Under the pieces are notes generated by a model. That model was given only the letters and a program-made list of their open reading frames with translations, was not told where the DNA came from and searched no databases. Source: Aphrocallistes beatrix (Eukaryota > Porifera > Hexactinellida > Sceptrulophora > Aphrocallistidae). From it: 64,000 nucleotides of DNA. Shown here one piece after another: positions 1 through 64,000 of the stretch (position 1 is its first letter; each line of letters starts with the position of its first letter). The position numbers were made by a program, and so were the translations under genes. The DNA lies in assembly GCA_963281255.1 (NCBI GenBank), contig OY725488.1, forward strand, positions 8,405,524-8,469,523, given 5' to 3'.

Positions 1-3000
1 TTGCGTTACATATTCTATATTTGGTTGAAAGGTTTAATGAACGCTTCTTTACCTTTCCATTCCAAAATATTACTTTCCTTTTTTACATTTGAAAAAGAAC
101 TAATTCAACCACATTCTACTGAATTTTTCATTCTTCTATTTCAAGGAGTGAATAACGATTTTATTCTTTCTCTTATCAATTCTCGATGTGATGCATTCTC
201 TGATTATATATCTGAGATTAAATCACGTCCGTACTTACTCCATCATGCTATGCAGGGTATTTCTAGTAAGGATTTCTCTCAATTAGTTAAGTTTCTTCCT
301 CTCTATCATTTCCTGTTTGATTCAAAAGAGAATTTCAGCATTGCTCAGTCTAATAATGCATTCCTTGATAATGCTTATTGGGGTCTCCCATCTAATGTGA
401 AATTTCAATATTATGACGATGTAGATATATCAGTTATTAGAGATGCAATGTCCATTTTCCACACTACAGATCCTCTCCTACCTTATTCTATTATCCTCCT
501 CGCTCTAAGATCTGACATATTCCTAGATCTTTTAGAGATCCGTTCGATTCCATATCTGCCCTTTTTCAGCGTTTTACTCTATCGTGTCAAAACATGGTCA
601 TTGATACAACAAGACTGTGAACTCCGTGAACTTGTATTCACCACTTTTCTTGAAAAATCTGAACAAACTCCAGGTTTAATGAATGAAGATCACATCTGTC
701 AAGCGTGTGATGTTATTTTCAGAATGCTAGATGTTATTAAGGATAGTCCAGTCACACTTCTTGATAAACTTAATTTAGAACAAGCAAAAAGTATATTACA
801 TGTGTTAGCTAAACTTCTGGAATTATTTATTGAAAAGCATCCTACCATTTTACCTTTACAGTACTTTCATCGTGCCGAATCGATTATTATAAGTCTGAAG
901 ACTGCTCCAGTTCTTCTCACGACGATAAGAAGCTGTCTCTGTGAAGATGTTTTACAATCAAACTTTCAATCTGAATGCACACTTTTCGAAGAAATTACGA
1001 ATGTCTGGGATGCTCTGTGTTGCATACCATTCCCACTGGGGTACGACTGGACTTCTGAAGTTTGCAAACATTTAAGTAAACGGTTATCTGAACAAACTCT
1101 TGAGAGTATTTTAATTACTTTTGTTGAGATATGTAATCACTATAACAAGTTGAACATTAATGATTCAATTATGAGCTGTTTCCGTAATGAAATATTAGGG
1201 AAATTAAGGATGTCAGAAATAACTAAGAAAGATCAACAAACAACTGTTGAGCATATTGTTCAAGTTTCTAAAGAACAGTTCAATTTAGTCGCCGATATTA
1301 TTGCAGCTATTTTAGCTTCTAACTCAAGCAAACTTAATGAGAATCCTGTGAATCATATTCTTACTCTTCCTTGGTGGTCCCGTTTAGTCAAGTTTTGTAA
1401 ACCGGATGAATTTACGCAATCACATCCTGATGCAGAAAATATAATGGAATTGGTTAGGAGTACCTTTTCCAATCTTTCTTTACAATATCACATCCTGACA
1501 ATAAAAACAAAAGACTTAACTCTAATTATTGATAACCAGGATAATTATTTTTCAATGTTACAATCAATGCCTGAAGGAGATCCTCGCATCCTTAAACAGT
1601 TGGATAGAGTTATCTTTAACAATTCTATACAACACCGTAAAATGCTTAGGGATGCTTTCGGAGAGTTTCGTGCACTCATGCACGATTTAAAGAAATTGTT
1701 AGATTCCACAAACTCCCAGATTCGTTCTCAAGAACTCTCGCAGTTTTTAGATTTTGATTTTGAGAACTCTTCAATCTCTACTCTCTCTCGTATCTCTGAA
1801 GATGAGAAGATATGTATAATGCCAGATTGGGAACATTCAGAAATTATAAATAATTCTATGTTTAATTTAATGCTCAGAACTTTGCAAGATCTTCTCAAAT
1901 CTCAGTATTTTTTATCCACATTTAAACAAAAGGTGGAGAGTTTAGAAGAATTTCGAAAAAGTATAAAGGAATTGTATATTCTTTGCATTGGAGCGGTTGG
2001 TACTATTCGAAACACAATAAGAGATCTTTTTGAAATGAAAATTCTCATTTCAACAGTATACACACACTTTTACATTGATACTGCTATAGATTCTGATTTA
2101 TTTGAAAGAGAAATAGACCATCTCGTGTCTGCTATTGAAATATTATATCAGCAACCTTGTTATAATAAAGAGAATAAAGCTGAGATTGTGAGAAGGGTGA
2201 AGCTTTGTTTTAAACTTAAGCAACGGCAGAAGTTTACTGAAACTATTCTTGAGGTGAAAGACAAGTTCTGTATTGAAGGTAATTTTGATAGCATTTATGT
2301 CTTAAATGCATTAAGTGATGAAAAAAAGGACCTACAATCACTTACACAGGAAATGTTTGATATTTCAAACCAACTATTTGAGTTTACCGATTTACATCAG
2401 CGAATTCTGAATAGCATTCTAATTTGCGTCGACCTTTTCTTATGGACAAGTAGAATACTGAAAAACGAAACTGATCTAGATAACCTCAGGGAATTAGCAC
2501 TAAATTCGATCGATGGTTCTTCTTTTGAAGTTAATAGTATATCTTCCTTCTACACCTTATGCCGGCTCTATAGCCCCTTTATCTACGGATTTAACCAAGA
2601 AATTGACCAAGAAAGTTTCCTGAACAAACTATCTGCAGTCCATTGCAATATTGAGTCACATATTAGGTCACATAGAGACGTTCGATATAAACTACCAGAA
2701 ATTTATAAAGACTGTGCATCAGAGGCAAATATTGAATTCTGGAAAACTCTCGAATTAAAACACACTTCAACCGGCGGTAACACAATATCTTCACTCAATC
2801 AAATAATGTCAGAGGGTATGCTTGTATTAAATGTTAAAGAATCATCCTGCACTATTGAAGATATCATATCTGTACAAATTACTCAAAATTACAAAATCAA
2901 AATCTACTCTCTAAATGAACTGAAGGAAATGCAGAGTGAAACTGTTCTGATTTCTTCTGAAATGCATCAAGATTCAGTTGGTGCGAGGTTCCAACATTTG

Positions 3001-6000
3001 TTAAAACTCATTATTAGTCTTTCTGAAATCGTTCTGAAGTTCCATAAATCTAGAAATGTGCTGTTTCGAAACAAAATTCTAGTTTACTCTTGTGATTCAA
3101 CTGATATTTTGTCAGAAGATATTAGTTTCTTGGAAGGAAAATGCAGGATTTGGAATGACACACTTGAACAAGCACGCCAAAAGTCTAATTATCTGAACTT
3201 TTTTACTTCTTCACAGATTCTAACAATTCAGATAGAATTGGAGAGGTTAGAGAGATTTCCTTCCAAAGTAATAGAAAAGCAAGCGTTTTATTTATTAACT
3301 ATCATATCAGAAGATTTAAGCGAGGAAGAAGTTCGTAGTGCATTCAACAGAGTCGAGAGAAGATCTTCATCATCTGTCTCCAGTTCGATTAGTAGCATCA
3401 GTTCAGTTACATCTGACGAAAGGAACTCATCCAGAAGAATGTCTATGCAATCCAGCTTAGACACTTCATACATACATGTACCAACAACAGAACCTACTAA
3501 TGATACACAATTTCATGACTCATTATCCTTCATGGTTTCTCCACAGACTGAATATGAATTAGATGAGACCCTTATAACCGATACATTTGAATCACAACTG
3601 ATTGAAATGTATCAAAATCAACCTGAATATATTTGTTTGAATAAATTGGAGAAGATTTTCAGAATTTTAAGTCCAAAAAAGAATCAAGAGAAACGGAACT
3701 TTTCCTTAACATCAGGTGAACCCAATCTTATTTTTGTTCCGAATCATCTCATTATGGATTCCATCTTATCTCTCTATTACCCTTCAAATCAACTCCCATA
3801 TCCCCACGAAGTTCTCATCTGTTCTGAAAAGACTACTCTAGAGGAAATAGAAATATTCTGGAGAAGATCTCTCAACAATGCTTCTAATGCTTTTATTTTC
3901 TGTTTAGCTTCAATTGAGAAGTTGAACTATGATGTTGCAGTGAAGAGTGTATCTTCTCTTAAAGGTTTTCTCAACTCTGCAAGTTCTAATGAATCAGAAT
4001 TTCGATTAGTGTTGATATGCTCTGAAGAACACAAACATTCTAGTTACATGGCATCAGCTCTTGTCAGATATGAACGGATCTTTTCAGTAATTCAAAGCTT
4101 AGAAAATCTCAAATCTTTTGTTTTTCATAACATTTCCGCTTCCACCGATTGTTCATCGAAAAAAAGCGAACATTTCCCAATGGAATCAGTTATGACTGAT
4201 GAATGTTATGTAAGAATTGTGTCATCTGAATCACAAGGAAATGGAAAATCCCTTGTGATAACGCGATGGGTTGAAGCTTTAGAAAAATTATCAAAATCTG
4301 AGGATCCCCATGTAACTCCTTGTACGATCGTATCTCTCTATGAGAGTAAAGGTTGTGAAGATAAAGTTACTGACAAACTCCTCGCTTCACCAGTATCAGC
4401 AGGTGAATACGGACGAATTTATCATTTTGATATTATTTGTTCATCAGATAAACAGCTTCTCTCATTTCTATTCAAGTTGCTCATTATGAGGACAATTTGT
4501 GACAGTTCAGGTCGTATTTATCGCTGTAGCAAGAATAACTACTATGTCATTGAAGCTAACATGTCTACACTCACTCCAGAACTGATGCATTTCTTTCATT
4601 TATTTCCTGTTTGGAATTGTTTGGGACCAAATGAAGTGTTAAGATCTGAAAAAGGAAGAAAACGCTCGATAATCGAGGAAATAAGTTTGTGCGACCCAAG
4701 TGAATTTCAATCTGAAGCATTCCAAAGGGTTTTTGCGTATCTAACCAAATTAGAGTCTCGAGCGAACATAGATGGATACATATATACGAATTATCCAAAT
4801 CAAAAATACGAAAATCGATTAGATATTCTTCTGAAATACTATGGTCAAGATAATCCATCTTGGAGTGAGATAAAACATTTTATTTCATTTTTGAATAAAC
4901 AGCTGATTGCTTGTGAAGGAAATATTTATTGTCAATCTGTCAGATTCAATAAGAATTGGAGTGGATTTAAGAAATTTTTAGTGGACTGTATGGTTCTGAT
5001 GTCAAAAGATTTCACAACTCCCTCACTCAGGAATTCATTACAGTCTCCGCCTCCAGATGCAGTTGCTGGATATGGCATAGACGAGAATAGGAAGTGGGGA
5101 CAGAAAAACAATCCTAACATTTTCATGAATGAAGACCTTCAGTCAATGACTTTCTTTGGAATATCAATCTCTCAAGATCTAAGTAAGTTGGATGGTTTTG
5201 ATTCAAACCGAGTAATTGCCGAGAAAGTTATTCCTAAACCGCTTTACAATCTACTCAAGAAGAATGAAGTTGATTTGGAAGAAGATTTTCACAATTGGGA
5301 TCGCCATAAGATGCTTTCAATATTAGTGAATGTGCTGGGTGTTCCATCTAACTCCTCAGATGCTCCTCCTGATCCAGATCCTAATTATGTACTGACTGTT
5401 GACAATGTTAAGAAAATACTGGCCATTCATATGCGCTTTCGTTCTAACATTCCTGTTATCTTAATGGGAGACACGGGATGTGGTAAAACGCGGTTAATTC
5501 AATTCATGTGTAAACTTCAAGCGAGGAATCCTGATCTACACAACTTAGTTATTCTCAAGGTACATGGTGAAATCACAGAAAATGATATCAAAGATTCTTA
5601 CAGAAATGCATTAGAATTAGCTGAACGGAATTCTTCAAACAATATCGATACCATTCTTTTCTTCGATGAAGCAAACACAAGCTACTCGATTGGATTGATA
5701 AAAGAGATTCTTTGTGATAGAAGAGTTGATGGAGAGTCCATTCCAAATCGTTTACGATTACAGTTCGTAGTGGCTTGCAATCCTTATCAGAGACACTCAG
5801 ACAAGATGTTAACCAAGCTCACTTCTGCTGGTCTCGGAATGCTAGCTTCCAATGATCAGGTGAGAGAACACTTCATGGATATCCCTCTGAGGGAGCTGGT
5901 ATACAGGGTGCTTCCTCTCCCGAACAGCCTTCTGCCTCTGGTGTGGGATTTTGGAAACCTCACTCCTGAAAGTGAAAAATCTTACATCTACAACATTGTT

Positions 6001-8685
6001 GATGCAAAATTGAAACATGATACTTCTAAACAACTAGTATCATATAGTAGAGTTATTTCAGAGACGTTATATCACTCCCAAATGTATATGAGAAAGAGGA
6101 GAGATGAATGTTCCTTCGTTAGTTTGCGAGATGTTAAGAGAACTGTTCGTGTTATGTTGTGGTTCTACCAATGGCTTCCAAATCTTCAGATCTCTAATAT
6201 GACACTTGACCTAATGACGTACAGTCTCATCTTAGCTTTAGCTGTGTGCTATCGAGCTAAATTGAGAGAGAGGAAGGAATTCGATGAATACGTCATATAT
6301 AATGTTGTACATCTTCGAAAACAGATAAACGAAATTAATATTATAGCCAGAGAAGTAGAAAAGTTTCAAGATGTTGTAGTCAGCATGATGAATATTGGAG
6401 AACACATTGCTATAAATAGAGCACTGAAGGAGAACTTATTCATGATGTTCGTGTGCATTCAGTTGAAAATTCCTTTGTTCATCATTGGTAAGCCTGGAAC
6501 GTCCAAGTCGTTAGCCAAGTATATCATCAGTCATTCGATGAATGGTGATCTCAACATTCACGGGAAGAAGGTTGCTGGTATTCAGTTCACACAATGTTAC
6601 ATGCAATCTTACCAATGCAGTCAGCTGACTACTTCAGAAGAGATCAGGTCTCTATTCAGGAAGTGTGAGACTATTCTACCCGAGAATGATCCTTCTTGTG
6701 TGGCATGTGTCGTGTTAGATGAAGTGGGACTAGCAGAAGATTCCCCAAACTTACCTCTGAAGATCCTGCACTCCCTCCTTGAAGATGGAATGGATTCAGA
6801 GGGTCAGGGACCAGGTGTCGCCTTTATCGGTCTTTCAAATTGGGCGCTCGATCCCGCCAAGATGAATCGGGGCATCATGCTGCATCTGGAAGATCCAACT
6901 GCTGAAGAATTAGTTAACACTGCACACTCCATTATCAAACCTTGTGGAGAGAAACATGACAATTATTCACAGACACTCAGTCCTTACATTAAGAGTTTGG
7001 CTGAGGGATATTTGAGATTAGTAAAATTGCAATCATTGAAGAATAGACATTCAAAAAATTATTTTGGACGCCGTGATTTCTATCATCTCATTAAGATGTT
7101 ATACTTCCTCTCTAAAGAGTTTAATGTACTTAACGAACGGATTATAATTTATGCTATTAAAAAGAATTTCAGTGGAATTACTGACATTGATGTAATCGAG
7201 ATATTCAATCAATACCTGAATATTCCAGATTCTGAAGATGATATTGGACCTTTATCTGATCCTTTATCCTTAATTACTTCTTCTTTAGAGTCCAAATCTC
7301 ATGAAGATCCATACTTGAGATCTAGGTACCTTCTCCTCTTGACAGATGATTACGTAGCACTGGACATCTTGTTTAACTCGCATATTCTGAATGAAGACAC
7401 TAAAGTGATGTTTGGGAGCAGCTTTCCTCTTGACCAGGAGTACTTCAGCATATGTCACAATCTGAACAGGATCAAGATATTCATGGAGACAGGGAAGACA
7501 GTGGTTCTGACGAATCTATCCAATGTCTATGAAAGCCTTTATGAGATGCTTAACCAGTTTTACGTGGAATTGTTCGGGAGGAGTTGGGTGGATATCGGGA
7601 TTGGATCTCGTCGCATTAAGTGTGCAGTGCACCCTGACTTTCGACTGATAGTGATCGCTGACAAAAGCACAGTTTTCGAGAAGTTCCCTCCTCCTTTAAT
7701 CAACAGACTGGAAAAGCATATCTTGACCATTTCTACCATAATTGAGGACGATGTAGTGATGACTAATATCGTTTCCAAACTAACGGAATGGCTCCAGCGT
7801 TTCAATACAATTCACATTAATATACCTAATGACACACTTCCTTTTATGGTCTACTCTACAATTAATAAGTTAGGGTTGAAAGGAAGAGAGTGGGAATGCG
7901 AAGAACATATTTTGAAGTTTGCAATATTTGAGCTTCTGAAGATACTCACTCCCAATTCCATTCTTCGATTATCAAAGTCAAATCTAACTAGTGAAGCAAC
8001 TGATATTTATCAGAATTACTGTAAGATTAAACTTTATAGTCTCGTCGACTATTTGCAAGAAATACCAAATATCAAAAAATATCTCATCGAGCAATATCGT
8101 AGTAGTTCTAAAAAAAAAAGTGTTGAAATGAATCCTGTCTTTCATTCAGACTTGAACTACAATACAAGCGAAGATATTCCATTTCTATCGTTTGTCACGA
8201 CTCACTCAATCCTTCTTACAGAAACTGACATCTCAGAAATTGCGAGCAATCTAACCGCACATTTTGAAATGAAGCCCAATATCTCCCTTATGAATCTATC
8301 TCAGTTCCGAGCAGAGAAAGAATTTATGTTTTCCATCAACCAGAATATCTCAATTAAATTGAATGAGAATGAGAAGAAGATCATCATAATTCAGTGTGAA
8401 GAAAATAGTAAAAATTCGCACCTTATTTCGTGTGCTAAATATAGATTGGTTGAAATTATTAATGAGAATAATTCTCATTTGAATTCAAACTTTTATTTTA
8501 TCCTGATCATCAAACTGGTACTGACAGAACCTGGTTCTGGCTGTTCTAGTTTCTGTGGTGAGCCTTGGGACAGTGTGTATATTGATGAACTCAGAAAATC
8601 TTATCATTATCTACTTCCTCCATTTGATCAAATCACTCAACTCTCTGTTGCTCAAATATTCAATTATCATTATCAAGATATACCG
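1..8685 (+). CDS. RNF213-like: Gene 1 exon 1 (partial): stalk and AAA+ ring
   Basis: Open throughout (2895 codons) and cut by the window edge. Starts at the residue matching gene 2 codon 302, so zinc ribbon and CBM20-like parts are outside. Visible residues 1 to about 1100 are the helical stalk; a Ser-rich linker lies at 1121-1150; AAA2 P-loop G1413-NGK1416-S; AAA3 P-loop G1823-DTGCGK1829 and Walker B FFD1889-E1890; AAA4 P-loop G2163-KPGTSK2169 and Walker B LD2240-E2241; then the RNF213 signature NWALDPAKMNRGI and the IDELRKS end of the ring. The frame continues to a stop at 8709, but a donor at 8686 (CCG|GTTTGT) joins in phase 0 to exon 2, as at the same place in gene 2. Confidence 0.92.
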
Positions 8686-11600
8686 GTTTGTTCTCCTGTT
8701 GTAATCTGATAATTTATTTATTCATTGATAACGATTTAATTTAATTAATAGAACCTGACATCTATCTCTTCACATGGAGACAAGTATTACTTTAAGAAGC
8801 GGAGATTGCTCCGTTGCGTGCAGAAAGCTGTCTCCAGATTATTTGACCCTTCTGAAAAGACGAATGACAGATTTTCAAAAAGAATTTCTAGACTCGCACA
8901 GTTTCTATCACATCCAGGTAATACCTATTTTAGATGTCCGTGTAAAATATGATCAATCTTTTCTGAATTAAAATAAGCATTTACGCTATCATAACTGTTG
9001 ACTTGACTGACTTCTGCTCTGGAGTTCCTATTATGTATATTGCCTTAGCCAATTTAACATCCATTAACTGAAAATGTGAAGTTTATTCTCACCTTTTAGT
9101 TATTATTAGTGCATTAAGTAAACGCTTCTCAAAATTAGGAGCGCGCTCCCCTCTAACATAATGGTAGTTTATAATAGTACATGCTTTCGATGACTTCTGG
9201 CATTCTATACATTCATACACTAAGTACAAATGTCGTGAGTTAGCGTTACTTTAACAAGTTCTTTGTAATAGACTTCAGATCAGTATGCTAATAATTATAG
9301 ACGTATTGTACGTCTTGGTCTACTAAGACGTACTGGTGTATGGTTCTTCTTGTGAAGTAGCGAATTATTATCCTCAGGATCTGTGTGCGATTCATCAGTC
9401 CTGATTGGGGTACTTGTTTCATTCAGAACAAATTCCACATTTTCCGAGTAGCCTCCTATTGCTGATGTATTCTCGAGCTTGCACCGGTCCAGGTGAACAC
9501 TTCTGAGCTAGATCTCCCTGTATCAATAGATACGTTGGAACCTCTAGCAGAGGTTACAGGGTAAGGTCCCTGAAAGCGTGGATCTAAACTGTCATTCTTA
9601 GCGTCGTTGCGTAAGTATATCTTGTCACTTATCTCGACCTTAGTGCACTTTCTTCCCTTGTTTGCAAATTCAGACATTGAAAGACGGTATTTCTCCAGAT
9701 TCTGTCTTGCAGTCTTATCTGTTTCGGTGATAGAGTGTGAGAGTTCGTCACACCAGGTCTGTGGGTCTGGAGTTTCCGAGTTGGGGACGCTAAGATGCAT
9801 TGTGGGTAGACGTCTGGGGTCAACACCAAACATAATACGGAAAGGCGTGAGCCCAGTTCCTGCGTTGGGCATCGTATTCAGCTGTATGCATGTTAGGCCA
9901 GCTCTCTTTTTCAAGCTTTCTTTCTGCTGGCATACACCTCATAGTCTGCTTTGTCGGTCGTCTGGATGCCCCGCTCTGCCTGTCCATCTCCTTGGGGATG
10001 GTACGGTGATGATCTACGTTTCTCTATGCCCCAACTATGAAGAGCATTTCTCACTTCAGCCCCATCTACATTGGGATCCTGGTCGCTGAGAAATATTTCG
10101 GGTGGGCCATGGCGCATTATCCAAGATACCTCCAATGCCTTAACGATTGATCGAGAAGTTAGTGTTTAGAATGCTAGGAATTATAAAGAATTAAGAAATT
10201 TATATATAATTTATGCTCACGTATGTAAATCGAGGAATAAAGTTCAATGAAATTATTGTGCATCTTAGCTTTCAATATTTCGTCAATTCGAGGTTCCGTC
10301 TTTGTGAAACTACGCAGAGGTCAGGTTCTACGCTTAAACGGGCTTAAAATCCGTTTTTAATATGTATAGAATAAATTTCCAAAGAGTAATTTTGCTTGCG
10401 CTTCGCTGCTAAAGTTTATGGTCAGGAAGACCAAGTTACTATACTATTTTCTAAATGTTCAGCGTCTGATCGATGAAGCATATTAACGAATTGATATACT
10501 TATCTAGAACTAGCTGGCCTAACGTGCGATAAGATTTCCAATCTCTTGAGTCAGATCACCTCTACAAAGTACAGTTCAGAATGGGCCTACATTAAAGCTC
10601 TAGAACCTGACTGCTCCACCTGCTGTGTTAATTTCATGAAGACTTTGTCTTTATATATTGATGATCTCATCGTACCACTGCTGGGAGGTATCTTGGCTAT
10701 CCTTGACACTCACAGCAATTTGGATTTACCATTTCAAAAAGAAGAAAATATTAAAGAACTCTGGGAAATGTTTTATCGAGATGAGAATATAATCAATTTG
10801 AGTTATTTGATTACAGAGCGAGCTTTGAGTTCTCCTTACTCAATTCTAAATCACTCTAAAAAGCTAAAAATAGAGAAGAATTGCTTTCCTTTTTTTCAGA
10901 ATATCTATCAGCAGGTTAACCATCTTTTTCATCGAATGTGTACAAATATCGGTAAGTTGATTCTTTTCCTAAAAGTTTCATATTTGTCAAAAGCCCCTGA
11001 CAGAAGGGATGGGAGTATGCCTTGGTTCGAGCAGCCTAGGTTTCTAGAGATAAATAAGCAACCCCTAGGAACCCATTCTTCCGATTGACATTCTTACTTT
11101 GTAGCTAAGTTGACTAATTCATGAATTATCAATGAATTACTCAAAATTTGAAACTAAAATAATGAAAAAAATATTTGATATTTCGCTTAGGGACTGAGCA
11201 ATGTTAGAGGTATATAACATGTGCAACCTTTTAACCACTTTTGGGCATAGAATATGCACTAATGTTTGATATTTTGAATAATTCATTAATTGAATAATTC
11301 ATAATTCTTCATCATATTTCAATGAATTAGTCAACTTAGCTTTGTAGATATTGCATTATGAACCTTCGAGACAGTGGCGGTGCTAGCATGGAGCTAGATG
11401 AGACACTGGCCCCATCACTTTTTTTGCCCCATCAGTTGATGGAGCTGAAAAGCTCACGTCTAAGACTGAAATGATTACTTAAGTGTTATAAACTAGAAGC
11501 TTAAGAATTAATATCAAACTGCTTTGTGCATTTTATAATTCTCTAGTTTCAAGTACTATCCATCCAGTTTCTCAGAATTTTTCCGATAGGTAATATTTTA

Positions 11601-14600
11601 TACCTCCCTCGATTGTGACTATCATAGCCTATTAATTTGTAATCGCAATCGGATGGGGCGTAGATGTGCTCAATGTTTAACAATATCTATTAAATAACCT
11701 CCATTGATTTGATTTACTAATAATGTCTCTATCTTCAAATGATCTATTTGATAAAATTTGGGATACTGCGAGCATGCTCATATACTACACGAGATACCAC
11801 AGCCACTGGAAGAACGTCATCGAAGATGTAGAGATGATGCTATCAATCCAAAAATGTGGATCAAATCGGATTATGAAGGAATATTATTCCAGTAATCACA
11901 TATTTTATTTCTATAACTTAACAGACATTTTAGTAGGACACGGTTCCTACATCTACAGATTTTCTAAGATCCAAATAATCATTGATTATTTGGATTGCCC
12001 GTTTTTAATGAATTTTGTCTGATTCAGTTGCCCTTTGTAAATTTTGGAGGTTAGATATGAAAAGCTTATACTGAAAATTTTAGCTCGAAATTTTAGGATT
12101 TGACCCCTGCACATTTCGCTCGAAATTTTCTACATTGCAAAGTACGGACAAAAGTCCCCTTTTTAGTAAATCCTAGTAAATGATGACAGTGTTAATATGT
12201 GCATATAAGTGTAGCGGGGCAACACAAGTGGTCACTTGATAGGATAAATACGAAATATTAGATTGGAATGTTGCTACATTCCTGTGTTGTCAGGGAAAAT
12301 TTTGTTCAAATATAGTCATGTGACCCCTCGGATTTCCACAATTTTTATGCTGAGTACGAATATAAATTACTCCTAAAATAGACGCCCTAACCTCAATTCT
12401 AGGATGGCTTTTCTTTAGAAAATAATGAATTCAGAAGTACTAACATCAATTTATCTAATAGTAGATCACTTTATACATTTATATTCGTACTCAGCATAAA
12501 AATCGTGGAAGATTGAGGGGTCACATGACATATTTGAAGAAAAGACTTCCTTGACAACACAGGAATGTAACAACATTCCAATCTCATGTTTCGTATTTAC
12601 CCTATCGAGTGATCACTTGTGTTGGAGGTAATCAACTTTATTGAGCCGCACAAAGTTGTACAAGACATACCAGATTACCTGGACCATCCCTGTTATACCA
12701 CTGCTGAATGTGAACGTTCATTCTCCTGCATGAAACGTGTTAAGACGCATCTTCGGAGTACAATGAAAGACGATATATGAGAGACCTTGCAACTTTGTCT
12801 ACTATCAATAGGGAACGTACGTTGAAAATTGATATGGATGAGATAGTTGATCGATTCGAAAAGACTCGAATCACAGGATACTATTGAGTTGATTGGTAAC
12901 TTTTTGTTGCTGAAAGTATGGGCGCAATGTTTTTTATTTGGTTTTTTTTGTGCAAAGTTGATTGAGGAACTGGGAGGTGCTAGAAATGTGAAATTTGGCA
13001 CACAGGTAAACAATAATGAGTCTAGAATAAGTCTATTTCATATACACCAAGCATAGGCGTCGGAAATGGACCCGCTGGCCCTTTGGGCCGCCCGGCCCAA
13101 AGACTCCGGGGTCGGCCCAATCGATTCCGGGGCCGCTACATCCACTGTATAAATAAATATCACACTTACAATTCACTAACATAACTAAAACTCTATAGAA
13201 ATCGACTATCCTTTCTGCTTTCTCCGGTCATCTGTCATAATGTTAGTTGCTATGTTTTAGTGGATACAGTAATTAAACTGCATACTACACGGTTCTAGGA
13301 CTTTGGGAATGTATTAGGTAAGCTTGTACCTAGCCAGCTAGGCCCTTTGGACCTATTCGGCCCATAACCGACGATGCCGGGTAGAGCCAGGTAAAGCCGG
13401 GCAGCCCCTTAGGGCCGCCCGGCCCATGCCGGGTAGCCGGGTGGGTCCGACGCCTATGACACCAAGGATGGACTAGTATACGTAGTTAGGGGATTTCACA
13501 CTGAACCAGTTTTTTCCTAGGCACGATATATCTTAAATGTATTACCAGCATACATAAACCACATATCAGAGTACACGAATCCGTAATCCAAATGTTCATC
13601 GTCCAATTAGTGATTAGTGAAAATAATAACAAAATAAATGAAAAGACAAAATTGATACAAAGTCTAACAAATCTAATTATGAAATTAGCGAAATATCTCA
13701 CGAAATCAATAAATGAAAGCAGAATCAGGGTATTATACAGCACTCCAGAGATACGCTCCTAATCTCAAATCCCTAAATATTTATACGCCTAAATCGATAA
13801 ATAACATCATAATGTACAGTAAATTGGGTATTATTCTGGATTTTCACGCTCCTAAACACTTTGAAGATAAAAATCATACGCCTAAAGGAGCGTCTCGCGC
13901 TCCTAGATAATCCCTTGAGCAGAATACTTATATTCGGTTGGCAATCGTTCATTTTCATCCTTGATAGATAAACAATAGTGATCGAATTCTCGAACATTTT
14001 GAGTTTTGAGTTGAGAAAATTATGTCTTTGCTACTTACCACCACTCGAGTGCAAAAAATAATCCGATAGAACGAACATATACTAATCGAAAAGTGATCAT
14101 CCAAGGTTACTAAAAAGAACTGAAATTTAATTGCCTTTTGAGATATATAGTTGAGTCTGAAACTTATTTAATGCTCGACCAATTGCTTGCAAAGAAGTTG
14201 GATTTATCTAAAAACTAATGTAAATCGAACAATTTAATCATATCAAATCTTTTCATTAATTATTTGTCTTTTCACTAATTTTGTTAGACTTTCCAAAAAT
14301 GATTCATTAATTTTGAGAGTTTTCACTAAGTTTGGTAGTCTTTTCACTAATTTTGGTAGGCGTGATTTGTTAGTGCAATAATTAGAACCTTATAAATTAT
14401 ATGGGTATTCTCACGGGAATAATTCGTTCCTATTCCAATTCTATTCCATTCCCATCCCATCATGGGTTTGGGAATTCCGATTTCCACGGCAACCCTGGTT
14501 TGACCCTTAATGCTTGTTGCCTCTTTAGGAATTAATGAGACCTTTGAGAAGTTTGAAGATAGTTTCAATCAATCATCAATCGGTAGAGCAGTGTCTACAG

Positions 14601-17600
14601 TGAATGACAGTAATACTAAGAACTCTCTTTCTATTCAAGAAGCATATCTATGGGACTTTTGTACTTATCACATGTCATCTGTGGAAAACCAATTATTTCG
14701 AGTAATTTTTAATATAAAGATTTAGTTTTACTTTATAACAATTGAGTTTAAGGATAAACTTTAGTAATTTTGTGATTTTTTATTTTCGTTTACATTTCTA
14801 GACTATATACATCATGTTGTCTGTTGCTGCTTCTAAACACAGGAGAACGATAATGGATGGAGGTGCAACTGAAGACTATGCACACCCTGATAAGCTACCA
14901 GAAGTAACGATTCCTAGTATACACATAGCTTATCATCTGATACGGAGAAGAATTATGTTTGTGGAAGAAATGTTCAATCTCGGGATTCGGTTCCCTCATG
15001 ATCATATTATTAATCTTAGATATTGGCATCAAAAGATTTTTTCTGAGTTAAAATATATTGATTTTGTGATTTTTAAGATGGGGATAGAAGAATGTTTTGA
15101 GAAAATGAAGCGTTTAAAAATATCCAAAAATTTTCATGAACTTGTTGATCAGTATCATAGCGTTTTGAATTACAGCTGTTTGGTAGAAGAAAATTGGGAT
15201 CTATTTCAGAATGACTCCATTGGAGATATGAATTCCCTAAGGTAATTTAAATGTATTCATTCTTGTTCAAATTTTATCTAATCCTCTTTTGAAACCGTTC
15301 TATACATTTTATATTTCTATTATGACAGCGGTTTTTATCCAATATTAACCATAGACTAGGGCATTAGTCGATCCTCAAAAAAAGGATCTAGATCCAGATC
15401 CCGATCCTAACCTATAAAAGGATCTTCGATCCGATCACGATCCCCAAAAAGATCCTTTCAATAATAGTCAGAGGATATCATTTTTAGTACAGCTCCTGGA
15501 AGATGCCTTATGGCATGGACGGCGTGCAATGTCCGTCCGTCTGCTGCAGCCTGGGCATACTTAGTGCTTAAGTTAGTATTCAAACCATAAAACACATTAA
15601 AAAACATAACATAAATTTCAACACTTTCACCTCCAACTTGGGAATTAAAAAGAAAAAGGATCGGATCGAATTCAGTAAAAGTTTCGATCCGATCCCGATC
15701 CCGATCTTACTTTTAAAAAGGATCGTCGATCCGATCTCGATCCTCAAAAAAAGAATCGCGATCCGGATCTTTCGATCATGGATCGAAAGATCCTAATTAT
15801 ATTGATTTCACAACTCATAGTACTAATTCACTCAGCTAGGATTTTTTGTTTGTTTGAATAGATTAAAAAGAACTGACAAATCGTAAGATTGGGGTTTTTA
15901 GGGGTGTAGATCATATTTTCGAATCTATATGCCAACTTATTTGTTTACTTTTGTTTACAGTAGATACATAAAATAAACGAATCTCAAAAAAATGTTGGAA
16001 ACTAACTTTCAACTTTTGATCTGTGGTTTTCGGGGCGTAGATTCCTGATATTGCATTTTCGAATCTATCGAATTTGAATTTGTTGATACCAAAATTCAGT
16101 TAATTGTGAAATAGATTGCACTTTCGAGTTGCAAGAAATACAGCCTTAGGGAACCCAAAAATCACGTTTGAAGGCAGTATCCTAAACTGATGTACTTAAA
16201 TTGGATGTAGGAACCACAATAATTGTCCTATCACAGCAACCCTATATGCAAATCGAAAGCTGATCCCCTGAAGCATACAATGGACAAATCGAAAATATTC
16301 TATTTCCACTAATGAATACAGATAACGGCTCAGTACTTATGAAATGACTTATGAAATGAAAGTATTCCGAATACATTTCAAAATATACAAGCGCGCTTCG
16401 CGCTTGCTTGCGCTGCGCGGCTGGCGGACACTTTGTGTCCGCCGGAGGCTCCCTTCGGTCGCCTGGAGTCACATTGGTTAATTATAAGGGAGATAACATC
16501 TCTAAATATGTCTGTCCTACTGTGCTAATCGATATCACTCGAAAAATCACCAAATTTGTGAATTTAAAAATTTTTGATGAGTAATGATGACGTCATAACA
16601 AAGTGATGAGTCATCATTTTTTGATAATAGTTGCATCATATGTGAGGTATGTTAGTACACAGATTCTATTAAAATTTCAGCCTTCTATCTCCTATAATGG
16701 CTGAGTTATGCCCGAATAACTGTGTTGCTTAACTTTTAAAAATGTGACAATGACGTCATAATTCCATGATGAGTCGACATTTTGCTCTGAACTCAGAACT
16801 TACTGGAGCCATAGCCAAAAGACTCCCACATGCCAAAAATCAGCTTTCTGAGCCCGGCAGTTTCTTCAATCAATTCGTTACAGATATATATATATATATA
16901 TATCCTTACTATTAAAACTCGATGATTGTATATATATATATACAAGCGCGCTTCGCGCTTGCTTGCGCTGCGCGGCTAGCGGACACTTTGTGTCCGCCGG
17001 AGGCTCCCTTCGGTCGCCTGGAGTCACATTGGTTAATTATAAGGGAGATAACATCTCTAAATATGTCTGTCCTACTGTGCTAATCGATATCACTCGAAAA
17101 ATCACCAAATTTGTGAATTTAAAATTTTTTGATGCGTAATGATGACGTCATAACAAAGTGATGAGTCATCATTTTTTTATGATAGTTACATCATATGTGA
17201 GACATGTTAGTATACAGATTCTATTAAAATTTCAGCCTTCTATCTCCTATAATGGCTGAGTTATGCCCGAATAACTGTGTTGCTTAACTTTTAAAAATGT
17301 GACAATGACGTCATAATTCCATGATGAGTCGACAACTTACTGGAGCCATAGCCAAAAGACTCCCACATGCCAAAAATCAGCCTTCTGCGCCCGGCAGTTT
17401 CTTCAATCAATTCGTTACAGATATATATATATACACTACCCGGACAAAAGTATTCGACCACCACGAACACTTCCATACAAATAGTATTAAATTAGATCTT
17501 TTAAAGAAGGAACATGTCCCTAAACACTAGAAAATAATATATTTTTTATTTCAAATTCGTAATCTACACATTCTAATTACTCATAATTGAGAGTTTCAAA

Positions 17601-20600
17601 TCAATTACCTATTCTTATGTTGAAAATTATCAACCTATGCCACTTTGTGTCACTAAACGCCATCATATATAATGGCTGTGATTTGGGACAAGTAGCATCA
17701 AGTAGCAAATGTTGATATTTATTAACTTGGGAGTTAGTAATTAAGCTGAGGCTATCAATTATGAGTAATTAGAATGTGTAGTTTACGAATTTGAAATAAA
17801 AAATAGAGTATTCCTTACAGTTTGAGAACATATTCTTTTATGAATATACCCACTTTAATACTATTTGTATGGCGGTTTCTGTGGTGGTCGAATATTTTTG
17901 TCCGGGTACTGTATATATATAGATATATATACAATCATCGAGTTTTAATAGTAAGGATACAAAATCGAACTTGAGGAATAAAGGACATTGTGGGTCACAT
18001 TAATGTAGAACAGATGACTTGATCGATTGTTTACCAGAGGAAAGTTTGTTCTGATTTGGTAAATTATCTGAACATAATACGGCAACACGGAGATTACATT
18101 CTTCAATATCAGAAATTACAGCAGTTACGACTTCTAAAATCTCTTTAGCATCGGTAGAACCACAGAGATAAAACTGTTTTTAACTGTTTTGGCAGGTAGC
18201 TCTGATTTTGAAAAGTTTGTTAATCTTAGACGCTCAAATATCGATCTACAGTTATTGTTGTCACCTAGGGAAAAGAAAATCTCGACTATAGTGAAATAAA
18301 AAGGTCATTGTTATATATATCTAGACTCAATTAACAAGGAAAAGCTGAATCTGTCCTACGCCTGAGTTCGGAATCTGTCCTACGACTATTTCGAGTTCGG
18401 AATCTGTCCTACGCCTGATTTCGGAATCTGTCCTACGACTATTTCGAGTTCGGAATCTGTCCTACGCCTGAGTTCGGAATCTGTCCTACGACTATTTCGA
18501 GTTCGGAATCTGTCCTACGCCTGAGTTCGGAATCTGTCCTACGATTATTCCGAGTTCGGAATCTGGAATGGGAATCTGTGGGTATTCCCATTGGAAAACC
18601 GACAGATTCCCATATGGAATGGGAATGGGAATGACTTTAAACCTATGGGTATTCTCACATGTGGGTTCTGTGGGTTTTTCAGTGGGTTCCTGTGGGTTTT
18701 CTGTGGGTTTCTGTGGATTTTCCTGTGGGTTTCCTTGGGCTTTTCTGTTGGTTTTCCTGTGGTTTTTCTTTGTTTTTTTCTGTGTGATTCTGTGGGTTTT
18801 CGTGGGGTTTTCTGTGGGTTTTTGTGGGTATTCCCACTGATATCCTGTGGGAATGGGATGGGAATGGGTTTTGAAATTCTAGTCGAACGGCAACCCTGAC
18901 AGATTCCGAACTCAGGCGTAGGACAGATTCCGAACTCGAAATAGTCGATTCCGAACAGTTTGGTCCTAGGACAGATTCCGGTAATATCGTTGTACAGAAT
19001 CAGGCGACTCAATTAACAACTATATGTAACCTATAAGTTTGTGTGAAGTCCTGCCATACCACAGCTTCCTTCACTGCCTGCAACTGCGTTCTCCCGGACT
19101 GTTACACCACTCCTCCAGATCCAGAGCGTCGGTTACCTCTTTGTGACAAGCAATTACAGCCAGGTGGTTAGGACGTGCCTGACTCATTGTACTTCGCCAA
19201 TACGTCTTTAGGCGACGCAGCGACGAAAAACTCCTCTCTGCAGAACATGACATTGCCGGTACGAGCAAAGGAGTTTGACAATGTATACTAAGTTTTCAGA
19301 AATGGCCCGAATAGTGGCGTTCTCGACAGAGATTCTTCCAACTTGCTCTAGTGTGGTAACTTGCGCAGCTCGTAAATTGGACCTTCTCTGCAAATTTTGG
19401 TCTGACCCTGAGCATCCGCTCCATTTTTCTGGCACTTTGAAGTGGACCCTGAGGCTCAAGGTCAACTGATATTGTGGATTAAGATTAGAGGAATTCGTTG
19501 AGGTTAGCCATGCTAGAATCTAAGATGAAAATTCATAGTAATTGATCAAAATATGACCGATATGTTATTGGAGCCCCATCGGTCCCAGCTCTCCCGGCTC
19601 CAGACCTGGGGGGGCCGCTCCCCCAGGTACCCACACTTGGCGTCTATGCCTGTTAGCAATTACTAATCCTCACCTTTAATGCCAAGATTCGAATCAATAA
19701 GAATATACTAGAAGTTCCAACATCAAAAATGAATCCTTTTATCTGTGATTTGAAAATACACATAACATCTTCGGAGAATGCCATAAAAACCAACCGTCTG
19801 GAAGCCTATAGTCATTCAGTTTCAGCTGGAGTTCGTCAAAACTTCTGACATCATATTTTTGAACCTCGAGTCGAAATTTTCGCTCGCTCTCTTCAATTCC
19901 CGTAAAAAATTATAAATTAAAAACTGGTACAAAAAAGGCATTAATACAATATTAATACAATAATTAATACAATAAAGGTCAGGAATAGAGGTCACAACGG
20001 GCCTGCTGGACTTTTGGACCGAGCTTTAATTATAGGTATCAACCTTTGGTCCCGACCCAGCCCGACATGGACAGGTCAGAGCCGATACAGAGAGGCCTGA
20101 ACACGATCGGGTTTCGGGTTTCGGGTTCGGGCTTGATTTGTGACCTCTAGTCAGGTTGACAAAATAATAATTAGAGATCACTCGAACTTTTAACCTGCAG
20201 CTGAAGATTTCGAGGTGCCCTTCTCATGATTATTATTTATCATAACATCCAAACTAAAGCTGTAAGTCCTGTATTACAAAGTTCCCGAATTATGATTTAT
20301 TTCTTTTCTTTGAACTATTCTGATATTTTGATTATTTCCTCTGTATAGGTCTAAGTGGGAAGCTGCTAAATGCCTGGCGCTGTTTGTCTCATTTTTCGAA
20401 GAGAAATTACTTGCAAAAGAAAATATTATTAAATCAACTGTAATCATACAAGAAGCGCTTACCAGCATTCAAAATGTAATTACTTGGTAATGGCTATTAG
20501 TTTTCTAATGAGAAACTGTTTAAATTATTTTTTTATATAAGCTAAAAAACATCTAAAAAGCTCCCTGAAGAGGTTTGTATATAAAAAATGCAATGGATTT

Positions 20601-23600
20601 GACTATTCTCAAGTTTAAAATTTTCAATTTAAATGCAACGAGTATAACACCTTTCATAATTGGGCTCCTCATTGAGGATCTTTGACATATTGTGCATGTT
20701 CTTTCATCTATTGTTCAGAATCATGTTAAAATGTACCATTTGGAAGTTATTGTGTTTTGAAGGCATAAAGGCCTCCACAGTTTCAGACTATTTTTACTTT
20801 CACAACACTAAACTCCCAAATGCAAGCTTTTATCATGATTCTGATCCAATAGGATTAAATAACATACAAAAATATGTAAAAAGGACTCAAGAATGCTATA
20901 TTCTCATCAGTTTCTGATCTTACCCGCTTGAATGATTTGAGGCGAGATTTTTTGAAAATTTCCAACTGCAAAATAAATAGTATAATTATTTGCACATTTT
21001 ACACAAAAGCTTTCGACAGATGACTATTTGATATTTTTGGCATGAAGCAGCTAATTTTAGCTGTTTTTCATTTTCCATTAGAAATGATTTTCTGAATTAT
21101 TGAAAACATGTTCTTTTCTCATTGTATACCAGATTTAGAATACTAGTCCGTTGCCCATATTCTAGCCACTTCTCATATAAATATATAAATTTATTTCTAC
21201 TTTGAATATCTTCTTCAGATAGTATCTCATGAAAATGTTAATTTCAGATCTGCATCTACAATTAAATCTATCTTAGACAAGCTGAAAATATTCACGTGAG
21301 TAATTTGCTTTTAGTTACAAAGACTTTCTTTTGAACACTGCTACATACAGTTGAAAATTTATGAAAATCTCAAAAACTGGTTTCAACCGGATAAACCGGA
21401 CCTGGATTATAATTGGCAAATTTGAGTTTTTATATTATATACATACTACGTACAAGTATTATTTAGTAATAACTGTCCGGATTTGATTGAAGAAACTGCC
21501 AGTCCCAGGGATGATTTTGGAATCGAAATTTAACGAAAACTACAATGTAACAATTCTCCACACCCTGTTTGTTCTGCTAGAGCAGCCCAACTTTTACCAA
21601 GATTGTATTTTTCCATTATTATTGCGCAAACTTTAGAGACCGATTTTTTTTTCATCTCAAATCTAAGTATGTTGTTTGACACTTTATGATACTTGTAAAT
21701 TTCCAAAATAATCGATCAGAATTAGACTACCATGAAAGTTAGGAATAGTAATTCATAAGCTAGTATTTGTACATTGGAGAACTAATGCCATATTTTCTCA
21801 ATTAATTTTCTATTCTTAGATCGGTTGATTCAGAAGATATCATTCACGTTTGTGAACCTAATGAGCAGGAGACAGAAGTGGCTTCGATCCTAATTGATTC
21901 TTACATACATTTTCAGTATGTCTTCAAATAGTAGCCGATACGATTAAGTTTTGTCTCAGTTTTTACCTAATGGAGTATTTAAATTTTCAGATAAAAGAGC
22001 CTTCTAATAAAACACCAGTGCTCGACAAAATCAAAATTTGGTTGTGGCTATCTTAATCACTATTTTACTATTTCTGGTGGAGTATAGACACCCAATTATA
22101 AATGCGCTATATAAATACTAAACCACAGTACTTCATAAAATTTGTTGGCTTAGTTAGCCACTGGGCTCAAAAATTTGGTGGATATCGCCACCAAACCACC
22201 CGATTTGTCGAGCCAGACTGGTAAACACCCGAATGATTTGATAAATGAGGATAAGTGATAAATTACTATCAACCGTTATTCTGAGAGTTTAGGACCATTA
22301 ATTTCAGAATAAAGCTACTATTCGAGTTCGGCATTATATAGTATTTACTATGCACAAATTTAACACTAATTTTGCTCAGAATTTTGAACACAAATTACGG
22401 ACGTAGTAGTTGTACTATGTCATAATATCACGGCCTATCGTTAATCTAGACTAGAGGTGGCGCCAGGAATTCCTGAACGGGGGGCTAGCGTTTCCCAATG
22501 GGGGGCTGTACCCCCCCTGGCGCCACCCCTGATCTAGGCTCCAGTGATTCATGTTCGCTTTTTGTATTTTGCTAAATGATTTATGTTCTAAATATTCGAT
22601 AGGTGTGACTGTTATCGCAGGGTGCTAGAATTCTTCCAAGATCTTTCTGCGCTCTTCTTCTTGCAGATGCTTTTGAATATCACCTTTTCAAATGGACCCA
22701 CCTCAATTCAAGAAGATCTAACGGATTATTTGCTTGTATTTCTAATGAAGAATCAAACCTCTAAAAGGGATAAAAAGGATAAAACTCCCCTTCTCTATCT
22801 TTATAAAGGAAAAGAATTAAATCCTTCTCCTGCTCTACGTTGTATTCTTTTAGAAATTATATTCAGATGCAGGTAGGATCTCTGAATAGATATGTTTTGG
22901 GGAGGGGGAAAAATGATATCTTATATTAAACAATTGAGTGCGCTCCCCGGCTGGCGGTTACAAAGTGTCCGCCAGGACGTACTTTGGGTGCCTAGGCTCA
23001 CATTCATTAATTATATGGTAGATAACATCTCTAAATACTTACTTGTACGACGCCTGACTTACTGTTATAATCGATAATCACAAAAAATCACAAAATTTTT
23101 AAAATTATCACTTTTTGATGTATAATGATGACGTCATAACAGAGTGATGAGTCATCATTTTTTGAGATAGTTGTATCATATGTGAATAATGTTAATAAAC
23201 ACCGTTTATTAAAATATCAGCCTTCTATCACCAAAATAACTAGTTATAGTCGAAAAATTGAAATTTCTGTACCATCAAATTGGGTCGCGTAACACTATTT
23301 AGTGGCGATGGTTATCAAGTTATGATGAAACCTGTTGAATCACAAGGTCTTTTGAGTAAACGAAACAAAATCTCACGATTCTACGGATAACTCAGAATTC
23401 TACGCTACGAAACCATCCATGATTATGTAGTATAAGAATCTCACATGGATCTACGCAACAGGCCATATGCAAAAGACTCCCACATGTCAAAAATCAGCTT
23501 TCTGTGCCTGGCAAATTATGGATATATTTAAACGCTTATTACTGCCCGTATCTTGGAGGTTGAGAACTAAGAGGTGCCCGTAACTCAGAAATGAAATTGT

Positions 23601-26600
23601 TTAGAATGAATACGTAAATGGAATAATAAGGATAGTTCATTCTGAGAAAATATTAATTCTTAGTTGTATATATGATAGAGAAGTATACCTATATATTTCA
23701 ACTAAAGTTGAATCAAATATAGCTTTTTGAACAATTGCAATTCTAGGATAGATTGATCGACTTTGTATCAGGATCAATTTGGAATCAATCCATAACACGG
23801 GCACCTCCTTCAACCGGGAGGATGCCCGCCCAGTTGAGGGAGGTGTCCGTAACTCGGAGGTCCTGGATCTGAGAGGTTCTACTGTATATATATATGATTA
23901 GATATCATAAGTTAAAAAAAGTGCGTTGGTTGACTCTTAATACGACTACTTATTAGTTACTACTCTATCCTTACTAATAAAACTCGATTGATATATTTAT
24001 ATATTAATCGAGTTTTATTAGTAAGGATAGAGTAGTAACTAGTAAGTAGTCGTGTTAAGAGTCAATCAACGTACTTTTTTTTAACTTATGATATCTAATC
24101 ATTCTTGTCTAAAAGGGGTTGGTACACTTAAGAATTCATAAGATTTATAACATTATCTTTTTTGTTTTAGAAATGAATCAATCCAGAATCAAATAGCTAG
24201 ATACATAAAGGATAATTGCTTGACGAATAAGGATCAAAAGGAGTGTAGTTGGGATAATTTGACTTTTCTACTTCTTCAAAGTTTAGAGGTAAAATATTTG
24301 TATGTATTTAGATTTAAACATTAGCAAAATAGTAAAATACAGAAATTACGAATTTGTTTTAGTCTCATCCCAGAGTGTTTAAATATATTATTGTTTGTTA
24401 TTTAGTTTAAGAGAATCAACTGATAAGATTGGGAGTTTATATATGCTTAGTTCTCTATCATAAATTGCTAGTGTGCATTATGTAATTTGAATGAATGGCA
24501 GACACTTCGTCACATGGACATTTTGTCGCGGACATTTCGTCACATGGATATTTCATCGCATGGACATTACCTCCTCTGAATATTAGTTCGTCCCCTGAAA
24601 TACCCCTTTCGCACCTACTTATTTCTCAATCAAAGGCCCTAATTTTCACCCTTTTTTTCAAACAAACTCCACTCCAAAAGCCTCAACTTCCGTTCCTTAC
24701 ACATTAGTACCCTTTTATTTTAGTCTCTAATGAGGTGAAATTCCCGTGAGACAGAGACAAAAATTCCGATAGCCATTGTCCGGCAACTAATGTTCAGAGG
24801 ACGAAATGTCCAGCGACGAAATGTTCATGGGACGAAATGTCCGTGCGACGAAGTGTTTGTTTACCAATTTGATTAGTATTCTCTTATTCGAGTATTTCAT
24901 GGACAGAATAGTAAGAACTTACTAATTATGTATTTTTCCATTACAGGATTCATATCATCACAACCTTCCAAAAAACAAAGAAAGCATCAGTAATGTTTTA
25001 TCGAAATTTGACATTCCACTCTGTCCCTTCTCATCCTCGCAATTTATTACTTATGAAATCATCGAATCAGTAGCTGCAATACGATTTGCTATTCACTGGA
25101 TTGTAAAATGGAAGACTGCATCTCATTTACGAGAAAAGTACTTTAAAATTCGGAAGCAAGGTTTTGTGTCGGAGAATATTTGCCGTGATATTCCAGTGGA
25201 TAACAAAGAGTTAAATGAATTGATTAAGAGACTTGAAAAAATTAGACTCAAAGATCCGAATATCCAATTATTCTTATCAAAGACCTTTTACTTTAATATT
25301 GGTTATGGTGAAATGATAAAATGCAAGGACATTGGGAAGATGAGTTTATTTTTTCCTCAAAATTACGAAAGTATTCAAGCAACAAAGGTTAGTGAAATTG
25401 TAAATTCCACAAGTGAGGAAATAGTGAGAAATAGTTCGTCAGGAAAACTTATGATACATATTGTTAAATCGGAAATCATATATAGTAAATTAATCTGTCA
25501 AGACCATTCTACGTGTACATATTGTATCAAGTTTCATCTGTCTCACACTTATGTCATTCCCGAAAAACCCACTGAACCTACAGTGTGTTTCATAATTATT
25601 GGCACTTTAACTTAATGTAGTATCAAACTTGTAATTAGAAAGAGCATTATAATTTCAGGATAACTTCATGTATGTATGTTCTTACTATATATACATTGTT
25701 TTGAGTCACACTATCATACCATGTGATTACCCAGCATATTTTCTAGAATGCAAACTCATTCTTTGTCTCAGTTTTTTGTCAAAATTCCAACAACATTTTG
25801 CTATGGTATAGCAATGTTTTCTTCTATACCGCTTAATTTAGTTATAGAGATATCTAAGCATGTATATATCTTGTAGTTGTGCAATTCTTAAAGATTTGTT
25901 CAAAGTATTCAGCAAGATATAGGTTCTGAAAGTCAGAATTAGGAGTGTAACTAAATTAAGCGGTATAGAAGAAAACATTGCTATACCATAGCAAAATGTT
26001 GTTGGAATTTTGACAAAAAACTGAGACAAAGAATGAGTTTGCATTCTAGAAAAGATGCTGGGTAATCACATGGTATGATAGTGTGACTCAAAACAATGTA
26101 TATATAGTAAGAAAATACATACATGAAGTTATCCTGAAATTATAATGCTCTTTCTAATTACAAGTTTGATACCACATTAAGTTAAAGTCTAGTGCCAATA
26201 GTTATGAAACACACTGTACTATGATAGGAAACTGGGTATTTCAGAAGTAGGCCACTACTATATACAGTATAGCCGACACACTAAAGATTTATATTGATTC
26301 TTTTTGTATATTTCCATTTTAGAAGTGGTATCTTGATCTATTCTATGGCATTCATGATACATACACAGCAATAAAGGAGTCAATCAGTACAGGCTCTACT
26401 AAAAAAATGATTCAATCAGTTCAAAGAAAGGTTATCATATTTTTAATTTTATGCTATTGACTCTATTTTTACTTTTATCTATGTACATATCTGTAGAAGG
26501 ATGAAAAGAGGTTCCAACAAGACATAATATTTGCGATATTTAGTGAGTTTGTACCATATCATATGGGATCTTCGATTCAAGAAATATTTCCAGAGAAAGT

Positions 26601-29600
26601 AAGGCTATAAAAGAATCTCGATAAGTTTATCCTAGAAACAAATTTACCTTTTATTAATATTTTTTCATTGGATAATATCATTTATTTGAATTTTGTGATT
26701 TCATTTTTCATTGTAAATCATCTAGGTATCGCTTTATTAAAAACTATATGCTATAGAATGTATTGAACTTTAAAATCAGCAATATTTTAATTTAATCTGT
26801 GAACTATTCATTGAAAACTATAAACTCAATATTTTGTTGATGTTTCTGTTTGATAAGTATCCATTCTTCACACGAAGCGTTTGATAGATTTTTATGTAAA
26901 ACATACATGCATTGTAAATAAACTATTTTGTTGTTTCTTAGGAAAAGAAATTGAAGGAATGCATCTTCATTCTACCTAAAGAACCTATTGACTTGCAAAC
27001 ATTAGCAACTGACATAAAGGAAAATAAACTCTTCAACTTGCCTCAGTTAAAGATATCACGAGACACACATCTAAATACAGTTTTCATAGCAGGTGTATTG
27101 TGTCACATCGGTGTATTTCTGCAGCTGACACGTGATAATACATTCTTTAAACCTCTCACACTAATTCACTTCAACCCAACTTAGCTTCAGAATCATTTTT
27201 TTCCTGCAATTTCTGAGGGAGACTTTGCATTGACAAAAATTCAACCTTCAACAATCAAACATCTTCCTGATCCTCCTGAATCAATTGGAAATGTAATCAT
27301 ACATAATAATTTAATTCATGATGGAAGTGGGACGCGGTATTGAATCACTGGCAAATGGCGGAAAACAGTAGATACTTTTTCCTGTAGTTGGAGGGAAAGA
27401 AAAAAGAAATTACATACATGGTCATGTCACCCCTATAATTACTAGAAATTTAATACTGATTACGAATATCAGCATTAAAAATTGATTAAACATCAATTGT
27501 TAAAGTTAATTAGATGTTTGTATATTATGTACTACACTGGTCGACACATATGTATTTAGTTGTCTAAGATGTTAGATCGATTTTAGGGGGTTAGGGTTAC
27601 TGAATCTAAAAATGCCATCGGTTTTCCTGAATTGGCTTGAGTTTTTAAGGCATTGCCTCTTGATCATCGACGTTGAATCTTTGGCTAGACGGCATGATCA
27701 TCCTTAACGTGGAAGAGGCTAACCATAATTGAACACAAAAAGTGATTATTTAGACAGTAATATGTGACTCATAAGAAGAAATATTGTGTATAACAGTATG
27801 TTAAACAATACCTAGTAAATATTTTTTGTTTACCTGTAGCCCCACCCCCAGGATTTTTTTACTTTCGATCTGACTCTATTATATTAGGAGAGTAGATCGA
27901 CCATGTCATTTCAAATGACACTAGTCTCAGCTTCTGATATTGCCTAATACGAAATTAATATATGCAAAAGACCGGCAAAAAACGGCAGACAAGCCCCTAT
28001 AAAAATGAATGCTATCTTGAAAATAATAAAAAATCGCGATGCTTCCATATCCTTATAATCTTTTTTGCAATATATGTATCTAAATCTGTGCCAATTTTCA
28101 TACTTGTATCAAAAATGAACAATTCATGTCAAAATGGCAGCTCTGCCGCTCTACCAATAATTCGGAACACCTCTATACTCCGACAATTTGGCAATCCAAC
28201 ACTTTTTTCGTTTACCAACAAGTGCCGGATTATGTGGATTCCACTGTATATGGAAATGAAGACGCTGATTTTCGATTTTGGCTAGCTCATCATGATGTCA
28301 GCATAACATTGTATAGAGACACTCATAGTGTACCTTTTTATATGGAGCTGATATGTCGAATAATTATCGAGTTATAATCAAAAGAAGAAAATCACAAAAT
28401 GCTATGTAATCATGATGATTCTCTATAGTAATTGTATAAGAAGCATACTAATTTTTCGAAAATCTCGAATTTAAGTTTCTTAGATATCAAATGTCTCCAA
28501 AAGTCCTGATGCTAACCATTATTGGTTTCATCAGCTGTCCGCAAGGCTCTGATGCGAACCGAAACCAGCCTCGAAGTACATTTGCAACTTTTGTTTTCAA
28601 AATATCTTCAGCTAGTTGATATACCATTATATTGTTGTGTAGAGTGTGCACAAGATCAAATCGCATTCAGATCCTGCGTCTACATCAAGTGCAAGGTCTC
28701 ACACCGGATATAAACAATCAAGAATGGATAGTGATTCTCCTCCTATCTACTCACATGTACTCTGCGACCCATTCAGTAGATCCACTATTACTCCAGCCGG
28801 AATTAGGTGTATATATATACAATATATTTAACTCGAGTAATTATTCATTTGTTTATACAGGCTCAGATATTTGCATTTTAACACCTTTGCCCAGAAAAAT
28901 TTAAGAAGGGTTTCTATTCAAGTGCATATAGGGTATACTTTCTAATTTTACCTGTTAAAAATGCATTATCAACTCTTTTAGGAATTTGGCGCCTATATCA
29001 GTAGCTCTCATCCGCACGTTAATGCACAGCATATTCATATGGACTCTACAGTCGAAGCACAAGGAACGTCCTTCTGAAATCATAAAGCTGGTTGAACCTA
29101 TTAACACATCTAAATTCACCTACATAGAATATTTCTATCTCCACCTAGTCCAGGATATCATAGATATAACCACCATCAGTAACAACACATTTGAGGAAGC
29201 TATTCTGCACGTACACCTGCTAATAGATCTGATGATTCATTCAGATTTAGCGTCTACATACGGCGATCCACGTAAGCAAATTACACTGAAACCCTAATTA
29301 TCCATACTACAAGGGCTCAGGTTAAAATCTAACCAGTGGGTTGGGTTAGTGGAGTGAGTTTCCGAATTTCAATTAATTCGAAACTTTAACTCATACACTA
29401 TTCTAAATAACACATAGTGCCCCCATATTATTTTAAGCATTAGGCATAAATATAACCTCATTACTGAATAACATATACTTGAAAAATATTGCAATTAATT
29501 TCCTATAGATGTGACTTCCACAGATTTATTGACTCCCACTGATCGTGAAGCTTGGGAATATTATTTTGAAAAAAATTATATTGATAAAATGTTGAAGAAT

Positions 29601-32600
29601 ACTGAAAGGGGAAAGATACGGAATATTATTTCAAAGTCGAAATCGGACAATCCTATGTTGAGGTAAGTTTATGCAATCATTTTAGAATAATTGTTGATAT
29701 TGTTAACAGAGCTTTAGATGTTATCAAAAAGATTGATATATATAGATCTTTCTACGAAGAAGAGAATGAAACAAATTTAAATTCGATGCTGTGGAGACAT
29801 AGAAGTATCATAGGCTATGAACATCTCTCACAAGTCTTTAACAGCCAGAGTTTACATACTATAGCCAAATATCCATTGTTGGATAAATTTCTCAAAGAAG
29901 AAAATATCTTATCTGTCACAAAGTACCTACCTGATCTCGTGAATCTGAGGTTTCAACTCATCCAGAAGAGCGTTGAATATAATAACAAGACGATAATTCT
30001 ACAATTATCTATTAATGAATTCATTGAAAATATTGGAAAAGGTTAGTGGCTCTGAATATTTCAGCTGTAATACAGCGGTTCCGACCTTTTTTGGCCCTGG
30101 ACCCCTTATGACACTTCTTCTCATTCTGTTGAGTCCTTCCCATTATCCTTAATAGTAATTTTCAGACCTTGTGGGTCCAGGGCTAGGTTGGGAACTACTG
30201 TTCTAGAGGGTCGAATTTTTAGATTGTGTAATTGGGAATTGACACCATGAAATTTTAGAAGACGTAGCAGCTGTGAACAACTCCCCGTACACACCTGACC
30301 ATGGGCGTAGGGAGGGGGGATCAGGGGGGGGGCAGTTGCCCTCCCTGGACTAGAGGCTGGTTACGCCTATGCTCCTGACTCATCCCTCTTGTCAATTCAG
30401 AGACTTGTTGTATCGTATTTTGAGGCGCTAATATCACTGTACCAGGGATGCTCAATGGAAATTGTATACTATCGTATTTTGCACTAGCATTTAATTTTTT
30501 GTAGTTTTTATCTGTTTCCCATGGATATACTATTCTGTTTTAACCTGCAGTGTCTTGAGGCGTAAGAAATTGAGATAAGGTATGCATAAATCAATTGTAG
30601 GTAAATTAATTTTAAATAATTAAAAAAATTATAAAATACTTTTAAAATAAAATTTTAAAATACAGGTGACTCCGCTTAATCGGGACACTAATCCCGGATA
30701 TTTTGTCCTGATTAAATGGAGTGCCCAATTAACTAATATAATTTAGTATTAGCTTCTATGGATGGGAACCATTTCGTTCCTGGAGACTTGTCTCAATTAA
30801 GCGGAGTTGACTGTATTTATAATATAATTTTAAAATAATTGCAGTAGAGTTTATTAGCAGCTCTATTAGCAATAATATATATTAGCAACCAATTTTCAAG
30901 CTCCAAGCCCAGTATAGATTTTGTATTAATACTGTTCCCCTAGTTAAAATTGTATTGTTACCTAATAAGAAGTAGCCAAGAAGTAGACAAATTTTTCGAG
31001 TGATATCGATTATAACAGTAAGACAGTGTTTAGAGATATTATCTACCTTATAATTAATCAATGGGAGCCAAGGCGTCCAAGGGGCGCCTCCTGCGGACAC
31101 AAAGTGTCTTCCAACCGCGTAGCAAAAGTAAGGAAGCGCACTTTTTGAAATTAGATCGAAAAAATATAAAAAGTATAAATTTTATATTCAAAATATAAAA
31201 TATTTTAATTTCTTTTTCGATATTTATACCACTAGAGTAAATCTGTGCTAGCTAGTGCCTAAAAATACGATAGTATACAATTGCCATCGAGCATCCCTGG
31301 TCCAGTGATAAGAGTGCCTCAAAATACGATACAACAGGCCTTGTCACCCATAGATGGGTGCAATCTCCGGAATGGCATGCCTCTAGTTTAATTGCTCCGT
31401 CCATAGAAAGCCTCCATGAAATTTTTAGGAAATCCTGTAGCTAAAGAATCTTCTTAAAGAGAAATTTTCATTTGTTATGATCAAATTTTTTTGAAAGCTG
31501 GGGCGGTTCCAGGGGAAGCATTCAGGGCATTTGCTTCGGGGTAGATCTTGTGACCACGGATTTCATTGCCCCCTTAAGCTAAAAGCATAGAAACTGTCCC
31601 GGATTTGCACCCTTGGTCCCTCGTAGCATTGGATTTACAAATTCCTGGCTGCTAGTAAGTAATGCTATATTTTCATCTCTATAGAAGAAACTCGTGACTC
31701 AGCCAATGCATATAAACAGCTCTTCAATATTTTTCAAATTATCTGGGGTGAAGTGAATTCCCAGCACGAATCCAGTTTTGAATTTAATAAAGGGTTAATT
31801 GAGGATTTAATTGGAGTCGGAAACAACAAAGGTCTGCTAACAGATCTGATCTCGATGCTTGTTAATATCCACAACGATTTTATATCCAAACACAATAAGT
31901 ACTTATGTATATCCACAAGGTAAGTATTTTTACCATGTCTTTTACTCCTAGTCCTACTTTGTTCCTTGATTGTGCAACTCATTTGAGGAGCTTCCTTATA
32001 ATCCCGTAGGTTCGTCTATCCGTTCAGACGCGGCATCCAGCGAAATTTAACCGTCCATTACTTACCATATTTGGGATTTATTGATTTACGATTTAAATGT
32101 GTTCCCATATTTAAATAATTGGATTTGTACCATTATTTTCTCAAAATTTTCTGGAGTGCATTATCGCTCCATCGAGTATCGGCATGATCATTTTAAAAAT
32201 CTGATTAGATATACAAGAAGTGTACCGCTGAGCGTTGTTTCTCCTTCACACATGATCAACTACGAAGATCATCTTGACAGTCTCATATTCTCTAACGCCA
32301 CTTACTCCTTCCAAATGGGAGAAGGGACACACATCCACTATAACTTCAGTGGTATTCAGAAGGACTTTGCCACAAGATTTATGTCCTCTAAACCCACAAT
32401 AACACTAGAAACATTAGACACAGAGTATCCAGAACAGATTTCTATGGTTGATTACTTCAGAAGACTCAAACTGAAAATTCCTCAAGTCGGTTCAGTTGAA
32501 TTTACATGTGTATATAGTATCATATGAAGTTAATGTTTCATTTTAACATGTATATAACTTGTTTAGGAAGAATTACCAGATTGGGATACGATTAGAGAAG

Positions 32601-35156
32601 AAGTGATGAATCCTGTTGAAATATCTGAAGTTATTTCTCTTATTGAGATGGTTCTTAAGTTTGCATCTTCTACGGATGGATGTTCTCCAGACACAAAAAT
32701 AAAATCTTATTTACATAAAGTACTCAGATATCCAGAGAAGAAAAATTTAATCAGCAAAACAGTGAGTTTTTTTGAAATTATTTTATATTATTTCATCAAT
32801 ACGTACCTGTACATACTCTACTTCATAAATATCCACTATAGGCAAACGAAGTGTGCTGTCTTAAACACTTATCATCGCTGTGGCACCATTTATCCATCCA
32901 CAGAGCCAAGCGATTAGTGCTTCTTCATCAGGTAATTCCTGCAATATTATCATTTCTGTATATACGTACGTATATGTATATGTACCAAATCATATTTTCG
33001 GTCTCATATCTATAATTATTTTCTAGTCTCCATTTCCCTCCATACCTCACATTTATTCGGAGAATTTTAAGCCAGGAGATATTCTGAAGTTAATGCAAGA
33101 CATTACTAAGACAAATGTAGATGGAATTCTCGCACTGATACACGATTTCATCTTGTTTAATTTGAATGTATCAGATCAGGCAGTTTATTCAATTAACAAG
33201 TAAGTAATACAATTATGCTAGAACATTGTATTATTGTGCATAATTTTGAGTAAACAAGCTCTCTCAATTGAATGCAAACATATCATCTCCTATCGCACAG
33301 TTCACGAGGTGCACAATTTATTTGAGGCAAGCACGCTTCGCTGCTAACGACTCCCCTTATTAAATAATCTTACTTATCTTATATATTAAAATGCTAGGAT
33401 TTTTTTTCTTTGTTTTTGTTTGTCCGAATTGATTGAAGAATTGGGAAGTCATAGAGATACGAAAATTGGCATGTAGGTGTCAAATGATATGACTACGATT
33501 AAGTTCTAAGATCTAAGCGAAATTTTCACACCTCTGCTAAAAAAATGGAAAACAATTTTTCACACCTTTTCTATACAAAATAAATGACTACACTATCAAT
33601 AGAAACCATTGTACGACACTACAATATATCGTCATTGTTATTAATACTTCAAAGCCACAACTTATGTTTGATATCTTAAATGTATTATAGTGTATGGCAA
33701 TAAAAGATTATGTGCATATTTTCACACCTCTATATACATATTTTCACACCATTTGACGAATTTTAAAAAATATGCTAGAGACTAGCTTCCAACGGTTGAC
33801 ATGGGGTTTTCAGGGGTGTAGATTTCGAATATCATATTTTCGAGTAAATTTGATAATTAATTTGTTTACTTTTGTTTATGATATTTATGTAAAGGAAAAA
33901 ATTCCCAAAATAAGTTAGACTGAGTAACTGCAGGCACCCGCAGGGTGACTCTGCGGACACGCAATGTCCGCAAGCTGCGCAGCGCAAGCAAGCGAAGCGC
34001 GCTTGTCCAAATTGAATTTAAACAAAATAAAATCATTTTTTAAATTTTTGATGAGTAATGATGTCGTCATATCATAGTGATGAGCCATCATTTTGGTGAG
34101 AGTTTTATCATATCTAAAGAATATTAATATATACAGTCTATTAAAATTTCAGCCTTTTATCACCTAAAATGGCTAATAGTTATAGTCGAAAAACTGAAAT
34201 TCCTAATTATAAAAAGGTGACTGGAATTATGACGTCATTTCACTTTTTATTATTAAAAATTTCAGTTTTCACTATAATTCAACCACTGAAAGCTAGTCTA
34301 GCAAATTTTTAAAAATTCGTCGAGTGATGCGAAAATATGTATAATAAGGTGTGAAAATATACACAATTTTTGTATTACCTTGTAGTATTATTAACATCGA
34401 CAATCTATTGTGATGTCGTACAATGATTTATATTGTGAAAGTGAAGCCATGTATATAATACATAGGAAGATGTGAAATATTTGTTTCCATTTTTTGGCAG
34501 GGGTGTGAAAATTCTGCCTATTAGATATCCAAATTTAATGTAGACTTATCTTTGACACATAGTTACAAATTTCATATTCCTACAACTTGCTAGTCTTCAA
34601 TTAATTCGAATATACAAAAGAATAATACATTTTGCTATATTAATATTGATATTAAGTAAATCAAATATTTTGTTGATTAGAATGTTGATTTGTTGTGTGG
34701 TTTTTGGCTCAAATTGAGTTTTAATAGTGCAAGCGCACTTGTTAGTTCAATATTTTATGGTTGTATGCAGTGTGTCAGTAGAACCCTACTCACGCAGACA
34801 CAAATTGTTCGCTTGAGTAGGGCCTCCTTTGAGCCATAAAAAATGATTCAATTGGGTACTTTGATTTCTAGTGTAAAACTATTAATTTTACATGTTTTTC
34901 GTTCAAAACGAGACTTTTTTACAATTTTCTAAATTAGTCTCGTTGGTGCAATTTTATCCTAGGGGAATTGCAATATTAATTTACATATTCCATTAGTTTG
35001 CAAGAGAGTCTTGATAATTTTTCTAAAGGAGAAACAATTTTCACATCATCTAAAGGAAAATCTGACTGTAGCATTATTCCAAAAGATATCTCTGTCTCCC
35101 AAACCATTAGTGTTTGGACTCATATCTTCCAGGAGGCGAGAAGAAGGTTTATTTAA
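1..35156 (+). CDS. RNF213-like: Gene 1: RNF213-like giant AAA+ protein, 5' end outside window, interrupted by one nonsense codon
   Basis: Family role: RNF213 is a cytosolic dynein-like AAA+ machine that in vertebrates also acts as a ubiquitin ligase in antimicrobial and lipid-droplet biology. Seen here: 24 exons joined by GT-AG introns, phases consistent throughout, total visible coding length divisible by 3 (4563 codons plus stop). Exons: 1-8685, 8752-8917, 10508-10951, 14529-14701, 14802-15241, 20349-20475, 21219-21295, 21820-21915, 22603-22872, 24171-24288, 24947-25387, 26323-26430, 26497-26598, 26942-27292, 28643-28806, 28982-29271, 29509-29662, 29710-30041, 31685-31919, 32209-32509, 32567-32761, 32842-32931, 33027-33199, 34997-35156. 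By comparison with gene 2, about 301 N-terminal codons lie before base 1. An in-frame TAG at 27182 (visible codon 3830) would remove the last 733 residues. RING and RZ fingers are absent. Whether the gene is functional is uncertain. Confidence 0.85.
8752..8917 (+). CDS. RNF213-like: Gene 1 exon 2
   Basis: Acceptor AG 8750-8751 after a 66-base intron, donor GT 8918; phase 0 in, 1 out. Reads NLTSISSHG...RRLLRCVQKAVSRLFDP, matching the start of the RNF213 E3 module (human has a similar LLRSCVQ stretch). Paralogue of 46439-46610. Confidence 0.85.
8918..9455 (+). other. Gene 1 intron 2, first part: no gene seen
   Basis: Nothing coding. Holds a GGAGCGCGCTCC palindrome near 9139 and a small hairpin around 9300-9345 with repeated ACGT-type words. 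The end of the intron (10136-10507) is likewise empty. Confidence 0.5.
9456..10135 (-). mobile_element. Ty3-type retroelement integrase fragment (broken)
   Basis: Two overlapping minus-strand frames, 10135-9911 and 9914-9456, are the two halves of a retroelement integrase separated by a frameshift near 9914. The first has RHGPPEIFLSDQ and YHPQGDGQAERG. The Asp of LSDQ and the Glu of QAER are separated by exactly 35 residues, the D35E spacing of integrase cores. The second has the usual follow-on, LTPFRIMFGVDPRRLP and KIYLRNDAK. It lies antisense in gene 1 intron 2. No LTRs, reverse transcriptase or primer-binding site are visible nearby, so this is a dead fragment. Confidence 0.85.
10508..10951 (+). 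CDS. RNF213-like: Gene 1 exon 3
   Basis: Acceptor at TCTAG|AA, donor GTAAGT at 10952; phase 1 in, 1 out. Contains WAYIKALEPDC and LYIDDLIVPLLGGILAILD, the conserved helix of the E3 shell. Nearly identical to 47488-47934 in its first two thirds, diverging at the 3' end. Confidence 0.88.
11103..11341. mobile_element. MITE with 20-base perfect terminal inverted repeats
   Basis: AGCTAAGTTGACTAATTCAT at 11103 is the exact reverse complement of the last 20 bases (11322-11341). The interior contains CCACTTTTGGGCATAGAATA, which recurs in a second copy at the right end of the window (63785 on). Noncoding. Confidence 0.85.
12220..12624. mobile_element. Foldback element, about 145-base arms
   Basis: CAACACAAGTGGTCACTTGA at 12220 reappears inverted at 12601-12624. 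The arms continue inward to TGCTGAGTACGAATATAAAT (12347) and its complement near 12478. Loop of about 110 bases, noncoding. It abuts the hAT relic at 12688, so both may belong to one hAT-like element. Confidence 0.8.
12688..12895 (+). mobile_element. hAT-type transposase relic (C-terminal dimerisation region)
   Basis: In one frame it reads TTAECERSFSCMKRVKTHLR then STMKDD. After a one-base frame change it continues RDLATLSTINRERTLKIDMD and VDRFEKTR. The ERSFS..RR.KT.LRSTM pattern is typical of the hAT C-terminal region. Frameshifted and isolated, so dead. Confidence 0.75.
13052..13458. mobile_element. GC-rich inverted-repeat element
   Basis: CATAGGCGTCGGA at 13052-13064 is inverted exactly at 13446-13458. 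The ends are rich in GGCCGCCCGGCCC words, in stark contrast to the AT-rich surroundings. No coding capacity, so a non-autonomous DNA transposon is likely. Confidence 0.75.
13842..13915. repeat. Dispersed 74-base repeat, copy 1
   Basis: TTTCACGCTCCTA...AGGAGCGTCTCGCGCTCC...TAGATAAT recurs in the same orientation at 60287-60360 in gene 2 intron 16. Fragments of the same words lie at 13745-13800. Confidence 0.8.
14529..14701 (+). CDS. RNF213-like: Gene 1 exon 4
   Basis: 173 nt, same length as its paralogue 48293-48465. Phase 1 in, 0 out. Encodes GINETFEKFEDSFNQSS...LSIQEAYLWDFCTYHMSS, an E3-shell helical segment. Donor is CGA|GTAATT. Confidence 0.87.
14802..15241 (+). CDS. RNF213-like: Gene 1 exon 5
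   Basis: Acceptor TTCTAG, donor AG|GTAATT; phase 0 in, 2 out. Encodes TIYIMLSVAASKHRRT, then PEVTIPSIHIAYHLIRRR and a variable helical tail ending MNSLR. Human RNF213 has a similar LPWVHLAYQRFRSR here. The first half is near-identical to gene 2, the second half diverged. Confidence 0.88.
15373..15795. repeat. GATC-rich degenerate repeat
   Basis: Two stretches (15373-15470 and 15655-15795) consist of variants of GGATCGTCGATCCGATC and GATCCCGATCC, separated by about 180 bases of unique sequence. GATC occurs dozens of times. Noncoding. Confidence 0.85.
16386..16880. mobile_element. GCGC-hairpin family, copy 1
   Basis: Begins CAAGCGCGCTTCGCGCTTGC, then the hairpin GGCGGACACTTTGTGTCCGCC. The body contains TGACGTCA twice and TGAGTCAT; it ends with CCCGGCAGTTTCTTCAATCA. 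Tandem with the next copy in gene 1 intron 5. Other copies lie at 16903, 22938 and 50484. Confidence 0.88.
16903..17960. mobile_element. GCGC-hairpin family, copy 2, with both terminal inverted repeats and a nested MITE
   Basis: TCCTTACTATTAAAACTCGA at 16903 is inverted at 17940-17960 (TCGAGTTTTAATAGTAAGGA), giving the ends of the family. The body (16942-17420) is nearly identical to copy 1. Another element (17432-17913) has inserted in the right-hand AT microsatellite. Confidence 0.85.
17432..17913. mobile_element. Tc1/mariner-like MITE, copy 1 (nested)
   Basis: Left end TACACTACCCGGACAAAAGT and right end ending TTTTTGTCCGGGTACTGTA are inverted matches continuing through ATTCGACCACCAC. TA at both ends fits a Tc1/mariner-type target. 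About 480 bases, no transposase frame. A related copy lies at 59847-60182. Confidence 0.82.
18347..18566. repeat. Minisatellite, about 53-base unit
   Basis: CGGAATCTGTCCTACG alternates with GCCTGAGTT and ACTATTTCGAGTT spacers, four or more units. An inverted partial array lies at 18898-18985, so the whole 18347-18985 forms a foldback around a GTGGGTTTT-rich centre. Confidence 0.9.
18567..18896. repeat. GTGGGTTTT low-complexity element with GGAATGGGA ends
   Basis: Runs of TGTGGGTTTTCTGTGGGTTT flanked by TGGGTATTCCCA and GGAATGGGATGGGAATGGG. The end motif CGGCAACCCTG also appears at 14488-14498 beside GGGAAT words, so this is a dispersed family. Open frames here are low-complexity artefacts. 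Confidence 0.7.
19071..19268 (-). mobile_element. hAT-type transposase relic, minus strand
   Basis: Reads AMSCSAERSFSSLRRLKTYW, then RSTMSQARPNHLAVIACH, the conserved hAT C-terminal dimerisation block. Different subfamily from 12688-12895. An overlapping minus frame (19465-19208) is probably the upstream part after a frameshift. Dead fragment in intron 5. Confidence 0.8.
19985..20152. mobile_element. Small inverted-repeat element
   Basis: ATAGAGGTCACAA near 19985 and TTGTGACCTCTA near 20138 are inverted. The interior contains GGGTTTCGGGTTTCGGGTTC. No coding capacity. Confidence 0.6.
20349..20475 (+). CDS. RNF213-like: Gene 1 exon 6
   Basis: Follows a 5.1-kb intron. Acceptor TATAG, donor AAT|GTAATT; phase 2 in, 0 out. 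Encodes SKWEAAKCLALFVSFFEEKL, aligning with the helices just before the RING finger of vertebrate RNF213. Confidence 0.82.
20476..21218 (+). other. Gene 1 intron 6: nothing recognised
   Basis: AT-rich. Short frames such as 20660-20917 have no family resemblance and no splice logic. Introns 7 (21296-21819) and 8 (21916-22602) are likewise empty, apart from the palindrome at 22453. Confidence 0.5.
21219..21295 (+). CDS. RNF213-like: Gene 1 exon 7 (last exon before the missing RING)
   Basis: 77 nt, same length as 53697-53773. Acceptor TTCAG, donor AC|GTGAGT; phase 0 in, 2 out. Encodes IVSHENVNFRSASTIKS and ILDKLKIFT. In vertebrate RNF213 the RING finger begins right after the equivalent helix. 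Confidence 0.78.
21820..21915 (+). CDS. RNF213-like: Gene 1 exon 8 (first exon after the missing RING)
   Basis: Acceptor TTCTTAG, donor CA|GTATGT; phase 2 in, 2 out. Encodes SVDSEDIIHVCEPNEQE... then IDSYIHFQ. Six codons longer than its paralogue 54162-54239. Weakly conserved; supported mainly by phase and by SEDII/SDDII. Confidence 0.72.
22453..22530. repeat. GC-rich palindrome
   Basis: AGGTGGCGCCAGG near 22454 and CCTGGCGCCACCCCT at its end are inverted, around two GGGGGGCT runs. Probably a fused pair of transposon ends. Confidence 0.7.
22603..22872 (+). CDS. RNF213-like: Gene 1 exon 9
   Basis: Acceptor GATAG, donor AG|GTAGGA; phase 2 in, 2 out. Encodes RRVLEFFQDLSALFFLQ...TSIQEDLTDYLLVFL and PALRCILLEIIFRCR, matching the segment immediately after the RING in vertebrate RNF213. 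Paralogue 54396-54659. Confidence 0.88.
22938..23515. mobile_element. GCGC-hairpin family copy split by half of a CTGTTG foldback
   Basis: 22938-23270 matches the body (GGCGG...GTCCGCC, GATGACGTCATAAC, GATGAGTCATCA). Then come words of the foldback seen at 45861-46287 (TAGTGGCGATGGTTATCAAG, TACGCAACA). The family end AAAAGACTCCCACATGTCAA resumes at 23482. Confidence 0.75.
23520..23886. repeat. Possible pogo-like MITE
   Basis: Repeated GTGCCCGTAACTC / GTGTCCGTAACTC and the right end GAGAGGTTCTACTGTA resemble pogo/Tigger-type MITE ends. The left end is unclear. Confidence 0.4.
23895..24101. repeat. Near-perfect 207-base hairpin
   Basis: Arms of about 101 bases, 5-base loop near 23996-24000. 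Left arm begins TGATTAGATATCATAAGTTA, right arm ends with its complement. It differs by one extra base and five substitutions. All five become G-U pairs in + strand RNA. It contains the CTTACTAATAAAACTCGAT end sequence of the GCGC-hairpin family on both sides of the loop. Lies in gene 1 intron 9. Confidence 0.93.
24171..24288 (+). CDS. RNF213-like: Gene 1 exon 10
   Basis: Acceptor TTTTAG, donor GAG|GTAAAA; phase 2 in, 0 out. Encodes NESIQNQIARYIKDN...LTFLLLQSLE. Three codons longer than 54995-55103. Confidence 0.83.
24500..24858. mobile_element. Foldback with GACGAAATGTCC subterminal repeats
   Basis: The left end has repeated ACATTTCGTC / ACATTTTGTCG words; the right end (24795-24858) carries repeated GACGAAATGTCC in the opposite sense. 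A single GGACATTTCGTCGCGG word recurs near 55331 in gene 2. Noncoding; sits in gene 1 intron 10. Confidence 0.75.
24947..25387 (+). CDS. RNF213-like: Gene 1 exon 11
   Basis: Acceptor TTACAG, donor AAG|GTTAGT; phase 0 both ends, 147 codons. Contains SISNVLSKFDIPLCPFSSSQ, AIRFAIHWIVKWKTASHLRE and LSKTFYFNIGYGEM. The frame reads on in the intron to 25615, past the GTTAGT donor shared with gene 2. Confidence 0.88.
25581..26216. mobile_element. CAGTGTG foldback element, copy 1
   Basis: Ends CAGTGTGTTTCATAATTATT and its inverse, flanked by TA on both sides. Arms of about 265 bases run inward past CTATACCGCTTAATTTAGTT. No transposase frame. Occupies most of gene 1 intron 11; a longer copy lies in gene 2 intron 5. 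Confidence 0.9.
26323..26430 (+). CDS. RNF213-like: Gene 1 exon 12
   Basis: 108 nt, same as 56933-57040; phase 0 both ends. Encodes KWYLDLFYGIHDTYTAIKES and a Ser/Thr/Lys tail. Acceptor TTTTAG, donor AAG|GTTATC. Confidence 0.83.
26497..26598 (+). CDS. RNF213-like: Gene 1 exon 13
   Basis: 102 nt, same as 57241-57342; phase 0. Encodes RFQQDIIFAIFSEFVPYHMG, aligning with the LLTLFREVAILYR helix of vertebrate RNF213. Acceptor CTGTAG, donor AAA|GTAAGG. Confidence 0.83.
26599..26941 (+). other. Gene 1 intron 13: nothing recognised
   Basis: AT-rich with no repeats or coding signal seen. Confidence 0.5.
26942..27292 (+). CDS. RNF213-like: Gene 1 exon 14, carrying an in-frame TAG
   Basis: Acceptor TTCTTAG|GAA, donor AAT|GTAATC; phase 0. 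Conserved part: KEPIDLQTLATDIKENKLFN, HLNTVFIAGVLCHIGVFLQL, PLTLIHFNPT. The next codon is TAG (27182-27184) where gene 2 has GAG (Glu). The frame stays open for 36 more codons to the donor, ending PPESIGN, and is 15 codons longer than gene 2 exon 14. This is the segment just before the RZ finger in vertebrates. Confidence 0.85.
27293..28642 (+). other. Gene 1 intron 14 (where an RZ finger would be expected)
   Basis: No frame with Cys/His spacing of a zinc finger. It holds a pogo/Tigger-like remnant at about 28140-28250 (CTATACTCCGACAATTTGGC ... GTGGATTCCACTGTATATG). The rest is unassigned AT-rich sequence. Confidence 0.6.
28643..28806 (+). CDS. RNF213-like: Gene 1 exon 15 (linker in place of the RZ finger)
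   Basis: Acceptor GTGTAG|AGT, donor AG|GTGTAT; phase 0 in, 2 out. Encodes SVHKIKSHSDPASTSSARSH, then SDSPPIYSHV and CDPFSRSTITPAGIR. It is polar, with a single Cys, and joins the pre-RZ helices directly to the post-RZ helices. Paralogue 59240-59394. Confidence 0.75.
28982..29271 (+). CDS. RNF213-like: Gene 1 exon 16
   Basis: Acceptor TTTTAG, donor CCAC|GTAAGC; phase 2 in, 1 out. Encodes NLAPISVALIRTLMHSIFIW, the helix after the RZ finger in vertebrates (PPVVFLLIRLLTH in human), then EIIKLVEP and a helical pair. Near-identical to 59472-59758. Confidence 0.9.
29509..29662 (+). CDS. RNF213-like: Gene 1 exon 17
   Basis: Acceptor CTATAG, donor AG|GTAAGT; phase 1 in, 2 out. Encodes STDLLTPTDREAWEYYFEKN, then a charged tail. 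Strongly diverged from 60640-60805 after FEKNYI. Confidence 0.8.
29710..30041 (+). CDS. RNF213-like: Gene 1 exon 18
   Basis: Follows the shortest intron (47 bases). Acceptor AACAG, donor G|GTTAGT; phase 2 in, 1 out. Encodes SMLWRHRSIIGYEHLSQVFN, KYPLLDKFLKEENILSVTKY and LPDLVNLRFQLIQK. It has 14 more codons at its 5' end than 60863-61152. Confidence 0.86.
30072..30201. mobile_element. hAT-like MITE
   Basis: ACAGCGGTTCCGACC at the left and GGTTGGGAACTACTGT at the right are imperfect inverted ends of the CAG-GGTTCCCAACC type common in hAT MITEs. Inside, CCCTGGACCCC and GGGTCCAGGG also pair. Confidence 0.75.
30300..30372. repeat. Short GGGCGTAG...TACGCC element
   Basis: ATGGGCGTAGGGAGGGGGG faces GGTTACGCCTAT. 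Ends and G-runs resemble other short GC-rich elements here. Small and uncertain. Confidence 0.4.
30407..31335. mobile_element. Composite inverted-repeat element with nested insertions
   Basis: TGTTGTATCGTATTTTGAGGC (30407-30427) is inverted exactly at 31315-31335, and the arms stay paired for about 85 bases. Nested inside: a pogo-like MITE (30661-30816) and an inverted, decayed GCGC-hairpin copy (about 30890-31145). Confidence 0.88.
30661..30816. mobile_element. Pogo/Tigger-like MITE (nested)
   Basis: ACAGGTGACTCCGCTTAATC and AATTAAGCGGAGTTGACTGT are inverted ends, flanked by TA. Interior GGGACAC...CCCGG words are typical of these elements. No coding capacity. Confidence 0.8.
31685..31919 (+). 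CDS. RNF213-like: Gene 1 exon 19
   Basis: Acceptor CTATAG, donor AG|GTAAGT; phase 1 in, 2 out. Encodes IEDLIGVGNNKGLLTDLISM and LVNIHNDFISKHNKY, matching the C-terminal domain of RNF213. Paralogue 61457-61685. Confidence 0.85.
32209..32509 (+). CDS. RNF213-like: Gene 1 exon 20
   Basis: Acceptor GATTAG, donor TGT|GTATAT; phase 2 in, 0 out. Encodes VPLSVVSPSHMINYEDHLDS and FQMGEGTHIHYNFSGIQKDF. Only a few bases differ from 61916-62210 over 240, silent sites included. The frame is open upstream to 32081, so a longer first part cannot be excluded. Confidence 0.87.
32567..32761 (+). CDS. RNF213-like: Gene 1 exon 21
   Basis: 195 nt as in gene 2 (62276-62470), phase 0. Encodes EELPDWDTIREEVMNPVEIS, then EVISLIEMVLKFASSTDGC. 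Acceptor TTTAG, donor ACA|GTGAGT. Confidence 0.87.
32842..32931 (+). CDS. RNF213-like: Gene 1 exon 22
   Basis: 90 nt as in gene 2, phase 0. Encodes ANEVCCLKHLSSLWHHLSIH, then RAKRLVLLHQ. Vertebrate RNF213 has a similar LKHTIALWQFLSAHK. Acceptor ACTATAG, donor CAG|GTAATT. Confidence 0.87.
33027..33199 (+). CDS. RNF213-like: Gene 1 exon 23
   Basis: 173 nt as in gene 2; acceptor TTCTAG, donor AA|GTAAGT; phase 0 in, 2 out. Encodes SPFPSIPHTYSENFKPGDIL, then TNVDGILALIHDFILFNLN. Confidence 0.87.
33376..34650. mobile_element. TTCACACCT family, copy with inverted ends
   Basis: The left region (TTGTTTGTCCGAATTGATTG, TTCACACCTCTGCT) is inverted at 34470-34615. The interior includes the 140-base GTAGATTTCGAATATCAT module (33770-33910) and a rearranged GCGC-hairpin block (33930-34270) whose GC part is inverted relative to its body. 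Occupies gene 1 intron 23; the far right end is decayed. Confidence 0.75.
34997..35156 (+). CDS. RNF213-like: Gene 1 exon 24 (C-terminus)
   Basis: Acceptor ATTAG, phase 2 in; ends RRRFI then TAA 35154-35156. Contains NLQESLDNFSKGETIFTSSK and DISVSQTISVWTHIFQEARR, matching the last residues of vertebrate RNF213. 160 nt as in gene 2. No AATAAA stands close downstream. Confidence 0.88.
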
Positions 35157-36116
35157 GTTATATTTAACGGATAATTTTACTTTTTATATGATTATATAAT
35201 TATATTTGAACCAAATAATATTATTTTGATTTGAATTGAATTGTGAATACGTGTTACTATTTTGATAACTTGTCATTCTTCATGTATATAATTGATATAT
35301 ACCTATACAATTGTATCTATACATAAATATGACTGAAATTTAGTGGCAACCAAAACCACCACATTCGTTGAGTACTGCTATGGCAGTACTCTGTCATCCG
35401 ACATCAACTTATTTAAAGCTCAATATTGATTACGATTCTGCATAACGCATTTTCTACTATAAAATATTTCAAAACAGATAAATTTAGATACAATTTATTT
35501 AATTTTACAATTTTGTCCAACGAGTTTGAATTTGTAAATTCTATCAAATTATAAACTTTGGTTTGGGTTTCTGTCAACCATGGAAAAATTGTTTATTTTG
35601 TATTTGTTCAGGTAACCGAGTATCAGTATTCTCATTGCGACTTAGGGTCAAATATGCATGTCCATTGCTACCTCTATCAGGTACATGACTTAGTTGCACC
35701 ATTGAATTTATTGGCAGGGACACAACTTTAATCCTGAGAAGATCTAGTTTCTTTTTTCGGAATCTACACCCCTAAAAATCCCAGATCAACACCTGAAAGC
35801 TAGTCTCGAGCATATTTTGAGATTTGTTTGCATTATGTATCTACTGTAAACACAAAAAGTTGGTGTGAGATTTTGCTTCCATATTTTAGCACATGTGTGA
35901 ACATTCCACCTATTAGATATTTTACTTAAACATAGACTCATCATTTGACATATATAGCCAATTTTCATATCTCTACTACTTTTGCCAGTTCTTCAATCAA
36001 ATCGGATGTAAAATTCCTCGCGTTTTAATATATAAGATTATCTCACAAATGTTTTAAATCAGGTTTTTAATACTTATTCTTTACTAGCCAATCTAATGAA
36101 CTTGTTTTATTAAAAT
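35157..36116 (+). other. Intergenic space between the paralogues
   Basis: About 960 bases from the gene 1 stop to the gene 2 ATG. No gene. 35750-36046 is the inverted right part of a TTCACACCT-family element, ending GCGTTTTAATATATAAGAT. A TATA-like AATATATAAG (36027-36036) lies within that end and a splice-acceptor-like TTCTTTACTAG ends at 36087, so a spliced 5' UTR is possible. Confidence 0.6.
36027..36036 (+). promoter_or_regulatory. TATA-like box upstream of gene 2, inside a transposon end
   Basis: AATATATAAG lies about 80 bases before the ATG. In an AT-rich genome this is weak evidence. Confidence 0.25.
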
Positions 36117-39100
36117 ATGGCACAATTTTGTGGAGATATAAAATGTGAATTTTACGACACCTTTCCTGATGGTCAGAAATTCCCGTTTTGTCCCTTTTGC
36201 AGGAAACCATTAGTAGCTGAGAAGCCTTCTCTCCCTGAAGTTACTGATCCTCAACCTGTAGACCAGACCATCGAAAGAGAGGAATCATTCGTGGAAATAA
36301 AATCCTGTCCAAATATTATAAGTAATCAATTCATTCCACCTATTTATAATTGGGGAGCTACCAGGCGAGAAAGAAATATAGAGTCAAGACATGATATCAA
36401 ATTTGAAGATGTTATTGTTACATTCTCTACTGCCGTCTTAAAGAAACATTATTTACAAACAAATGGTTGCATTTCTCTCAGATTCAAGTCTTCATCCATT
36501 GGAGAATTCAAGTTTGAACGAATAGAATTCAAAGGCTTTAGACAAGTGAATTATGAAGGAAATGAGTTTATATTACTCGAAGAAACGATAAAGATTAACA
36601 AAAGCGTCCTTGCTGGTTTGAAACATTCTGAACAGCTCCTTATTCCCTACAAGTATTACTTCTCTGATAGTGAAGAGGATCTCTACCTGAATGAAGGTGA
36701 TTGCTATCGAAACTTAATTATTAGTCAGTACAATTTTATCGAGTCGAACAACATCCTAAAATTTGACATGATTGTTTTACCAGAACAACTTGAAAATGAA
36801 TATTATTATTTAAAACAAATCGACACCCGTCTGAGTATTACTTTTAATATTTATGTACCTGAAGAAAAGATATTATTGCATCTTCCAATTAGCACCATTA
36901 AAGATGAAGTTCAGACCATTCTCTTCTCTCTCTGTAATGGGTATTATAGCAAGATATCGTTATTGAAAAAGAGGAAGAACTTTCAAGTTTATGATTCAAA
37001 GGAACAAATCAATAGTATATTTCGTTACATATTATATATTTGGTTGAAAGGTTTAATGAACGCTTCTTCACCTTTCCATTCCAAGATATTACTTTCTTTT
37101 TTTACGTTTGAAGATGAGCTAATTCAACCACATTCTACTGAACTTTTCATTCTTCTATTTCAAGGAGTGAATAACGATTTTATTCTTTCTCTTATCAATT
37201 CTCGATGTGATGCATTCTCTGATTATATATCTGAGATTAAATCACGTCCGTACTTACTCCATCATGCTATGCAGGGTATTTCTAGTAAGGATTTCTCTCA
37301 ATTAATTAAGTTTCTTCCTCTCTATCATTTCCTGTTTGATTCAAAAGAGAATTTCAGCATTGCTCAGTCTAATAATGCATTCCTTGATAATGCTTATTGG
37401 GGTCTCCCATCTAATGTGAAATTTCAATATTATGACGATGTAGACATATCAGTTATTAGAGATGCAATGTCCATTTTCCACACTACAGATCCTCTCCTAC
37501 CTTATTCTATTATCCTCCTAGCTCTAAGTTCTGACATATTCCTAGATCTTTTAGAGATCCGTTCGATTCCATATCTGCCCTTTTTCAGCGTTTTACTCTA
37601 TCGTGTCAAAACATGGTCATTGATACAACAAGACTGTGAACTCCGTGAACTTGTATTCACCACTTTTCTTGAAAAATCTGAACAAACTCCAGGTTTAATG
37701 AATGAAGATCACATCTGTCAAGCGTGTGATGTTATTTTCAGAATGCTAGATGTTATTAAGGATAGTCCAGTCACACTTCTTGATAAACTTAATTTAGAAC
37801 AAGCAAAAAGTATATTACATGTGCTAGCCAAACTCCTGGAATTATTTGAAAAAAACCATCCTACCTTTATATCTCTACAGCACTTTCATCGTGCCGAATC
37901 GATTATATTAAATTTGAAGACTGCTCCAGTTCTTCTCACAACGATAAAAAACTGTCTCTATGAAGATGTTTTACAACCAAACTTTCAATCTAAATGCACA
38001 CTTCTCGATGAGGTTAAGAATGTATGGGGTGCTCTATGTTGCATACTATTCCCACAATCTTACAACTGGATTTCTGCAGTTTGCAAGCAATTGAGTAAAC
38101 GGTTATCTGAACAAACTCTTGAGAGTATTTTGATTATTTTTGTTGAGATATGTAACCACTATAACGAGTCGAACAAGAATTCGATTTTCAGCTGTTTCAG
38201 TAATGAAATATTAGAGAAATTAAGGACATCCAAAACATTTGAGAAAGATCAAAAAACAACTGTGGAACATATTGTTCAAGTCTCAAAAGAGCGATTCTAT
38301 TTAGTCGCTGATATTATTGCGGATATTTTATCTTCTAACTCAACCAAACTTAATGAGAATCCAGTGAAACATATTCTTACTCTTCCTTGGTGGTCCCGTG
38401 TTGTTAAATTTTGTAAACCAAATGAATTTACGCAATCACATCCTGATGCAGAAAATATAATGGAATTGGTTAGGAGTACTTTTTCCAATCTTTCTTTACA
38501 ATATCACATCCTCGCACTAAATACTGAATATTTAACTATGGTTATTGATAACCAAGATAATTATTTTTCAATGTTACATTCGATGCCTGAAGGAAACCCT
38601 CATATCCTTAAACAGCTGGATAGAGTTTTCTTTAACGATTCTGTACAACACCGTAAAATGCTTAGAGATGCTTTCATGGAATTTCGTGTACTCATGTATG
38701 ATTTAAAGAAATTGTTAGATTCCACGAACTCCCAGATTCGTTCTCAGGAGCTCTCACGTTTTTTAAATTTTGATTTTAAGAACGCTTCAATCTCAACTCT
38801 TATCTCTGAGGATGTTAAGACAAGAATCATTCCTGATTGGGAACATTCAGAAATAATAAACAGTGCTAGGTTTAAGTTAATGCTCAGAACTTTACCATAC
38901 TTCATCAAATCTCAGTATTTTCTGTCTACATTTAAACAAAAAGTATTTGAATTGAAAGAATACGAAAAGAGTCTAAAAGAATTGCATTTACTTTATATTG
39001 GAGCGGTTGATACTATTCGAAACACAATAAAATATCTTTTTGAAATGGAAATTATCATTTCAACAGTATTCACACACTTTTACATTGATACTGCTCAAGA

Positions 39101-42100
39101 TTCGGATTTATTTGATAGAGAAATAGACCATCTCGTGTCTGCTATTGAAAGTTTTGATCAAAAATCTTGTTATAAAAAAGAGAATAAAACTGAGTCTGTG
39201 AGAAAAGTTAAGCTTTGTTTTAAACTTAAACAACGGCAGAAGTTAACTGAAACAATTATTAAAGTGAAAAATCATTTTTACATGAAAGGCAAATTTAGTG
39301 AAATTGACATTTTAAGTACATTAAACGATCATGAAAAAAAATTACAAGCACTCACAGAGGAAACTTTTCAGATTTCAGACCAAATCTTCCAGTTTAATGA
39401 ATTAGATCAGGTAATACTTGATAGCTTGTTGATTTGTGTGGACCTTTTCCTATGGGCAAGTAGTATACTACAAACCCAAACTGATCTAGAAAACCTCAGA
39501 GAATTGGCACTAAATTCAATTGATGGTTCTTCATTTGAAATAAATCGTATCTCTTCCTTCTACACTCTCTGCAAGCTATTCAGCCCATTTATCTATGAAC
39601 TTAACGAAGAAATTGACCAAGAAAGTTTCCTGAACAGACTATCTAAGGTCCATCATAATATTAAGTCACGCGAAGATATTCAAAATAAACTAGCAGATAT
39701 TTGTAGAGACTGTGCTAAAGAGGCAAATATTGAATTCTGGAAAACTCTCGAATTAAAACACACTTCAATCGGAGGTAACATACTTTCTGAACTCAAACAA
39801 ATAATGTCAAGTGGCATTGTTATACTATATGTTAAAAAATCATCCTGCAGTATTGAAGATATTATCTCTGTACAAATTACTCAACAAGTCAAAACCTATT
39901 CTCTAAATGAACTGAAGGAGATGCAGAGTGAAAATATTCTGATTTCTTCTGAAATGCATCAAGATTCAGTCGGTGCGAGGTTCCAACATCTGTTGAAACT
40001 CATTCTTAGTCTTTCTGAAATCGTTCTGAAGTTCCATAAATCTGGAAATGTGCTGTTTCGAAAAAAAAAGCTAGCTTACTCTTGTGATTCGACTGATATT
40101 TTGTCAGAAGATATTACTTTCTTGGAAGAGAAGTACAAGAATTGGATCAATAATTTTGAGCAATCACGTCAGAAGTGTTATTTTTTAAACTTTTTTACAT
40201 CTTCACAGATTCTAACAATTCAGATAGAACTGGAAAGGCTAGAGAGATCTCCTTTTAAAGTTATAGAAAGGCAAGCTTTTTATTTGTTAACTTTCTTATC
40301 AGAAGAATTAAGCGAGGAAATAGTTCGTGGTGCATTCAACAGAGTTGAGAGAGGATCTTCTTCATCTATCCGCAGTCCTATTGGTAATATAGATTCAGAT
40401 GCATCCGACGAATTTGACGTATCTCCTCGAGTGGAGTCTAAGTTGTCCTGTTTTGGACCTTTAGCCATAGATGTGCCTGAACCTACATTTAATAATCAAT
40501 TTGACAATGAACATAATCTAGACTTGATGGCTCTTCCACAGACTCACAATGAGTCAGATCAAAATCATCTATTCTATCTTTCCAGATTAGAACTGAGTAA
40601 AATGTTTAATGATCAACCTGAATATATTTGTCTCATTAAACTAGAGAAACTTTTTAGAATTTTGAGTTCAAAAAATGATCAAGAGAAACGAAAATTTTCT
40701 TTAATATCAGGTGAACCCAATCTTATTTTTGTTGCCAGTCATCTCATGATGGATTCCATTTTGTCTCTCTATTACCCTTCAAAACAACTCCCATATCCCC
40801 ACGAAGTTCTCATGTGTTCTGAAAAGACTACTCTAGAGGAAATAGAAATATTCTGGAGAAGATCTCTCAACCATGCTTCTAATGCTTTTATTTTCTGTTT
40901 AGCTTCAATTGAGAAGTTGAACTATGATGTTGCAGTGAAGAGTGTATCTTCTCTTAAAGGTTTTCTCAACTCTGCAAGTTCTAACGAATCAGAATTTCGA
41001 TTAGTGTTGATATGCTCTGAAGAACACAAACATTCTAGTTACATGGCATCAGCTCTTGTCAGATATGAACGAATCTTAACGGAAATCCAAAACTTAGAAA
41101 ATCTCCAATCTTTTGTTTTTAGGATAATTTCTGCTTCTGCTCATTGCTCATTGAACGAAAGCGAATATTTCCCAATGAAACCAGCTTCGACTGTCGATCC
41201 AGATGAATGTTATGTAAGAATTGTATTATCTGAATCACAAGGAAATGGAAAATCTCTTTGGATAACACGACTAGTTGAGGCTTTGAAAAAATTATCAAAA
41301 TCTGAGGATCCCCATGAAACTCCTTGTACGATCGTATCTCTCTATGAGAGTAAAGGTTGTGAAGATAAAACTACTGACAAACTCCTCGCTTCACCAGTAT
41401 CAGCAGGTGAATATGGACGAATTTATCATTTTGATATTATTTGTTCATCAGATAAACAGCTTCTCTCATTTCTATTCAAGTTGCTCATTATGAGGACAAT
41501 TTGTGACAGTTCAGGTCGTATTTATCGCTGTAGCAAGAATAACTACTATGTCATTGAAGCTAACATGTCTATACTCACTCCAGAACTGATGCATTTCTTT
41601 GAATTATTTCCTGTTTGGAAGTGTTTGGGACCAAGTGAAGTGTTAAGATCTGAAAAAGGAAGAAAATACACGATAATCGAGGAAATAAGTTTGCGCGACC
41701 CAAGTGAATTTCAATCTGAAGCATTCCAAAGAGTATTTGAGTATCTAACCAAATTAGAGTCTCGAGCGAACATAGATGGATACATATATACGAATTATCC
41801 AATTCAGAAATGCGAAAATCGATTAGATCTTCTTCTGAAATACTATGGTCAAGATAATCCATCTTGGAGTGAGATAAAACATTTTATTTCATTTTTCAAC
41901 AAACAGCTGATTGCTTGTGAAGGAAATATTTATTGTCAAACTGTCAAATTCAATACGAATTGGAGTGGATTCAAACAGTTTTTAGTGGACTGTATGGTTC
42001 TGATGTCAAAAGATTTCACAACTCCCTCACTCAGGAATTCATTACAGTCTCCGCCTCCAGATGCAGTTGCTGGATATGGCATAGACGAGAATAGGAAGTG

Positions 42101-45100
42101 GGGACAGAAAAACTATCCTAACATTTTCATAAATAAAGACTTTCAATCAATGACTTTCTTTGGAATATCAATCTCTCAAAATCTAAGTAAGTTGGATGGT
42201 TTTGATTCAAACCGAGTAATTGCCGAGAAAGTTATTCCTAAACAGCTGTACAATCTACTCAAGAAGAATGAAGTTGATTTAGAAGAAGATTTTCACAACT
42301 GGGATCGCCATAAGATGCTTTCAATATTAGTGAATGTACTGGGTGTTCCATCTAACTCCTCAGATGCTCCTCCTGATCCAGATCCTAATTACGTACTGAC
42401 TGTTGACAATGTTAAGAAGATACTGGCCATTCATATGCGCTTTCGTTCTAACATTCCTGTTATCTTAATGGGAGACACGGGATGTGGTAAAACGCGGTTG
42501 ATTCAATTCATGTGTAAACTTCAATCGAGGAATCCTGATCTACACAACTTAGTTATTCTCAAGGTACATGGTGAAATCACAGAAAATGATATCAAAGACT
42601 CTTACAGAAATGCTTTAGAATTAGCTGAACGGAATTCTTTGGAAAATATCGATACCATTCTTTTCTTTGATGAAGCAAACACAAGCTACTCGATTGGATT
42701 GATAAAAGAGATTCTTTGTGATAGAAGAGTTGATGGAGTGTCCATTCCAAATCGTTTACGACTACAGTTCGTAGTGGCTTGCAATCCTTATCAGAGACAC
42801 TCAGACAAGATGTTAACCAAGCTCACTTCTGCTGGTCTCGGAATGCTAGCTTCCAATGATCAGGTGAGAGAACACTTCATGGATATCCCTCTGAGGGAGC
42901 TGGTATACAGGGTGCTTCCTCTCCCGAACAGCCTTCTGCCTCTGGTGTGGGATTTTGGAAACTTAACTCCTGAAAGTGAAAAATCTTACATCTACAACAT
43001 TGTTGTTACCAATCTGAAACATTATGCTACTTCTAAACAACTAGTATCATATAGTAGAGTTATTTCAGACACGTTTTATCAATCCCAAATGTATATGAGA
43101 AACAGGAGAGATGAATGTTCCTTCGTTAGTTTGCGAGATGTTGAGAGAACTGTTCGTGTTATGTTGTGGTTCTACCAATGGCTGCCATATCTTCAGATCT
43201 ATAATATGACACTTGACCTAATGACGTACAGTCTCATCTTAGCTTTAGCTGTGTGCTATCGAGCTAAATTGAGAGAAAGGAAGGAATTCGATGAATACGT
43301 CATATCTAATGTTGAGCATCTTCGAAATCGGATAACCGAGGTTTCTCTAATAACTAGAGAGATAGAAAAGCTTCAAGATGTTGTAGTCAGCATGATGAGT
43401 GTTGGAGAACACATTGCTATAAATAGAGCACTGAAGGAGAACTTATTCATGATGTTCGTGTGCATTCAGTTGAAAATTCCTTTGTTCATCATTGGTAAGC
43501 CTGGAACTTCCAAGTCATTAGCCAAGTATATCATCAGTCATTCGATGAATGGTGATCTCACCATTCACGGGAAGAAGGTTGCTGGTATTCAGTTCACACA
43601 AGTTAGCATGGAATCTTACCAGTGCAGTCAACTGACTACTTCAGAAGAGATCAGGTCTCTATTCAAAAAGTGTGAGACTATTCAAGCTCAGAATGATCCT
43701 TCTTGTGTGGCATGTGTCGTGTTAGATGAAGTGGGACTAGCAGAAGATTCCCCAAACTTACCTCTGAAGATCCTGCACTCCCTCCTTGAAGATGGAGTGG
43801 ATTCAGAGGGTCAGGGACCAGGTGTCGCCTTTATCGGTCTTTCAAACTGGGCGCTCGATCCCGCTAAGATGAATCGGGGCATCATGCTGCATCTGGAAGA
43901 TCCAACTGCTGAAGAATTAGTTAACACTGCACACTCCATTAGAGAGAAACATGACAATTATTCACAGACACTCAGTCCTTACATTAAAAGTTTGGCTGAA
44001 GGATATTTGAAATTAGTAGAAATGCCATTACTGACAAATAGATATTCAAAAGATTATTTTGGACTCCGTGATTTCTATCATCTCGTAAAAATGTTATACT
44101 TCCTCTGTAAAAAGTTTAATGTACTTAACAAACGGATTATAATTTATGCGATTAAGAAAAATTTCAGTGGAGTTACTGATATCAATGCAGTTGTGATATT
44201 CAATCAATACCTGAATATTCCAGATTCTGAAGATGATATTGGACCATTATCTGATCCTCTTTCCTTAATAACTTCTTCATTAGAGTCCAAATCTCATGAA
44301 GATCCATACTTGAGATCTAGGTACCTTCTCCTCTTGACAGATGATTACGTAGCACTGGACATCTTGTTTAACTCGCATATTCTGAATGAAGACACTAAAG
44401 TGATGTTTGGGAGCAGCTTTCCTCTTGACCAGGAGTACTTCAGCATATGTCACAATCTGAACAGGATCAAGATATTCATGGAGACAGGGAAGACAGTGGT
44501 TCTGACGAATCTATCCAATGTCTATGAAAGCCTTTACGAGATGCTTAACCAGTTTTACGTGGAATTGTTCGGGAGGAGTTGGGTGGATATCGGGATTGGA
44601 TCTCGTCGCATTAAGTGTGCAGTGCACCCTGACTTTCGACTGATAGTGATCGCTGACAAAAGCACAGTTTTTGAGAAGTTCCCTCCTCCTTTAATCAACA
44701 GACTGGAAAAGCACATCTTGACCATTTCTACCATAATTGAGGACGATGTAGTGATGACTAATATCGTTTCCAAATTAAGGGAATGGCTCCAGCGTTTCAA
44801 TACAATTCACATTAATGTACAGAATGACACACTTCCTTTTATGGTCTACTCTACAATTAATAAGTTAAGGTTGAAAGGAAGAGAGTTGGAATGGGAGGAA
44901 CATATTTTGAAAGTTTTAAAATTTGAGCTCCTGAAGATAGTTACTCCCAATTCCATTCTTCGATTTTTAAAGTCAGATTTAACAATTGAGGCAACTGATG
45001 TTTATCAGAAATACTGTAAGATTAAGCCTTATAGTCTTGCAGACTATTTGCAAGAAATACCAAATATCAAAAAATATTTCAATGAGCAATATCAAAGTCT

Positions 45101-45686
45101 TCCTGATAAAAAATCGAGTAGCGATGTGATCAATCCTGTCTTTCATTCAGACTTGAACTTCAATACAAACGGAGTTATTCCATTTCTATCGTTTGTTACG
45201 ACTCACTCAATCCTCTTGACAGAAACTGACATCTCAGAAATAGCCAACAATCTTACCGCACATTTTGAAATGAAGCCCAATATCTCCCTTATAAATCTCT
45301 CTCAATTCCAAGCAGAAGAAGAATTTATCTTTTCCATCAACCAGGATATCTCAATTAAATTGAAAGAGAATGAGAAGAAGATCATCATAATTCAGTGTGA
45401 AGAAAATAGTAAATATTCGGACCTTATTTCGTGTGCTAAATATCGATTGGTTGAAATTATTAATGAAAATAATTCTCGTTTAAATTCGAACTTTTATTTT
45501 ATCTTGATCATCAAACTGGTACTGACAGAACCTGGTTCTGGTTGTTCTAGTTTCTGTGGTGAGCCTTGGGACAGTGTGTATATTGATGAACTCAGAAAAT
45601 CTTATCATTATCTACTTCCTCCATTTGATCAAATCACTCAACTCTCTGTTGCTCAAATATTCAATTATCATTATCAAGATATACCG
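36117..45686 (+). CDS. RNF213-like: Gene 2 exon 1: zinc ribbon, CBM20-like region, stalk and whole AAA+ ring
   Basis: 3190 codons in one exon. Zinc ribbon C5-x4-C10...C25-x2-C28; CBM20-like region about 80-240, including LLIPYKYYFSDS; helical stalk about 300-1400; Ser/Asp linker 1412-1448; AAA2 P-loop G1709-NGK1712; AAA3 P-loop G2119-DTGCGK2125 with Walker B D2185-E2186; AAA4 P-loop G2460-KPGTSK2466 with Walker B D2537-E2538; the NWALDPAKMNRGI motif; ring ends near IDELRKS. All these ATPase residues are intact. The frame reads on seven codons to a stop at 45710, but the donor CCG|GTTTGT matches gene 1. Confidence 0.94.
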
Positions 45687-48600
45687 GTTTGTTATCCTAT
45701 TATAATCTGATATTTTAATTAATTTTTAGTGCTGCTCCTGTAGGGGGATGGATGTCCTTATGGCATTGACGGTATTCTACTTGCGTCCGTATATATTATA
45801 ATTTGTATTTTAAGTTAGTTGCGGGATCTCAACGGATAATTAACTATACCATTATTTAGATCTGTTGTAGATCCGTGAGATTCTTACACTTACATAATCA
45901 TGGATAGTTTTGTAGCGTAGAATTCCTGAGATTTCCATAGAATCGCGCGAAATTTAGTTTCACTTACCAAATATCCTAGTGGTTCAATCGGTTTCATCGC
46001 AACTTGATAACCATCGCCACCAAATTGTGGCACGCGACACCATTTACTATAGCAAAACCCCACTTGAACCTTAAATGCAGAATAAAATTCATCCATGGTC
46101 CATATAGGGTTTTACTAAAGTAAATTGTGTCGCGTGCCACAATTTGGTGGCAATGGTTATCAAGTTACGGAAAAAACGATTGAACCACAGAGCCATTTGA
46201 ATAAGTGGAACTAAATCTCACGATTCCACGGAATTCTACGCTACAAAACCATTCATGGATAAGAATCTCACGAATCTACGCAACAGAGCTAAAAATTCAC
46301 ACTTAGAAAGCTATAAAGTGAGTATTTCCCGATGTATTACGATATTCACGCTTCACGTTCCTTCAATTCACTTACTGGAGCTGAATGGAGCTGCACGTCT
46401 GTTGATTGACATATTTAACCATTAAATTTAACAAATAGAACTTGACATCTATCTCTTCACATGGACATAGTAACAATTATTACCATAAAAAGAGGAGATT
46501 ACTCCGTTGCGTGCAGAAAGCTGTCTTCAGATTATTTGACCCTTCTAAAAATACCAATGGAAGATATGAACACAGAATTTCTAGACTTGCTCAATTTCTA
46601 TCTCATCAAGGTAATCTAGCTTTCAACTATTGATCTGTTATTATTCAGGCTATAGTGGTATATTCCGAATATCATATTTTCAAACTTATCTTGATTACTT
46701 TTGTTGTTGATTACAATAAATTCTCATAAAGAAGAAAATTTGAAATGGATTAGTAAAATCAATATTTGGCACTCGTAGGGACTTCTGAATTCGTTGATAT
46801 TCCCAGCTCACGCAGGGAGACTCTACTAACACAAAGTATTCGCTAGCCGCAAAGCGCACTTGTTTTTTTAATAAATAAATACATAATGTTATGTAATTGT
46901 TCAATATCAAATTAACTGTTTGATTCAGTAGACAAACTTATGGAAGCCTTCGTTCAACAACGATATATAGGTTAAAATTGAAAAATTATTAAGAACTACT
47001 TTAGGACGAGAATTGTGTTGGGTTTTGTTGTTTTGCACCAAAAACTCCTCCAAGTACCCTTTGGAAGCTTTTTATGACCTAAATGCCCACTTGACTCGAT
47101 AACTTTGAACTCAAATTTTGACAAAATTCCTAACTTCAAATCCTTGGTTAAAAGCTATTCATTATTTAAAAAATATCACTGCTAAAAACTATGAACATTG
47201 TCTCCTTTACAAAATAGATTCAATTGATGAAAAATTACCTTTTGAGGTATTATGATGCTTCAAATTTAAAAGCTATTACTACCTAAAAAGGCTTCTTTTT
47301 TAAACCGAAACCAGTCATTTTGTACTAAGTCAAAGAAAGCCTGCATTGGGTGCTTGGTGGAGTTTTTGGTGCAAAACTACAAATTTCAACCTCATTCCCG
47401 TCCGAGAGTGGTCTTTTTTGCATATTTCAATTTTGATCTCTACACTGTGGTTTAACCAAACGAAATGATATACATATTCTTATCTAGAACTAGCTGACCT
47501 AACATGCGATAAGATTTCCAATCTCTTGAGTCAGATCACCTCTACAAAGTACAGTGCAGAATGGGCCTACATCAAAGCTCTAGAACCTGACTGCTCCACC
47601 TGCTGTGTTAATTTCATGAAGACTTTGTCTTTATATATTGATGATCTCATCGTACCACTGCTGGGAGGTATCTTGGCTATCCTTGACACTCACAACAATT
47701 TAGATTTACCATTTCATAAAGGAGAAGAAAATATTAAAGAACTCTGGGAAATGTTTTATCGAGATGAGAATATAATCAATTTGAGTTATTTGATTACAGA
47801 GCGAGCTTTGAGTTCTCGCCACTCAATTCTAAATCACTCTAAGAAGATAAAACTAGCGGAAAACAGTTTTCCTTTTTTTCAGATGATATACCAGCGGATC
47901 AACCGTCTTTTTCATCAAATGTGCGCTAATGTCGGTAAGTTGATTGATTTCTAAAATATTTATGATTAAAACATCCTTCTATTCGCTCTAATTCCGGAGC
48001 AGTTAAAACGTGCACCATGGTTTAGGATCAAAGAATACGATTAGTCCCAGACGGCTCTTAACATCGAATAGCGCCTATACTATTATATCTCTCAATCAAT
48101 GCGTGTTTTGATTTATCACGAAACTATAACTTGCAGCCTCCAGGTGCTATTAGTCTCAGCTGGAGATATTTAAAATTCCCTAGAGCATGTGCCAGGGACT
48201 TTTAAAATATGCTCAGCGGGTGTTTATCTCAGCTCATCCGGTCTGTGTGAGGTTTTTCAATCTCCATTTTAATGTTTGTTGTCTCTATATAGGAATTAAT
48301 GAGACTTTTGAGAGGTTTGAAGATGATTTCAATCAATCATCAATCGGTAGAGCAGTGTCTACAGTGAAAGACAGTAAGACTAAGAACTCTCTTTCTATTC
48401 AAGAAGCATATCTGTGGGACTTTTCTACTTACCATATGTCATCTGTAGATAAGCAATTATTCCGAGTAAGCAATTATTCAGAGCAGTTTACATTTTGTAT
48501 TCTCTAAAATATTCCAATTTCAATAATTTTTTTAAAAAAATTTATGTTCTGTTTTTATTCTCTAGACTATTTACATCATGTTGTTCGTTGCTGCTTCTAA

Positions 48601-51600
48601 ACTCAGGAGAACGAGAATAGGTGGAGGTGTAACTGAAGACTATGCACACCCTGATAAGCTACCAGAAGTAACGATTCCTAGTATACACATAGCTTATCAT
48701 CTGATACGGAGAAGAATAGTTTTTGTTAATGAAGCGTTCAGTCTGGGGATTAAGTTTCCTCGAGACCATATCATTCGTCATGATAATTGGCACCAAAATC
48801 CGAAAATATTTTTTGAGTTAAGATACATAGATTTTATGATTTTTGAAATCGCTATTAAAAGATGTTTAGAAGGAATGCAATATATGGAAATACCTAGATC
48901 TCACGAAAAAAATCTTCCCCAGTATCATATTTTTGTTAGTATCGTTTCATCATACAGTTGTTTAATCGAAAAAAATTGGAGGCTATTTCAGAATGACTTC
49001 AGCAAAGAGTTGGATTCTCTAAGGTAAATTCAGTACAATATCTACCGGTACGTAACCCATATGTTTATTCATCTTTGCATCCAAAGATCAGCTCTATAAT
49101 TTACTTAAATAATTAAGATTAATATATTCGGTAAAATGAAAAAAAATAAAAAGCCTTGTTTTGGGAAAGAACTTTTTAAACTTTAATAAGTACAATATTC
49201 GAAATCTACACCACTAAAACCCCCATATCAACAGTTTAAAGCTAGTTTCTAGGATATTTCTGAGGGTTGTTTACTTTATGTAATTAATGACAATGACATT
49301 CTATTTTTAGTTTACTGACTATACTATGTATAGTGGCCAACTTCTGAAATGAGTGCCTCCCTTTTTTTCCTTTTTCTTGTTTTCTCCATAATTGATTTTT
49401 CGGGAATACCCTAAGTCTGAAAAGGATGAACTTTGGACAGAGGTGTACACTGTTTATGGACAGACGAAGTTACTATACGATTTTTGATCTAACACTTCTT
49501 GCCACATTGAGACACCTTTTAAATATAGACAAGCTACTTAATTTTAATATTTGACTACGGTATTCTTTTTCATTGATTCGAGTACACAACGAAAAAGAAC
49601 CCTAGGTACTATTTGAATAGATCTCAATTATATTACACAAATATTACTAGAACATCATATCCATACAAGGATTATATTCTACATTTATGCTTGAAATTCA
49701 ATAACTTGAAAAGTGATAGAAGAAAACTTTCAACGAATAAATGTTCATCATATACCTTGGTACCACTTAATAAACATACGTATGTGGTCAAGTGACGGCG
49801 ACTCATCATAAAATCCAAAATGTTGAATTTGCATTATTATCCTATACAATGTTCACCAAAAACATTTTCTCATAACTATCAAAATTTTCACACCTCGGGA
49901 GATGTTAAAATAGAATAACTGAAAAACGAGAAGAGATAGAGATTAGGTTACTTGAGATGAATTGTTCATTAGGCATTATAACACCTTTCTAAACAAAAAT
50001 TCATGATCAGTATAAAATGATTCATCAATAATTATATCATGTACAAAAAATATCATAAAGATACCCCCGTTTGCCTCCACCTTAATGATGCAGTCGCCAG
50101 CCAGAGATCCCTCAAAAGGACTGGAGTCCGGATCAGTTATTGTCAAATAAGTCGCACTGTGCCGGACTATACTCACTTGGTATCCGGCGCTTTTGAGGGA
50201 TCTCTGGCTGGCGACTGCACGATCAAGGTGGAGGCAAACTGAGTATCTTTATAAGATTTTGTTTGTTTGTTTGTCCGAATTGATTGAAGAATTGACAAGT
50301 AGATGTCAAATGATGAGTCTACGATTAAGTTCAAAAGTCTATGCGAAATTTTCACACCTCTGCAAAAAAATGAAAGCAATTTTTTACACCTTTTCTATAC
50401 AATATGCATGGCTTCACTCTCACAATAGAATTCATTGTACGACACTATAATATACTGCCATTGTCATGGATACTTCAAAGCAACAAGCGCGCTTCGCTTG
50501 CTTGCGCTGCGCGGCTGGTGGACACTTCGTGTCCGCCGGAGCCTCCCTTCGGTCGCCTGGAGGTGACATTGGTTAATTATAAGGGAGATATCATCTCTAA
50601 ATATGTCCATCTTAGTGTTAATTAAAACCGATTTCACTCGAAAAATCACCAAATTTGTCAATTTTAAAATTTTTGATGCGTAATGATGACGTCATAACAA
50701 AGTGATGAGTCATCATTTTTTAAAGTCGCATCATATGTGAGGTATGTTAGTATACAGATTCTATTAAAATTTCAGCCTTCTATCTCCTATAATGGCTGAG
50801 TTATGCCCGAATAACTGTGTTGCTTAACTTTTAAAAATGTGACAATGACGTCATAATTCCATGATGAGTCGACATTTTGCTCTGAACTCAGAACTTACTG
50901 GAGCCATAGCCAAAAGACTCCCACATGCCAAAAATCAGCCTTCTGCGCCCGGCAGTTTCTTCAATCAATTCGTTACATATATATATATACAATAATCGAG
51001 TTTTAATAGTAAGGATAATTATTAATTTATTGCATTGCAATAAAAATGGTTGTGTATATTTTCACACCTTTATATACATATTTTCACACCATTAGACGAA
51101 TTTTGGAAAATATGCTAGAGGCTAGCTTCCAACGATTTAAATGGGGTTTTTAGGGATGTAGATTTCGAATATTATATTTTCAGATCTTTATGATAACTTT
51201 TTGTCTACTTTTTTATACAATAGATACATATAGTAAACAAATCTCAAAAATATGCTAGAGACTAGCTTGCAACGGTTTACATTGGGTTTTAGGGGTGTAG
51301 ATTTCGAATATCATATTTTCGAATCTATGTGATAAATTATTTGTTTTCTTTTGTTTACAATTGCTACTTAAAGTAAACAAATTCTAAAAATGAGCTAGAG
51401 AATAGCTTCAACTGTGACCTTTTTTAGAGGTCTGTTGCATGAGAAATTGACCCCCATGGGAAAATGACTCCCCCTAATTATTGAGTATCCATGGTTCCTA
51501 TATACAAGGGGAGTCATTTTCCCATGGGGGTCAATTTCTCATGCAACAGGTCTATATTCCGAATTTAGTATTTTCGATATAATTTATAAAAATATTTGAT

Positions 51601-54600
51601 TTGATTTGTTTACAATATACTACAATCCCTTCTAAGTTCTTCCGACTAGACTTTTAGTTGCACCATAGTACTGTTGCGTGATATCTTGAGATCGTAATAT
51701 TTTGAGATCCTAGTATAAAGTAACCATGGATGATTTAGTACCGTGATATCTTGAGATCGTAATATTTTGAGATATGGTACAGTGTGTTTCATAATTATTG
51801 GCACTAAACTTTAACTTAATGTGGTATCAAACTTGTAATTAGAAAGAGTATTATAATTTCAGGATAACTTCATGTATGTATGTTCTTACTATATATACAT
51901 TGTTTTGAGTCACACTATCATACCATGTGATTACCCAGCATCTTTTCTAGAATGCAAACTCATTCTTTGTCTCAGTTTTTTGTCAAAATTCCAACAACAT
52001 TTTGCTATGGTATAGCAATGTTTTCTTCTATACCGCTTAATTTAGTTATAGAGATATCTAAGCATGTATATATCTTGTAGTTATGCATTTCTTAAGGATT
52101 TGTTCAAAGTATTCAGCAAGATATAGGTTCTGAAAGTCAGAATTAGGAGTGTGATTGAGGCCCGCAGAGATTAACAATGTAAAAAGTGGAATTTAGCCCA
52201 TAAAATTCACAATTTTGAACTTAACTTGTTTAACCCTCGCCTGGCTACGTCTCAAAAGTATAAATAGAGAAAACCCCACTTTCATTTTCACTTTCAGTTC
52301 ACTTTCAATGTACTTTCATTTTCACTTTCAACATTCCTAGCCAGCCGCGGGTTAAAGTAATGGTTTAACTAATAATTAGTGCTATTTGTGGGTATTGACC
52401 ATAAATACAATTATTTTTTCTCAAATTAAATTTTTTTTCTCGAGAAATTTGATTTTTGTAGGGTAATCACTTGAACACTCCTAATTCTGACTTTCAGAAC
52501 CTATATCTTGCTGAATACTTTGAACAAATCTTTAAGAATTGCACAACTACAAGATATCCCTACTTTGCCGAGGAATGTTGAATTGAAATTGAAAGTTAAT
52601 TCATTTTCAATTGAAATTGAAAATGAAAGTGGGGTCATTTCTATTTATACCTTTGACCCCACGTCAAATTAGGGATAATTATATAATATACATGCTTAGA
52701 TATCTCTATAACTAAATTAAGCGGTATAGAAGAAAACATTGCTATACCATAGCAAAATGTTGTTGGAATTTTGACAAAAAACTGAGACAAAGAATGCTTT
52801 TGCATTCTAGAAAAGATGCTGGGTAATCACATGGTATGATAGTGTGACTCAAAACAATGTATATATAGTAAGAACATACATACATGAAGTTATCCTGAAA
52901 TTATAATACTCTTTCTAATTACAAGTTTGATACTGCATTAAGTCAAAGTCTAGTGCCAATAATTATGAAACACACTAGCATTCTGAGATTTTGTTTGGCT
53001 TACTCAAATGGCCTTGTGGTTCAATCGGTCTCATTGTGGCACTAAATTGTGGCACATGACAAAATTTGATGGCACGTGACACAATTTAGTGGCACGCGAC
53101 ACAATTTCCTATGTAAAACCCCATATGGACCATGGATCAATTATATTTTAATATTTATGGTCCATATGTGGTTCTACATAGGAAATTGTGTCGCGTGCCA
53201 CTAAATTGTGTCGCGTGCCATCAAATTTTGTCATGTGCCACAATTTAGTGCCACAATGAGACCAATTGAACCACAAGGCCATTTGAGTAAGCCAAACAAA
53301 ATCTCAGAATGCTACCATATCTCAAAATATTACGATCTCAAGATATATCACGCAACAGTACTTAAATGTACATTCGAAGTCGTTTTTTTTGTGCAATCGA
53401 TTTCATAGCCTAGGCAACAAAAATTAACGCTCTGTATTTACTTAATACAAATATTTACCTCTATTTAGGTCCAAGTGGAAAGGTGCTAAATGCTTGGCAA
53501 TATTTATTTCAAACTTTTTTGATGAGAAATTGCTTGAAGATATCAATTTGAGGATGAAATCAACAGTAATTTTACATGAAGCGTTTAACAGCATTCGTAA
53601 TGTAATTAATAATAGTATATTCTCACTTAATAACTATTTAACTAATTTGAACATGAATGTTTATAATATAACAATTTATTATGGAATATTCTTCAGATAG
53701 TAACTCAGGAGGATCTTAATTTCCAATCTTTACATACAGTCAAATCTATCTTAGAAGTGCTGCAGATATTTACGTAAGTAATTTACTATCTCTGTGAAGC
53801 AATTCTCATTGTGAGAGCATTGAAATAGTTAAGGAATACTGACATTTCGTTACACGACTGCTGATCAGGGATAGGAACATCGCTCCTTGTTAGTTCTATG
53901 TTCGTATAATATAAGGATAATTATATAAAAAATAAAAATGTTGCTCGTATAATGAAAAATGAATAAAACGTCCATAAATTTGGCCCTATTTAGTAAACTT
54001 CAGATACCAAAAGTCAGTATGAGAAATAACTTCCAAGTTTGTCGTTTACAGATTGTACTGGAACCACCTTACCTGTTTAAATCCCTTTGATGCTATTCTT
54101 AACTTTAAAGAGTACAACCATCGGAAATGATAATATTTATAAATTATTTTTGTATTATTAGATCAGTTAAATCAGATGATATCATTTGTAATGAGCAGAA
54201 TAAAGAAATTCCTTCGATCCTCTTTGAAGTTTGCAACAGGTATACTACAGTATGACATACGTAGCTTCACTTTCAATACAAATTACAAAGTTAAGAGGAT
54301 TGTACTCTGTAACGGTTGTAACGGTTGACTCTAATTTAGTTCTAGATAATTTGTTATCAATCACTTCAATTGATTTATGTACAAATTTTCTATAGTTGTA
54401 AGTCTGAGCTGTTGGATTTCTTCCAAGATCTTTCTTCCCGCTTCTTTTTGCAGATTATTTTGAATGTCACTTTTTCAAATGGAATTACCTCAATTCAAGA
54501 AGATCTCAGAAATTATTTGCTTGCATTTTTATTAAAGAATCAAACTTGTAACATTGTTAAAAAATCAACGCTTGCTCCTCTTTATTTATTCAAAGATAAA

Positions 54601-57600
54601 GAAATCAATCCTTCTCCAGCTCTTCGTTGTATTCTTTTAGAAATTATACTGAGAGACAGGTAGAAACTCTGATCAATTCAGTATTTTATTGTTTTCTTTA
54701 GACAAGAAACATCTTATAAGATAGCGTCTTGTTGGATATTGCAAGTTAAAACCCTAATTAACCTGGGGATATATATATATTCTATCAATATCCACATTTT
54801 ATCGCTTCCTCGCCCCCAAATCACTTAACCAGAAATTAGCAAAATCCCTAATATACTCTAATTAAAGCCCCTAATTAGTGACCATATTTATAAGGTGTAC
54901 GTACGTACACATTTGCATGCTGATACACATATATATTCTAAATGTTCATGAATTTTAGATGAAAGCCATATGAATTAAATTTTTCTTGTCATAGAAATGA
55001 ATCGATCCAGAATCAAATAGCTGAACTTATTAAGAAGAACTTGTTGAAACAGAAAGAGCTGGCTTCTGAGGACAATCTGGCTTATCTTCTTCAAAGTTTA
55101 GAAGTAAAGACTGTATTTATACTAAATATTAGCGGATAGAGAAAGTGTGAATATACTACTTGTAGTATTTATAAATATTTTATGTACGTACGTACGCGCG
55201 AGCGATCCAGCGAAATATTCGCGAAATTCGTTTTTTATATGGTTCTTACACCGTCACGATGTGAAATCCGATTTTCGCTAATAGATGATTTGAAGTAAAG
55301 TATGATATTTACCTCCCAGGTATGAATGGCGGACATTTCGTCGCGGATTTTTAGAAACCTTTGATTCAAATTTGAACCTTCCTTCACATACAATTACAGG
55401 AAAAAATTTATAATTATAAAAAAAGGCAATGATGCGGCATAATATCGTGACTAAATAGCATTTTTGTCTGAGACTCGATTTTGACATATCGCGTATTTAT
55501 ATATATAGTAAATACTACATACATAGGGAGGAATATTACAAAAAATTTCTAAAATAATTATTTGAAGGAGAGAGTTGCCCAAAGGGTGAGACTGGGATGG
55601 GCGCGAAATGTCTGTGGGCAATCGAGCAAATCGCGCTTGTTTATAAATAACTTGAGACGTGCATCCTATTTATTTCATACTCGTATTCACTTATTCTCAG
55701 AACTATTGTAATGTTAACATATTCACTGTATTGTATACTTCTGTATCCCTCAGGATTCTTATCATCACAGCCTTACCAAAACCAAAGAAAGCATCAGTAA
55801 TGTTTTATCGAAATTTGACATTTCACTCTGTCCCTTCTCATCCTCGAAAGTTATTACCTATGAAATCATTGAATCAGTTGCTGCAATACGCTTTGCCATA
55901 CACTGGGTTGTAAAATGGATGACTGCATCTCATTTACGAAGAAAGTACTTTAGGATTCAGATACAAGATTATGTGTATGATACCATTCCTCGGGATCACA
56001 ACATTCCAGTAGATAACAAAGAATTGAAAGAATTGATTGAGAATCTTAAAGGAATTATAAAAAAAGATCCTGACATCCAACTATTCTTATCAAAGACGTT
56101 TTACTTTCATGTTGGTTATGGTGAGATGGTAAAATACAAGGACAATTACCTTATGAAGTGTTTTTTCCCGCAAAATCAAGTAATAGAGGTTAGTCAATTC
56201 GTAATTATGCATTCTTATTTTTCAAATTTTTTAGTTATTTGTAAATTTTAAAAGTTGCAACATTTCTCTTTGCCTTCCATACTGTTACCATCATGACATC
56301 CCACAAAGGCGCGATTCCCTTCTTCTGTGGCGAGCTAGTGAATACTTCGTGTCCCCATGAGTCACCCTGCGGGCGCCTAATATGAATTTCTTTCACTAAA
56401 TAGGTTAAATTAATAATAAATGAAGAGTGACGATGACGTCATCATCCATGATGCGCCAGCTTTTTCGACCAAAAATAGAATAATATTGTAGATAAGATTA
56501 TTATGTATATTATTTTAGCTAAACATAGATTTTTAAAAATTTCCATGAGTTCACTTTTTCCTGGCATTTAGTTATAGACATTTAAGAATATGATCCATGG
56601 GATAGGAAGCTCTCAAAGAGTTGACGGGCTATCGGAAGAGTATATACAGCGAGCGACGCCAAGCGGGGTTCGGGGCCCTGCCCCCAGAAGAAAAATTTGA
56701 AATACTTTGCCAAGATTCAAGACGCCTATGACCACAATTAGTTACCCCAGTAAATAAATATCAAAGCAAACAAAAGTTGAAACACGGATTAAAAGTCGAC
56801 CTTAGTGGCCCCAACCATTGTGCTTGCAACATTTTTAAGATCCTCCTAGCCATGCTTGAAAATTAAGGGTTAAAATTGCTTCTTCAGCTAAGTATTAAAT
56901 ATTATAATTCATAATAGCCTGTTTATTTTTAGAAGTGTTATCTTGATCTATTCTATGCCATCAATGACACATATGCAGGAATAAAGAAGTTAGTCAGTAC
57001 AGGCTCTACTAAAGACTTAAATCAATCAACTCAAAAAAAGGTTGTTATTATTATAACTGATGCCATTGAATACTTATTTCTAGCAAACCCGCTTCGGTCG
57101 TTCATGGTGCGCGGCTAGCGAATACTTCCTGTCCGCATCAGTGTTCTGTTATGTAACATATCTAAGTATAATTAGGTTAGGATATAAATCATGTTGCTAT
57201 AGTATGTACTTTATATTTACATATATGGACATGTTTGTAGATGGGTGTTAAGAGGTTTCAACAAAACATCATATTCGCTATCTTTAGTGAGTTTGTACCT
57301 TATCATCTGGGATCTTCGAAACAAAGACTATCTTCAGAGAGAGTAAGGATATAATTAGGAATCTATATCAGTCTATCCTAGAAATTTTATGACAGAATTT
57401 TCCATGAGACAGAATTAATTATGAATTTGCAGTTTCATGTGGAAATAAACACCTTTATACTCAAGCATACCACATGTCATCGACCTATTGAATATCTATA
57501 TTGCGAATTCAGTTAGCCTATTGAATAGGAAATTCGTCCATTGCAGAAAAATGTTGGTCGACAGACCGATAGTACAGCTCCAGTAAGTGACTCGAAGGAA

Positions 57601-60600
57601 TGTAAAATGTGAATATCGGAACACTTCGGAAAATACTCATTTTAGAGCATTCTAAGTGTGAAATTTGAAATCTACATACAGTCAGGGTCGCTTATTGTGA
57701 ACCACCAGAGGACCATAAAATCTGTTCATAATAGAGATACTTCATATGAAGTGAACTTGATCCAATACAAATCCTATCTAAAAATGAAATTGGGACCAGG
57801 AGGTTAGTTCATAATAAACGAATACTCATATTAAGCGGGTTCATAATAAGCAACCCTGATTGTATTAAAATACCCTATATTAGTCGTTGAGAACTCCTTT
57901 TTAACTTGAACTATGTTTTTTAAGGTATCAAAATATGGATATATCAATATGTTAATAACGAAGAAAATGCTCAGATTATTACTTTCAAAATCGGAGTTTA
58001 CCCATTAAAATACCCTATTTTCGCCGTTGAGAACTTGTATTTAGCTTAAGATAAATTTTTTTCGAAAGATGTGAAAATTTACATATATACTTATGTATAA
58101 CATAAAATACTTAGATTATTACTTTCAAAGTTCAAAAGTTGGAATCTAGAGTTTATTTTTTTTATCTAAAATATTCAAATTGTAAATTTGATTGAAAGAA
58201 ACAGGCCTCATTAATCTACGGAACCCAGAAAGGAATAAAGCCAAGAATTATATCTGTGGTTTCTATTTTATAGTGGTGAAATATGTAGATGTGTACCTCG
58301 GTATACGATTTTCCGACACATCGGCGGGGTGGTTTCTAGAGTGAGAAAATTTACACAGCATGAATAATCCAAGATTGAGTTCAGGAGATTCCCCGTGCGA
58401 TTTTTAAAATACAGCTCTTTTTGTTTTTAGATGAGTAAATTGAAGGAATGTATCTGCAATATTCTGCCTAAGGAACCCATCGACTTACGAACATTGGTTA
58501 CTGATATCTTGGAGAATAAACTCTTCAACTTGCCTCAGTTAAAGATATCATCAGACACACATCTAAATACAGTTTTCATAGCAGGGGTATTGTGTCACAT
58601 CGGTGTATTTCTGCAGCTGACACGTGATAATACGTTCCTTAAACCTCTCACACTAATTCACTTCAACCCAACTGAGCTTCAGAATCATTTATTTCCCGCA
58701 ATTTCTGAGGAAGAGTCTGTCCAATCAGCTAAAAATGTAATATAACTGACGCAGTTTACTCTAATAACATACTGAATTTTATTTACCGTCTTTCCTTGAA
58801 TAAACGCCGGGGGGCTTGAATAAACGTCGAGGGTTAGATAAGAAGAAAATTTTAAGTTAGGAAAACCATTTGTTATGGCTGGTTGTATTTATGAATACTC
58901 TTAGTGATTAGTAATGACAATATTGGAAATCGTTTATCTCTTTCAAATGAGACTGTTTTTCAACCGATACGGCGCTTTAAATTTTTGAGCTCAGTGGGTT
59001 TTTGAGCACGGAAAAAATGCAAGCGCCGGTGGTTCAAGGTGCACGAAAAAAGGGCCGTCAGTACAGTCCAAGTTCTCTAATCAGGGACTTGAGCCCTCGT
59101 GAATATGGTTACGGATCCTTATCCCGTATCCACTTTATTAAATCGTGAATTTTGTGAATAAAATGAAGACTATTCCTTTCGGAACATCTCCATTAAATCA
59201 GTGACTCTAATCTGATGATTTATCTAATATTGTATCTAGATCGTACAAAAAATCAGATCCCATTCAGAGACTACATCAAGCAGAAGGTCTCATACCGGGT
59301 TAGAGCAATCAAAAAGGGACAGCGATTCACTTCCCATTTACCCACATGCTATTGAGGACCCATTCGATAGATCGACTCCTCTAGATAGAATTAGGTATAT
59401 ATATACTAGTACGTACTGCTATATACTGCTATATTCCATGCTGAAAGTGTGTATATTATCAACTCTTTTAGGAATTTGGCGCCTATATCAGTAGCTCTTA
59501 TTCGCACGTTAATGCACAGCATATTCATATGGACTCTACATTCGAAGCACAAGGAACGTCCTTCTGAAATCATAAAGCTGGTTGAACCTATTTCACCTAG
59601 AAACACCTACATAGAATATTTCTATCTCCACCTAGTCCAGGATATCATAGATATAACCACCATCAGTAGCAACACATTTGAAGAAGCTATTCTGCACGTA
59701 CACTTGCTAGTAAATCTGATGATTCATTCAGATTTAGCGTCTACACTCGACGATCCACGTAAGCAATGCATTACACTGCATTTGATTATCGTAATAGTTC
59801 CTCTTCCCATAATATACGTATCTTTAAGATTTATTTCATGAGTTTATATATTCGACCACCACGAAAACCTCCATATAAATAGTATTAAAGTGGATCTAAA
59901 CATAAAGGAACATGTACTCAAACTGTGAGAAATATTCCTTTTTTTTTCAAATTCGGAAACTACACATCCGAATTAGTCATTTTTGAAACTTTAGATAAAA
60001 ATACCTTGTTCTCTTTCGAAAATTATCAACCTGTGCTACTTTGTGTCACTAATCGCCATCATATACTATAATAGTCGTGACGAGGAACAAGTAGTATCAG
60101 GTATCAAATGTAGTACATATTCCTTTACGAATAGATCCACTTTAATAGTATTTGTATAGAGGTTTTCGTGGTGGTTTTCGAGGTTTTCGTGGATAATAGA
60201 GCTCATTCGAGAAGGATATATCATGGTTATTTCGGGTCTATATATAATCTAGTCCAGAGGCCGGCAACCTTTTGAATGAAGTAAATTTTCACGCTCCTAC
60301 ACACTTTCGGGCTTAAAATCATATGCCTAAAGGAGCGTCTCGCGCTCCTAGATAATTCCTTGTATGAACATGTGTAAATTTACATATACATCCGTACTTA
60401 AAAAAATCAAGCTTCATTGTAATTCTTAATAAACTCTGATCAGGAGGAGAATGTCATGGTTGGTTGTGTTAGCATTTACATTAGCATTTATTTAATAGTG
60501 ACCAACTGGCCATCCTAGCATAAAATTGATATTGTCGCTTCCTAGTAATCACTACAATTCTAATTCTATGGAAATTAGAAGTACGTACACTTAAAATATT

Positions 60601-63283
60601 CCTATAGTCTACTGACTTAAATATTTCAATATCCTGTAGATGCAACTCCCACCGACTTATTAACACTCACTGATCGTGATAAATGGGAGTGTTCTTTTGA
60701 AAAAAATTATATTTACCAACTTGAAAAATCTTATGAGATGCAACTGAGGGAGAAAATGAAGAGTGTTATTTCAAATTCGGACAATTGTGATAGCTCTCTA
60801 TTGAGGTAGGTTTAATAAAATCATCACAGATAGATAGTTACTTATTTGAACCTAATGTATAGAGCTTTCTACGAAGATGAGAAAAAATCAAATTCAATGC
60901 TGTGGAGACATAGGAGTATCATAAGCTATGAACATCTCCTACAAGTTTTTAATTGCCAGAGTTTACATACTATAGCCAAATATCCACTGTTAGAAAAGTT
61001 TCTCAAACAAGAAACTCTCTTGTCTGCCACAAAATACCTACCTGATTTCGTGAGTTTGAAATTTCAACTTATCCAGAAGAGCGTGGAATATTGCAGCCAG
61101 AGGAGAATTTCGGAATTATCTATTTCTGAATTTATTGAATTTATCAAGAATGGTATGTTCATTCTTAATATTCTGCTATGGACTTTCAAATTTAAAATGT
61201 TAGTAATGAAAGCTGCAAACTTCTATATTTTCTTATGATTTTACTCAACTTAGCCATCATTCCGATATTAAGTGCTAGCTAGAATCTCATCCCCGTAATT
61301 TTTCATTTTACTCTAATTTTTTTAAGATGAACCAAAATTTTATCGGTGGGCAGATCAGTGAAATCCTCCTCGCTTTCGTTGATTTTTTACTAAAACAGAA
61401 TTTTCGTATTGTGGTGGAAATATTCCAGTCCAGGTAATACAATTTTCATCTTGTAGAAGAAAATCTTAACACAACTGATGGATATGACTTCAATAGTTTT
61501 CAAGTTATCTATAGTAGATTGAAAAACCATCAAAAATCCAGTTTTGAATGGAATACAATGCTAGTTGGTGATCTGATTGGAGTTGGAAATAAAGAAGGTC
61601 TGCTAACTGAACTAATCTCGATGCTTGTTAATATTCACAACGGCTTCATATCCACATACACTAAGTCGTTTGGTATACCTACAAGGTGATTATGTTAATT
61701 TCTTTCATAACAAAATTAACAACACAAAATTACAACATACGCCGTTTAGACTTGGCATCCTACAAAATTTAAAATTCTATTTTTATTATATTTGTTGATA
61801 TGATGATCAAATTACTATCAATTATATATATCTTTCATCTATACTCGAATACATTTGCATCCCACTGGTCTTTTCTTCTGGAGTTCTATCAACGATATTT
61901 TAATAATTTTATTAGATATACAAGAATTGTACCGCTGAGTGTTGTTTCTCCTTCACACATGATCAACTACGAAGATCATCTTGACAGTCTCATATTCTCT
62001 AACGCCACTTACTCCTTCCAAATGGGAGAAGGGACACACATCCACTATAACTTCAGTGGTATTCAGAAGGACTTTGCCACAAGATTTATGTCCTCTAAAC
62101 CCATAATAACACTAGAAACATTAGACACAGAATATCCAAAACAGATTTCTATGGTTGATTACTTCAAAAGACTGAAAATTCCTCAAGTCGGTTCAGTTGA
62201 ATTTGCATGTGTATATACTACTACTATATAGTAACATATGAAATAATGTTTCATTTTAACATGTAACTTGTTTAGGAAGAATTACCAGATTGGGATGTGA
62301 TTAGAGAAGAAGTGATGAATCCTGTTGAAATATCTGAAGTTATTTCTCTTATTGAGATGGTTCTTAATTTGACATCTTCCACGGATGGATGTTCTCCAGA
62401 CACGAAAATAAAATCTTATTTACACGAAGTACTCAGATACCCGAAAAAGAAAAATCTAAACAGCAAAACAGTGAGTATTTGGAAATTTGGGATTTTAAAA
62501 ATATCATTTTATCAATGCATACTTGTATATACGTACTCTTATTCATAAACCTGCATCTTAGGCAAACGAAGTGTGCTGTCTTAAACACTTATCATCGCTG
62601 TGGCACCATTTATCCGTCCACAGAGCCAAGCGATTAGTGCTTCTTCGTCAGGTAATTCCCATGTATCAATTCTATGTAGCCGATGCCCACAAACATTTTA
62701 AATCATTTTCTATTTATTAGATTATTCTATAAAGGAGTAAATAAGAATTGTTATCAATTGTTTACGCTTCATTATTATATAATTAAGTGCTTTTCATTTG
62801 TTGTTTTAAAAAATACTATACGTATGTACTATGTATAAACACTAACTAATTTTATTTTCGGTCTCATATCTTTAATTATTTTCTAGTCTCCATTTCCCTC
62901 CATATCTTACATTTATTTGGAGAATTTGAGGCCAGTAGATATTCCAAAGTTAATGCAAGACATTACTAAGACAAATGTAGATGGAATTCTCGCACTGATA
63001 CACGATTTCATCTTGTTTCATTTGAATGTATCAGATCTGGCAGTTTATTCAAATAACAAGTAAGTAGTACTAAATATGCGAATAACCGACTGGGAAAAAC
63101 TATTGATTTTTATCCCTGTTTAGTTTGCAAGAGAGTCTTGATAATTTTTCAAAAGGAAAAACTATTTTCACATCATCTAAAAGAACGCCTGACTGTAGCA
63201 TTATTCCAGATGATATCTCTGTTTCCCAAACCATTAGTGCTTGGACTCATATCGTCCAGGAGGCGAGAAGAAGATTTAATTGA
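36117..63283 (+). CDS. RNF213-like: Gene 2: complete RNF213-like giant AAA+ protein (4823 aa) lacking RING and RZ fingers
   Basis: Exons: 36117-45686, 46439-46610, 47488-47934, 48293-48465, 48566-49023, 53469-53601, 53697-53773, 54162-54239, 54396-54659, 54995-55103, 55754-56188, 56933-57040, 57241-57342, 58431-58736, 59240-59394, 59472-59758, 60640-60805, 60863-61152, 61457-61685, 61916-62210, 62276-62470, 62562-62651, 62887-63059, 63124-63283. All boundaries are GT-AG, phases agree and no stop interrupts the chain. Order: zinc ribbon (Cys5, Cys10, Cys25, Cys28), CBM20-like region (about 80-240), helical stalk, AAA2-AAA4 with intact P-loops, rest of the ring, E3 shell, C-terminal domain. Start choice: the ATG has A at -3 and G at +4 and begins the ribbon. 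Human RNF213 is 5207 aa; the shortfall fits a shorter disordered N-terminus plus loss of both fingers. ATPase activity is likely; ligase activity by the known RZ mechanism is not. Confidence 0.9.
45861..46287. mobile_element. CTGTTG foldback element
   Basis: TCTGTTGTAGATCCGTGAGA at the left and TCTCACGAATCTACGCAACAGA at the right are inverted. Arms of about 200 bases include GTCGCGTGCCAC and TTGGTGGC. Related palindrome at 52977-53312 and a half copy near 23278-23470. Fills gene 2 intron 1. Confidence 0.88.
46292..46415. repeat. Dispersed repeat shared with 57555-57675
   Basis: TTCACACTTAGAAAGC ... GAGTATTTCCCGATGTATTA ... TTCACTTACTGGAGCTG corresponds to the reverse complement of 57555-57675. 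Its downstream edge is 23 bases before gene 2 exon 2. Confidence 0.6.
46439..46610 (+). CDS. RNF213-like: Gene 2 exon 2
   Basis: Residues 3191-3248. Acceptor AAATAG, donor CAAG|GTAATC. Encodes NLTSISSHGHSNNYYHKKRR, then LLRCVQKAVFRLFDP. The intron before it is 752 bases against 66 in gene 1, because a foldback element sits in it. Confidence 0.87.
46611..46870. repeat. GTAGATTTCGAATATCAT-type module and GCGC-hairpin fragment
   Basis: 46612-46740 matches the module at 33770-33910 and 51104-51410. 46785-46870 carries a decayed inverted GCGC-hairpin end (GGGAGACTCTACTAACACAA, CGCAAAGCGCACTTG). Confidence 0.55.
46970..47436. mobile_element. Foldback element in gene 2 intron 2
   Basis: TTGCACCAAAAACTCCTCCA at about 47033 is matched in inverse by TGGTGGAGTTTTTGGTGCAA at about 47359. 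The arms extend outward to TTAAAATTGAAA and its inverse TTTCAATTTTGA. Arms about 95 bases, noncoding. Confidence 0.8.
47488..47934 (+). CDS. RNF213-like: Gene 2 exon 3
   Basis: Residues 3248-3397; E3-shell helices including LYIDDLIVPLLGGILAILD. One codon longer than gene 1 exon 3. Acceptor ATCTAG, donor G|GTAAGT. Confidence 0.9.
47935..48292 (+). other. Gene 2 intron 3: nothing recognised
   Basis: Unlike gene 1 intron 3 (3.6 kb, several elements), this is 358 bases with no repeat I can place. Confidence 0.5.
48293..48465 (+). CDS. RNF213-like: Gene 2 exon 4
   Basis: Residues 3397-3454; GINETFERFEDDFNQSS then LSIQEAYLWDFSTYHMSS. Acceptor TATATAG, donor CGA|GTAAGC. Confidence 0.88.
48566..49023 (+). 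CDS. RNF213-like: Gene 2 exon 5
   Basis: Residues 3455-3607. TIYIMLFVAASKLRRTR, PEVTIPSIHIAYHLIRRR, then a tail much diverged from gene 1 and six codons longer overall. Donor AG|GTAAAT opens a 4.4-kb transposon-filled intron. Confidence 0.88.
50057..50250. mobile_element. MITE with about 55-base inverted ends
   Basis: TTTGCCTCCACCTTAATGAT and GCAGTCGCCAGCCAGAGATC at the left are inverted at 50190-50240. AAAGATAC and GTATCTTT form the outer tips. Gene 2 intron 5. Confidence 0.87.
50255..51100. mobile_element. TTCACACCT family copy interrupted by the GCGC-hairpin element
   Basis: 50255-50480 and 51017-51100 match consecutive parts of 33410-33780. The break is exactly where the element 50484-51016 sits, so the latter inserted later. 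Confidence 0.8.
50484..51016. mobile_element. GCGC-hairpin family, copy 3
   Basis: CAAGCGCGCTTCGCTTGCTT at the start and TCGAGTTTTAATAGTAAGGA at the end. Contains two TGACGTCA, one TGAGTCAT and the GTGGACACTTCGTGTCCGCC hairpin. The left terminal repeat is missing. Confidence 0.88.
51104..51410. repeat. Tandem copies of the GTAGATTTCGAATATCAT module
   Basis: ATGCTAGAGACTAGCTTGCA ... GGGGTGTAGATTTCGAATAT recurs at about 140-base spacing, at least two full copies and a third start. Single copies elsewhere at 15898-16075, 33770-33910 and 49196-49275. Confidence 0.8.
51432..51549. mobile_element. 118-base MITE with 42-base perfect inverted repeats
   Basis: Arms 51432-51473 and 51508-51549 are exact reverse complements, starting CTGTTGCATGAGAAATTGAC. 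Loop of 34 bases. No decay, so a recent insertion. Confidence 0.93.
51780..52976. mobile_element. CAGTGTG foldback element, copy 2, with internal insertion
   Basis: Same ends and outer arms as 25581-26216. The centre is expanded: about 52155-52690 adds a second pair of inverted blocks with TTTCACTTTCA runs (52280-52340) and their inverse (52570-52650). Confidence 0.88.
52977..53312. repeat. Palindrome related to the CTGTTG foldback
   Basis: AGCATTCTGAGATTTTGTTT at the left is inverted at 53293-53312. Arms of about 160 bases with repeated GTCGCGTGCCA / TGGCACGCGAC. It directly abuts the CAGTGTG copy. Confidence 0.88.
53469..53601 (+). CDS. RNF213-like: Gene 2 exon 6
   Basis: Residues 3607-3651. 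SKWKGAKCLAIFISNFFDEK, then STVILHEAFNSIRN. Acceptor TATTTAG, donor AAT|GTAATT. Two codons longer than gene 1. Confidence 0.83.
53697..53773 (+). CDS. RNF213-like: Gene 2 exon 7 (last exon before the missing RING)
   Basis: Residues 3652-3677: IVTQEDLNFQSLHTVKSILE, then VLQIFT. Acceptor TTCAG, donor AC|GTAAGT. Confidence 0.82.
54162..54239 (+). CDS. RNF213-like: Gene 2 exon 8 (first exon after the missing RING)
   Basis: Residues 3677-3703: SVKSDDIICNEQNKEIPSIL, then FEVCNR. Acceptor ATTAG, donor AG|GTATAC. The 388-base intron before it has no Cys/His-rich frame. Confidence 0.78.
54396..54659 (+). CDS. RNF213-like: Gene 2 exon 9
   Basis: Residues 3703-3791: CKSELLDFFQDLSSRFFLQI, TSIQEDLRNYLLAFLL, SPALRCILLEIILRD. 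Corresponds to the CNSFFVDL region immediately after the human RING. Acceptor CTATAG, donor AG|GTAGAA. Confidence 0.89.
54660..54994 (+). other. Gene 2 intron 9: nothing recognised
   Basis: 335 bases, AT-rich, with a short ATAT run and GTACGTACGTACAC. Intron 7 (53774-54161) was read in all frames for a RING finger and has none. Confidence 0.5.
54995..55103 (+). CDS. RNF213-like: Gene 2 exon 10
   Basis: Residues 3791-3827: NESIQNQIAELIKKNLLKQK, then NLAYLLQSLE. Acceptor TCATAG, donor GAA|GTAAAG. Confidence 0.85.
55104..55753 (+). other. Gene 2 intron 10: fragments only
   Basis: One GGACATTTCGTCGCGG word (near 55331) of the element at 24500, and a decayed GCGC-hairpin end at about 55570-55640. 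Nothing coding. Confidence 0.5.
55754..56188 (+). CDS. RNF213-like: Gene 2 exon 11
   Basis: Residues 3828-3972, phase 0. Acceptor CTCAG, donor GAG|GTTAGT. Includes NVLSKFDISLCPFSSSKVIT, AIRFAIHWVVKWMTASHLRR and LSKTFYFHVGYGEMVK. Confidence 0.89.
56189..56932 (+). other. Gene 2 intron 11: decayed repeats
   Basis: 56290-56480 is a worn GCGC-hairpin copy with CGATGACGTCATCATCC. The rest is unassigned. Confidence 0.5.
56933..57040 (+). CDS. RNF213-like: Gene 2 exon 12
   Basis: Residues 3973-4008: KCYLDLFYAINDTYAGIKKL and a polar tail. Acceptor TTTTTAG, donor AAG|GTTGTT. Confidence 0.85.
57241..57342 (+). CDS. RNF213-like: Gene 2 exon 13
   Basis: Residues 4009-4042: KRFQQNIIFAIFSEFVPYHL, then a short polar end. 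Acceptor TTTGTAG, donor AGA|GTAAGG. Confidence 0.85.
57555..57864. mobile_element. Dispersed repeat followed by a 188-base MITE
   Basis: 57555-57675 is the inverse of 46292-46415. 57677-57864 has inverted ends TACAGTCAGGGTCGCTTATT and AATAAGCAACCCTGATTGTA with TA at both tips, a Tc1/pogo-type MITE in gene 2 intron 13. Confidence 0.82.
57865..58135. repeat. Direct tandem duplication, about 140-base unit
   Basis: ATTAAAATACCCTAT...GTTGAGAACT...TTAGATTATTACTTTCAAA occurs twice (57865 and 58006), diverged. No coding frame. Confidence 0.75.
58431..58736 (+). CDS. RNF213-like: Gene 2 exon 14 (last exon before the missing RZ finger)
   Basis: Residues 4043-4144. KEPIDLRTLVTDILENKLFN, HLNTVFIAGVLCHIGVFLQL and FNPTELQNHLFPAISEEESV. 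Reads GAG where gene 1 has TAG. Acceptor TTTTTAG, donor AAT|GTAATA. Confidence 0.88.
58737..59239 (+). other. Gene 2 intron 14 (where an RZ finger would be expected)
   Basis: 503 bases read in three frames. Only one isolated Cys and His (CKRRWFKVHE near 59019) and no zinc-finger spacing. Contains a direct repeat of TTGAATAAACG at 58795-58825. Confidence 0.7.
59240..59394 (+). CDS. RNF213-like: Gene 2 exon 15 (linker in place of the RZ finger)
   Basis: Residues 4145-4196. IVQKIRSHSETTSSRRSHTG, then SDSLPIYPHAIEDPFDRST. No Cys at all, one His pair apart from the linker; Ser/Arg/Asp-rich. Acceptor ATCTAG|ATC, donor AG|GTATAT; three codons shorter than gene 1. Confidence 0.78.
59472..59758 (+). 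CDS. RNF213-like: Gene 2 exon 16
   Basis: Residues 4196-4292: NLAPISVALIRTLMHSIFIW, LVQDIIDITTISSNTFEEAI. Acceptor TTTTAG, donor CCAC|GTAAGC. Confidence 0.9.
59847..60182. mobile_element. Tc1/mariner-like MITE, copy 2
   Basis: TATTCGACCACCACGAAAAC at the left faces GTTTTCGTGGTGGTTTTCG at the right; ATAGTATTAAAGTGGATC also pairs with its inverse. Same family as 17432-17913 but the outer tips are worn. Confidence 0.75.
60287..60360. repeat. Dispersed 74-base repeat, copy 2
   Basis: Second copy of the repeat at 13842-13915. It ends in GGAGCGTCTCGCGCTCCTAG, which forms a short hairpin. Confidence 0.8.
60640..60805 (+). CDS. RNF213-like: Gene 2 exon 17
   Basis: Residues 4292-4347: ATPTDLLTLTDRDKWECSFE, then a charged helix unlike gene 1. 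Acceptor CTGTAG, donor AG|GTAGGT. Confidence 0.82.
60863..61152 (+). CDS. RNF213-like: Gene 2 exon 18
   Basis: Residues 4347-4444: AFYEDEKKSNSMLWRHRSII, KYPLLEKFLKQETLLSATKY. Acceptor TGTATAG, donor G|GTATGT. Confidence 0.87.
61153..61456 (+). other. Gene 2 intron 18: nothing recognised
   Basis: 304 bases without a repeat I can place. Gene 1 intron 18 is 1.6 kb because of the composite element there. Confidence 0.5.
61457..61685 (+). CDS. RNF213-like: Gene 2 exon 19
   Basis: Residues 4444-4520: VGDLIGVGNKEGLLTELISM then LVNIHNGFISTYTK. Acceptor CTTGTAG, donor AG|GTGATT, a weaker donor than in gene 1. Confidence 0.84.
61916..62210 (+). CDS. RNF213-like: Gene 2 exon 20
   Basis: Residues 4520-4618. 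Near-identical to 32209-32509 but two codons shorter near its 3' end. Acceptor TATTAG, donor TGT|GTATAT. Confidence 0.88.
62276..62470 (+). CDS. RNF213-like: Gene 2 exon 21
   Basis: Residues 4619-4683: EELPDWDVIREEVMNPVEIS, then STDGCSPDTKIKSYLHEVLR. Acceptor TTTAG, donor ACA|GTGAGT. Confidence 0.88.
62562..62651 (+). CDS. RNF213-like: Gene 2 exon 22
   Basis: Residues 4684-4713: CCLKHLSSLWHHLSVHRAKR and LVLLRQ. Acceptor TCTTAG, donor CAG|GTAATT. Confidence 0.88.
62887..63059 (+). CDS. RNF213-like: Gene 2 exon 23
   Basis: Residues 4714-4771: SPFPSISYIYLENLRPVDIP, then TNVDGILALIHDFILFHLN. Acceptor TTCTAG, donor AA|GTAAGT. Confidence 0.88.
63124..63283 (+). CDS. RNF213-like: Gene 2 exon 24 (C-terminus)
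   Basis: Residues 4771-4823: DNFSKGKTIFTSSKRTPDCS, then QTISAWTHIVQEARRRFN and TGA 63281-63283. Acceptor GTTTAG. The final helix is the usual end of RNF213. Confidence 0.9.
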
Positions 63284-63431
63284 TTTTTTTAATGGTTTGA
63301 GTGGGTTTGGATCAAGTTTTTTTGAATTGTAGATATCCTTGTATCTATTTGGGTTATAATTGTATCTTTAGAATTTATATTCAATTGTGTTATGCTATGC
63401 ATCTCCGCGACCTATTTTACGATTAATGATA

Positions 63432-63579
63432 TACAGTAGATATTGGGTGTAGTGATAATTTTGTTGGGTTTGAGGTGCCCCAGTCGATGACATTCCATAC
63501 TAATTTTATTGGATATATTGATAATTTGACCAAAATTCCCTCTCCCCGACACTATCACTATATCCAATATCTACTGTAG
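63432..63579. mobile_element. MITE just downstream of gene 2
   Basis: TACAGTAGATATTGGGTGTA and TATATCCAATATCTACTGTA are inverted ends of a 148-base element about 150 bases past the stop; it may lie in the 3' UTR. Confidence 0.85.
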
Positions 63580-63779
63580 TTGATATAATTTATTAAATTA
63601 GCTCAAATTACATATATAATATCATACGTTTTATCCGAATGTATACGTATATGTTCTCTGCATATACGTACTAATGTACGTAATGATACATTTCCTTCAA
63701 TACAAAACTTTAACAAAACACCTCAAATTTTAGCTTATAAGTGACAAACTAAATGCTGTACGCGTACATCTATCTTGAC

Positions 63780-64000
63780 CTCTCTAAGTTGACTAATCCA
63801 TGAATGATCAATGGATTACTCCAAATTTCAAACTAAAATAATAAAAAAGGATCTGATGTTTCGTTTATGAGATGTTAGAGAAACCATAATGCAAGCAACC
63901 CTTTAGCCACTTTTGGGCATAGAATACATTCAATAAATAAATAATTAAGAAGTCCTCTAAATGTAAATAATTGAAAGTAATAATGTCAACATCTACCGTG
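63780..64000. mobile_element. Second copy of the 11103 MITE, cut by window end
   Basis: AAGTTGACTAATCCATGAAT ... CCACTTTTGGGCATAGAATA matches 11108-11260 with scattered differences. The right end is not seen. Confidence 0.75.

What the first reader, a model, noticed from the sequence alone, without database searches (positions are those of the whole stretch)
58737..59239. Both paralogues lack the catalytic RZ finger; a polar linker takes its place
Residues before (FIAGVLCHIGVFLQL...FPAISEE) and after (LAPISVALIRTLMH) the RZ finger align well with vertebrate RNF213. Between them is only a Ser/Arg/Asp-rich exon (15) with no Cys in gene 2. RZ carries the ligase activity of RNF213, so this AAA+ machine should be unable to transfer ubiquitin by that route. 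An RNF213 with an intact motor but neither zinc module would be a pseudo-ligase: a decoy, a regulatory partner of a full-length RNF213, or a pure mechanochemical ATPase.
Basis: partly seen in the sequence, partly recalled or inferred. Interest (0 to 1): 0.85.

Follow-up and report, generated by a model that had tools for sequence, protein, structure and literature searches.

The report
RNF213 clade without its ligase finger
In what is probably a glass sponge, a block of tandem giant genes related to the human immune protein RNF213 has kept the ATP-driven motor but lost the part that attaches ubiquitin, a natural test of what the motor does on its own.

Summary
58737-59239 is exactly intron 14 of a 24-exon RNF213 gene model (36117-63283, 4818 aa, no internal stop). 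No RZ finger was found there or elsewhere in the window. The next exon (59240-59394) is not a foreign linker but the old second RZ exon: same slot, same splice phases, same post-RZ element (human HVLGNPQRRD = gene 2 PHAIEDPFDR), with the zinc half replaced by polar residues.

The genome holds at least 28 RNF213-type AAA+ cores. Ten on contig C1 (the window has the last two) and five on C6 lack RZ; ten other loci keep both RZ halves. The 15 RZ-less genes form one clade nested among RZ-bearing ones (support 100/99; 100), so one loss explains them. Walker A/B of AAA3 and AAA4 are intact in both window genes; the linker exon is under purifying selection (dN/dS 0.35, 0.19-0.60).

Caveats: gene 1 has a stop before the linker; RING loss was checked in three genes only; no transcripts; function is inferred. 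Best reading: a maintained clade of ligase-null RNF213 motors.

The parts
36117..63283 (+). Gene 2: RZ-less RNF213, 24 exons, 4818 aa, ends at TGA 63281-63283
   Evidence: exon chain by dynamic programming over open frames that have homologues in gene 1; GT and AG ends were required by the method, phases had to fit, and the joined frame has no stop. No transcript data.
36117..45686 (+). Exon 1 of gene 2: N-terminal four-Cys ribbon, stalk and AAA+ core in one exon
   Evidence: core matches human RNF213 at E 1.6e-246; C5, C10, C25, C28 invariant in 13 of 13 sequences.
42468..42689 (+). AAA3 Walker A (GDTGCGKT) and Walker B (ILFFDEAN)
   Evidence: aligned with the same motifs of RNF213 chains.
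43482..43751 (+). AAA4 Walker A (GKPGTSKS) and Walker B (VVLDEVG)
   Evidence: aligned with RNF213 chains.
58431..58736 (+). Exon 14 of gene 2: segment before the RZ slot; the first RZ half that ends this exon in RZ-bearing genes is gone
58737..59239 (+). Intron 14 (the interval of the finding); no RZ exon found in it
59240..59394 (+). Exon 15: former second RZ exon; zinc half replaced by a Ser/Arg/Asp-rich stretch, post-RZ element PHAIEDPFDR kept; 155 nt, so skipping it would shift the frame
   Evidence: (found in 10 of 10 C1 copies).
59472..59758 (+). Exon 16: conserved segment after RZ (LAPISVALIRTLMH...)
26942..27292 (+). Gene 1 exon 14, interrupted by TAG at 27182-27184
   Evidence: end taken from the reading frame and a GT in the printed sequence.
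28643..28806 (+). Gene 1 exon 15, homologue of the gene 2 linker exon

Best explanation
Shown from sequence: in one ancestor of a tandem-expanded RNF213 subfamily, the RZ finger (and, where checked, the RING) was eroded inside its own exons while exon slots, splice phases, the AAA+ motor and the C-terminal domain were kept; ten copies on C1 and five on C6 descend from it, and the eroded exon is under purifying selection. Inferred: the proteins are ligase-null RNF213 motors (pseudo-ligases) that still bind and hydrolyse ATP and still reach targets through the N-terminal and stalk parts. They probably work as non-ubiquitylating receptors or coat scaffolds on intracellular microbes or membranes, alone or co-assembled with the RZ-bearing paralogues of the same genome, which would then supply ubiquitin.
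For: No RZ at 15 of 15 loci with working positive controls. Same exon slot and phases in 7 of 7 RZ-bearing and 10 of 10 RZ-less loci examined, and shared post-RZ element. One clade. dN/dS: AAA core 0.37 (0.31-0.43), exon 14 0.26, exon 15 0.35 (0.19-0.60), exon 16 0.42 (0.17-0.91). Walker motifs intact in both window genes. Human RNF213 with dead RZ still coats Toxoplasma vacuoles, while ATPase activity is needed for all coats tested (PMC11549300). RZ-bearing paralogues exist in the same genome.
Against: No transcript, protein or assay. Four of ten C1 copies carry a stop in the stretches examined, so part of the array is decaying. The exon 16 interval for dN/dS nearly reaches 1. Tandem copies may exchange sequence, which disturbs dN/dS. 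RZ mutants of human RNF213 do not coat Salmonella or Listeria (same paper), so a scaffold role is not general. The N-terminal domain could not be tied to the human carbohydrate-binding domain. The E3 part upstream of exon 12 has no detectable similarity to vertebrate RNF213, so an unrecognised ligase element there is not excluded.
Confidence: 0.6

Rival explanations
1. Regulatory partner or dominant-negative: the RZ-less proteins mainly bind RZ-bearing RNF213 (for example the C16 pair) and restrain or steer it, as the pseudo-ligase TRIM51 represses TRIM49.
For: Active and inactive forms coexist in one genome; TRIM precedent (PMC11992055, passages).
Against: No interaction data; 15 copies, tandem and mutually divergent, are more than a simple inhibitor would need.
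Confidence: 0.25
2. Hidden or trans RZ: an RZ exon too divergent to see is spliced in, or RZ sits elsewhere in the protein.
For: Two of nine second RZ halves were missed in the leave-one-out control; no cDNA.
Against: First halves were recovered 6 of 6; intron 14 is not conserved in 9 of 9 copies; the old RZ exon is accounted for by exon 15; Pfam finds none in the joined protein.
Confidence: 0.05
3. Decaying array: the RZ-less copies are pseudogenes or on the way to it.
For: Stops in 4 of 10 C1 copies, among them gene 1; altered Walker B in 2 of 10.
Against: Six of ten show no stop in the stretches examined; gene 2 has an open frame of 4818 codons; dN/dS well under 1 in the core and in the linker.
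Confidence: 0.1
4. Ligase by another route: the E3 module transfers ubiquitin through a new Cys or by recruiting an E2 without RING or RZ.
For: The E3 part upstream of exon 12 is highly diverged from vertebrates.
Against: No known zinc or catalytic module found; dead-RZ human RNF213 did not ubiquitylate the three targets tested.
Confidence: 0.07

Closest known systems
RNF213 (mysterin) of vertebrates, PDB 8S24, 7OIM, 6TAX
   Same: AAA+ core over its whole length (824 bits), Walker motifs of AAA3 and AAA4, C-terminal domain (99 bits), post-RZ element.
   Different: No RZ finger; no RING found; upstream E3 part not recognisable by sequence; many tandem copies.
RZ-bearing RNF213 paralogues of the same genome (C16 pair closest)
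   Same: Sister group in both trees; same exon slots; AAA core 52% identical.
   Different: C16 keeps both RZ halves and a RING-like C3HC4 exon (Pfam 25 bits, below the cut-off of 27).
TRIM pseudo-ligases (TRIM51 and others; PMC11992055, passages seen)
   Same: Paralogues of active E3s that lost catalysis.
   Different: There the RING remains but is inactive; here the zinc modules are gone and an AAA+ motor remains.
ZNFX1 (C7 locus, 2031-aa frame)
   Same: Shares the RZ type finger with RZ-bearing RNF213.
   Different: Helicase family; keeps RZ; not a relative of the motor (name recalled; one search shows only the RZ match).

Membership tests
RNF213 | RNF213-type AAA+ core | tested here: met
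   1307 aa of gene 2 match human RNF213 at E 1.6e-246.
RNF213 | Walker A and B in AAA3 and AAA4 | tested here: met
   Intact in gene 1 and gene 2; Walker B of AAA3 altered in 2 of 10 C1 copies.
RNF213 | RZ finger with C4505, H4509, C4525, C4528 and catalytic C4516, H4537 (residues from PMC11549300) | tested here: not met
RNF213 | RING domain | tested here: not met
   No RING pattern in the window or in one of the five C6 copies; present in C16. A search with the C16 RING found only the C16 pair among RNF213 loci, so it is insensitive.
RNF213 | C-terminal domain after RZ | tested here: met
   99 bits over about 625 residues.
RNF213 | N-terminal CBM20 domain | tested here: inconclusive
   No Pfam or PDB sequence match; AlphaFold2 model mean pLDDT 44.
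Pseudo-ligase (pseudoenzyme) | Homologue of an E3 that lacks the catalytic motif, kept by selection | tested here: met
   RZ absent, one clade, dN/dS under 1.
Pseudo-ligase (pseudoenzyme) | No ubiquitin transfer in an assay | not testable with these tools
   Needs protein.

The most novel reading that the evidence does not exclude
A whole clade of RNF213 has been freed from ubiquitin transfer and expanded as a family of pure mechanochemical immune receptors: ATP-driven coat-forming proteins that mark or deform microbes without ubiquitin, diversified in the stalk.
Probability: 0.35. Interest if true: 0.8.

Novelty: new variant of a known kind. Interest (0 to 1): 0.62.

Why it matters
What the RNF213 motor does apart from ligase activity is an open question in the literature read here (PMC11549300 Discussion). 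A natural clade that kept the motor and dropped the ligase, beside paralogues that kept both, lets one test it by comparison. It also shows stepwise erosion of a zinc finger within conserved exon slots.

Tried and rejected
Hidden RZ exon in intron 14: no conserved stretch. RZ elsewhere in the protein: none. RZ missed by the family model: searched with the C16 RZ and at E 10: still none on C1 or at the five C6 loci. RING by pattern: only one CxxC-type hit in the window, at 27519 in gene 1 between exons. A 25-residue exon 8 of gene 2 might be a RING remnant; gene 1's version does not keep the pattern, so not claimed. N-terminal CBM20: no sequence match and a poor model, so no fold search was run. 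Expansion or RZ-less RNF213 in print: paper searches gave RNF213 expansion in bivalves (PMC9993606, passages) and six genes in salmon (PMC12234341, passages), and no listed paper on an RZ-less clade; only open-licence papers are searched.

Left out of counts: the tree holds 9 of the 10 RZ-bearing loci (C4:1.47 Mb has no post-RZ exon found) plus human; RZ status of C19:2318 and C6:1509 is by neighbouring exons on the same strand. Three C15 loci have AAA similarity but no RZ or post-RZ match and were not studied. Both trees carry long-branch warnings; one search is a quick tree.

Full report
What is there. The window lies on contig C1 of a 100.5 Mb genome in 28 contigs. The organism is inferred, not given: COX1 lies on a separate small contig (C28), reads TGA as Trp 11 times, and AGA stands at positions where the vertebrate protein has Ser; AUA is much the commonest Ile codon (40 of 65). 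Reassignment of AGR to Ser together with heavy AUA use is reported for glass sponges and not for other non-bilaterian animals (PMC2267718, passages), and a glass sponge genome of 80 Mb is known (PMC10282587, passages). A glass sponge is therefore the likeliest source.

Gene model. Gene 2 runs from ATG 36117 to TGA 63281-63283 in 24 exons, 4818 aa, with no internal stop. GT and AG ends were a condition of the method, so they are not an independent test; the fit of phases through 23 introns and the alignment of the C-terminal product with human RNF213 over about 625 residues (99 bits) are. The interval of the finding, 58737-59239, is intron 14. Exon 15 is 59240-59394.

No RZ finger. The Pfam RZ model over the whole genome finds ten RNF213-type loci in which the finger is split over two exons (C4 two, C6 three, C16 two, C19 three) and a ZNFX1-like gene on C7, plus one weak match on C20; none on C1 or at the five C6 loci of interest. 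The tool scores only its best candidates, so local HMMs of the two halves were made. They find no significant match in the window or the 15 RZ-less intervals; leave-one-out recovered 6 of 6 first halves and 7 of 9 second halves, missing the divergent C16 pair. Intron 14 has no similarity to any of the other nine C1 copies although both flanking exons do.

What exon 15 is. In RZ-bearing paralogues the exon before ends with the first RZ half in phase 0 (5 of 5 looked at), and the second RZ half sits in an exon that starts in phase 0 and ends in phase 2 within an Arg codon split AG|G (7 of 7). Exon 15 of the RZ-less genes starts in phase 0 and ends in the same split codon (10 of 10 looked at, of 15). 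Its end carries the element that follows RZ: SHVLGDPFGR or close to it in most C1 copies, PHAIEDPFDR in gene 2, PHVLGDPFGR or PHKLGDPFCR in C6, GHLLGNPLER in C16, and phmmer aligns the gene 2 form with HVLGNPQRRD of human RNF213. So exon 15 is the second RZ exon with its zinc half worn away. Linker cysteines number 0-3 over 15 copies, against the four Cys and two His of an RZ finger (PMC11549300).

A clade. At least 28 AAA+ cores of RNF213 type were counted by grouping the pieces: C1 ten, C6 nine, C19 three, C15 three, C16 two, C4 one. The post-RZ exon and pre-RZ exon are present in all ten C1 copies and five C6 copies; exon 15 by similarity to gene 2 in all ten C1 copies, and in the five C6 copies by reading. 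A tree of pre- and post-RZ segments (25 rows) puts the 15 RZ-less genes in one clade (100/99) with the C16 pair as sister (99/95); the AAA core tree agrees (SH-aLRT 100). One loss suffices.

Selection and motor. Within the ten C1 copies (45 pairs) dN/dS is 0.37 (0.31-0.43) in the AAA core, 0.26 in exon 14, 0.35 (0.19-0.60) in exon 15, 0.42 (0.17-0.91) in exon 16. Walker A and B of AAA3 and AAA4 are intact in both window genes; two other C1 copies have changed Walker B of AAA3 and one of four C6 copies examined a changed Walker A of AAA3. Stops occur in the core of three C1 copies and in exon 14 of gene 1; six of ten, gene 2 among them, show none in the stretches examined.

RING. C16 has a C3HC4 exon, 25 bits to Pfam zf-C3HC4_3, just under the cut-off. 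No such pattern occurs in the window or in the C6:618 copy. The search with the C16 RING finds no other RNF213 locus, also not RZ-bearing ones, so RING loss in the remaining copies is open.

How it probably works. Human RNF213 with dead RZ no longer ubiquitylates Salmonella, Listeria or Toxoplasma vacuoles and no longer coats the two bacteria, but still coats Toxoplasma vacuoles; ATPase activity is needed for all three coats (PMC11549300, passages and Discussion). A ligase-null RNF213 with an intact motor could therefore act as a ubiquitin-free coat or receptor, or join coats with RZ-bearing paralogues that bring ubiquitin. A regulatory role by pairing, as for TRIM51 and TRIM49 (PMC11992055, passages), is the main rival. 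These steps are inference. Gene 1 and gene 2 differ most in the stalk (residues 801-1600: dS 0.28-0.55, elsewhere 0.06-0.26), with dN/dS below 1 in every window, so there is no sign of positive selection there.

Novelty. RNF213 copy-number expansion is known in bivalves and salmon; no listed paper describes an RZ-less clade.

Noticed in passing
27182-27184: Gene 1 has an in-frame TAG in exon 14 where gene 2 has GAG; the other examined exons of gene 1 are open in the matching stretches.
   Followed up: partly
window 1-8709 against 36117-45710: Gene 1 and gene 2 differ unevenly along the giant exon: stalk residues 801-1600 have dS 0.28-0.55, most other windows about 0.1, which suggests exchange between tandem copies.
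   Followed up: partly
L069:1086-1300 (C1:8.31 Mb copy): The N-terminal four-Cys ribbon is present twice in tandem in this copy, once in each of two sequence types seen singly in other copies.
   Followed up: no
C15:2477649, 3140981, 3611912: Three more distant RNF213-type AAA loci (32-40% identity) with no RZ or post-RZ match on C15.
   Followed up: no
L058 (C6:2944180-2948600): RZ-bearing paralogue in which the His after the GG of RZ seems replaced (GGKDRRV), so its catalytic His may be missing.
   Followed up: no
54162-54239: Exon 8 of gene 2, 25 residues, lies where the RING exon lies in C16 and may be its remnant; gene 1's version does not keep the Cys pattern.
   Followed up: partly
53010-53310: Long near-perfect inverted repeat within an intron of gene 2, likely a small mobile element (seen by eye).
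   Followed up: no
C28 (L057): Mitochondrial COX1 with TGA as Trp and AGA at Ser positions, as in glass sponges.
   Followed up: yes
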